From the NCBI GenBank assembly GCA_963931925.1, contig OZ007580.1:6282947-6346946 (forward strand): a stretch of DNA of 64,000 bases, given 5' to 3'. The DNA comes from Onchidella celtica. Its lineage: Eukaryota > Mollusca > Gastropoda > Systellommatophora > Onchidiidae. Shown in pieces: positions 1 to 64,000 of this stretch. The notes beneath the pieces are model-generated. The model made no database searches. It was not told where the DNA came from and saw nothing but the letters and a program-made list of their open reading frames with translations. The position numbers and the translations under genes are program-made. Each line of letters begins with the position of its first letter. The first letter of the stretch is position 1.

Positions 1-240
1 AACAATTATGAGAAGACAATTGCAGTTCATGGAACACCTGAATCGACACAAAGGTCTTGAGCACCTTTGCTCTAACTGGAAAAATACAGGGCAAAAAAAG
101 GTAGACAAAGAATAACATATCTAGAGAGTTCGAACAGATGAGAGACAGGGAAAAATGGGCTTTTTGAGAGCATCCGAGCAGAGGAATGAGTGGCGAACCA
201 TGGTATTTGATATCTGTTCCAGATCCGGCACTTGAAGAAG
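1..240 (+). pseudogene. Degenerate non-LTR retrotransposon 3' end
   Basis: The + strand reads as a decayed LINE ORF2 C-terminus. The last stretch, ending in WRTMVFDICSRSGT and a stop near 233-235, resembles the Trp-Arg/Met-Val tail ending in Gly-Thr that closes many animal LINE polymerases. Upstream text with several stops and frame changes looks like the preceding basic linker. A GAAGAAGATAGAGAAG purine tract follows the stop. It lies upstream of the first visible NALCN exon, so is probably intronic. The family assignment rests on the tail motif only. Confidence 0.45.
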
Positions 241-577
241 ATAGAGAAGTCTAATTACACAGCTGAATAGAAAAAATACCAAGTTGTATTCACTGCTCAT
301 CTATGGCTTGCAATGTAAAATACTACTGTCCTCTAACAACAGCATAATACTAAAGCCACAAAACGTTTATTGTCGAATTTCTCAGTTCTGCAAAAAGTGG
401 AGTCGGAACAAACAAGAACTAAGGCTACGATTTACCAACAACAGTTTCTTGCAGTTAATGACCCCCCGCACTACTCAGAGTTTAAGATCTAGTTTGGAGT
501 TACTCTGTGTCAGCTGAGGAGAGAGGAGACGGTAACACATTTTATTGATATGATGTTTATTCCATATTTTTCAACAG

Positions 578-10389
<9,812 letters not shown>

Positions 10390-10488
10390 GATACAGAGAA
10401 GATAGAATGTTAGTGGTCCATTTTGAGTGGACTCGACTCATTACAGATATTGAAAGCATGGCATAATTGTTGGATGCGTAATGGGTAA

Positions 10489-10494
10489 AATAAA
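10489..10494 (+). promoter_or_regulatory. Candidate poly(A) signal, NALCN
   Basis: AATAAA about 100 bp after the NALCN stop. A second, also canonical, copy lies at 10677-10682. Either could end the transcript. Confidence 0.45.
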
Positions 10495-10676
10495 ATCGCA
10501 CCCCAGGACATGTATGACATAAGCAAAAAGCGAGTTATTGTTCACTTTATGATTATAGAGTTCTGTGAGAGTAAAATTAATGGTCAGCAGGCTGATATTC
10601 TTCATCTTTTCTGCACAGTTTGAGCTGTAACATTTTACTTTTTGTAAAGCTAAATTTTGAATTTTGTTGGGGATAA

Positions 10677-10682
10677 AATAAA
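10677..10682 (+). promoter_or_regulatory. Candidate distal poly(A) signal, NALCN
   Basis: AATAAA about 290 bp after the stop, followed by GT-rich sequence (TTTGTATGCGGCTGTG) as expected of a cleavage region. Confidence 0.45.
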
Positions 10683-11488
10683 ATTTGTATGCGGCTGTGA
10701 CATGGATTGTTTATTTATTATTAACTTGTTTATTTTTCTTTAACAATGTGAACTGTAAATCATGAAAGGAAATGTCATCATATTCTATCAGGGAAATGAA
10801 ATACTCTAGAAAAGGCTGTGGAGCTACAAAATTGTGCTATTCCAGTATGAAGTGGAATAAAACTGCAGTGGAACCTGCTTAAACCAGAGCTGATCCTTTT
10901 ATAGATATATTTTGTAAGCTTATACATCTTTACACGTGAAGAAAAATTATGTAAATTGCTTTTAACTGAAAGATTCTCGTTCGTGTGCTCAGTCTTGAAA
11001 GGGTGCTGTCTCGAAAATACAGTGCCTCTGATGCGAAATAAAACAATCCCTCCTTGTTAATTTCATGCCATCTATTTATGATTTTGCAGGAAGGAGGGGT
11101 GGTGATAAAGTGTCATTAAACTGGCCCTTGAGGATGCCACTGCCACCAGCAGCATTTATTTTTTTGTACCAGTGACCCTCTTGTCTTCTTACCTTTCCAA
11201 TGGCCATTAAGAATGGTTCATGGGTGGCACGCTGACTACAATTTCACTAATGGTACTTCTTGAACAGATGGAATACTTTGTACTCATTACAACTGGTTGA
11301 TAACCACCCAATGTTTTGGCAGTTCTTTAAGGCTACTGTCCATAAGTGCGAAATTTCATTCGCATTACTTTCGTGCGCACGCAAATACAAAATGGAGATC
11401 AGTTGTTAGATACAGTACATCAAGGGCGGTAATACAGCAAAATTACCAAGGTGTCATATATTACTTCCCTTTGAGAGACTGAAATTGA

Positions 11489-12974
11489 CAATTGTGAGCG
11501 AGCCCCACTAACCTCAGCGGAAGTCGCACTGGATCAAACAGAGAAAATCGTGATGAAACACAAATATGCAATTTTTGGACGATTTTTATATTTTGGTCGG
11601 TACTTGAAGTTCAACTATTTTTCTGCATTCTGTGAAAATACAGTCGAGCACGCGAAACTCTAACACACCTAGGTCGAAATCACGGATCCCACGAACAGAG
11701 ATCTAGGTCCCGAATTTATTTCTTAATATTCTTAGTAATTATTTCACGCGAACCTCGAACTGTGACACGCATTCGTCGAACCAGTTTTCCTGCTGCGAGT
11801 GAGATCCAAGCATCCCAGTAGCCTAGTAGTATAAAAGAAAAAAAAAACGAATGCCAGAAACTTCATTCGGTTAGCCGTAGCATAACCTAGTGGTGGCAGG
11901 ATAGTGGTATAGTCGCCCCCTCCCCCTTCCCCCGATAAAAACGGGGACTAAAATACCTGAGACAGCCGATTCAGGCAGGAAATAACCTTTTTTTTTTTTT
12001 TTTGGTTTGTCCTGCGCATAGATGTACACTGTACTAGGCCTACAATACATGGTCATGGTCATGTAGTACATCTATGGTCCCGCGCTCATGGTCATACCGC
12101 AATAGAAAAAAAAAAAAGAAAGGAAGCGTTGCCGTACGAACTGAAGTACGGCCGAACAGAGAAAAAAGGTGAGTTGTGTTCACCTTTTAGTTTATTTTAT
12201 CGCTGTTGGGCTTGCTTTGCCTAACCGAAGCACTTCCAGAAGAGAATAAAAAAAGCAAACGTTCGAGCACAAGGTCGCGTGCCGCTGTCACCACAAGCGC
12301 CAGTTTAATACTTGCTTCTCTTTCAACTGGCTACGGGAAGGGGGGAGGGGGGAATTAGGGAAAGTACAAGTAATTCGCGGTACACGTTGTCAGTTGTATT
12401 ATTTTCCTTGAATATACAGCAACAATGCCTCATGATTAATGCTTCACGTATTCCTCGAAATTCGGCAAACTCGAACTAAATGAAGCGACCCCAAAGAATT
12501 CGAGTTTTCCGTGCTCGACTGTATTGCCTTTAATGCCTTTTATTTTGCCTTTGACATCGAATATCATTTCAGTAATGGAGTTCACTGAACTCCTGATAAC
12601 TTCAAAATTAATTAACCTATTGTCACAAACTTTTCACAAGGCATGTATCATTTATAGTGGCATAGACAAGCAAAATTTCAAAGCCGTAGGTTAATTACAA
12701 GTACCCGATGCTAGGGAGGGAGATATTAAGGCCACCCGTCTTGCCGAGTGCGATAATCGCTCCTCCATCTTTAATGGCGATTTTCTCGGAAGTTTGCTGC
12801 CATTTTTTACCAGGGGTTAGGTGTCTTTAAAAAGCCATAACTTTGTGATGAAAAGAAGCATTGCAATAATTTTTACACCAAATTAAAGATGAGATTTCAT
12901 ACTTATGGTGATATTCATAACTCAAAACTGAAAAAATGCGGCTTCGTTGAGGTTAGTGAGGCTCGTTTGCAATT
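11489..12974. mobile_element. Candidate DNA element with about 38-bp inverted ends
   Basis: The left end CAATTGTGAGCGAGCC...CACTAACCTCAGCG matches the inverted right end CAATTGCAAACGAGCC...CACTAACCTCAACG with a few mismatches. The interior arms do not match. The element 11641-12521 is nested within it. Confidence 0.35.
11641..12521. mobile_element. pogo/Tigger-like MITE (881 bp)
   Basis: Starts CAGTCGAGCACG and ends CGTGCTCGACTG, a perfect 12-bp inverted repeat with further similarity inward (AAACTC/GAGTTTTCC). Both ends are flanked by TA (11639-11640, 12522-12523), the target duplication of the pogo/Tc1 superfamily. No transposase is present, so it is non-autonomous. Confidence 0.65.
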
Positions 12975-13287
12975 ATGATTTTAACTCACACTCTGCCGGC
13001 TGTTCGGACAGTAACTTTACTCACGAGGAATCTTATCTGGGTCGCACTGACCTTGCCAATGTGCGATGACCACACTCCCGCCATCCATGTGGTTTGGTTT
13101 GTATTTGATTGGTATGAAAACATTCGCTGCTATGCTTTATCATGCTTGATAATATGAATTAACCAGCAAAACCTTTGCCTGTAAATCTCTAACCAATGAC
13201 CTGACTTATGATACCAAACTGACAACTGTAATTTTCGTGAGAAAGAAACATGGTAACTAGCCACGCCCCCCAAGCCCTAAATAAATG

Positions 13288-13714
13288 GTTTCATCCAGAT
13301 TACTATTACTATTACTATTTTCTGCTGCACCCTCTGGGTGTAACAAAAGATCTCCAGCCCTGTCTGTCCTGGGCCATCTTTGCGAGAGTATGAGTCGCAA
13401 GGTACTCAGAAGGTCCATCATATCCAGAACATTGGTTTTTTCCATGTTGCTGTTTCCATAACGATTTTTGGTTCTCCAAGTAAGGTCACCCCAACAAGGA
13501 TTCCAGGGTAGGGTTGTTAGCCCTACGCCCAACCCCCGAACCTAGGGGGCCGGTCTGTTCAGTTTTGTCTGGTCCTTCCCCCATGACCTGTCCAGCTTGC
13601 TTAAAGCTATCAGGGGCACGAGGCCTCCGCTGGCATAGCTCCTGGGATCATTGGGATATGCAAACCACTCGTCCACGCCAAGGCATGAACAATTGGAGCA
13701 GTTTCATCCAGATT
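13288..13714 (-). mobile_element. Internally deleted LINE derivative with 14-bp target duplication
   Basis: A 399-bp insert (13302-13700) flanked by identical GTTTCATCCAGATT copies at 13288-13301 and 13701-13714. Read on the - strand it starts with a LINE-like leader (including GGTTCGGGGGTTGGGCGTAG), then jumps to the end of a LINE ORF2 (MAQDRQGWRSFVTPRGCSRK plus stop), then a TAG/AGT trinucleotide tail. Head and tail with no body make it a SINE-like, non-autonomous LINE product. Confidence 0.65.
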
Positions 13715-14241
13715 GACACATACTAATGAACCAATATGGGCATTTGGGGTAAAGGTCATTTCAGAGCTTGTTTCTGATTGGTTTTTAGATACAGACAACT
13801 CTAGAAGATGGTCAGCTTGTGAGAAAATGAAATGATATTGCAAATTTGTCGAGCAACAATTCGCATGTCAATGTTCCTTTTGATAGTGTGGGGGAGAGCC
13901 TTTGAAAGCTTAGTCTCGTGAGTCTGACCAGTGGTTCACTGGCTAACATGTCCTTGTGACAACGCCTTTGATTTAGAAGAGATACAGTGAGCAATAACAC
14001 TGTAGTTACGTCTGAAAGAGGACGATGACCTGACAAGTGAAAATACGGCTTGCACACGGCGCGGTCAGCTTGACCTTGCTGTATTGATACGCCCGTGCAG
14101 GGTGAATGCCTGGAATGTCGATGCCGTATTTCAACGCCTCTGGCTGCGTGAGGGTTAAACCAACTACTCTTTATCCAAGATACTGTTACGATGAAATAAA
14201 ATTGTTGGTCTATCAAATTTCGGCTGAAGCAGGTTCCACTG

Positions 14242-17200
14242 TATTGGAACATATTATTAGTTCAGCACCAATTAAGTTGATGGAAGTTTATTTCATTCGT
14301 AATATTCACATGGTTCCTTTCAGAGATGATTAAAGAGGAACAGGCTATGAATTTCACTTTTTTAAGATCTTTGAATAGCATTATGACACCCTCAGCGAAG
14401 AGCTTGAATATTGCAAGGGAAAAATTACTATTCAGTAAATAGCCACCAGTTTTTGCAAGATAGAGGACATTTCATAGAGTGGGTGTGTGAAAACAAAGTA
14501 TATGGGATAAGAAATGAAATCGGAGAAAGAGAAAACTAAATCATATTACCAGTACATATTTTGTGTTCTGATCCTGTGTAATTCTAACATTATCATCACT
14601 CATTACCGCTCACATTATCACATCACATTACCACTCATTCATTGTTGTGCTATAAACTGCATTATTCATGTTGTTCCATTGCGCCCTTGATTGTACATAA
14701 TTTTTATATAATAGTATTTATCTCTGATCATAAATGATAATTATTGTTGCAATCACAATATCCCAACATCAGCTCTCAACAGTCATGCCATTTTGGCAGA
14801 TGCGAAGGGAAGCTTTGATGAAAGTGGCCACTTTCATGGATTAAAAAATATACAACCCATAAACTATGGGACACACAGAGAAAATTAGGTACTTTCCAGA
14901 TTTACGGCATGCTGTCATTGAAGGGCTTACAATTTTTTTTCCAGTGGGTTAATGACTGGAATATATTGCACTGTAAATATTTGGCTTGTTTCAATGGTAT
15001 GTCTATGACTGCACCAACATTGATGGATTCTCAGGTGGAACACTGTCCTTAGCGTTCCTGTAAGTGGACAGTGTAACCCTTTGACCCCACATCTTAAAGA
15101 TTTTTTAAAAATTATGAGACATAAGGACCATGATAGTATTTGTGAAAGAAAACAATATTTTTTTCATTGTTTTTAGTCGGGTACCAATATTCATTTATGT
15201 GCTTGTATAATACCTTACAGTATGGTTTATTTATTAACAGTCTCATTTTTAGAATGTTGCTGGTCGTTTTTGGCATTTTTGTATCATGTCTTCAGGTCTT
15301 TTTCTAAGACATGGATTAGTATAAATGGTCATGGTAAATGGCTTATTTGATAAGGATCTTTAATGTATTCAAGACAGGTCCTGGAAGACTCCTGAATATA
15401 TTTACAAAATTTGTTGCTGTTTTACACACGTGATTTAAATGTTCAACATGCTGTTTCTGTTTATCATGTTTTGACCTATTAAAGGATGTGTAATAGAATG
15501 TGGTGAAATCAGGTGCTGCTCAGGTGCAAAGAGATGGTGAAGTTACCACCTGGAATGTGTTCAGTACTTGAAACTTAAATGAAGTAATTTTGCAGGAGTC
15601 TATTTAAATTATCCTGAATCATTCATGATTACTTTCACATCTTTAATCTACCAAACAGCAGCTATGAAAAACAAATGTCAGTGTTCACATGCACTAAAAC
15701 TGATGAACTGTGTTAATGAAAATTGTGGAAATATTTACTTTTCTAGAACTTATGTTTTTGTTTTGCTGCTGCTCTGGAGATCATGTAAAAAGCTGTTTTT
15801 AAGGCAGTAATGAACATATAATCTGTTCACTGTGCTTTAAACCCTTTAGAATTCCTCTTTGTGGTGATGAAATGTTTTATTTGCTAAGGTGTTACTGTTG
15901 GTGTTGAAGACTGTTTCAAAACAGATTACACGGAACTGTAATGTGATGCTTTGAGAAATGAAAAATTGTGATATTTTACAACAGCAACCTTGTGAATATA
16001 ATTTGCAATGGTAAGATGCTACTTTTTCTCAAACAGGTATTTAAAAGTGTGCTTGTTGTTGTTTATGACACAGTATATCCGTTGTGGAGATTTATATTGA
16101 GAGAAATTTTCAGTGTAGGTGAATCAGAGTGTAAGAAGTAATCAGTGTATGCATTCTCATTGTTAGTGATCAGGGCCAGCAGCCGTATGCATCAACTGTA
16201 CGTAACTGGTTACATGGTGGTGTAGGCCATGCTTGTGTGTCAGTGCAAAACACTATGCGGTATGCATGAACTTTGCTTAGGCCTACACCCACGTGTAAAA
16301 GGGTTTGTAACCTAACACTTTCTCCGAGGACAACTAAATCAGCTACGCAGTGCATAACTAGCATGGGAAAGTAGTGTCAGCTAAAAAGAAGGAAAGCAAC
16401 TAATATTTTATTCCAACCCGCGACTCAGTTCACATTCTCATCTACCGTAGTCCTTATTCGGTCCTGTATAGGGATATTCCAAGACCCCCACATTGCTAAT
16501 TAGGTCCGCAGAATTAAAAGACCATTTTTCAGTGATATCTGAGATGTTGTCAATTTCAGCCAGAAGTCAGTCATGGCACAAATTAATAATTATCTTTTTT
16601 GTAGAAGTAATTGTCAGTCATGTGGACTGTATTTAAAATATTATTATTGCCAATGAATACAAAAGCCAGGAAAGTATAAAGAGAAATATGCGTAATATCT
16701 CTCTTAGTATTTATGGAGATGGACTGTTAATGTTAGCTAGGAGGATTGCATATTGGTTATCGTTTAGATTTAATGTATCATTATAGAGGCTGTGTATCCC
16801 AACTACTGCTGTGTTTTACTTGAGGTTTAATAGATGGGAGTGGAGGTTGGCCCTGTATGTGAAATAGTGATACTCGACAATCTTACTGATGGCATTCTCC
16901 ATTAAATTAATTGCTGTGTTTTTGTGAATTTATGATGTCTTTGTATGGTTTACATCATGTATCATTCTTTAATTTATTGTAAACTTATTGAGGCAATGTC
17001 TTTACAGGAACTGTGCCAAATGAAGTCAATAGATATGACTGATAAAAACATATTTTTATTTATGTTGACTTCTTTATTATGTATTCTGTTGCAAATATCT
17101 GTGGTCTTCAATGAGTCAAATGTGTTAAGAGCAGATATCTGTGTGTTGTGCACAGCTGGATCTGGAACAAGAAAAAGGGAAGAAAGTATCTCTACAATCA

Positions 17201-17479
17201 AGCCCTGTGTACAATGTTTCCAGTAAATCATTTCTCTTGGATGGTGGCTCCTTTGAATATGACAGAACTTTACTCCAAATTTCAAATATTACACAAGCAT
17301 GATTGCCCCCCAAAGACAGGCCCTGATATAATGTCTGCTGCTTTGAATGATGCGGTAACGTGTGGCACAGACTCTCATGTGTGTTACTGATAGGGAAAAC
17401 TGCACAGACTGGAGGACTGCTGAAAGTCCGTCAAATTTTAATGGCTATTATTAAAAGCTGAAATATCTACTATGCGGTA
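14242..17479. other. Intergenic spacer without recognisable gene
   Basis: AT-rich single-copy-looking sequence between the NALCN 3' end and a MITE. The only structure I noticed is an imperfect hairpin at about 16208-16312, where GGTTACAT...GGTGTAGGCC faces GGCCTACACC...TGTAACC. No credible reading frame. Confidence 0.6.
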
Positions 17480-18289
17480 CAGTAGTCTCCGTCTAAGAAC
17501 CCGGTCAACGGGAGACAGAAAAAGCGGGTTCTTAGGCGAACTGGGCACTTGGGCGGATACCAAAGGATACCACCCATATTTGACTTCCCGTGTCCATGGC
17601 TTATCCCCCTTGATTGCTCGGACCTGGGTCATGACCTCGTAATGAAAATAAAGCGTTGAACATTTTTTTTTTTGCGAATGGTCAAAGTTACGACTTATGG
17701 CTAGCAGAATGCTCTTTTCTTACAGTTATGATTGTGTAACGAATAGAACGATTCAGGCTGAACAATCAAGTTGTGAATCACAGGTGCCGATTTTAGACAA
17801 CACGAGGCCCAGTGATACCCTGTGTAATAACCGGAATCAGCCACAAGTACATGCCGTGCAAACCAAGCACGTGGTCAATTACGTATAAAATTCTGCTCCT
17901 CGAGTTAGACAACAATAGATGTTAGGTGATGACTATACTAATTTAGTCTAGGAGTGGCCTGCTTGAACACGAAAGACGTAACTGGGCTCCATCCTTTGTA
18001 CGATTCGCCTCCCCCTACCTTCCCTCCACCCGCTCTTTTTCACTGTACTGTGTGCATTTCTTTGTTCCATCCCGTCTATTTGAAAGAGAATTTTGTGTAA
18101 TAATATGGACATTTTACGTAAAAGTGTGCTCGTCTCTCGGTCAAATGCCGGGTTCTTAGGCGGATTTTTCGTTTCAGAGCGAGTGCTTACGCATGTAAAT
18201 TACAGTGAAAAAATTCGGTTTCGCGGCAACAGCGGGTTCTTAAGGCAGATCGGGTTCTAAGGCAGCGAGTTCTTAGACGGAGACTACTG
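17480..18289. mobile_element. pogo/Tigger-like MITE (810 bp)
   Basis: Ends are a perfect 21-bp inverted repeat (CAGTAGTCTCCGTCTAAGAA plus C) flanked by TA at 17478-17479 and 18290-18291. The motif TTCTTAGGC/AAGAACCCG recurs several times inside both ends, so the arms are built from short repeats. No transposase frame. Confidence 0.75.
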
Positions 18290-18718
18290 TATTATGAAAA
18301 AAAAAGAGACTATACTTGGCACATAAAATGATATAAAAATGAACTGTTTGATCTTTTAATTTACGTAAATATAATGCCAGAAAAACAAGTAAATAATTTG
18401 CTTATATTTCTCAGTTCTATTTTGTATCAAAAAATACAAAAGAAATGTTTAGCAAATTAACATACATGTATTTTTATATTTAATATAATTGTGGAGTCTG
18501 GACTATTGAACGGTCTAGAAGAAAAGTGAAAAATGGTATTAAATTTCAAACTCTTTGTTACATCCATGGCATTGACTGGGAATCACTGTTTTATCAGTTT
18601 TAAAGCAAGGGGGCGAGGGGAGGCCACTGTCAGACGTGCTTGGGGCTGGATTAAGGCCACATGACGCTAAATTATTTCCTGGGAGGAAAGAGTTTTTAAC
18701 AAACAAATCTGTTCTTAC

Positions 18719-18891
18719 ATGTTCGATCCAACTTGGTCACTTTCATACAAGAACTGGATCATCTCGGTAAGTCCAAAATGATCAGCCTAACTCCTGATGT
18801 ATCACGACATATCGGAATGATGCGGGAACTTGGTCACGGATTCCGGGGAATGGATGGTCTGAGAAGGGCATAATTGTATTTACTCACATTG
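18719..18891 (-). pseudogene. FMO pseudogene exon 2
   Basis: Acceptor TTTGCAG, then NVSKYNYA as in the intact exon 2. One inserted base shifts the frame; FSDHPFP continues in the next frame, and a TGA occurs further on. Length 173 versus 170 bp in the intact copy. Donor-like GTAAGA follows. Confidence 0.75.
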
Positions 18892-19084
18892 CTGCAAACC
18901 AAAGAAATACATTTCAACTGTTACCGTTGTTACTAATATACTAACCAACACAAATCATGCAAGAGTCTCGTATGCAGGCCTTGAACCAATCAATTGGTCA
19001 GCCATTCATAAAACTGCATGCGCGAGTATGGCAGTTTTGGACCATTTCCCTCATGTACACTTTCATGTGCTTCAACTCCTCCCC

Positions 19085-20460
19085 CCCCCCCTCATACATA
19101 AAACCTACGGCCATTAGTTATGGTTCTTCTCACCCGCGTTCTTGCAAGGATGCCATTCCCTTTTCGCAATTGCTCCGTTTGCGTCGTCTTTGCCAATCGG
19201 ATGCAGACTTTGCCACTGAAGGCAAGAGGATGTTAGACTTTTTTCGTCTTGGAGGTTATCCAAAACATGTTCTGGATAAAGCCTGGTCGAGGGCCCGTGA
19301 TATCAGTAGGCTGGAGGCCCTCACTCCCAGGCAAAGGAGGGAAGATAATCGTATCAAACTAGTTTTCACTTATCATCCCCAGTCTTTTCCTATTAAGCAA
19401 GTCCTCCTTAGAAATCTCTCTATCTTGAGGGCTGACCAGAGCCTCAATGACATGCTTGATGTAACACCTCCTCTGCTGGTATATAGACGATCCAAAAACT
19501 TAAAAGACATTTTGGTCCGGAGCAGGCTCATTCACACTGATCGTTGCGGTACTACACCGTGTGGTAATTCTCGTTGCAAGACGTGCACACGTCCTTCAAT
19601 CGTCTTCCATCAAGTGCCCTTTGTCGACGTTCAGTATCAATGAAGGCTTCACTTGCCATAGTCGCAATCTGGTGTATGCTATCCGCTGTGCCAGATGTCA
19701 TATGTTGTACATTGGTGAAACGGGACGTCAGCTTCACACTCGGTTTCGGGAGCACCTCCGTGACATTGAAAATCGAAATGGAAAGCCTGTTTCTGTCCAT
19801 TTTAATTGACCAGACCATGAGCCATCCAACGACATTCAAATTCTGGGGCTCAAGTCTTGTCACGCAGGCGCTGATGTACGCTTTGAGACCGAACAACGAT
19901 TAATTTTCCAGCTCGGCACTATCACTCCCCATGGCATCAATGTCCAACATTGCCTTCGATAATTCCACTGTTGCTAATATCAATATATATATCTATAAAA
20001 ATTTCTTTATTATTATTATTATTTTTTTTTTAATCTCTTTTTCTTTTTCTTTTCATTTACTGCAACTCCTGACATTGCACACCATCCCTGTCTTGTGCTC
20101 TGAGGCACTATATGGCGCCTTCATCTTGGTTACTAACCAATTGCGTCACTTCGTGCTTCCATGCTTTTGGCGGACGGACGTGCTTTGGTGCTGCTAACGA
20201 AGCAAGAACTCGCAGCTGAGTAAACTGTTTCACTTCATTCCTGTTCAAGTCTTTTATTGTTCGTCTTTTTCACTTGACAAAGGCGAAAGCCGAAAATTTG
20301 TGTATTTTCTGTCTTCTCTTTAGTTTGCTTTGTATTGTTTGGGTTTTATTTCTCACGCGAGGCTTTGCAACATACAACCTTTTCTTTTTGCCCAATTTTG
20401 ACTTTGCTTATAGCCCTGCTGCGACCCCACAGTTTTTCTGTGGTTTTTATGATATCCTGT
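19085..20460 (+). pseudogene. 5'-truncated Penelope-like element with GIY-YIG endonuclease
   Basis: The C-terminal part of a Penelope-like retroelement polyprotein. Residues such as SYGSSHPRSCKDAIPFSQLL and LRRLCQSDADF are the thumb/linker type of these elements. A Cys-rich knuckle (CGTTPCGNSRCKTC) precedes a GIY-YIG endonuclease (LVYAIRC, MLYIGETGRQLHTRFREHL). A frameshift lies at about 19600, and one stop at 19807-19809 before the closing LGTITPHGINV. The RT palm is absent. The 3' tail contains a GGCGAAAGCCGAAA hairpin at about 20281 and a pyrimidine-rich trailer. It lies in intron 1 of the FMO pseudogene. Confidence 0.8.
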
Positions 20461-20795
20461 CCCATCTAGCTCACCCCATCTAGCCCTCTCAAGACTCATC
20501 TAGCCCACCCCATCTAGCTTATCTCATCTAGCCCACCCCCATCTAGCTCAGCCCATCCTATCTAACATTCCCATCTAGCCCTCCCATCTAGCTCACCCCA
20601 TCTGGCTCACCCATTTAGCCCACCCATCTAGACCACTCCACCTAGCCCACCCATCTAGTCTACCCCATCTAAGATCTAGCCCTTCCATCTAGTTCACCTC
20701 ATCTAGCTCACCCATCTAGCCCTCCTATCCAGTTCACCCCATCTAGCCCACCCCATCTAGCCACCCCATATACCTCACCCCATCTCACTCACCTA
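20457..20795 (+). repeat. Minisatellite, CCCATCTAGC units
   Basis: About 24 degenerate repeats of a 13-15 bp unit (CCCATCTAGCTCAC with variants) directly after the Penelope-like tail. Unit length varies because of ACCC/ACC slippage. Confidence 0.85.
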
Positions 20796-21206
20796 TTATT
20801 ACTACAGCGGTATGTAATAAAAGGAAACTGAAACAAAACAGGCATTTGCATCATAACTTTATTATAATTATAGGTATAATTCTAAAATGATTAAACCTAA
20901 CACCACACACAGCATTTATTCGTGTATTCTTTTGTGCGTTTATCATAACAGACAGAGCACTTTTTATCACAATTTGGTCGTGGCTCCAGCTAAAGATAGT
21001 TAACAGGATAGTAGTACGGAAATGCCATGAAGCAGTCTTATATTTTTCCACATCCTTCTTTACTCTTAATTAATTATTCTCCTTGACAGCTTAATACATG
21101 TAACACCTTACCGGTCAGCATGGTCTCATTATAAGCATAAAAATTTGACAATTCTATTACAATGCTATAAATAAACAGCATTGCAGCAAAGACAGAGGTT
21201 ACATAC

Positions 21207-21253
21207 ATGTATGTAATGCGCATCACTCCGTCGCCATTCTCCCTGAATGCCCA
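21207..21253 (-). pseudogene. FMO pseudogene exon 1, 3' part
   Basis: Continues exon 1 beyond the retrotransposon: WAFRENGDGVMRITY, then donor GTATGT at 21206. The intact gene has WTFRENDYGVMRFTH at the same place and splits the codon in the same phase. 21249-21253 is the second GCCCA copy. Confidence 0.85.
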
Positions 21254-21306
21254 TGTCACGAGTGGAGTGAGCGATAGTTAATAATTACGGGGGGAAAGGA
21301 GGAGAG
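21254..21306 (+). repeat. 53-bp inverted copy of the LTR 5' end
   Basis: Identical over 53 bp to the first 53 bp of the element's LTR, in opposite orientation to the adjoining 3' LTR. It lies inside the target duplication, so both ends of the inserted DNA are LTR 5' (U3) ends. Confidence 0.9.
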
Positions 21307-22228
21307 TGTCACAAATCCCAGACTGGGAGATGTAATAAGTTATGACAGGACAACAATCACGAACGAACAAGTTTAACACTTAACAGAACAACCCATCAGA
21401 CTCACACATTTATTAAACATAATTATACAGATAATAGCGCAATTACATACATTATATTATTGAATTTAACTGCCGTACAACGGCCTTATTCCCACATGCA
21501 CTCTTCCTCGGATCCACAACCCGGTAGTTACTTCCTAAAGACACTTCGGCCTCAGCCTCTCCCCTCAGGGTCTTAATAGCACATTAATAATTCACTGGCA
21601 CCGCAGTCTCTCAATATCACCTTCCTATTGCTATAACACCTTAGCATTCCACTAGCACCTCAGCAGGGCAATAGCACATTATCATTTCAATAGCCCATCA
21701 ACATGGCAATAGTACATTATCATTTCAATAGCCCATCAACGTGGCAATAGTACATTATCATTTCAATAGCCCATCAACATGGCAATAGTACATTATCATT
21801 TCAATTAGCACATTCACGCTCATATCTACGTCCCTGTCCGTGGCCAGACTGCCACGACTTTATGTGCCTCTACTGTCCTGCACCGACAGCCTCACTCTTG
21901 GCCTATGTGTGGCCTCCGGCCCTATGCTGGCCTATCCCCTGTGCTCACCGAGGTGGCTCTTTGGCCCGTCCCCGACACCAGTCATCACTGGAAAAAACTC
22001 TCTCACTAGTCTTCCGACTGCTCCCCTTATGTTCGCCCACTGGGCTTTCTCTTGCGTCCGCTCTTTAGGACGTTCTAACTTGCAGTGATAGTAATACAGC
22101 GCTCTCGCCTCATTCAGACCCCCACCACTCATAACATGCACGCTTTCCCTTACTTGTCTACGTGCGTTAATTTTACTCTCCTCCTTTCCCCCCGTAATTA
22201 TTAACTATCGCTCACTCCACTCGTGACA
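21307..22228 (-). repeat. 3' LTR of element A (922 bp)
   Basis: TGTCAC...GTGACA ends. It contains about four 38-bp tandem units (AATAGTACATTATCATTTCA / AATAGCCCATCAACATGGC) at about 21665-21805, one fewer than the 5' LTR, which explains the length difference. Confidence 0.92.
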
Positions 22229-22250
22229 TCATCCCCCACCCCAAAAAAAT
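22229..22250 (-). other. Polypurine tract, element A
   Basis: On the - strand, AATTTTTTTGGGGTGGGGGA followed by TGA abuts the 3' LTR. This is the expected plus-strand primer and matches that of element B. Confidence 0.7.
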
Positions 22251-22583
22251 TAATGCAATTAATTTCAAATCGCATCAAGATGACTGTCAACGAGTGAGCG
22301 TGAGCAATACTCACATAAAAATGACCTACCAATGCCCCTAGCACATAAAATACCGGAATCAGGGGAAAATATGGGGATCAATATGCCCTGCACTATGCAT
22401 ATACGTATCACATCATCAATAGCTAACTAAACACAATACCTAATACAGAATCAAAAACCAATCAACCTATCAACCATTCTTCATATCATATTTATAATGT
22501 CAATATTTTAAAGTCGACGACTCATTCACACAGATCCTGTCAATGTTCCTGTCCTCCGATGTATAAGCTCCTGAACTCTTCCC

Positions 22584-23495
22584 CTAGGCTCGACTAAGGT
22601 AGTCGGCGATATGATTGCTGGTTCCTGGAATTGGTTGAATAACGAAGGTATACGGCTGCAAAGCCAATGGCCATCTAGACAAGCGTGGGCTGGACGAACG
22701 ATTCTTCGACAAAAACGTTAGTGGCTTGTGGTCTGTCTGGATACAGAATTCTCGTCCCATGAGATAACGTCCTAATTTCTGGACGGACCACACAATGGCA
22801 AGACACTCCCGCTCTATCACAGAATACTTTCTTTCTCTCTGCAATAACTTCCTACTGACATAACATACAGGATGGAAACATTCGTTCTTCTCCTGTAGAA
22901 GACAAGCGCCGACACCAGAATCCGACGCATCCGTTCTGAGGATAAAATTAGATCGAAAATCGGGTAATTTCAAAATGGGTGACGATGATAATGCTGTCAC
23001 CAAATTATCAAATGCTGTCTGACATTCAGACGTCCACTGGACCTTATCGGGTTGTCCCTTCTTAGTAAGGTCAGTAAGAGAAGATGACAAGGAGGAAAAA
23101 TTTGGAATGAACTTTCTGTAATAATTTAAAATTCCCACTAAGCTTCTGACTTGTTTCTTTGTTTTAGGGATTTGCAACCCTACTAATTTGTCAATTTTTG
23201 TTACTTCAGGTCTCTGAACACCTCTACCCACAATATGTCCTAAGAATACTATCTCTGGACATGCCAAATCCATCTTTGCGGGTTTAGCAGTTAACCCAAA
23301 ATGACGTAATCGTTGAAAAATTACTGTTAGTGTCTGAATATGATCAGACCATGTCGACGTATGACATGCTATATCGTCAGAGAATGACACGACATTAGGT
23401 ATGTCCTTCAACACCAGTATGAGAACCCAGATACTCTGGTCTCTCACAAAATCTCCGTAGCATATTAACATGGAAAACCTTAATTGCTCCATCAA
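22584..23495 (-). CDS. Partial reverse transcriptase-RNase H, element A
   Basis: Frame of 303 residues; RT homology begins only at LVLKDIPNVVSFSDDIACHT, that is at the catalytic Asp-Asp box (here SDD). RT fingers and the first palm half are missing. It continues with the RT connection (FLGHIVGRGVQRPE, LNYYRKFIPNFSSL) and an RNase H domain (LRTDASDSGVGACLLQE, YSVIERECLAIVW, IQTDHKPLTFL). The first 25 or so residues are read-through in the frame overlapping the upstream ORF. It encodes replication functions of a Ty3/gypsy element but cannot act as a full polymerase. Confidence 0.85.
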   Translation of the reverse strand: MMEQLRFSMLICYGDFVRDQSIWVLILVLKDIPNVVSFSDDIACHTSTWSDHIQTLTVIFQRLRHFGLTAKPAKMDLACPEIVFLGHIVGRGVQRPEVTKIDKLVGLQIPKTKKQVRSLVGILNYYRKFIPNFSSLSSSLTDLTKKGQPDKVQWTSECQTAFDNLVTALSSSPILKLPDFRSNFILRTDASDSGVGACLLQEKNECFHPVCYVSRKLLQRERKYSVIERECLAIVWSVQKLGRYLMGREFCIQTDHKPLTFLSKNRSSSPRLSRWPLALQPYTFVIQPIPGTSNHIADYLSRA

Positions 23496-26049
23496 TGTGG
23501 ATAGCGTAATCTACCTTCGAAACAACTCGCTCAATAACACAAGGACCTTTCCATGTCATCAGTAACTTATTATGGTCCGTAGGTAATAACAATAGGACCT
23601 TGTCTCCTGGCTTAAAAATTCTCAGTTTGGATCCTCTATCTTTATAGGCTTTTGTTCTTTTTGAAGCGATACTAGAAGCTTCTTCTGCTATAGTGCGCTC
23701 TGAAGATAATCTTTCTCTTAAATCAACAAGGTCTATCGAAACCTTTTTAAACGGTTCCGAAACCGTGGGGATCTTTTGAAGAGGAGCCTGGGGTGTACGA
23801 CCCTTATGCGTCGTCTTTTTGCACGCACTGCACGTCTTACAATATAACCGTACATCTCTGTATACTGACGGCCAATAAAAATTTTTCAGAACTCTTTGCT
23901 TGGTTCTAGCACTTCCCATATGATCCGCTAATGGAACATCATGGGCCAGACGCAATACCGTTGCAATCAAGGATACCGGCACCACTACCTGCTTCTGAAC
24001 CGAAGCCACCGTCACATACTTCCGGAACAGAATGCCCGCCTGAATAACAAAGGACGACAACCCGTTCTTATATTTCCTCGTTTTCTCCGTTCGCGCCTCC
24101 TCAAAACATGGACTCAATGATGGGTCCTCCTTTTGTAATGTCGCCAAGCGCCCTGGTGTGATATCCAGGTTGACCGCTGGCGTTGCCAAAGGTCTAATTT
24201 TACCCTTATCACCTACCTGTCGACGTGTCTCGACTGCGGCACAAAAGTCAATACCTTTTGATTGTGACCATGCCTGCACATTCTCCTCGGAAGGGGAACC
24301 TACCCGAGATACATTACCAATGATTAGCTGGGCGCCTGGAAAGCAACCAACGACTGCTTCGACTTCCCCGCTAAGGAAAGGCGTATCTATCACTATCTTT
24401 GCCATGGGTAATTTCTCTATGGCCCCTGAAAATTGGATGCACGGGACAGTCTCACCTGTAAGCTGTGAATCCCGAATGCAGTCCCTATGCACTCCCACAA
24501 CGGTAGATCCTGTATCTCGTAAAACCGAGACCGGTTCGTCTCCAACAAACCCCGGATAAACCCTAAGACCACCTCCTGTATGACATGAATTTAGAACGGG
24601 GATCTTTCTCCCACAAGGTAAAACACCGGAAGATAATAACTTCTCACAACTGGGACACTTAGAATACTGTCCGCCTCCGTTGTCCGATGTAACACACGCA
24701 GCCGCATGATGAAATTTATTAGGGGAACATGGATTGGAGCCACTGCGATTGTCATCCACGTTCGCCGCTATCCTACCTGCAGGGCAATTCACGCTGATGT
24801 GATCTGCTCTTCCGCAGTTCCAACACTTCGCGGCCCTACAATCGCGTGAAAAATGCCCCACGCGTCCGCAAGTGCAACATTCCGCTCCCTGTGCTCCGCT
24901 AGACCTGGGTCCCCGTGACCCATCGCGACCGGAACTAAAGTCCCTATGCCGTCGGTCATCGGCAAAGGTCACAAATTGCCCTCGGCCATTACCGCGACCT
25001 AGCCCTCCTGCTCGGTCAAACTTACCGGATCCATATGCAGGTGATTGGTGATACCCCCTACGTTGCCCCTGGGCTTGCCCATTATAGGCACCACGCTGAC
25101 GCGACCTGTCTTTATGTCCTGTCGGCGACCCCTCAACCACGGCGACGTAACCAGCATCCTGTACGTACGCCCTCGCGACTGGTTTGGACGGGTGTGCCGT
25201 ACGGTATGCTTCCGCCAACTTAGACGCCTCTTGCACCGTCGCGGGTTCGTTTTCTTTCAGGAAAGCCACCAGATCTTTATGGCACGACGCGTACAGCTGG
25301 TCACGGATCATTAGGTCTTTTAATTTAGTAAAATCCGCGCCCACATGCGCCAAGTCCACCCAGTTCGTGAAATATTCTGTTAGTCTCGCGACGAAGGCAG
25401 CAAAGTCCTCCCTGGTATCCGCACGTGCTCGCCTAAACTGATCCCGGAAATATTCCTCGGTACGCGCAAATCGGCGAAGCAGCAAAGACTTCAGCTTATC
25501 ATAATCATGTACGTCTTCGCGCTGTAGCTCTTTAAAGTAGGTTAACGCTCGCCCCTGCAACAAGGAAGCCAGGTACGTGGACCATAATTGTTTATTCTCG
25601 CCCCATTGCAGTTGTGCGTTCAGTTCGAACCTGTAAAGGAAGGCGTCTATGTCGTCCTTCCGGTCGTCGAACGTAGGCAGCTTAATCCTAACGCCACCTT
25701 TATTTTGCCCCTGCCGCTCAACTGTTTCTGTTGGTGCATTCTTTTTGATTTCCAACTCGGCGATTCTTATTCGCGCCTCTCTCTCCTGTTGCTTATCCCT
25801 AGCCTCTATCTCCCGCTCTTGGGCTTCTATCTCCTTTAACTTTATCTCCCTTTCCTGTTCCTTATCCTTAGCCTCTCTTTCCTGTTGCTTAAACTCCCTT
25901 TCCTGCTCCTGAGCCTCTTTTTCTCGCTCTCTATCTTTAGCACGCTCCTCGCGCAATTCTGCCTGCTGTTCTTTAATCCAGCTGCGCAGCTCCTCTCCCT
26001 CAAGGCCAAGTTCCGTACCCAATTTCATGAGCTCACGGAGATCCGCCAT
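23395..26049 (-). CDS. Gag-protease-partial integrase polyprotein, element A
   Basis: 884 residues. A charged Glu/Arg/Lys-rich coiled coil (about 25-110) is followed by a Gag capsid domain (DDIDAFLYRFELNAQLQW, LLRRFARTEEYFRDQFRRAR). Then come two CCHC knuckles (CCTCGRVGHFSRDC, CWNCGRADHISVNC) and an aspartic protease site RDTGSTVV. The integrase His2-Cys2 domain (HDVPLADHMGSARTKQ to CKTCSACKKT) runs to VSIDLV, then directly to the integrase C-terminal region (FKPGDKVLLLLPTD, MTWKGPCVIERVV). The DDE core between these is absent. ATG chosen at 26049 because the coiled coil starts right after it. Confidence 0.9.
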   Translation of the reverse strand: MADLRELMKLGTELGLEGEELRSWIKEQQAELREERAKDREREKEAQEQEREFKQQEREAKDKEQEREIKLKEIEAQEREIEARDKQQEREARIRIAELEIKKNAPTETVERQGQNKGGVRIKLPTFDDRKDDIDAFLYRFELNAQLQWGENKQLWSTYLASLLQGRALTYFKELQREDVHDYDKLKSLLLRRFARTEEYFRDQFRRARADTREDFAAFVARLTEYFTNWVDLAHVGADFTKLKDLMIRDQLYASCHKDLVAFLKENEPATVQEASKLAEAYRTAHPSKPVARAYVQDAGYVAVVEGSPTGHKDRSRQRGAYNGQAQGQRRGYHQSPAYGSGKFDRAGGLGRGNGRGQFVTFADDRRHRDFSSGRDGSRGPRSSGAQGAECCTCGRVGHFSRDCRAAKCWNCGRADHISVNCPAGRIAANVDDNRSGSNPCSPNKFHHAAACVTSDNGGGQYSKCPSCEKLLSSGVLPCGRKIPVLNSCHTGGGLRVYPGFVGDEPVSVLRDTGSTVVGVHRDCIRDSQLTGETVPCIQFSGAIEKLPMAKIVIDTPFLSGEVEAVVGCFPGAQLIIGNVSRVGSPSEENVQAWSQSKGIDFCAAVETRRQVGDKGKIRPLATPAVNLDITPGRLATLQKEDPSLSPCFEEARTEKTRKYKNGLSSFVIQAGILFRKYVTVASVQKQVVVPVSLIATVLRLAHDVPLADHMGSARTKQRVLKNFYWPSVYRDVRLYCKTCSACKKTTHKGRTPQAPLQKIPTVSEPFKKVSIDLVDLRERLSSERTIAEEASSIASKRTKAYKDRGSKLRIFKPGDKVLLLLPTDHNKLLMTWKGPCVIERVVSKVDYAIHIDGAIKVFHVNMLRRFCERPEYLGSHTGVEGHT

Positions 26050-27044
26050 TTCACAGATTTATGGTTATGGTATCTATTATGAGAATGACCAACCTGTCGG
26101 TATGATCACTAACGACACGACCAGAGACCTGAGATCACACCAGATATAACAACACCCAATTGTCTCAAATACAATTCAGAAATTTACCTACTGAACATTT
26201 TATAACCTACTTCCTAACTAATTCTATATTCATTAAATGTACAGCACTATTAATAATAAAAGAGAATAGAAACGACAAGAATGAAGAAATTCAGAAGAAG
26301 GACCACAAGGACATCGAGGAACAACGAACCAGACTAGGACAAAGACCTAAAAAAGAAAATATAATGGAAAAAAAAATGCAACCTAACTACGCCGATTACA
26401 CTACAAGGTACGAACAAGAACAGAGTCTGAAAAAAAAGAACGTATCTACAGATAGGTAAGAGAGGGACAAGAGAAACGTCTTCCTAAAACAACGAGGAAG
26501 ATGGAACGGCACAATCTAAACAAAAATACAGGTCCCTACAGAACTGTTCACTGTGATGAACGCGGTTCCAAGTTTAGCCCACCTCCCGAAGAGGATAAAC
26601 TACGCTCACCACAGCAAACCCGCGCCACCGCCCGTACAATCAATTACAACGAAAACAGCAAAAACAGAGAAAAAGACAGATTAAAGGAACAGCCCCCAAT
26701 CCAGGGTACAAAATTTCAGTTTCACTTAACTTTCTACTAGACTTAAGTTCCTCCCCTTTCTCGGAGCTCTGGCTGCTTGACCTCTACAGGCTGGCACACA
26801 CACTCTGCAGAAATTTAAGTACACATTAATACATATTCATCAAAATACATGCATCAATACATATTCATAAATATACATAAATTATACCATCATGAAATTT
26901 CCATTCATCCCACGAACAAAGACAGCACAAATTCCTACCACAAGATAAGTATTACGTGGACAAAAACTAAAGTAACAATTGCCCACTGAAAAATACCTAC
27001 TAACTAACTACAACTATATATTACGAGAATGGACGAGTCACAAC
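26050..27044 (-). other. 5' leader of element A
   Basis: About 1 kb untranslated leader between the primer-binding site and the gag ATG, related to the leader of element B. No frame of note. Confidence 0.7.
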
Positions 27045-27057
27045 GGACGAGCCCCCA
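27045..27057 (-). other. Primer-binding site, element A (tRNA-Pro type)
   Basis: TGGGGGCTCGTCC on the - strand, one base after the 5' LTR. It is the 13-nt start of the tRNA-Pro-complementary site known from murine leukaemia virus-type elements. Confidence 0.75.
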
Positions 27058-27058
27058 G

Positions 27059-28018
27059 TGTCACAAATCCCAGACTGGGAGATGTAATAAGTTATGACAG
27101 GACAACAATCACGAACGAACAAGTTTAACACTTAACAGAACAACCCATCAGACTCACACATTTATTAAACATAATTATACAGATAATAGCGCAATTACAT
27201 ACATTATATTATTGAATTTAACTGCCGTACAACGGCCTTATTCCCACATGCACTCTTCCTCGGATCCACAACCCGGTAGTTACTTCCTAAAGACACTTCG
27301 GCCTCAGCCTCTCCCCTCAGGGTCTTAATAGCACATTAATAATTCACTGGCACCGCAGTCTCTCAATATCACCTTCCTATTGCCATAACACCTTAGCATT
27401 CCACTAGCACCTCAGCAGGGCAATAGCACATTATCATTTCAATAGCCCATCAACATGGCAATAGCACATTATCATTTCAATAGCCCATCAACATGGCACT
27501 AGTACATTATCATTTCAATAGCCCATCAACGTGGCAATAGTACATTATCATTTCAATAGCCCATCAACATGGCAATAGTACATTATCATTTCAATTAGCA
27601 CATTCACGCTCATATCTACGTCCCTGTCCGTGACCAGACTGCCACGACTTTATGTGCCTCTACTGTCCTGCACCGACAGCCTCACTCTTGGCCTATGTGT
27701 GGCCTCCGGCCCTATGCTGGCCTATCCCCTGTGCTCACCGAGGTGGCTCTTTGGCCCGTCCCCGACACCAGTCATCACTGGAAAAAACTCTCTCACTAGT
27801 CTTCCGACTGCTCCCCTTATGTTCGCCCACCGGGCTTTCTCTTGCGTCCGCTCTTTAGGACGTTCTAACTTGCAGTGATAGTAATACAGCGCTCTCGCCT
27901 CATTCAGACCCCCACCACTCATAACATGCACGCTTTCCCTTACTTGTCTACGTGCGTTAATTTTACTCTCCTCCTTTCCCCCCGTAATTATTAACTATCG
28001 CTCACTCCACTCGTGACA
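27059..28018 (-). repeat. 5' LTR of element A (960 bp)
   Basis: Same sequence as 21307-22228 apart from scattered substitutions and one extra 38-bp tandem unit within 27420-27600. It begins TGTCACGAG next to GCCCA. Confidence 0.92.
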
Positions 28019-28161
28019 GCCCAAAGCCCGCCTATGTCCCCTGACCACTCGATAATGGCCATGTCAAATCCATCATCCCGCAGACATTTGGCTGTGGCCA
28101 GGCCGGACACCCCTGCGCCACCGACCACCACATCTGCCCTCGGCACTGAACTTGATGCCAT
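28019..28161 (-). pseudogene. FMO pseudogene exon 1, 5' part
   Basis: ATG at 28161 starts MASSSVPRADVVVGGAGVSG, aligned with the intact copy's N-terminus. The frame is open up to GGLW at the retrotransposon junction. The GCCCA at 28019-28023 is one target-duplication copy. Confidence 0.85.
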
Positions 28162-29479
28162 AGCACTTAATCACAATAGAAATAAGAAAATAACATACAG
28201 TAGGGCTTTCCACCTACTGCAGCGATCACCGCTGACACTGGATAGAGTGTAAGCAGATTATGTGTCTTCACTGACATTCAGCGTAACTGACACTGTTAGT
28301 AATAGAGCAGTGTGTACAAAGACTAAGGGATAATAAATTATTGTGTATTTTTGTGTTCGCGGAAGTTTCATCGGGTGAAAGTGGGTCAACCACTAGCTTG
28401 TTGGGGGTGGTGAGCTGTGGTAGATTACACGTTACAGAGAATGCACAGAAAACATTAAATTGTGGCAAAATTAGAGCGGAAATGTCGTGTGTTGCAAAAC
28501 CTTGCGGCAAAGCTAGAGACAACCAATAAAGAAACGTTACAATTCATGGCAAAAGAATTAAAACTGAAAAGGAATAAAAACACAAGCTATACTATTGATC
28601 GAAGTGTATGGCATGCTTACGATAGCACAAGGAATAAAAATCCGAACTGGGTTTTTATTTCTTACGGTAAAAATTCTTCTTTACATGGAAGATTTTTTTT
28701 TTGTTTGTTTGCTAGATTTCATCCAAACTTGTCAAAGCCCAGAAGAAAAAAAATGACAAAATTAAAACGTTCGGCAACAATTTCCTAACACGTTACTATG
28801 TATACATAAATTATACACATATGTATATAATGTATATATGCATAAAAGACAAACTCACTTCACCTCTGCCCTTTTAACAGGCAGCTCTTGACAAAAGTGA
28901 AGACAAAAGTTGTTTTTTGCAGCCTCAGTGAGTAGCTTAATTGTTGTGCAGGACAAGAAATTTCCTTGATGCACCCGGTTTATGAAGGACCGCTCACTCT
29001 TTCGCACGAACACTTGAGAAAAAGTATCGGATTTAATCTGCTGTGACCTCATAAAATCACCTATCCACTCACGTTAATCAATTCGAACAAAATACAGGTA
29101 TTTGATTGATTGTGATTATATCCTGGGACTCAACGAAAGAGACCACCTCCTCACTCAGAAATCACTAAAGCATGGGATGCCAACTGACGGGAAAATATCA
29201 ATATTTAAGAAATGATGAGAACGAAAGAGTCAGTATCACTGATTGTAAGGCTTTAATACATAATCATTTCAAAAATGAAAGGAATCCTTTTTTCCCCCAA
29301 ATTTCTCCGTAACCCGTCAACATATAGCAACTTTTTTCTTTAATATGAGTTATGGACACATTTTTTTTCCTCTATTTCATTTCAGATTCAAAGCTAGAAG
29401 ACTCTAGTCTAGATGCATGGCCACCCATTCTGTCCTTTTTGTGAGAGATACTTGACAATAATTTAAATATTTTAATTAA
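28162..29479. other. Spacer upstream of FMO pseudogene
   Basis: AT-rich spacer. Open frames at 28462-28788 (+) and 28855-29052 (-) have no recognisable domains. There is an AT-alternating stretch near 28795-28850. No gene is supported. Confidence 0.55.
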
Positions 29480-29737
29480 TTTTGCCCGGGCAGTGGCCTG
29501 TTCGGCCTGCTCTTCTCAATTTCCAACTGCCAAGGTATCTTAAACGTGCACACAGGCCCTGCGAGTTTTCATCCTTATCCAAGAGCACTCGATGTTCGAT
29601 CATACCTATCATAGGATCAGGGACAGGGGAAAATATGAGAAAATCCCAAAATTTCTACATGCCTGCACCGACCAGGATTCGAACTCAGTATCTCCCGCAT
29701 GAGAAGCAAACATCTTGCCTCTAGACCACCGTCAGTG
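29480..29737 (-). mobile_element. tRNA-Glu-derived SINE
   Basis: Read on the - strand the head (29666-29737) folds as a tRNA relic. The acceptor halves CACTGAC and GTCGGTG pair, the A box is GGTGGTCTAGAGG, the anticodon loop TTCTCAT carries CTC (Glu), and the B box is GAGTTCGAATCC. The A-box region resembles tRNA-Glu. A non-tRNA body of about 180 bp follows. The right border and any target duplication are not clear. Mismatches in the T stem speak against a functional tRNA. Confidence 0.6.
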
Positions 29738-32446
29738 TTATCCTCTTAGTTGCACTTAACTGACGTATTAGAAAGTAGGCCTAGTATTGTGTTGCTCATC
29801 ACGTATTTGTACCCAGAGTAAGTAGTGCATGGCAGGAAAGGTGCTCCCAGAACCTGGCTGATATCAGAGACCAACATGGTGATACATGATGTAGCACTCG
29901 TAGCAGCATGTCACATGTTGATACTTTTAAGATCTGGCCATGACCTTTGTGACTTATGTTGAGATTAATAGAACGGTAGAAGTTATTTCTTGTTAGCAAT
30001 GGTGTGCCAGAAACGGCAGTCACCTTGATGATAGTAAGGCTCCAGACAGTGCTTCAAAAATTTAATCGAATATAGTAACAAGAAACAACAACACAAATGA
30101 GCTTTTCTTTAAGAATTTTGTTAAATTTTATGCATATTTTTTTTATTATTCGTTGTTAAGAATAATAAAATGATAATCACATTATCCCATGAGGGAAATC
30201 TTCATTTTCACGGTGCGTTTAAGAACACACAAGACACACACATCTGAAGCAAAATTACATGAACAAATCCCAACTCAATAACACACAACATATGAAGTAA
30301 TTATATGCTAATGAAATGGCACATACCTAACTATAACGCTTCGTTGAGGAGAAAATTGTCTGTGGTACAAATGATCTTCTGTTTACATAGGGCTTTGAAA
30401 AATACTTTATATCATATTGCAAATCCCCCATATTGTGTGTGGCTCAATGGGTCAATGGCTTTCAATTAGTCTAAAGCCTATTCGTTGTTCAGCAGTGACG
30501 TGTTAACGTCAGACACTAGAAAAATCCAACTGAAGTGCAAGAAAAAGGGGGGGTGGAAGAGGAGGGGGGGGGGGGTGGTAGGAAAAGGAAATAGGGCGCT
30601 ATTTACAATACCTTTAAATGTGCAATAAAAATACTTGTAATTTTTCCTTGCCCCGTCCACAGTGCTTCCTTCATTACATAAAACTAAAACCAACAAGTTG
30701 CCAGCCAATGGGTTCGTCGTCAAGCCTAACTCTGACGAGGTTGGAGAAGAAACGTGCATAGCCTAAGTGTAAGTTGTCTTTAAATTTATAAACAATTGTA
30801 CCCAATCAAGAATAAGTTAGCAACTCACAGGCGCATACAGAATGAGAGGTACACACAGTGACACATACAGAGACAGAAAGATAAACAGAGGGGGGTGGAG
30901 GGAGGAAAAGGGAAGAAGAAAGAAAACATCTGACAGAGACTTAACCATTGTGTCGGCAATAACAGGCCTGTCAGCCCTTATCCACATACATTAGTACACT
31001 AAAAATACATGTATTAGAAGGTTTTCACCTGGTTGTCTTATGGTAACATATAGTCCTGTCTTTCCAGTTAGTGGGCATGACTGAAATGCATGGTGTTTCA
31101 ATACAACGACAATAAACAGATCATACTTTTAAGTCAGTTGATATACATTTTATTGCACCATTGATGAATACATATAAAGACAATGTTTACAAGTGATTTA
31201 ATAAATTATATAACTTTCATTTTTTCTTTTATTTCCATGAGGTTGCTGCAATAAGTGACAATACCTTAAAGTAAAAGATTGTTGCAACTAGGTGGTAGCA
31301 GTATCCTAAAGTAAAGAATTGCTGCAACTAGGTGGTAACTGTACTCTAAAGTAAAAGATTGTTACAACTAGGTGGTAACTGTACCCTAAAGTAAAGAACT
31401 GCTGCAACTAGATGGTAGCAGTACCCCAACAATAAATGATTACTAGAACCAGATGGCGACAGGTCCCTAATAGTTTGCTGCTACCATGTGAGTATCTTAA
31501 CTTAAGAGGGTGTTTCAACCAGGTTTCCAAAGTTTTGACACACTACATCTGTTGGTGTGGCAACATAGAATTCACAACTTAATATGACAGTAAAAGTACC
31601 ATTAGGTAGCATAAATGTATGAATTTGATGAATGACTTAAATAATAATTATTGACATGGCAATGTTATGTAAATCTGTAATTAAATTAGTTAAGAACAGT
31701 TTCTGGTAGTCCAATTCCCTGCTTTGCACAATACATTGTGATATCAGAAAAGCTTTGAAATCAAAATTATGTCCTGATTAGACATATCTCTTTTTGACCA
31801 TAAGTGTCTCTCAAGATCAACTTCGTCCGTAATAGTTTTCCAGTTTTCTTTTATTTCTCTGGCGGGGATGCCCAGTGTGCGAGGAGTCTGATTCCTGTCA
31901 TCAAATCAAATCAAAGCAATTTCACTTTACTAGTTGATATATCACCTTATCGCTGTGAAATGCATACCTGACAGTCTAACCTTCCCGGCCTTCTGTATAC
32001 ATTATGTATTAAATGTTAACTGACTGATGTTAGCAGCATAATGCTTCTTATGCAGATTAGTTGGCCCGCTGACTCGGGGAATATGAAGATGAGATTTTTA
32101 AAGTTGAGTTTCGATCACCAATGTGTACATTGAGGCGCAAAATGAAATTTCCTGTTATACTTTTTAATTTTACTCAGAGAAAATGCTTCTTTTTCCTGCT
32201 CAAAAAGCCAGCACACTTTCTTCTATTTAACTCATTTTGGGGTGCAAAATAAATAAAAGTATGAAAAATATGGCAAACCAATTCCTTTCAAAACATGCCC
32301 ATGGACACCGTTGTGTCTTTCTATGCTCAATATGATATTTTGTAGAATTTAAGGCTCAGCAGTTAAAAAGCCTTTCACGATTACTTTGGAGGCCTTTCTT
32401 CCTTTATAATTTAATTCACAAGTTACCCTGAAACAGCTGATCACAG
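29738..32446. other. Spacer between FMO pseudogene and FMO gene 3' end
   Basis: Mostly featureless AT-rich DNA with a G-run near 30566 and a minisatellite at about 31240-31480. The last part will contain the FMO 3' UTR; no poly(A) signal is close enough to name with confidence. Confidence 0.55.
31240..31480 (+). repeat. Minisatellite, about 48-bp unit
   Basis: Four to five degenerate units of the form CTAAAGTAAAGAATTGCTGC then AACTAGGTGGTAACTGTAC. Outer units are more diverged. Confidence 0.8.
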
Positions 32447-32560
32447 TTAACAGAAAAGATAGCAAAAGAAGCTAAGAAGTTTGTACATGATGAATACAAT
32501 AAGAAACAGCAACGCAAAGCCTGTCCAGTTCAACAGATCGGGTAGAGGTGTGCGCCTCAC
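32447..32560 (-). CDS. FMO exon 11, C-terminal anchor
   Basis: Acceptor TACTTCAACAG, phase 0. Encodes VRRTPLPDLLNWTGFALLFL, a hydrophobic stretch and a stop at 32447-32449. A hydrophobic end of this kind anchors FMOs in the ER membrane. Confidence 0.85.
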   Translation of the reverse strand: MRRTPLPDLLNWTGFALLFLIVFIMYKLLSFFCYLFC

Positions 32561-35500
32561 CTGTTGAAGTAAACACCAAAATGTGAATCACTGATGCATT
32601 TCTGCTGCCAGATTTTAAAGTGTGTGTGTGTGCATGTGTGTGAAAAAATCACTTAAAAGGTTGCAACCAAAGATGAAATAATAATACATGTAATTATTAT
32701 GAAGTGGTTATTCTAGCTGGGTGGATATTGCAACCCAAAAAGCTTACTCTGACCAGGTACATGATCCAAGACTGATACCACTGACAGCAAGTGTTCTACT
32801 GAAATTAATCATCATTGGAAAATTACCAGTTTTCGCTTCTGATTCTCATGTGTAGTTTAAACTGCTTTGTAACAGTGAAACTTGAAACAGAACTATAAAA
32901 AAAAAAATCATGGGCTTGATTTCTGCACCAACTGATGAAGACACTTATTTTAATACTATACAATGGTTTATCCAGTGGTGTGAAGATCACTTCTTATTAT
33001 TAAATGTAAAGAAAACAAAGGAAATGGTAATTGATTTCAGAACAACTGTAACATCACTTCCACCACTTAAAATTTGTAATCAAAATGTTGATAGAGTTGA
33101 GTCTTATAAATATCTGGGAATCCATGTTGACTCCAAACTCGTCTGGCATGCTCATACCACCTCAGTTCACGCAAAGGCAAACAAACGTATGTATTTCTTG
33201 AGGAAACTTAGCTCATTTAATGTAGATAAAACACTCATTCAGATGTTTTATAAATCAACTACCCAGAGTATCATTCTATTTTGTATTACAGCCTGGGGTG
33301 GAAATGCAAAGGAGCAAGACAAGAACAAAATTAACAACTCTATTATCAAAAAAGTTTGCCATCTAACTAACAGTGAATACGTGAACTTTGATGAGTTATT
33401 TGTACATTCATGCAAACAGAAACTAAAATCAGTTCTAAATGATTGCTCCCACCCCTTGTTCCATCAGAAAGTCCGATCCCAAAGAAGTGGATGAATACTG
33501 TATTTAAAAACAAACAGAGAGCGCTATAGACGATCTTTTTTGCCATCAGCAATTCGAAGTAGCAGTGTTTCCTGATGTAATATGCGGTTGTTAGTTTTTC
33601 CTAATGGATTGTTCTTACAGTGTGTGTGTTTGTCTGTGTGTGTGTGTGTGTGAGCAATGTTCTTACTTGTTGGTAATGTTGTGTGAGCAATGTGCATGTG
33701 TGTGGTGTGCGTTAAAGACTTGTAGGTCTTAGATATTGTATTTGCTGTTGTACTGTTACTGATGCTGTGACAACAAATTTCCTGGAAACAGGATAATAAA
33801 GTCATATCTTATCTTATCTTATCTTACCTTATTGGTTAGCACTGAAATACTTTGAATAAAATAAAGCAAGACGTCTTTTTGGTGACTTTTTTCCACTAGT
33901 CTTTATTACGCCTGATCCTTGCGACTACTTATTCATGCATAACAAAAGGAAGTGGAAAGAGATAAAAGGGCATTTACTGTGGACCGAAATCATATTTATA
34001 AAAATTATGATCCCATTGATTAGCTGAAAAAAATGAAGTGAGAGACGTTCTTTCTTTTTCAAGTGTGTTTATGACACCAAATCCTTTAGAAGAGTTCTCC
34101 CCACTTGCAAAATAACAAGTGGAAAAAACAGAAAGTTCAGTTGACATGACAGTGCAGGTACATTGGTGCTGCTATCTTGCCATTCATGCTTTCTGATTTC
34201 CAAACGGGATGTCAGCAGTTTCGTGGCACAGAACCAAGTTGTGTCAGTGACCCTAGTTTGAGAACCAAAATTCAAGATGGTGGCAAGATGTGTGGTTTCT
34301 AAAAAAAAATGTTAATGTTCACTTCCAGAATAACAGACCCCCCTCCAGGTCAGACCAATGGAACCAATACTGCCATTATCAGATATTGCCTTCACCAAAC
34401 CATGAACTACTTCATTATTTGCATATAAATATTTAAAAATACTTAAGATTCAAAAGAAGATACATCCCTAGATAAATGATGGGTGAACCAATCATAAATG
34501 AACAATCATTTTGGCTTACCTGCTGTGCTGCACCTTCCCACTTATGGGGACCGTTCAGCCTCCACTGTGAAGCTCCACAGGAACTTAACATAAGCCTGCA
34601 TAATCAACATTAAGTCAGATACTAGTTAATAATTTAATTATTATAGATATTTGAGATGTGCTGGATAATGTTGGATGGCACTGTCAGGCATGGGTGTACT
34701 TTTTACTACCTTTTGTTTTGAGTCTTTTTCTGTTCTCTCACATTTCCATTTTTTCCTATTGTTTGTCTCCACCGCTGTTACTTTTCTCTTCCATATTCCA
34801 TTCTCCCGCACTTTAGCTCTCGTTTAGCTTTAACATCAATTATTCAGTCTGCTGCTACCAAATTGAATTACCAAAGTAACACAACAATGGAGTAAAGGAT
34901 AAAAAGGACAAATAATAGTGAAACTAATTTAAAGATAAAAATTTTTACACTGATTTGTTTTAGCATCAACATTTTTACTCTGACTTTATGAATGACATGC
35001 TGTGGAATCTGAATAAAGATAGACATAATTTAGAAGTTTTTCCCCCTCTCTTTCACATATGTATAGTTGTGGGGCCTGGTCTTGGGAATATCCTCAAAGA
35101 AAACTGAAAATGAGTTATAAACGCTCAAATCATATTTCACCCCCAGCTCTTAATTTGGTCTTTTGTTGGTGAAGTGCTGGAGTGGGTGTGGGAGGGGGGC
35201 ACCATTATTGGGCTGTTTGTAGGGCATCAGTCACTCTGAATCTGGCCCTCTGAGATGATTACCCCCCACTCCCCAACCTCTCAAACAAAGAAGACTAAAC
35301 AACAACTATAACGAAAGAAAGTTTTTTTCAAACCTCCAAACCAGTGTTGGATTGGAGACAAAATCTGGCTTAGCTCCAATGAAGCTTGCAATTTCATCAG
35401 TATACACAATTGGGTCCTTTTGTATGGTGTGTCGTGCAGACTGGTACCAACGTTCTCTGCTTTCATTCTGGAGACATGGCAAACAAAAGATTACCCATCC

Positions 35501-38500
35501 ATCCGTCCATCCATCAATCTGTCTATCTGTCTGCCTGCCTGCCTGCCTGCCTGTCTATCTCATCTCATTTATCAATCTATTTATCTGCTTGCCTCTATGT
35601 TTATCTGCATGTAGTCATCTATGCCTCTGTGTTTGTGCTAATCTGTCCGACTGGCATTAATTTTATTTCTTGATATGACAAAGACAACATGGCTTAAGCA
35701 TGGCAACAGCTATTATCTCTTGGAGAAAAAGAAAACACATGTAATATCTTCCTCCTTCAGTCCCATTCCCCATAAAAGACACCAACTTTCTTCCAGTAAG
35801 ATTTGATTTTCCATGTTCATTTCCAAAACTTACCAACTCTTTTGACATATCAGCTTCCATCTCCATTTTGGATGGTAGCTTGAGTTTGCCTTTACAAAGT
35901 TCTGAAAACCATCGGGCTTGCATCTCGGACATAACCAGGATACCACCTGAAGCAGGTTGGACGAAACCAATAAACGCTAGACTGGAGCCAATCTCTGGAG
36001 CAAAGACATTCTTGTACAACTGTTGTATTGCAGAGAGAAGGGGGGAGCATCAGGGATGTACTGCTATAATGACCACAGAACTTAAAAACACACTGCATAC
36101 TACTGTCTCTTGGAGATTGAGAAAACATGTTACTATATAGCTATTTGACAGCATTATAGTACCCATGTAGATAATTTTCTATGCATCTGCTTATCCTCAA
36201 TTGTTAAGATGTCCATCCCTTTTCACCACATCCCCTACCCCCAACTCCTTCTATCCATCTCATTTATGTACCTGTCACTTTGCCTGATTTTGCATCCCCT
36301 CTTGTCCAACAAATAAACCGAATGAATACATGTATATATATGAAACTGCAACAATTTGACCCCTGAGTATTCAGAATCCACCTCAACAAAAGGAAGTAAT
36401 TCTTTTTGCACCCATGACAAACTTTGACCTTAAGGCTAAAAACTGGAAGTAGACATAAATATGCACACACTAATCTTTAGGTACTTGAAAGCTCCATCAG
36501 CTTATGGAAAGAAATACTCACCTTTATTTGGTTTGAGCCTTCATCAATCACCTGCTTTTGTATGGAATCTGGTAAATATGGAAGGTCAATTTTGTAACCT
36601 GTACAATAGACGATTTTGTCAAACTCTGCACTTGAACCATTGACAAAGTGTACAGTGCTCCCTTCGATCCTCTGAAAATGTGACAAATTCAAAAACAATA
36701 ATGTCAGTAAAATGATGACACCGTTAATGATGCAATAATAAAAGCAGTGATAATTTGGGGCGATACTGATGAAAACAGTAAATGATGAGACTAAAAAAGG
36801 ATGGCAGTGACAACAAACTCAAGTCAAAGACAGCGAAATTAACCAAAGCTTGCGGTCACGAGGTGGGTGGCATGTTTGTACAATGACCATTAATAAATCT
36901 GCTTTATACGATACTAATTCAGCAGCAGACCTACAAACTCACATGTCCCAATGACTGAAGTCAAAGCCTCACACATGAAATAATACAGAAACAAAAATGC
37001 AGAGAAAAAGGGAAGACAAATCGAGCTTAGTTACATTAACCTTCTTCAAAAAAACAACAAAAAAAATGTAATAGGATGGAAAATTGAACCAATAAAAAAA
37101 CTGAACAAATAAAAAAATTGCAGAATGTAGAACCAATACGAGTACTTAGCTGCTGGTCCAGACTTGAATTTTCTGAGCACAACACGTCGCTTTTCCTTTT
37201 GCCATATTTTGTCTTTGCTCCAAGCCTTGTTGTGACCCGACACATTTTCGGTGATTTTTATGATATTTCGTGAAGTCCCAGTGACTGAATATTACCGGTG
37301 TAGCAGGCCAGATTATACCCCCGCCAGACTATACCCGGGGTTAAACTGGCCTAGCCCAGAATATCCCCCGGGGTATGGGGTATATTCTGGGCTGGCCAGT
37401 TTGTAACAGGCCAAAATATACCCCCGGCCCAGAATATACCCGGGGTTAAACTGGCCTAGCCCAGAATATCCCCCGGGGTATATTCTGGGCTAGGCCAGTT
37501 TATACCCCGGGGTTACTTTGGGCTAGGCCAGAATATACCCCCCCAGTCCAGATTATACCCCCTGCTTTTTCTTTAAAAACAAGTCAAGACCACAGTTTAT
37601 TTCAGCCTGTTCTTCATCACTGTCATCAGATATCATATTAAGACATACATGAACACATTCTTCACACCAACAAGTCATAATGCAATTTAGAGAAAATAAT
37701 AATAACAGTTTATTTCAGCCTTAGTTTACTTTGGTGTACATACATAGGCCTACATTCTCGACTCCTGTAAATCATGATACATTTTAGAAGGAACAAACAT
37801 GCCTTAAAATGCATTGATATACAAAAGAGTTGGGTATCCATTCAAACTGACATGATTAGACTTCAGCATTAATTTCACTCGTGAGTGTTGATGATATTAT
37901 TATTATTATTATTATTTTGATAGTTAGTTGGCCATGAGTAAAACATGCATTGTATTTTTTGTTATAATGATGTAGAGAGAAAAGGCCAGAAAAGAACACA
38001 CAGAAAAAAATAACAATGATAATCCAACTGACAGATAGTGCAATTCCATCATCCAGCAGATATAAAACTAAATAGGCACTTAATGTTTGCGACCTGTCCA
38101 GATCCACTTGAAACGTTACAGAATGCTATCCAGTAATAATGATAACAATAAGAACACGAAATCATGTTATTTACTCTTGAAAATATAGAGAAATATCAAT
38201 ATCAGAATCATCATCATCATCTTGGAAATTGCAAAGATATGAGAGGTAGTGTAAAAATGGCAGCGTATGCTTACAAATCATTCTAGAATTTATAAGCAGC
38301 AATGTATGTGTATCAACTATATATAAAAAACGTGTTAAACCTTTTCAAATATTCAAGTAAAACTGGACAGAAAGCTTTAGTGAAATAGCCTTGACAGTTG
38401 TGTAGGCCGACAGAGTAAGTCCACTGAGACAAAAGTAGTGCATTATAAAAGGTAATAAGATCTATAGCATGTTGAGGCAAAATTCAATGGATCATGTTAC

Positions 38501-41500
38501 ATTAACAGTATTTCTTGTTAGTGAGTATCATTCTTTGATAGGTTATTTGTAGAAAGATATACATTTCATGTACATTACGGTTTAAGACATTGGATTAGTT
38601 TGCAAGGTATTTGAAAGATTGAACTTATATGTTATAACTTATAGTGAGTAAGGGAATGTCACTCGCGAGTGAAATGAAATAAAAATAAAAAAAGAAAAGA
38701 CCTTGTCCGTCTTTACCTACCTAAGCTTAACACGTCCCTTGCCAAGGGATTTAACAACTGTGTATTTGTACACAAAAAAATATTTAAAATGACTTCATTT
38801 TTATGAGTCCGTTAATTATTTCATCCATTGGGACTAAGTGTATGTCAGTGCCAAACAAACAGTACCGTGCAAATTTTACTCAATGGCAATCAACTACAAA
38901 AACAACTACAACATGCCAACGAACGTGAGTGAAACTAATCCAGTGCCTTAAACCATGAGCTACATAAAATGTATACATTTCTACAAATACGCTATCAAAG
39001 AATTTACTAACAAGACATGTTCATGCAACATGATCCATCGAATTTTTGCCATAACATACTATAATTACTTTCTGCAAAGCACTGTTGTCTCAGTGGATTT
39101 AATCTGTCATTTTACATGACTATCAAAGCTACTTCGCTAAAGCTTTCAGTCCAGTTCCACTTGAATAGTTGAAAAGATTTAACACATTATTTTTTACATG
39201 TACTTGGTACATATACACATATATTATTGCTGCTTATAGATTCTAGAATGATGTGTAGGTCATTTTTATATTCCCTCTTATCTTTGTATTATTCCAAGAT
39301 GATGGTGATTCTGATATTGATTATATTCTCTTTATTTTCAAGAGTAAATAAGATGATTTGGTTTTCTTATTGTTATTATTGTATATTACTGGTTAGCTTT
39401 CTGTAACGTTTCAAGTGGATCTGGACAGGTTAAATTCATTATGTGAAACAATTTTAGTATGTATTTAGTTTTGTGTGAAGTATTTAATGTCTGCTGGATG
39501 ATGGAATTGCACCATCTGCCAGTCCAGTTGTTAAAATGTTGTTGTTGTTTTTTTCTCTATGTATTCTTTTCTGGCCTTTCTCTCTGCATCAGTGTAACTT
39601 TATATATAGATCTAGTTGTTCCGACATATCAAGCACATTTCTGATTTTCAAAAATTATAATAAGATTCAGATAACTTTACACTTATGAGTCTTATAATTA
39701 GTTCATACCTTGCCACTAAGTATATGTTAGTGGTGCCAAACAAAAAAATTACAATACATGTTTAACACATGGACAACTAATTATAAAAAAACCAAAACAA
39801 TAATAATACCAACGGACACAAGTAAAATTAGTGTTAAAGTTTAATCATATCAGTTTCAATTGATTTTCAATCCTTTTGTATATTAATGCTTTTTAAGCAT
39901 GTTTATGTCCTTTTAAATGTATCATAATTTACAAGAGTCAAAAATGTATGCTTCAATATGATATCTGATGACAGTGATAATGAACAATTCAAACTAAAGT
40001 TGAAATAAACTACGGTCTTGACTTGTTTTTTAAAAAAAGTAGGGGGTATAATCTGGACTGGGGGGGTATAGTCTGGCCTAGCCCAAAGTAAACCCCGGGG
40101 TATAAACTGGCCTAGCCCAGAATATACCCCGGGGGATATTCTGGGCTAGGCCAGTTTAACCCCGGGTATAGTCTGGCGGGGGTATAATCTGGCCTGCTAC
40201 ACCGGTATAAGTCGGCAGAGCTGATTTTGAGAAAAACGGCTTTGAAGTGAAAATATGGGTCCAACACAAACCTCCAACTTGGCTGTTGTTTAGGGGACCG
40301 TGGCATGTTACAGGGTAAACTGTAGACGAGCAGTGAACACTACTCACTATGATCTCTATAATGGCTTTGTAATTAGACTACGGTCTCCTAACAAGATCAA
40401 AAAACTTCCGACTTGGTTGTTGTTTAGGGGACCGTGGCATGTTACAGGCAGGGGCGAAGCGTGGCCGTCTGCAGAGGGTAATCAGAATTTAAGCTAGTAA
40501 GATCCTCATAATAGGACGAATCGCTACATCATAAATTATGTACATAATTATAAATGCAGCGACTAAAACAATGAAACGGTTGCTAGGCACTGCAAAAATC
40601 TGAAGAGCGGACTATTCTTGTCAACAGGACAGGAATGCAGCAATTTACAAGCCAAACTAATCTGAAAAACTATTCATTCATACTAACAGACTTATAAACG
40701 CATATTTTTCACCCATTTTTTAAAATATAATTTGAACAGTACGTTTTCACTGTCATATTCATAGCCAGAGATTTTGTTATTCTACCATCTCATAAAGTTT
40801 CTCGGAAAGGACCCATTAACATTAAATGGTAGAAAGTGCTTAAATGGCATCTTTGTGACACAACAATGTGTAGCGATTGCGGAGAAGTGGCTATCTACCG
40901 TTGTGGTTTAGGTTCGTGTAACATATCAAGTGAATTGATGTTCTTATTAATCTTAATGCGTTCGACTGATTTTGATCACAGTTATATCTAGATCTAGACT
41001 ATAATAATTATTATTCTTTGATAGCTCTTGCTGTGCGTAGAGTAAATTATTCTTAGATTACCTCAAACAAAAAACAAAAAAATCCACACAAACTCTTTCA
41101 CTCGACTCTTTACCTTTCGAGTGGGATGAAAACGACCCAATAGTGAAAAACCTGCATAAGTACGTAAAAACGGGTCAAACTTTGATTATAAACCTATTTT
41201 TTTCCCCCACTATTTTGCTGTCTGCGGCGCCGCTTTGAAGAAAACAGGCTATGCTCAAGCTCGCTTCTAGGTGTAGTCAAGTCTTCTTCGTCTTTGTTAA
41301 TCACTGATTTTGGACCAGTGCATATGGTGTAAGTCCCTACAAAGATGCTTTTCGGTGAGGGGTGTTAGACTATAACAACAAACCCAAAATAGCAACGTAG
41401 AATAGAATGCTGAACTGACTAAATGGACTTGGAGTTGGGCTCGATCTGAAAAGCGTAGTAATTCTAGAATTAATATTCAAAGGGTAATCACTGATTCTTT

Positions 41501-44500
41501 GATTATGAAGAAGCCTCGCCCCTGGTTACAGGGTAAACTGTAGATGAGCAGTGAAAACTACTCACTATGATCTCTATAACTGCTTAGTTATTAGACTACG
41601 GTCTCCTAACAGCAATCACTCCAATATTTCTTGGTCGATTAGCTATTGCCACTTATAGGATTAAATGCCATTTTCTCAAAATCTTGTTTTAGGGGGGTCA
41701 TTGTCTTCAATTTATCAGAAATGTCTTGTCCTTTATTATATGTACAGAACTCAAAATGTCATGTTGCCGACTTATGCCGGGTTTTCTCATGCACACTCAC
41801 ATATTGAAGCATACATTTTTGACTCTTGTAAATTATGATACATTTAAAAGGAAATAAACATGCTTAAAAAGCATTAATATACAAAAGGATTGAAAATCCA
41901 TTGAAACTGATATGATTAAACTTTAACACTAATTTTACTTGTGTCCGTTGGTATTATTATTGTTTTGGTTTTTTTATGATTAGATCTAGTTGTCCATGTG
42001 TTAAACATGTATTGTAATTTTTTTTGTTTGGCACCACTAACATTATACTTAGTGGCAAGGTATGAACTAATTATAAGACTCATAAGTGTAAAGTTATCTG
42101 AATCTTATTTTAATTTTTGAAAATCAGAAATGTGCTTGATATGTCGGAACAATTAGATCTACATACAAAGTTACACTGATGCAGAGAGAAAGGCCAGGAA
42201 AGAATACATAGAGAAAAAAACAACGACAGCATTTTAACAACTGAACTGGCAGATGGTGCAATTCCATCATCCAGCAGACATTAAATACTTCACACAAAAC
42301 TAAATACATACTAAAATTGTTTCACATAATGAATTTAACCTGTCCAGATCCACTTGAAACATTACAGAAAGCTAACCAGTAATATATAATAATAACAATA
42401 AGAAAACCAAATCATCTTATTTACTCTTGAAAATAAAAAGAATATAATCAATATTAGAATCACCATCATCTTGGAATAATACAAAGATAAGAGGGAATAT
42501 AAAAATGACCTACACATCATTCTAGAATCTATAAGCAGCAATAATATATGTCTGTACCAAGTACATGTAAAAAAAAATGTGTTAAATCTTCAACTATGCA
42601 AGTAGAACTGGACTGAAAGCTTTAGCGAAGTAGCTTTGATAGTCATGTAAAATGACAGATTAAATCCACTGAGACAACAGTGCATTGCAGAAAGTAATTA
42701 CAGTATGTTATGGCAAAATTTCGATGGATCATGTTGCATGAACATGTCTTGTTAGTAAATTCTTTGATAGCGTATTTGTAGAAATGTATACATTTTATGT
42801 AGCTCATGGTTTAAGGCACTGGATTAGTTTCACTCACGTTCGTTGGCATGTTGTAGTTGTTTTTGTAGTTGGTTGCCATTGAGTAAAATTGGCACGGTAC
42901 TGTTTGTTTGGCACTGACATACACTTAGTCCCAATGGATGAAATAATTAACGGACTCATAAAAATGAAGTCATTTTAAATATTTTTTTTTTTGTACAAAT
43001 ACACAGTTGTTAAATCCCTTGGCAAGGGACGTGTTAAGCTTAGGAAGGTAAAGACGGACAAGGTCTTTTTTTTATATTATTATTATTTCACTCGCGAGTG
43101 ACATACCCTTATTCACTATAATACATAGGTTCAATCTTTCAAAAGCCTTGCAAACTAATCCAGTGTCTTAAATCGTAATGTCCATGAAATGTATATCTTT
43201 CTACAAATAACCTATCAAAGAATGATACTCACTGACAAGAAATACTGTTAATGTAACATGATCCATTGAATTTTGCCTCAACATGCTATAGATCTAATTA
43301 CCTTTTACAATGCACTACTTTTGTCTCAGTGGACTTACTCTGTCGGCCTACACAACTGTCAAGGCTATTTCACTAAAGCTTTCTGTCCAGTTTTACTTGA
43401 ATATTTGAAAAGATTTAACACGTTTTTTATATATATAGTTGATACACATACATTGCTGCTTATAAATTCTAGAATGATTTGTGGGCATACGCTGCCATTT
43501 TTACACTCCCTCTCATATCTTTGCAATTTCCAAGATGATGATGATGATTCTGATGTTGATATTTCTCTATATTTTCAAGAGTAAATAACATGATTTCGTG
43601 TTCTTATTGTTATCATTATTACTGGTTAGCATTGTGTAATGTTTCAAGTGGATCTGGACAGGTGGAGTTCATCAGTAGCAAACATTTAGTGCCTATTTAG
43701 TTTTATGTCTGCTGGATGATGGAATTGCACAATCTGCCAGTTTCATTATCATTATGTTTTTTTTTTTTTTTTCTGTGTGTTCTTTTCTGGTCTTTTCTCT
43801 CTACATCATTGTAACAAAAAATACAATGCATGCTTTACTCATGGCCAACCAACTATCAAAATAATAATAATAATAATAATAATATCATCAACACACACGA
43901 GTGAAATTAATGTTGAAGTCTAATCATGTCAGTTTGAATGGATACTCAACTCTTTTGTATATCAATGCATTTTAATGCATGTTTGTTCCTTCTAAAATGT
44001 ATCATGATTTACAGGAATCGAGAATGTATGTATGTACACCAAAGTAAACCAAGGCTGAAATAAACTGTTATTATTATTTTCTCTAAATTGCATTATGACT
44101 TGTTAGTGTCAAGAATGTGTTCATGTTTGTATTAATATGATACCCGATGACAGTGATGAAGAACAGGCTGAAATAAACTGTGGTCTTGACTTGTTTTTTT
44201 TAAAAAAGTAGGGGGTATAATCTGGACTGGGGGGGTATAGTCTGGCCTAGCCCAAAGTAACCCCGGGGTATAAACTGGCCTAGCCCAGAATATACCCCGG
44301 GGTATATTCTGGGCTAGGCCAGTTTAACCCCGGGTATATTCTGGGCGGGGGGTATATTTTGGCCTGTTACACCGGTAAAGAGTTCTATTCAGCTACACAA
44401 CACTGAAGCTACTATATATGACAACCGGCTCAAACATACAACAGTTCTTCTTCAAATTAAAAAAAACTTCACATCAGCATTTGGTAACTCAATTATATGT

Positions 44501-47500
44501 GAATACTGATGAAATGTCTAGGTGTGACAACAGTTATTTTAACTGAATGTAAAAGAATTTGAATTGTCTTGCTTTTGAAACTACTTTAAAGTTAGCATGC
44601 CTTTACTCACTGTGATGTTCGGAACAATTTTTATATTGCCTCTCTGGATGTGATGAATCAGTGTAGGACTCACTGTGGGTTGAGTCTGAAGCACCTCCAT
44701 TTTGGGATTTAAGCCCCACCTGAGAACAGAATAAAAGTAAGTAATAAAAGATTCAAATATTAAAACCTGCATACCAAAATGTCTTTGTGGAAGAGATTGT
44801 GAATCTAAACAGACCACATTATATTTAAAACCTCATCTGATAAAATAAAAAAACAAACAATGACATTCCTTCATTTTCCTGAAATCTTCAAACAAAAATG
44901 TTTTTGTGGAAAAGGCTGTGTATATGTATGAACAAGCGGATTATTTCAAAATTTAAACTATTGTTTTATCATCAAAATATTTGAAGCATTTTCATTTTGG
45001 TCATAAGTGCTAAGACAACTGACTTAGATATTAAATTATAGGTTATTATGTCCCCATTAAGATTTATGGTGCTAGAATGTAGGATGTACAAAGGAAGTAC
45101 ATGCAGTTTACAAAGCCTTGTACCAAATGGGGAGTGGATGGGTCTGACTCCAAGAGATAGGCAAACAACTTTCGAGGGCCATAACATAAAAATTACATTT
45201 TATTGTCCTGGGTGTTACCCATGTTTTAAACTTGAAGAGTGATTTATGACTAGTTGGGTTTATTTGAATTTGATAATCCATTGTGCCTAATGTGAAACAG
45301 CTCAGTTTGTTGAGTGATTGCCCTGTAAAGAGAGATCTTGATTTTAGTTCCCAGTGATTTCCTTTTTTGTTTTGTTTATCCTCTTCCTTCTTGGTTTTTG
45401 CCCTTTTTCTACTTATTAAAAAAAAAAGAAGAAATGTTGATCTGTAATTTTTTCCTTTCACATCCCTTCTACTACTACCAGCAATCAATTCTTTCTGTGC
45501 TCTTCTCATTTCCCCACCGACGACAGTCAAAAACTAAGATGCCTGTTGTATGGGACAACAGTTTAACCCAGTGCTGTCTAACGCTTCGTTAAAACTGCAT
45601 TGGGGCTTCTGCCAAATGTGCTGCATTCAACATCATTTCAAGCATTCCTGGCAGGTAGGCTACTCGATACCGATATAATGCGATATATATGCTGACAGAC
45701 AATACATTGATTTTCTTCCTTGACAAACAGAAAACTTGTGTCTGTTTTCTGCTTCCTGTGACAATATTTCAGAAGTTTGTGTTTGTAAACACAGCATTTT
45801 GGGCACTTTTACAGTTTATCTGTGAGGTAAGGGATGAAACAAGGACTCAAAGACTATAGATTTATAGATTACAAAATGAAAATAGTGACAGTGATACAGA
45901 AACAAAAAACAAAACCCAAAAATTCATATTCTAAGTAGTTTTCTTTATTTCTTAAAAAGCAGATATTTTCAACATTAGAGTAGTGCCCTTTTGCTTAGGC
46001 AGAAAGGGGGAGGGATTTGTGAAAGTAGGCTAGGCAGTATCGGGTTAACAAATGCTTGCACTTACTTCCAAGGACTTCCCGTGAGAAGAGTAACCAGTGT
46101 CCCAAACACAAAATTGGCAATACTTCTGGGCAGAGCAAAGAAAAATCGACTAGCGTAAAGGTCTGTCGGGAAACCAAAGATGTAGTTTGGGATGATCCAT
46201 GCACCTGAACGAGTACTGATACATACACCTGGACACCTGCACAAACAAACTAATATTTCAACACAAGTAAACAAGCAATGTTTATTCCCTCAGGGTAAGA
46301 GGACAGGGCAGTTATACAAACCAACACATACCCTAAAATAAGAATTTATATTATCTTCATTATGAAGTGTCACGATTAAGGTTGATGACCTTGTACGCCA
46401 CGAGTCTAGGGGGGTGAGCTTAGCAGGGGAAAACACGGTTTTTAACATTGTTGACGAGCGTGGATAGATACACACGACTCGCTTTAAACTAGTCGCGTGT
46501 GCAAAAACCTCGGGAGTATAAATAGAGGAGAAGCTCGACACACGTGGTTCCCAAGATATTCATTCCTAAAGGAAGACGCAGCGAGAAGTGGTCCGGGCGA
46601 CAGGTGGAAGGTCGTGCCATGGGGACCAGGGGTGTTATGTATGTGAGGAATCTATGAGGTTCCCAAGTTATTCATTCCTAAAGGAAGACGCAGAATTTAT
46701 CGGTCCGGGCGACAAGTGGAAGGTCGTGCCAGTGGGGACCAGAAGTGTTAGGTGTGTGAGGGATCCATGATGTTCACATTTATTTCCCAATAAGAAGAAT
46801 TTATCGGTCCGGGCGACAAGTGGAAGGTCGTGCCATGGGGACCAGAAATTGAGTTCTGATGATAGGATGGGAACCCATCAGAAGCTTGTGAATCTACGAT
46901 GGCGGGTGTGAACCGTCGGTGTGCAGTGTGTTTGCAAGTTGAAGAGTCTTGAGGACGGGATGTCGAGAACCCCTCAAGGAACAAGTAATCTACGATGGCG
47001 GGTGTGAACTGTGTGTTCTTATTTGTGTGAAGCCAGGGGCGTCTGTTTCCCCTTTTATCGTCGAAGTTAGAGATCTAGAAAGGGTTGTGTGAACTCTGGA
47101 GAAGTGAAACTGCATCAACGAGGAGGGCAGCTGTTGACAGAGACTATTAAGTATACGTAGTTAAGTTTATAGACAGAGGGATTAGATCTAGATGTGAAAC
47201 GGGGAATAGATAATAGCCATGATCCCCAAGAGTAAATTTGAAGTATCTCTGTTTTTGTGATTATGTATGTGATTATCATGAGTTGAATGTTTTGACATAA
47301 GTTTTGTCATGCATTTATAATTAAATATCGTTTAATTTAAATCTCACTCCATGTGTCCGTTGATCGCTGGTCTGCTTGCTTGGCTTGTTAGCTGGGTTTG
47401 AAAGGTAAATAAGTTAGGTACTCATCACACACGTGGTCGTGACCATCTTCACGCACGTGATCGTGACAGAAGGAATAAGCTGGGGTTTTCATGGCATTTT

Positions 47501-50500
47501 ATCATGTGCCAAAAATCGCATTCAAGCAAAAAAGAAACTCATATCTGATAGTGAGGACCATTAACATCTCAAGAGGCAATATAGTGAAACATGGTAAATT
47601 TTAAATATAAGCATTACCTGGCTAATTTAGATCAGTTATGCACTTTTCCTTTCTTGTAATTTTTTTTTTTAATTTTCTTACATGGGTGAGTGTTTGGAGA
47701 CCATGAATGTTCTTCTCATGGTGAATTCAAAGTTTCTAATTATTTCCTTCCATATGTTCACTGATAAGGCTAAAATTAAACCACACGCCATGATATTTAG
47801 TCAGAGTTGGACTGGAATGTGTACTTTTAGTTTAGCAGAAAATCGTGTGCCAGCCAACCTATATGTTATGTTTGCATATATATAGCCTATGTTGACCAGC
47901 TTGAGATAATCTGTGACAAAAAGAAGGTAGTAGGCCTATGTGTTTTGGTTCTGTAACAACAATACTCACAAAGGGCTTTTTGGGTGACAAATATTTGGTC
48001 AGTTAAAAAAAAAAAAAAAAGTTACTGTGTCTAGTTTGTAAATGAATAGGTTATTATTGTGACCAGTGAGCCAAATGTAATAAAAAAAACTAATACTAAC
48101 TCTAACTCTGACCATAGGACTTTCCCAGAAATTCATTGTGTAAATAACCCAGTTTGGCCACATGGTTAAAATGGTCAATCTGTATTTCAAAAATAAATCA
48201 GCAGTAAATGCATGTTTTATGATTAAAAAAAAACAAAATTCCTCCTTAGTGAGCGCCTTACACACCTCCCAACAGTTGCACAGTCAACTGCCACATCAAC
48301 AGCAGAGTTGCCAATACCAACAATGAGAACTCTTTTTCCTACACAGTCATTGTAGATGGCATCATTATAATCCACAGCATGGATGATTTTACCTGATGGG
48401 TATTAGAAAAATAAAAAAATAATTAACCCTTGACAAGAAAATTAAACAGTCGTACTCTTGTGTCAAGATGAAATATAACACCTTAATTTTTCAGCAAATC
48501 TTTCTCTTTCATGTGCACAGCTAGAGATTTTGTAAATCTTTAATGGTTATTACGTTATTCCATGTGCTTTTAAACATTTCCACGTTTACAGTTTACGGTC
48601 TCATCATTAATCTGTACAGACTAGCTGAGGTATCTAGCATTGCCTGGGATAAACCTGTTTATAAGTTTTAGTTTTAGGTGATTATGACGAATCTGCTTCA
48701 CACTTCCTTTCTGTTAGGTTTACCTAATTAATCTTTTTTTTTTTAAATGTTTTATTCCATGATCAGTAGTATCAATTCTAAAATGGTGCAACCTGTCACC
48801 AGCCACAAGCAAACAATCTGACCACTCCACCACAGATCTTTTATGCTAGCTTTTATGGGCATCCCTCAATTACAAAAAGTTGGGATAGAAAGGTTTATTC
48901 CAGCGCTGTTGTTATAAGTCCGCACGCACCCCAAGTGTTTTGCACTAGGAGCATGTACATAAACGTACCTATCCCTAACCAAATCTTATCGAATCCTTAC
49001 CCCTGCTCCCTACCCTTTCAACCAAAAAGCAGGAGGAAGAAAAAAAGAAAATCTGTAAGAATAATTAATTAAGGCTGTTGTTAGGAGTATTTCGTGAGGG
49101 GCTCTCTAGCTCTTGAGTCACAAAAGCTTTAAAATATGTACCCCTAGTGCAAAAAACTCCGGGGACCTACGTACTTGTAACAACATTCTTATTCCAGGCT
49201 GCCACTCCCTCAGAATTAGGATGTCAAGGTCATCCAGAAAACCAGGTTTCTTTAACCCAGTCTGCAGACTGGTATGGGCCAAAAGCAGACTCACTCAGGA
49301 CATAAATCTGTCATTGTCTACAACAGCAAGACTCTAAATTCACTTACCTGGAAAAGTTTCCTCGCCTTTGAACTTGGCCCAGCTGGGCTTAGCATGATGG
49401 CCACTGGTCACCGCCAGGTGAGAACAGACATACACAATCCGGTCTTCATTCTCCAAATCTGTCTTTCCATCCTCAGCAACTTTGCAGCATGTCACTCGCC
49501 ATTTCTCACCTGGGAAAACAAACGAACATAAAACAGTACAGTTGATGGTGCTCACAGATCATGCCCATACAAACATTTCACCATGCATAAATCGCACTTA
49601 TATGATTAAATGAATTTAATGACTTGTCTTTCCCTCATTATGGAACAAACAAAAAATACTCTTCGTGATAATTATAAATATCAAAGGGAAAATTATTATT
49701 TCAGTGTGCTAACAATAACAACTTGCATGAAAACAAAGATAGGCCAATAAATTGTGCTCAGATAACCACAACTGAAAACAAGTAAGTAAGCAAGCAGTCT
49801 GGGAGGGAGATTAATAGACAGAATGACAAAAGGATCATCAGAGAGATAGGAAAGTAGATAGACACATGTACAAACAGATAGATGACAGACAAGGAGGCAT
49901 GCAGGCAGAAAGGCAGGGAGACAGACATGCAGAAAGATGAATGGATGGATGGACTGACAGACAGATATGTAGACAGACACACGGATTAGACATACAGAGA
50001 CAGACAGACAGACACACAGACACACAGAAGGACAAAAGAAAGACACACACACACACACGCACACACACACACACGCGCACGCCCACACACAGAAAAGTAA
50101 TGCAGAATAGTGCTCAGAACTTTTATACAATGACAGTATCGCGGCACAGTACCTGTCCTTTCAACACTGACAACCCGGAGTCGGAACTCGACCAGCTCAT
50201 TGAGTCCAAACTTGCTGGCATAACCTTTGATGTATTTGGCCATGTCTGAATGATGCGGGTAGTCTGGCACCGATTCCGGAAAGGGGTAATCGGAGAAGGC
50301 ATAGTTGTACTTGCTCACATTACTGCCAATGTTAAACAAAATGCAATAATGTAATCGAAGCTGGAAAATGCAAACAAAAGATGAATACAACTATTTAAAT
50401 TCCTAGAATTACAACATCCAACAACTTGAACAAGGCATAAATGACAACCCTTCATCAGTATGATGTTTGCATTTGACTGTGTCTTTGTATGTATCATACA

Positions 50501-51258
50501 ATTTCATTCATGTGGGTCCGAGTATTTAACATTTTCATGGGAAGGAGAAGATAGAAAGTTTCCCACAACTCAATTCCTGGTGTAATTTTCATGGTTTGAG
50601 AACTTGCAACTTTAGTGCTACGTCTAGGTCTTTTCTGCTTTGTGTGTTTCAGGTGGAGGCTAACAATAATATGTAGCATAGTGGGAAAAAAAAAGGAATG
50701 AAACAGGTACGATACAGAATCTATTTGGGTTACGTTGCCAAAAAATCTCACAATGGGCTCTTTTTTGTGATCAATTTGTAGTCAACTTCCAAAAATGTAA
50801 CTGCGGCCACTTACGCAACAAAAAAAGTTTTTATGGCTGGCAAGCCAAAGATATATATAATCCAAACCTTAACCCTAATCCTTGCACTTTCCCTTTATTT
50901 CTCTGTTTAAAGAAAAAGGAGGTGAATGGAAAGTCTGCAGCTGAAGATAATGAAGCAATACTATGGGTTTTATTGCCAGATTATTTTCTTCTGTCTTAAC
51001 GAGTTCCAATACCTGATAATTTGTGGACCAATTCTGAATAGTGTCTGTTCATACTGGACAATGGCATACTTACATATGCGTGAATCTCATCACACCATAG
51101 TCATTTTCTCTGAAGGTCCATAAACCACCAATGTCATTTGATCTTTCTATGATAGCTACATCAAAACGGTCATCTTTGAGACATTTGGCTACGGCTAGTC
51201 CTGAGATCCCAGCACCGATGACCACCACATCCTTCTCTCGCACTGTGCCTGCTGCCAT
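32447..51258 (-). CDS. Flavin-containing monooxygenase, complete gene, 11 exons
   Basis: FMOs use FAD, NADPH and O2 to oxygenate soft nucleophiles (N, S) of xenobiotics and metabolites; vertebrate FMOs sit in the ER membrane. Exons on the - strand: 51074-51258, 50153-50322, 49348-49509, 48266-48392, 46066-46236, 44611-44719, 36522-36671, 35834-36019, 35334-35467, 34520-34595, 32447-32560. All junctions are GT/AG and phase-consistent, giving 1584 nt, 527 residues, the usual FMO length. Motifs: FAD fingerprint GAGISG (about 15-20), FMO signature FPGKIIHAVDY (about 170-180), NADPH fingerprint GIGNSA (about 197-202), and YCTGYKIDLPYL. The C-terminus is hydrophobic (TGFALLFLIVFIMYKLL), a likely membrane anchor. 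Introns are loaded with transposons. Which FMO subtype cannot be told. Confidence 0.95.
32908..33832 (+). pseudogene. 5'-truncated Rex1/L2-like LINE
   Basis: The 194-residue frame 32910-33494 is the C-terminal half of a non-LTR reverse transcriptase. It starts just after the YADD box with WCEDHFLLLNVKKTKEMVID and YKYLGIHVDSKLVWHAHTTS, then HPLFHQK. A frameshift near 33490 leads to RALYRRSFLPSAIRSSS. The 3' end (GACAACAAATTTCCTGGAAA, AATAAAGTCATATC) and its (TTATC)n tail at 33804-33831 are typical of Rex1/L2-type LINEs. An A-run precedes the truncation point. Located in FMO intron 10, opposite to the gene. Confidence 0.88.
33619..33652 (+). repeat. (TG)n microsatellite in LINE 3' UTR
   Basis: TGTGTGTG tracts within the 3' UTR of the LINE fragment. 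Confidence 0.8.
34520..34595 (-). CDS. FMO exon 10
   Basis: Acceptor TTGATTATGCAG, donor GTAAGC. Encodes LMLSSCGASQWRLNGPHKWE and GAAQQ, aligned with the conserved (F)GPC..YQ.RL.GPGKW block of FMOs. Confidence 0.88.
35334..35467 (-). CDS. FMO exon 9
   Basis: Acceptor CATGTCTCCAG. Encodes NESRERWYQSARHTIQKDPI and VYTDEIASFIGAKPDFVSNP. The donor at 35333 (GTTTGA) is preferred over GTTTGG at 35341, because only the former keeps the reading frame into exon 10. It is a weak donor. Confidence 0.85.
35498..35620 (+). repeat. Tetranucleotide microsatellite (ATCC/CTGC/CTGT)n
   Basis: Imperfect CCAT, CTGT and CTGC arrays in the 366-bp intron between FMO exons 8 and 9, giving spurious Cys/Leu/Ser-rich open frames. 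Confidence 0.85.
35834..36019 (-). CDS. FMO exon 8
   Basis: Acceptor AATACAACAG, donor GTAAGT, 62 codons in phase 0. Encodes LYKNVFAPEIGSSLAFIGFV, QPASGGILVMSEMQARW and the Lys-rich KLKLPSKMEMEADMSKEL. Confidence 0.93.
36522..36671 (-). CDS. FMO exon 7
   Basis: Acceptor CACATTTTCAG, donor GTGAGT, phase 0 at both ends (50 codons). Encodes RIEGSTVHFVNGSSAEFDKI and the FMO motif VYCTGYKIDLPYL. Confidence 0.93.
37160..37275 (+). repeat. Penelope-tail-like repeat, copy 3
   Basis: CTTTTCCTTTTGCCATATTT, TTGTTGTGACCCGACACATT and GTGATTTTTATGATATTTCG align by eye with 20380-20455 (TTTTTGCCCAATTTTGAC, CTGCTGCGACCCCACAG, GTGGTTTTTATGATATCC). Adjacent to the left end of the first foldback element. Confidence 0.45.
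37295..37565. repeat. Palindromic terminal array, foldback 1 left
   Basis: Alternating modules TATACCCCGG, CCCAGAATAT, GGCCTAGCC and their complements; the array is partly duplicated here (two rounds), making this end longer than the right end at about 40040-40205. Confidence 0.85.
40040..40205. repeat. Palindromic terminal array, foldback 1 right
   Basis: One round of the array in inverse orientation to the left end, with the near-perfect palindrome around 40113-40144 (CCCAGAATATACCCCGGGGG...). Confidence 0.85.
40271..41610 (+). repeat. 134-bp tandem duplication interrupted by a transposon
   Basis: Unit 1 is 40271-40391. Unit 2 is 40405-40448 plus 41533-41610, about 90 percent alike by eye (shared TTTAGGGGACCGTGGCATGT, ACTACTCACTATGATCTCTA, AGACTACGGTCTCCTAAC). 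The hAT-like element landed within unit 2. Confidence 0.88.
40449..41524. mobile_element. hAT-like non-autonomous element (1076 bp)
   Basis: Terminal inverted repeats CAGGGGCGAAGC / GCCTCGCCCCTG (11 of 12 match) and a perfect 8-bp target duplication GTTACAGG at 40441-40448 and 41525-41532, the hallmark of the hAT superfamily. No transposase frame. Confidence 0.9.
41790..44375. mobile_element. Foldback element 2, left terminus missing
   Basis: Reverse-oriented relative to foldback 1: its left arm matches the inverted right arm of element 1 and vice versa. The left terminal array is absent; homology starts near 41790. The right end is intact (GGCCTGTTACACCGG then TA). The centre (about 42900-43100) again has the TTGGCAAGGG and CACTCGCGAGTG motifs. 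In FMO intron 6. Confidence 0.82.
44271..44326. repeat. Perfect 56-bp palindrome in foldback terminus
   Basis: The half-site is TAAACTGGCCTAGCCCAGAA continued by TATACCCC, followed at once by its exact complement. Uninterrupted, so it could extrude as a cruciform. Confidence 0.9.
44611..44719 (-). CDS. FMO exon 6
   Basis: Acceptor CTGTTCTCAG, donor GTGAGT. Encodes WGLNPKMEVLQTQPTVSPTL and IHHIQRGNIKIVPNIT. The following intron (36672-44610) is about 7.9 kb and holds two foldback elements and a hAT-like element. Confidence 0.92.
44720..46065. other. FMO intron 5
   Basis: No recognisable element; unremarkable AT-rich intron with a few open frames that lack domains. Confidence 0.5.
46066..46236 (-). 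CDS. FMO exon 5
   Basis: Acceptor TTTGTGCAG, donor GTAAGT. Encodes CPGVCISTRSGAWIIPNYIF and the hydrophobic SRFFFALPRSIANFVFGTLV. Confidence 0.93.
46517..46524 (+). promoter_or_regulatory. TATA box of the solo LTR
   Basis: TATAAATA in the context GGGAGTATAAATAGAGG, about 150 bp into the LTR, where a U3 promoter is expected. Confidence 0.55.
46555..46855 (+). repeat. Three tandem modules in solo LTR
   Basis: The module GGTCCGGGCGACAAGTGGAA then GGTCGTGCC and GGGGACCAG occurs three times (about 46588, 46700, 46806). The first two are preceded by ATTCATTCCTAAAGGAAGAC. Period 105-115 bp. Confidence 0.85.
48266..48392 (-). CDS. FMO exon 4
   Basis: Acceptor ATACCCATCAG, donor GTGTGT. Encodes GKIIHAVDYNDAIYNDCVGK and the NADPH site VLIVGIGNSAVDVAVDCATV. 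Confidence 0.93.
49348..49509 (-). CDS. FMO exon 3
   Basis: Acceptor GTTTTCCCAG, donor GTAAGT. Encodes EKWRVTCCKVAEDGKTDLEN and LAVTSGHHAKPSWAKFKGEE, the latter being the typical SGHH(A)KP segment of FMOs. Confidence 0.93.
49510..50152 (-). repeat. GACA/CA microsatellite in FMO intron 2
   Basis: About 49790-50095 is made of imperfect GACAGACA, CAGACAGA and ACACACAC arrays. Cys/Val-rich reading frames over it are spurious. Confidence 0.85.
50153..50322 (-). CDS. FMO exon 2
   Basis: Acceptor ACATTGGCAG, donor GTACTG. Encodes NVSKYNYAFSDYPFPESVPD, a helix (DMAKYIKGYASKFGLNELV) and FRLRVVSVERT. The first base completes an Ile codon from exon 1. Confidence 0.92.
51074..51258 (-). CDS. FMO exon 1 (coding)
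   Basis: ATG at 51258 (MAAGTVREKDVVVIGAGISG) preceded by a 16-bp 5' UTR piece and an acceptor (TATCTCCTAG, ending at 51275), so an upstream non-coding exon is likely. Contains the FAD fingerprint and DIGGLWTFRENDYGVMRFTH. Donor GTAAGT. Confidence 0.92.
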
Positions 51259-53858
51259 GTTTGATTCAGCCACGCTAGGAGATAAAAAATAAAGATAGAA
51301 TCTGTATAAAATAAACTCAAACTCCTAATCTTCACAGACATTCCACAAGTCAGAAATTGTGAAAAATCATTGTGGCAATCTTTGCAAGCAAGGGTGAGAT
51401 AAAGCAGGAAACAACGGGAGAAAAACTGCAGGCCATAGGAAGTTACATCTCCCTAAAGAAAGGGTTTGGCACATTCAGAAAACTTCTATTCTTTAAAGTC
51501 TTTGTAAAATTCCTGTAAGTAAAAAAATATCAGAGACTGACAACAGCAATATTTCCAGTCAACAATGAGATATGAACACTCAGAAGCAGAGCAATAGCAG
51601 CAGACGACCGTAAGAAGTGATATCCTCATTATGAAAGCATTTGATTCCATTCAATTTCAAACAGCTCCTGCCATCAGAACCATGAGAATCCAGAATATTC
51701 TGCAAAGACTTTTAGGACCAGCTCTTGCTGTTTTCATCAAATCATGATGACCATCACCTGTGTTACTGATTCGAGAAAATATACTTGTACCTTTCTTCAC
51801 AAAAGACTGACATTTTTTTTCTTTCTTAATACCCAAAAAAAAATTGATGCAGAGAATGCCATTTGATATCATTCAGAAAAAAAAACAACACAACAACAAC
51901 AACAACATCAGCCACAACGACAAAAAAGCATTAAATCCTGTTTTGAACAAATGTAGGCCCGCAGAGTCTTGTATCACAATCAGTAAGCCATCACAATGTG
52001 CACTCTATTTCTGATTGTTCTTACTTGTTTCTCTTCTTATTTACGAGCACCACTTCTCCTGTACATCAGTATCTTTCTAGATCAACCTAGTGTCAGAAAA
52101 GTTTTTTTTTAAGTTTTTTTTTTTCACATTATAATATACTTGTATAGGATTAGCAAATGATGCAAGGTAGGCTACACATTCACATGGACAATGAAGAAAA
52201 TTCAACAAACTTCACACTCTTTCTTTGGCAAACCGCAAGCACCAGGAATTCCCCATTATCTGTGGCCAAATGGTGACATTAGAGAGAGTATTTAACTAAT
52301 ATATAGCCAACAATAATCGTTCAATATCACACAGCCTTTACCCCATGCTATATCAGACAGAGTCTTTCAGTGTTGGCGTAGGTAATTACAGTACACCAAG
52401 TTGCACAGTTTTTTTATTGTCTTGTATAAGTTACACGTATCTTCTTACCTGCTTCAATTCATTAAGCGCTCTTCATTTATTGAAACTGGCCTAAATTTCA
52501 TCCCCAAGGTATAGAGATGTGCTCCATGACTGAGTAATATTTTAAGTTTTAACAACATAACATACAGCCATCTCATATTACTGTGTAACAAAATGCGCGG
52601 ATTATTCTTGTTTGCTGGCCTTTTTCGTTTTTGAGTACTCTCTGATTTCGAAGAATGTCATATTCGTCGACCAGGAACTAGAATTTAATATTCATCTCAT
52701 AAACTTGATAGTCACCGCCATCCATGGCAGGTTGGTATCTTCCCGTGCCTCTGTGTCAGGAACACCAACATCACCCACTGAATATTCATATTACAATTTT
52801 TAAACATTTTATTGTATATGTGCCTGAAGACGGACCCCCAGAGACCGACATCTTGCTTGCTCTTTCTCCTAGTTTGTCACGATTTTCCTCTAAGTTTATA
52901 GTTTTCCTAAATTGCTCCTTCAACTCCCTTATAACGTTCTGTCAGTTCATTTCTTCTTTTGTTTTCCCCACTGTGATAACCTTTTCACTTATAAAAGGAG
53001 TGTTCATAATACTTTGCTGGAGTGAAGTGTTGACGATCCTTATTGCCATTGAGTAAAAGGGCGGAAAAAGCGCGCAGATTGAACGCTGACCTTTTCGAGC
53101 ACACAATTCAACGAATGACGATGTAGATGGGGATATTGTATAAAGATCTTTGGTGGTGTCTTTTTTTTTTTTTCTATCGAAGTATTACCATTCCTACCCA
53201 CCCACAACCGCAGCTTATAATCACTCTTGTTCCGAGACCCCCCCCCCCCCCAACTTTTCCAGTGACAATAAATTCAAACCATGATCCCAAAATTGCGATT
53301 GTTTGTGTGGGTGTTGTATAATGTTTATAAAAAATCTTGGGATTGAATGATATTAATAATTACAATAATAATGATAGGCCTAACAACTACAACAGTTCGA
53401 ATCAATACTTCTAACAAAGTATGTGCAGTGTAAATTTATTTCATGTTATTATATAATGTTATTTGGCCATTTGAGATAATTTGTTCTTCAGGGCAACGGT
53501 GGCCACTGTTTATAATCACATGAAGTAGATATAGCTTATTAAGTGATCAGTAAAGATGACAACTCTTGAATGTAAGGTTTCATTAAGCCGCACAGCCTTG
53601 AAAAGATATTTAATACAACGCATTTTCAAATGTCAAAGAGGAGAATGAATGAAACAAAACCATGAACATTGTCCAGGATTAATAGTTCTCCGAGTTACCC
53701 CCCCCCCCCCCCAAGAATCAGTTATCATAAGACTACTGCTCTCTTATAGAGCTAGGTCTCTGCTAGAAATAATGGTATTGTGCTGACAGAGCGAAAAAGC
53801 CTCTCTCTTTTTTCTGGTTTCACCCACACATTAGATAGGCCGAGCCATAGTCAAGGGC
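51259..53858. other. FMO upstream region
   Basis: Contains the likely upstream 5' UTR exon and promoter of FMO, not identifiable by eye. (AAC)n near 51890-51910, T-runs, and C-runs at 53239-53251 and 53698-53712 are the only features noticed. Confidence 0.5.
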
Positions 53859-54315
53859 CCGGTGTAACAGGCCAAAATATACCCCCCGCCCAGAATATAC
53901 CCGGGGTTAAACTGGTTAAACCGGGGTTAAACCCCGGGGTATATTCTGGGCTAGGCCAGTTTATACCCCGGGGTTACTTTGGGCTAGGCCAGACTATAAC
54001 CCCTCAGTCCAGATTATACCCCCTACTTTTTTTTAAAAACAAGTCAAGACCACAGTTTATTTCAGCCTGTTCTCTATCACTGTCATCAGAAATCATATCA
54101 ATTCATACTTGAACACACTCTTGACACCCATAAATCATAGTACAATTTAGAGGAAATAATAATAACAGTTTATTTCAGCCTTAGTTTAAATTGGTGTACA
54201 TACATACATTCTTGACTCCTGTTAATTATGATGCATTTTAGAGGAAACAATTATGCATTAAAATTCATTGATATACAAAAGGGTTGAGTATCCATTCAAA
54301 CTGATATGATTAGAC

Positions 54316-55553
54316 TGTCACGAGTGGAGTGAGTGCAATTAAGGGGATTGCTACAGAGCGGGTGTAGAATAAGAAGAGCTCACGACAGACGGATAGGAAA
54401 AGACGTGAAAGGGGAAGAGTAAAAATAACTCATGCAGACAAGTGGGAAAAGCGTGCGTGTATGAGTGGTGTGGAAGTCTGAATGAGGCGAAAGCGCTGGA
54501 TTACTATCACTGCAAGTTAGAAGGTCCTACGGATCGGACCTGTGAATAGGAGCCCATCGGGCGGACATAAAGGGAAGCAGTCGAGAAGACTAGTGAGAGT
54601 CTTTCCAGTTACGACTGGTATGTAGAACGTTGATTGATTATTATGATTGATGTATTATATTATATTCGTCTATTACCATGATGTGAATAAGTATATGTGA
54701 GGAATGTGGAAGTCCTTGATATTGGATATAGCAATGTGCGCCACGAGCGATAGATGAAAGTGAGTTCATGGATTTGTAGCGCGAGTGAGTAGTGTGTACT
54801 CCGATGGAGGTGTGTTACCGTAAGATGTGTGGTGAGTGAAAGGTGAACTAGTGTGTGTACGCTTCATGGATTGTAAGGAGAGGTGGAGTGAATAGAAATG
54901 GTAGGATATTATACCAATGTAATGTTATTCTTGTAGGTGTCGGGGACGGGCCGCAGAGCCACCTCGATGAGCACAGGGGATAGGCCAGCATAGGGCCGGA
55001 GGCCACACATAGGCCAGAAGTGAGGCTGTCAGTGCAGGACAGTAGAGGCACATAAAGTCGTGGCAGTCAGGCCACGGACAGGGACGTAGATATGAGAGTG
55101 AATGAGATACTATATTGTTGCCATGTTGATAGGCTAGTGAACTGATACTATGTTGTTGCCATGTTGATGGCTATGGAAATAATAATGTGTTATTGCCCTG
55201 CTGAGGTGCGAGGGGAATGCTAAGGTGTATGACAATAGGAAGGTGATATTGAGAGACTGCGGTGCCAGTAAATTATTAATGGGCTATTAAGACCCTGAGG
55301 GGAGAGGCTGAGGCCGAAGTGCCTTTAGGAGTAACTACCGGATTGTGGATCCGAGGGAGAGTGTGTGTGAGAATAAGGCCGTTGTACGGCAGTCATTTCA
55401 ATAATATAATGTATGTAATTGCGCTATTATATGTATAATTATGTTTAATAAATGTGTGAGTCTGATGGGCTGTTTTGTTAAGTGTTAAACTTGTTTGTTC
55501 GTGATTGTCGTCCTGTCATAACTATTACATCTCCCAGTCTGGGATTTGTGACA
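54316..55553 (+). repeat. 5' LTR of element B (1238 bp)
   Basis: TGTCACGAG...TTTGTGACA. Relative to the LTR of element A it carries an extra segment of about 310 bp (about 54622-54935) between the CCAGTTACGACTGGT motif and GTGTCGGGGACGGGCC. Confidence 0.93.
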
Positions 55554-55590
55554 CTGGGGGCTCGTCCGTTGTGACACTGGGGGCTCGTCC
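55554..55590 (+). other. Duplicated primer-binding site, element B
   Basis: TGGGGGCTCGTCC (tRNA-Pro type) at 55555-55567, again at 55578-55590. The repeated unit TTGTGACACTGGGGGCTCGTCC-like (22 bp, period 23) includes the last bases of the LTR. Confidence 0.8.
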
Positions 55591-56520
55591 TGTTTACCTG
55601 TGGTCATTTTGACATTGTGTAGTCGTTATATCTAGTTGTTTTTCTGTTGTGCTAGGAATTCGTGCTGTTGTCCTTGTTCGTGGGATGAATGGAAATTTCA
55701 CGATGATATGATTTATGTATGTTTATGAATTATAATATGTATTGATGCATGTATTTTGATGAATATATATTAATGTGTACTTAAATTTCTGCAGAGTGTG
55801 CGTGCAGCCTGGGGAGACAAGCAGCCAGAGTTCCGAGACAAGGGGAGAGGTTATAGTCAGAAAAGTTAAGTGAAAATTTTGTACCCTGGATTGGGGGCTG
55901 TTCCTTTAATCTGTCTTTTTCTCTGTTTTTGCTGTTTTTGTTGTCGTTATAGGTTATACGGGCGGTGGCGCGGGTTTGCTGTGGTGAGCGTAGTTTGTCC
56001 TCTTCGGGAGGTGGGCTAAATTTGGAACTTCGTTCATCACAGCGAACAGTTCTATAGGGACCTGTATTTTTGTTTAGATTGTAGCGTTCTATCTTCCTCG
56101 TTGTTTTAGGAAGACGTTTCTCTTGTCCTTCTCCTCCCTATCTGTAGATACGTTCTTTTTTTTCAGACTCTGTTCTTGTTTGTACTGTGTTGTGTAATCG
56201 GCGTAGTTAGGTTGCATTCTTTTTTCCATTATATTTTCTTTTTTAGGTCTTTGTCCTAGTCGGGTTCGTTGTCCTTGACGTACTTGTGGTCCTTCTACTA
56301 TATTTCTTCATTCTTGTCGTTTCTATTTTCTTTTATAACTAATAGTGCATACATTTTGTAGATATAGAATTAGTTGTGCTGTAAAGGTAAATTTCTGAAT
56401 TGTATTCTGAACTGGGTATTGTTATATCTGGTGTGATCTCAGGTCTCTGGTCGTATCGTTAGTGATCATACCGACAGGTTGGTCGTCTTATAATAGATAC
56501 CATAACCATAAATCTGTGAA
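55591..56520 (+). other. 5' leader of element B
   Basis: About 930-bp leader up to the gag ATG, related to that of element A. No coding signal. Confidence 0.7.
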
Positions 56521-59157
56521 ATGGCGGAACTCCAACAACTAATGAAGTTGGGTAAGGAACTTGGCCTGGAGGGAGAAGAGCTACGCGGCTGGATTAAAGA
56601 ACAGCAGGCGGATTTGCGCGATGAGCGTGCTAAGGATAGAGAGCGGCAGACAGAAAAAGAGGCTCAAGAGCGACAGAGAGAAGAGGAAAGGGAGTTTAGG
56701 CAACAGGAAAGAGAGGTTAAGGAAAGGGAGCAGGAAAGGGAGATAAAGTTAAAGGAGATAGAAGCTCAAGAGCGGGAGACAGACGCGCGAGTAAGAATCG
56801 CGGAATTAGAATTCAAAAAGAATGCGCCAACGGAAACGGTTGAGCGGCAGGTACACAATAAAGGTGGCGTTAGGATTAAGCTCCCTACGTTCGACGACCG
56901 GAAGGACGACATAGACGCCTTCCTTTACAGGTTCGAACTGAACGCACAATTGCAATGGGGGGAAAATAAGGAATTATGGGCCACGTACCTGGCGTCGCTA
57001 TTGCAGGGGCGAGCGTTAACATACTTTAAAGAGCTACAGCGCGAAGACGTGCAAGATTACGATAAGCTGAAGGCTTTGCTGCTTCGCCGATTTGCGCGTA
57101 CCGAGGAATATTTCCGGGAGCAGTTTAGGCGAGCACGTGCAGACACCAGGGAGGACTTTGCTGCCTTCGTCGCGAGACTAACGGAGTATTTCGCGAACTG
57201 GGTAGACTTGGCGCATGTGGGCGCGGATTTTGCTAAACTGAAAGACTTAATGATCCGTGACCAGCTGTACGCGTCGTGCCACAAAGATCTGGTGGCTTTC
57301 CTGAAAGAGAACGAACCCGCGACGGTGCAGGAGGCGTCTAAGTTGGCGGAGGCATACCGTACGGCGCATCCGTCCAAACCGGTCGCCAGGGCGTACGTCC
57401 AAGATGCTGGGTACGTCGCCGTTGTCGAGGGGTCGCCGGCAGGACTTAAGGACAGGTCGCGTCAGCGTGGTGCCTATAGCGGGCAAGCCCAGGGGCAGCG
57501 TAGGGGCTATCACCAATCACCGGCATATGGATCCGGTAAGTTTGACCGAGCAGGAGGGCTAGGTCGCGGTAATGGCCGGGGGCGATTTGTGACCTTTGCC
57601 GATGACCGACGGCATAGGGACTCTAGTTCCGGTCGCGATGGGTCACGGGGACCCAGGCCTAGTGCAGCACAGGGAGCGGAGTGCTGGACTTGCGGACGCG
57701 TGGGTCATTTTTCGCGCGAGTGTAGGGCCGCGAAGTGTTGGAACTGCGGAAGAGCAGATCACATCAGCGTGAACTGCCCTGCAGGTAGGATAGCGGCGAA
57801 CGTGGACAGTAGCTCCAGTCCATGTTCCCCAAATAAATTTCATCATGCGGCTGCGTGTGTTACATCGGACAACGGAGGCGGACAGTATTCTAAGTGTCCC
57901 AGTTGTGAGAAGTTATTATCTTCCGGTGTTTTACCTTGTGGGAGAAAGATCCCCGTTATAAATTCATGTCATACAGGAGGTGGTCTTAGGGTTTATCCGG
58001 GGTTTGTTGGGGACGAACCGGTCTCGGTTTTACGAGATACAGGATCTACCGTTGTGGGAGTGCATAGAGACTGCATTCGGGATTCACAGCTTACAGGTGA
58101 GACTGTCCCATGCATCCAATTTTCGGGGGCCATTGAGAAATTACCCATGGCAAAAATAATGATAGATACACCTTTCCTTAGCGGGGAAGTCGAAGCAGTC
58201 GTTGGTTGTTTTCCAGGCGCCCAGCTCATCATTGGGAATGTATCACGGGTAGTTTCCCCTTCCGATGAGAACGTGCAAGCATGGTCGCAATCAAAAGGTA
58301 TTGACTTTTGCGCCGCGGTCGAAACACGCCGACGGGTAGCTGATAAAGATAAGATTAGACCTTTGGCTACGCCAGCGGTCAACCTAGATATCACGCCAGA
58401 GCGCTTGGCGAGATTACAAAGGGAGGACCCATCATTAAACCCATGTTTTGGGGAAGCGCGAACCGAGAAAACGAGGAAATATAAAAACGGGTCATCTTCT
58501 TTTTTTGTCCAGGGGGGCATTCTGTTCCGTATGTACGTCGCGGTGGCGTCCGTTCAAAAGCAGGTCGTCGTGCCACGGTCGTTGATTGCTACGGTATTGC
58601 GTCTGGCCCATGATGTTCCATTAGCGGGTCATATGGGAAGTGCTAGAACCAAGCAGAGAATTCTGAAAGATTTTTATTGGCCATCGATACATAGAGATGT
58701 ACGGCTGTATTGTAAGACGTGCAGTGCGTGCCAAAAGACGACACATAAGGGTCGTACACCCCAGGCTCCTCTTCAAAAGATCCCCACGGTTTCGGAACCG
58801 TTTAAAAAGGTTTCGATAGACCTTGTTGATTTAAGAGAAAGATTATCTTCAGCGCGCACTATAGCAGAAGAAGCTTCTAGTATCGCTTCGAAAAGAGCAA
58901 AAGACTATAAAGATAGAGGTTCCAAATTGAGAATTTTTAAGCCAGGAGACAAGGTCCTATTGTTGTTACCTACGGACCGTAATAAGTTATTGATGACATG
59001 GAAAGGTCCTTATGTTATTGAGCGAGTTGTTTCAAAGGTAGATTACGCTATCCACATTGATGGAACGAGTAAGGTTTTCCACGTTGATATGCTGCAGTGG
59101 TTTCATGAGAGACCAGACTATCTGTATTCTCATACTAGTGTTGAAGGACATACCTAA
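56521..59157 (+). CDS. Gag-protease-partial integrase polyprotein, element B
   Basis: 878 residues. Coiled coil rich in Glu/Arg/Gln (about 25-100) and a capsid domain (about 110-290; TYLASLLQGRALTYFKELQR, REDFAAFVARLTEYFANWVD). CCHC knuckles CWTCGRVGHFSREC and CWNCGRADHISVNC lie at about 388-420, and protease RDTGSTVV near 506. The integrase His2-Cys2 domain is at about 694-750 (HDVPLAGHMG, CKTCSACQKT). VSIDLV (about 767) joins straight to DLRERLSSARTIAEEASS and the integrase C-terminal domain (KPGDKVLLLLPTD, WKGPYVIERVV). The catalytic core is absent, as in element A. Gmr1-like capsids are known relatives of the vertebrate SCAN domain; the fit here is inferred from the helical pattern. Confidence 0.92.
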   Translation: MAELQQLMKLGKELGLEGEELRGWIKEQQADLRDERAKDRERQTEKEAQERQREEEREFRQQEREVKEREQEREIKLKEIEAQERETDARVRIAELEFKKNAPTETVERQVHNKGGVRIKLPTFDDRKDDIDAFLYRFELNAQLQWGENKELWATYLASLLQGRALTYFKELQREDVQDYDKLKALLLRRFARTEEYFREQFRRARADTREDFAAFVARLTEYFANWVDLAHVGADFAKLKDLMIRDQLYASCHKDLVAFLKENEPATVQEASKLAEAYRTAHPSKPVARAYVQDAGYVAVVEGSPAGLKDRSRQRGAYSGQAQGQRRGYHQSPAYGSGKFDRAGGLGRGNGRGRFVTFADDRRHRDSSSGRDGSRGPRPSAAQGAECWTCGRVGHFSRECRAAKCWNCGRADHISVNCPAGRIAANVDSSSSPCSPNKFHHAAACVTSDNGGGQYSKCPSCEKLLSSGVLPCGRKIPVINSCHTGGGLRVYPGFVGDEPVSVLRDTGSTVVGVHRDCIRDSQLTGETVPCIQFSGAIEKLPMAKIMIDTPFLSGEVEAVVGCFPGAQLIIGNVSRVVSPSDENVQAWSQSKGIDFCAAVETRRRVADKDKIRPLATPAVNLDITPERLARLQREDPSLNPCFGEARTEKTRKYKNGSSSFFVQGGILFRMYVAVASVQKQVVVPRSLIATVLRLAHDVPLAGHMGSARTKQRILKDFYWPSIHRDVRLYCKTCSACQKTTHKGRTPQAPLQKIPTVSEPFKKVSIDLVDLRERLSSARTIAEEASSIASKRAKDYKDRGSKLRIFKPGDKVLLLLPTDRNKLLMTWKGPYVIERVVSKVDYAIHIDGTSKVFHVDMLQWFHERPDYLYSHTSVEGHT

Positions 59158-59968
59158 TGTCGTGTCATTCTTTGACGATATAGCATGCCATACGTCGACA
59201 TGGTCTGATCATATTCAGACACTAACAGTAATTTTTCAACGATTACGTCATTTTGGGTTAACTGCTAAACCCGCAAAGATGGATTTGGCATGTCCAGAGA
59301 TAATATTCTTAGGACATATTGTGGGTAGAGGTGTTCAGAGACCTGAAGAAACAAAAATTGACAAGTTAGTAGGGTTGCAAATCCCTAAAACAAAGAAACA
59401 AGTCAGAAGCTTAGTGGGAATTTTAAATTATTACAGAAAGTTCATTCCAAATTTTTCCTCCTTGTCATCTTCTCTTACTGACCTTACTAAGAAGGGACAA
59501 CCCGATAAGGTCCAGTGGACATCTGAATGTCAGACATCATTTGATAATTTGGTGACAGCATTATCATCGTCACCCATTTTGATATTACCCGATTTTCGAT
59601 CTAATTTTATCCTCAGAACGGATGCGTCGGACTCTGGTGTCGGCGCTTGTCTTCTACAGGAGAAGAACGAATGTCTCCATCCTGTATGTTATGTCAGTAG
59701 GAAGTTATTGCAGAGAGAAAGAAAGTATTCTGTGATAGAGCGTGAGTGTCTTGCCATTGTCTGGTCAGTCCAGAAACTAGGACGTTATCTCATGGGACGA
59801 GAATTTTGTATCCAGACAGACCACAAGCCACTGACATTTTTGTCGAAGAATCTTTCGTCCAGCCCACGCTTGTCTAGATGGGCATTGGCTTTGCAGCCGT
59901 ATACCTTCGTTATTCAACCAATCCCAGGAACCAGCAATCATATCGCCGACTACCTTAGTCGAGCCTAG
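59057..59968 (+). CDS. Partial reverse transcriptase-RNase H, element B
   Basis: 303-residue frame overlapping the previous one by about 100 bp in another phase. RT similarity starts at LVLKDIPNVVSFFDDIACHT (about 59138), then RT thumb (FLGHIVGRGVQRPE, LVGILNYYRKFIPNFSSLSS) and RNase H (ILRTDASDSGVGACLLQE, VIERECLAIVWSVQKLGRYL, QTDHKPLTFLSKN), to the stop at 59966-59968. RT motifs before the Asp-Asp box are missing. How this frame would be expressed (frameshift or none) is unclear. Confidence 0.87.
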   Translation: MMERVRFSTLICCSGFMRDQTICILILVLKDIPNVVSFFDDIACHTSTWSDHIQTLTVIFQRLRHFGLTAKPAKMDLACPEIIFLGHIVGRGVQRPEETKIDKLVGLQIPKTKKQVRSLVGILNYYRKFIPNFSSLSSSLTDLTKKGQPDKVQWTSECQTSFDNLVTALSSSPILILPDFRSNFILRTDASDSGVGACLLQEKNECLHPVCYVSRKLLQRERKYSVIERECLAIVWSVQKLGRYLMGREFCIQTDHKPLTFLSKNLSSSPRLSRWALALQPYTFVIQPIPGTSNHIADYLSRA

Positions 59969-60323
59969 GGGAAGATTTCAGGAGCTTATACATCAGAGGA
60001 CAGGAACATTGACAGGATCTGTGTGAATAAGTCGACTTTAAAATATTGACATTATAAATATGATATGAAGAATGGTTGATAGGTTGAGTGGTTTTTGATT
60101 CTGTATTAGATATTGTGTTTAGTTAGCTATTCATGATGTGACACATATATGCATATTGCAGGCCATATTGATCCCCATATTTTCCCCTGATTTCGGTATT
60201 CTATATACTAGGGGAACTGCTAGGTCATTTTTCTAGTGTAGGTATTGCTCACGCTCACTCGTTGACAGTCATCTTGATGCGATTTGAAATTAATTGCATT
60301 AATTTTTTTGGGGTGGGGGATGA
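59969..60323 (+). other. 3' untranslated region and polypurine tract, element B
   Basis: About 350 bp ending in TTTTTTTGGGGTGGGGGATGA directly before the 3' LTR; the purine run is the probable plus-strand primer. Confidence 0.7.
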
Positions 60324-61561
60324 TGTCACGAGTGGAGTGAGTGCAATTAAGGGGATTGCTACAGAGCGGGTGTAGAATAAGAAGAGCTCACGACAGACGG
60401 ATAGGAAAAGACGTGAAAGGGGAAGAGTAAAAATAACTCATGCAGACAAGTGGGAAAAGCGTGCGTGTATGAGTGGTGTGGAAGTCTGAATGAGGCGAAA
60501 GCGCTGGATTACTATCACTGCAAGTTAGAAGGTCCTACGGATCGGACCTGTGAATAGGAGCCCATCGGGCGGACATAAAGGGAAGCAGTCGAGAAGACTA
60601 GTGAGAGTCTTTCCAGTTACGACTGGTATGTAGAACGTTGATTGATTATTATGATTGATGTATTATATTATATTCGTCTATTACCATGATGTGAATAAGT
60701 ATATGTGAGGAATGTGGAAGTCCTTGATATTGGATATAGCAATGTGCGCCACGAGCGATAGATGAAAGTGAGTTCATGGATTTGTAGCGCGAGTGAGTAG
60801 TGTGTACTCCGATGGAGGTGTGTTACCGTAAGATGTGTGGTGAGTGAAAGGTGAACTAGTGTGTGTACGCTTCATGGATTGTAAGGAGAGGTGGAGTGAA
60901 TAGAAATGGTAGGATATTATACCAATGTAATGTTATTCTTGTAGGTGTCGGGGACGGGCCGCAGAGCCACCTCGATGAGCACAGGGGATAGGCCAGCATA
61001 GGGCCGGAGGCCACACATAGGCCAGAAGTGAGGCTGTCAGTGCAGGACAGTAGAGGCACATAAAGTCGTGGCAGTCAGGCCACGGACAGGGACGTAGATA
61101 TGAGAGTGAATGAGATACTATATTGTTGCCATGTTGATAGGCTAGTGAACTGATACTATGTTGTTGCCATGTTGATGGCTATGGAAATAATAATGTGTTA
61201 TTGCCCTGCTGAGGTGCGAGGGGAATGCTAAGGTGTATGACAATAGGAAGGTGATATTGAGAGACTGCGGTGCCAGTAAATTATTAATGGGCTATTAAGA
61301 CCCTGAGGGGAGAGGCTGAGGCCGAAGTGCCTTTAGGAGTAACTACCGGATTGTGGATCCGAGGGAGAGTGTATGTGAGAATAAGGCCGTTGTACGGCAG
61401 TCATTTCAATAATATAATGTATGTAATTGCGCTATTATATGTATAATTATGTTTAATAAATGTGTGAGTCTGATGGGCTGTTTTGTTAAGTGTTAAACTT
61501 GTTTGTTCGTGATTGTCGTCCTGTCATAACTATTACATCTCCCAGTCTGGGATTTGTGACA
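60324..61561 (+). repeat. 3' LTR of element B (1238 bp)
   Basis: Same length as the 5' LTR and nearly identical. Ends GTGACA at 61561 next to TAGAC. Confidence 0.93.
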
Positions 61562-62889
61562 TAGACTTCCGCAGTAATTTCACTCGTGTTTGTTATTATT
61601 ATTATTATAATATTTTGATAATTGGTTGGCCATGGGTAAATCATGCACTGTATTTTTTGTTACAATGATGCAGAGAGAAAAGGCCGGAATACAACACACA
61701 TAGAAAAAAATAATAAAAACAATAACCCAACTGACAGATGGTGCAATTCCATCATCCACTTCAAATAAAACTAAATAGGCACTAAATTTTTTTCGCCTGG
61801 TGAACTCCACCTGTCCAGATCCACTTGAAACTTTACAGAATGCTAGCCAGTAATATACAATAATAACAATAAGAACACGAACTCAACTTATTTACTCTTG
61901 AAAATAAAGAGAAATATCAATATCAGAATCATCATCACCATCTTGGAATAATGTAAAGATATAAGAGGGAGTGTAAAAACGGCAGTGTAGGCCTACAAAT
62001 CATTCTAGAATCTATAAGCAGCAATATGTGTGTATCAACTACTTATATAAAATGTGTTAAATCTTTTCAACTATTCAAGTAGAACTGGACAGAAAGGTTT
62101 AGTGAAATAGCCTTGACAGTTGTGTAGACCGACAGAGTAAGTCCACTGAGACAAAAGTAGTGTATTGGAAAAAGTAATTAGGTCGATGGATCATGTTGCA
62201 TTAACAGTATTTCTTGTTAGTAAATATTCTTTGATAGCTTATTTGTAGAAAAATATACATTTCATGTACCTTATGGTTTAAGACACTGGATTAGTTTGCA
62301 AGGCATTGGAAAGATTGAACTTACTCATTATAGTGAATAAAGGTTTGTCACTCGCAAGTGAAGTAAAATTTAAAAAAAAAAAGACCTTGTCCGTCTTTAC
62401 CTTCCTAAGCTTGACACGTCCCTTGCCAGAGGATTTAACAACTGTGTATTCGCACACAAAAATACTCTAAAATAACTTCATTTTTATGAGTGTGTTAATT
62501 ATTTCATCCATTGCGACTAAGTGTAAGTCAGTGCCAAACAAACAATACTGTGCAAATTTTACTCATGGGCAACCAACTGCAAAAACAATCACAACATGAC
62601 AACGAACTGAGTGAAATGAGGGTTAAAGTTGAATCATATCAGTTTGAATGGATATTCACCCCATAACATATCAATACATAATAATGTATGTTTTTTCCTC
62701 TGAATTGTATTATGATATACGGAAGTCAAGACTGTAGGTATGTATTACTATGGTGCCCGTTGACAGTGATAAAAAAATGAATTAAACTATGATTGAAATA
62801 AACTGTGGTGTTTAGGCTAAACTATATTCCACCAGTCCAGATTATACTCCTATATTCAGGCAAAATATTCAAGGATACAACATTAAGTT

Positions 62890-64000
62890 TTTAAAATTTT
62901 ATTTCACCCGCAAGTGACATGCCTTTATTCACATGCATTAATAATAATACATAACTGCAATCCTTCAAAGGCCCTGCAAACTAATCCAGTGCCTTAAACC
63001 ATGAGCTACATGAAATGTATACCTTTCTACAAATAAGCTGTCAAAGAATTTACTAACAAGAAATATTAACGCAACATGATCCATCGATTTTTTTGCCGAA
63101 ACATACTGTAATTACTTTCTACAGTGCACTGTTGTCTCAGTGGATTTAATCTGTCAGTTTTCACGACTATCAAAGCTACTTTACTAAATAAACTTTCTGT
63201 CCAGTTCTACTTGAATAGTTGAAAAGATTTAACACATTTTTTACATATAATACATGTAGTTGGTACACACACTTTGCTGCTTATAGATTCTAGAATGATG
63301 TGCAGGTCATTTTCACATTCCCTCTTATCTTTATAATATTCCAAGATGATGATGATGATGATTCTGATATTGATTATATTCTCTTTATTTTCAAGAGTAA
63401 ATAAGATGATTTCGTGTTCTTATTTCTATTACTGTATATTACTGGTTAGCATTCCGTAACGTCTCAAGTGGAGCAGGACAGGATAAGTTCATGATGTGAA
63501 ACAATTTTAGTACGTATTTAGTTTCATGTGAAGTATTTAATGTCTGCTGGATGGTGGAATTGCACCATCTGTCAGTTGGGTTATTTTTAAAATGTTGTTG
63601 TTGTTGTTTTCTCTGTGTGTTCTTTCCCGACCTTTTCTCTCTGCATTATTGTACCTTTATATGTAGATCTAATTGTTCTGACATATCAAGCAAATTTCTG
63701 ATTTTCAAAAATTAATATAAAATTCAGATGACTTTACACTTATGGGTCTTAGGATTATTTCATACCTTGCCACTAAGTATATGTTATTGGTGCCAAAGAA
63801 AAAAAAAATACAATATACGTTTAACTCATGGACAACTAATTATAAAAAAAAAACAATAATAATACCAACGGACACAAGTAAAATTAGTGTTAAAGTCTAA
63901 TCATATCAATTTGAATGGATTTTCAAACCTTTTGTATGTATATCAATGCTTTTTACTGCATGTTTATTTTCACTTAAATGTATCATAATTTACAAGAGTC
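62890..64000. mobile_element. Foldback element 4, partial, continues past window
   Basis: Starts inside the family's centre (TTTCACCCGCAAGTGACATG) and proceeds along an arm that matches 38930-39960 of foldback 1 (AACTAATCCAGTGCCTTAAA, GTCTCAGTGGATTTAATCTG, ATTCTAGAATGATGTG). The outer end is not reached. Confidence 0.75.

What the first reader, a model, noticed from the sequence alone, without database searches (positions are those of the whole stretch)
37295..44375. Family of long non-coding foldback elements with palindromic terminal arrays
Elements 1 and 2 share long inverted arms, an asymmetric centre of about 320 bp and CCGGTGTA ends. Their outermost 160-270 bp are made of short modules that are each other's complements (TATACCCC, CCCAGAATAT, GGCCTAG). 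I cannot match this end sequence to a named superfamily. No protein is encoded, so the mobilising enzyme is unknown. The inverted arms suggest a foldback-type DNA transposon; the modular palindromic ends could serve as clustered protein-binding sites.
Basis: partly seen in the sequence, partly recalled or inferred. Interest (0 to 1): 0.82.

Follow-up and report, generated by a model that had tools for sequence, protein, structure and literature searches.

The report
Jumping DNA that targets own ends
These non-coding repeats in an animal genome are cut-down copies of a known kind of cut-and-paste jumping gene (Ginger1) whose protein-coding relative sits elsewhere in the same genome, and their unusual patterned ends carry the very landing site that the element uses.

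Summary
E1 (37295-40205), E2 (44375 down to about 41800) and a third copy, E3 (53859 to beyond 64000, split by an LTR element), are non-autonomous Ginger1 DNA transposons. CCGG is not the element's end but its 4-bp target duplication; the element is TGTAR...YTACA. CCGGTGTARCAGGCC occurs 2577 times genome-wide, its reversed control once; the ACGG version 21 times. The flanks of nested copy L036, joined with one CCGG, restore an uninterrupted target, itself another copy's end. The genome holds an 8694-bp element with the same two ends, encoding a 650-aa Gypsy-integrase-like protein with an OTU domain, the Ginger1 signature. All three window copies carry a 22-28-codon relic of that gene in their centre, as do 27 of 29 fetched loci. 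Unusual are the foldback form, the copy number, and end arrays holding the CCGG sites of E1. Copies do insert into such arrays (L036; 38 of 2577 ends have an array-type TAACC flank), which explains double ends such as E1's left one. What the arrays do in transposition is inferred.

The parts
37295..40205 (+). E1, non-autonomous Ginger1 copy with both ends, bounded by CCGG (37295-37298 and 40202-40205)
   Evidence: ends match the autonomous element
37299..37398 (+). Extra outer TGTAG-type end (about 100 bp) outside E1's TGTAA-type end, read as a remnant of one copy inserted into another's end array
   Evidence: direct repeat of E1 positions 5-111 and 108-210; locus L004 has the same order with an intact CCGG between the two ends
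37402..37412 (+). Terminus TGTAACAGGCC inside E1, preceded by AGTT instead of CCGG
37299..37570 (+). Left end array: modules like CCAGAATATACCCC in both orientations around CCCCGGGG
   Evidence: 6 CCGG against a shuffle mean of 2.03, maximum 5
40041..40201 (-). Right end array of E1 (TGTAG-type end)
   Evidence: 3 CCGG against a shuffle mean of 1.21, maximum 4
38602..38931 (+). Asymmetric centre of E1
   Evidence: matches coding and upstream parts of the autonomous element
38699..38764 (-). Relic of the transposase gene, GPY/F region (residues 405-426 of the 650-aa protein)
   Evidence: 67 bp at 83.6% DNA identity and 22 aa at 81.8% with one stop
41800..44375 (-). E2, copy in opposite orientation; outer TGTAA-type end intact (CCGG 44372-44375), inner end lacks about 250 bp
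43000..43083 (+). Transposase-gene relic in E2 (28 aa at 67.9%)
44209..44371 (-). End array of E2 with a perfect 56-bp palindrome
53859..64000 (+). E3, third copy, interrupted at 54316-61561 by an LTR retroelement; right end about 270 bp beyond the window (in L052), where CCGG is altered
62380..62448 (-). Transposase-gene relic in E3 (23 aa at 73.9%)
62470..62850 (+). Extra inner copy of an element end region with a degenerate piece of end array in E3's centre
   Evidence: alignment scores 268 (highest of 200 shuffles 62) and 48 (highest 32)

Best explanation
E1, E2 and E3 are non-autonomous Ginger1 DNA transposons, deleted and rearranged relatives of an 8.7-kb transposase-bearing Ginger1 element in the same genome. 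A Gypsy-integrase-like transposase made by intact autonomous copies recognises the ends, joins TGTA...TACA to a CCGG site with a 4-base stagger, and so leaves CCGG on both sides. The end arrays, parts of the foldback arms and the relic of residues 405-432 in the centre are shared with the autonomous element. Because the arrays contain CCGG, copies also insert into one another's ends, which gives double ends and composites and perhaps tandem end arrays. Shown: shared ends, one CCGG in the empty site and two in the filled one, shared inner blocks, gene relic, transposase domains, one self-insertion resolved to the base (L036). Inferred: binding of the arrays by the transposase, mobilisation in trans, and that self-insertion built the composites.
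For: CCGGTGTARCAGGCC: 1273 forward + 1304 reverse, reversed control 1 + 0; ACGG version 14 + 7, control 0 + 1. Empty site: L036's flanks joined with one CCGG align with E1's right-end array over 106 columns with one gap (score 205; with two CCGG 194, with none 186); L030's target against an uninterrupted repeat copy in L051 also fits one best (193, 182, 179). Transposase-bearing element G000:C3:49972358-49981051, 8694 bp, bounded by CCGG, one TGTAG and one TGTAA end, 1056 bp at 82% and further blocks shared with E1. Its 650-aa frame has Integrase_H2C2, rve and OTU and lies inside the integrase+OTU clade (99/99). Relic of its gene in E1, E2 and E3 and in 27 of 29 fetched loci; 50 shuffled queries hit on average 0.08 of 36 pieces. 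Published Ginger1 features: TGTNR ends, duplications CCGG (75%) or CCGT/ACGG (24%), TIR about 40-270 bp, integrase-like transposase, OTU or Ulp1 at the C-terminus (PMC2836005, passages and section 5 seen).
Against: The one transposase-bearing copy read has Y where nine of nine aligned relatives have the first catalytic D, so this copy is probably inactive; further loci with a 650-aa frame were seen only in the OTU listing. Away from the ends the shared blocks are 68-82% identical, so this copy is not the immediate parent. Only 40 of 1514 first-look candidates were scored. A genome-wide count of flanks that does not require CCGG did not complete (tool busy). Among ends in loci fetched without asking for CCGG, plus the window, 10 of 15 are preceded by CCGG; the other five are E1's inner junction and four ends in the tandem array L006. 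The empty site in L051 reads CTGG, one mismatch, and the window repeat compared with L032 has no CCGG there. The ACGG share is far below the 24% (CCGT and ACGG together) reported for hydra.
Confidence: 0.95

Rival explanations
1. A foldback element of the Mutator type or of an unnamed superfamily, with TA or longer target duplications.
For: Long inverted arms and modular ends resemble foldback elements such as Tetris (passages of PMC4079207); E1 happens to have TA on both sides.
Against: 0 of 16 inspected pairs have TA on both sides; one CCGG in the empty site; the element with the same ends carries a Gypsy-type integrase.
Confidence: 0.02
2. The end arrays have no selected role: they are by-products of repeated self-insertion and slippage at CCGG, and the transposase needs only the outermost few tens of bases.
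For: Tandem end units of 40 and 94 bp occur; E1's left array contains a second end. In most arrays CCGG counts are above the shuffle mean but within its range.
Against: The transposase-bearing element has the same modules at both ends, and a 202-bp copy made of arrays alone is bounded by CCGG (L049), which fits the arrays being sufficient for movement.
Confidence: 0.4
3. E1 and E2 are one local inverted duplication, later split by a small inserted element, rather than two insertions.
For: E1 and E2 are 94.6% alike, while E3 is about 84-90% like them; E2's truncated inner end lies close to E1's end once the small element between them is discounted.
Against: The outer flanks are unrelated; several copies elsewhere match E1 at 94-98%, so 94.6% is not exceptional.
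Confidence: 0.3
4. Another integrase moves these copies, for example that of the second Ginger-like gene (L062, 920 aa) or of the Gypsy-type LTR elements.
For: L062 also has H2C2, rve and OTU; Gypsy LTR elements share the TGTNR end pattern (PMC2836005 passages).
Against: No CCGGTGTA end and no match to E1 longer than 27 bp in the 10.3 kb around L062; the relic matches the 650-aa protein.
Confidence: 0.05

Closest known systems
Ginger1 DNA transposons (PMC2836005; passages and section 5 seen)
   Same: TGTNR ends, 4-bp CCGG duplication, TIR length, 500-800 aa Gypsy-like transposase with OTU; non-autonomous copies sharing the ends of an autonomous one are reported there for lancelet.
   Different: Here 2577 exact ends (largest families in its Table 1: >100 copies), foldback form, modular end arrays with CCGG cores, few ACGG ends (21 against 2577), transposase-bearing element of 8.7 kb against about 2.6-7 kb.
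Foldback elements such as Tetris (PMC4079207; passages seen)
   Same: Non-coding, long inverted arms, tandem modules in the ends that also form tandem arrays elsewhere.
   Different: Tetris has 8-10 bp duplications, no known autonomous parent and a suggested Mutator affiliation; here CCGG and a Ginger1 relative with the same ends.
KolobokP (PMC9587614; passages seen)
   Same: Composite-like DNA transposons found in molluscs among other phyla.
   Different: A Kolobok lineage (TTAA) with long terminal direct, not inverted, repeats.
ISL2EU and other PHIS groups (PMC4482050; passages seen)
   Same: Considered while a 2-bp duplication seemed possible.
   Different: AT, TWA and other AT-rich or 3-bp duplications; not CCGG.

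Membership tests
Ginger1 | Ends TGTNR...YNACA | tested here: met
   TGTAR...YTACA at E1, E2 outer end, E3 left end and the transposase-bearing element; the 16 pairs also have it, but they were found with that pattern
Ginger1 | 4-bp target duplication CCGG (or CCGT/ACGG) | tested here: met
   flanks of L036 and L030 fit an empty site with one CCGG best; 2577 CCGG against 21 ACGG ends
Ginger1 | TIR of about 40-270 bp | tested here: met
   transposase-bearing element: 120 bp at 81% plus 122 bp at 77%; E1: 112 bp at 92% plus 261 bp at 88%, with further inverted arms inside
Ginger1 | Gypsy-like integrase: H2C2 finger, DDE core, GPY/F | tested here: met
   in the partner only: Pfam H2C2 and rve; GPY at 403-405, D222 and E258 conserved, but the first D is Y in this copy. 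E1-E3 hold only a relic
Ginger1 | YPYY motif before the zinc finger | tested here: inconclusive
   KYPxxIY is the majority there in the alignment; not compared with the published motif alignment
Ginger1 | C-terminal OTU or Ulp1 domain | tested here: met
   OTU at 526-615, 36.3 bits
Ginger1 | Transposase groups with named Ginger1 proteins | tested here: inconclusive
   groups with ten integrase+OTU proteins at 99/99; the 11 RT-bearing proteins form one side of a branch at 73/95 only. Named Ginger1 reference proteins were not on hand
Mutator-type foldback | 8-10 bp target duplications | tested here: not met
   one CCGG in the empty site, no longer repeat
Tc1/mariner or other TA-specific | TA target duplication | tested here: not met
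   0 of 16 pairs have TA on both sides

The most novel reading that the evidence does not exclude
The end arrays are at once transposase-binding clusters and preferred landing sites: the family homes to its own ends, and this self-targeting has built its double ends, its fused foldback units and its tandem, satellite-like end arrays.
Probability: 0.3. Interest if true: 0.7.

Novelty: new variant of a known kind. Interest (0 to 1): 0.45.

Why it matters
It gives an orphan foldback family a relative with an enzyme, and shows that foldback architecture can arise within Ginger1, a group whose transposase is close to Gypsy and retroviral integrases; most foldback elements have been placed in Mutator (PMC4079207, passage). 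If the self-targeting reading holds, it is a simple route from transposon ends to composite elements and satellite-like arrays. The gene relic in nearly every copy looked at makes the descent testable.

Tried and rejected
Collections without informative relatives: two patterns gave 0 hits in viral contigs, a 30-base pattern 0 in genome contigs; a 16-base pattern gave two viral contigs records (L001, L002), judged likely chance for so short a pattern and not studied. Rfam at gathering threshold: 0 matches; tRNA: 0.

Pairs of ends about 11.7 kb apart looked like autonomous elements. Three of four (B1, B3, B4) are foldback copies holding an insert bounded by 1.19-1.24-kb direct repeats of 99% identity, as in LTR elements; B2 holds two copies or pieces and about 6.4 kb that I did not identify. 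L039, L041, L042, L044, L047 and L040 carry reverse-transcriptase ORFs of other nested elements. L043 holds an element 89-91% like the window's LTR element.

Of 86 OTU matches, 8 were fetched and scanned: 2 have integrase domains (L058, L062), 3 have DDE_1, 1 has Tc5/CENP-B DNA-binding domains, 2 OTU alone.

Literature searches. For a Ginger1 foldback family the ones that bear are 40 (6 papers), 72 (3) and 73 (3); from listings and abstract starts, nothing beyond PMC2836005 looked relevant. That is not proof that nothing is in print. Seen of papers: PMC2836005, passages and section 5; PMC4482050, PMC9587614 and PMC4079207, passages only.

Full report
What is there. The window is animal DNA: it holds two Ty3/gypsy-type LTR elements, and the named relatives of one of them that carry a species name are molluscan (three of eight hits). 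It lies in a 1.14-Gb assembly of 43 contigs at C14:6282947-6346946. E1 runs from 37295 to 40205 with both ends. E2 is the same sequence on the other strand from 44375 down to about 41800, lacking about 250 bp at its inner end. A third copy, E3, starts at 53859, is split by an LTR element at 54316-61561 and runs past the window end. E1's arms match each other at 75-88%, while E1 and E2 match at 94.6%: the foldback form is older than the split of these copies, and the family spreads as a unit.

The ends. CCGGTGTARCAGGCC occurs 1273 + 1304 times in the genome, the reversed control once. In the listed places (the first part of contig C1) 29 inward-facing neighbour pairs lie under 15 kb apart; all 29 were fetched. 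By my reading of that listing 13 of 29 are 2.59-3.19 kb long and 27 of 29 pair a TGTAA end with a TGTAG end. In the 16 pairs inspected no TA stands on both sides; three of the 16 (L030, L032, L037) share one short target core. Copy L036 sits inside another copy's end array: its flanks joined with one CCGG align with E1's right-end array over 106 columns with one gap, better than with two or none (205, 194, 186). L030's target, compared with an uninterrupted repeat copy in L051, also fits one best (193, 182, 179), although that copy reads CTGG at the site. A third comparison, L032 with a diverged window repeat, adds little (91, 81, 84; no CCGG there). Hence CCGG is a 4-bp target duplication and the element begins with TGTAR. 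By sequence alone a cut inside CCGG without duplication would look the same; the staggered cut follows from what is published for Ginger1. E3's right end reads TACACCTGG, so its CCGG is altered.

The relative with a transposase. TGTNR ends with CCGG duplications are the published signature of Ginger1 (PMC2836005). A scan for the OTU domain gave 86 matches, 8 of which I fetched. One, on C3, is a 650-aa frame with Integrase_H2C2, rve and OTU. Its element spans C3:49972358-49981051, 8694 bp, is bounded by CCGG, has one TGTAG and one TGTAA end identical to those of E1 and E2 over at least the first 30 bases, and shares blocks with E1 on both sides of the gene. Its protein lies inside a clade of integrase+OTU proteins (99/99); named close relatives come from Nucella lapillus and Oopsacas minuta.

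The relic. The centres of E1, E2 and E3 hold 67 bp of that gene at 82-85% identity, reading YTVVKSLGKGRVKLR.VKTDKV or close to it, the GPY/F region. A tblastn with that stretch finds it in 27 of 29 fetched loci, the misses being L049, a 202-bp copy made of arrays alone, and L051; L050 is weak (E 0.002). Shuffled queries hit 0.08 of 36 pieces on average. Beside it lies sequence matching a stretch upstream of the gene's start. So the centre looks like the scar of an internal deletion of the transposase gene. This is the strongest evidence that the family descends from such an element rather than merely sharing its ends.

Limits. The transposase-bearing copy read has Y at the first catalytic position, where nine of nine aligned relatives have D, so it may be dead; other loci with a 650-aa frame appear in the listing but were not read. 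Its blocks shared with E1 are 68-82% identical, so it is a cousin of the parent. The second Ginger-like gene, L062, does not show these ends. A count of ends that does not require CCGG did not complete; in held loci fetched without that requirement, plus the window, 10 of 15 ends are preceded by CCGG, four of the rest lying in the tandem array L006 and one being E1's inner junction; in the loci fetched with it, 71 of 73 are, two reading CAGG.

Self-insertion and arrays. CCGG occurs 6 and 3 times in E1's left and right arrays and not once in the 2450 bp between them. Against dinucleotide shuffles the left count is clearly high (mean 2.03, maximum 5); the other arrays are above the mean but within the range. 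Of 2577 ends, 56 have WWACC before CCGG: 38 TAACC, 9 ATACC, 5 TTACC, 4 AAACC. TAACC and ATACC are the flanks of CCGG sites in the arrays; TTACC and AAACC serve as a rough background. The 38 divide 19 and 19 between TGTAA and TGTAG ends, so they are not one amplified event, but how many are independent was not tested, nor was the number of array CCGGs at risk counted. E1's left end has an extra 100-bp TGTAG end outside its TGTAA end; L004 shows the same order with CCGG intact between them. Tandem end units of 40 bp (L051) and 94 bp (L006) occur. E3's centre contains a further relic of an end with array modules, which suggests that the foldback is itself a fusion of related units. That history is inference.

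Function. Binding of the modules by the transposase, movement in trans and preference for own ends are shown by nothing here. I hold the Ginger1 assignment at 0.95 and the self-targeting reading at about 0.3.

Noticed in passing
54316-61561: Ty3/gypsy-type LTR element inside E3: LTRs of 1238 bp, 99.9% identical, TAGAC repeated at both flanks; ORFs with SCAN-like gag, zinc knuckle, integrase zinc finger and RT/RNaseH.
   Followed up: partly
21305-28018: Second copy of a related LTR element on the minus strand (end repeats 95.6% alike).
   Followed up: no
40449-41524: hAT-like element (by ends CAGGGGCG...CGCCCCTG and the 8-bp repeat GTTACAGG at both flanks, read; the name is recalled) without a long ORF.
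   Followed up: no
40206-41782: Small element between E1 and E2 with inverted ends TATAAGTCGGCA/TGCCGACTTATG, holding the hAT-like element; it too abuts CCGG on both sides.
   Followed up: no
29460-29730: Copy of a dispersed repeat with a tRNA-like GTTCGAATCC stretch; L030, L032 and L037 (three of 16 inspected pairs) sit at the same short target core, and L030 and L032 match this copy.
   Followed up: partly
L056 559-3057, L057 392-2458, L061 355-2466: OTU domains also fused to DDE_1 transposases in this genome.
   Followed up: no
B1, B3, B4 (L019-L020, L023-L026), L043 and E3: LTR-type elements sit inside foldback copies at five loci seen; L043 and E3 hold the same family (89-91%), the others were not typed; a preference was not tested.
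   Followed up: no
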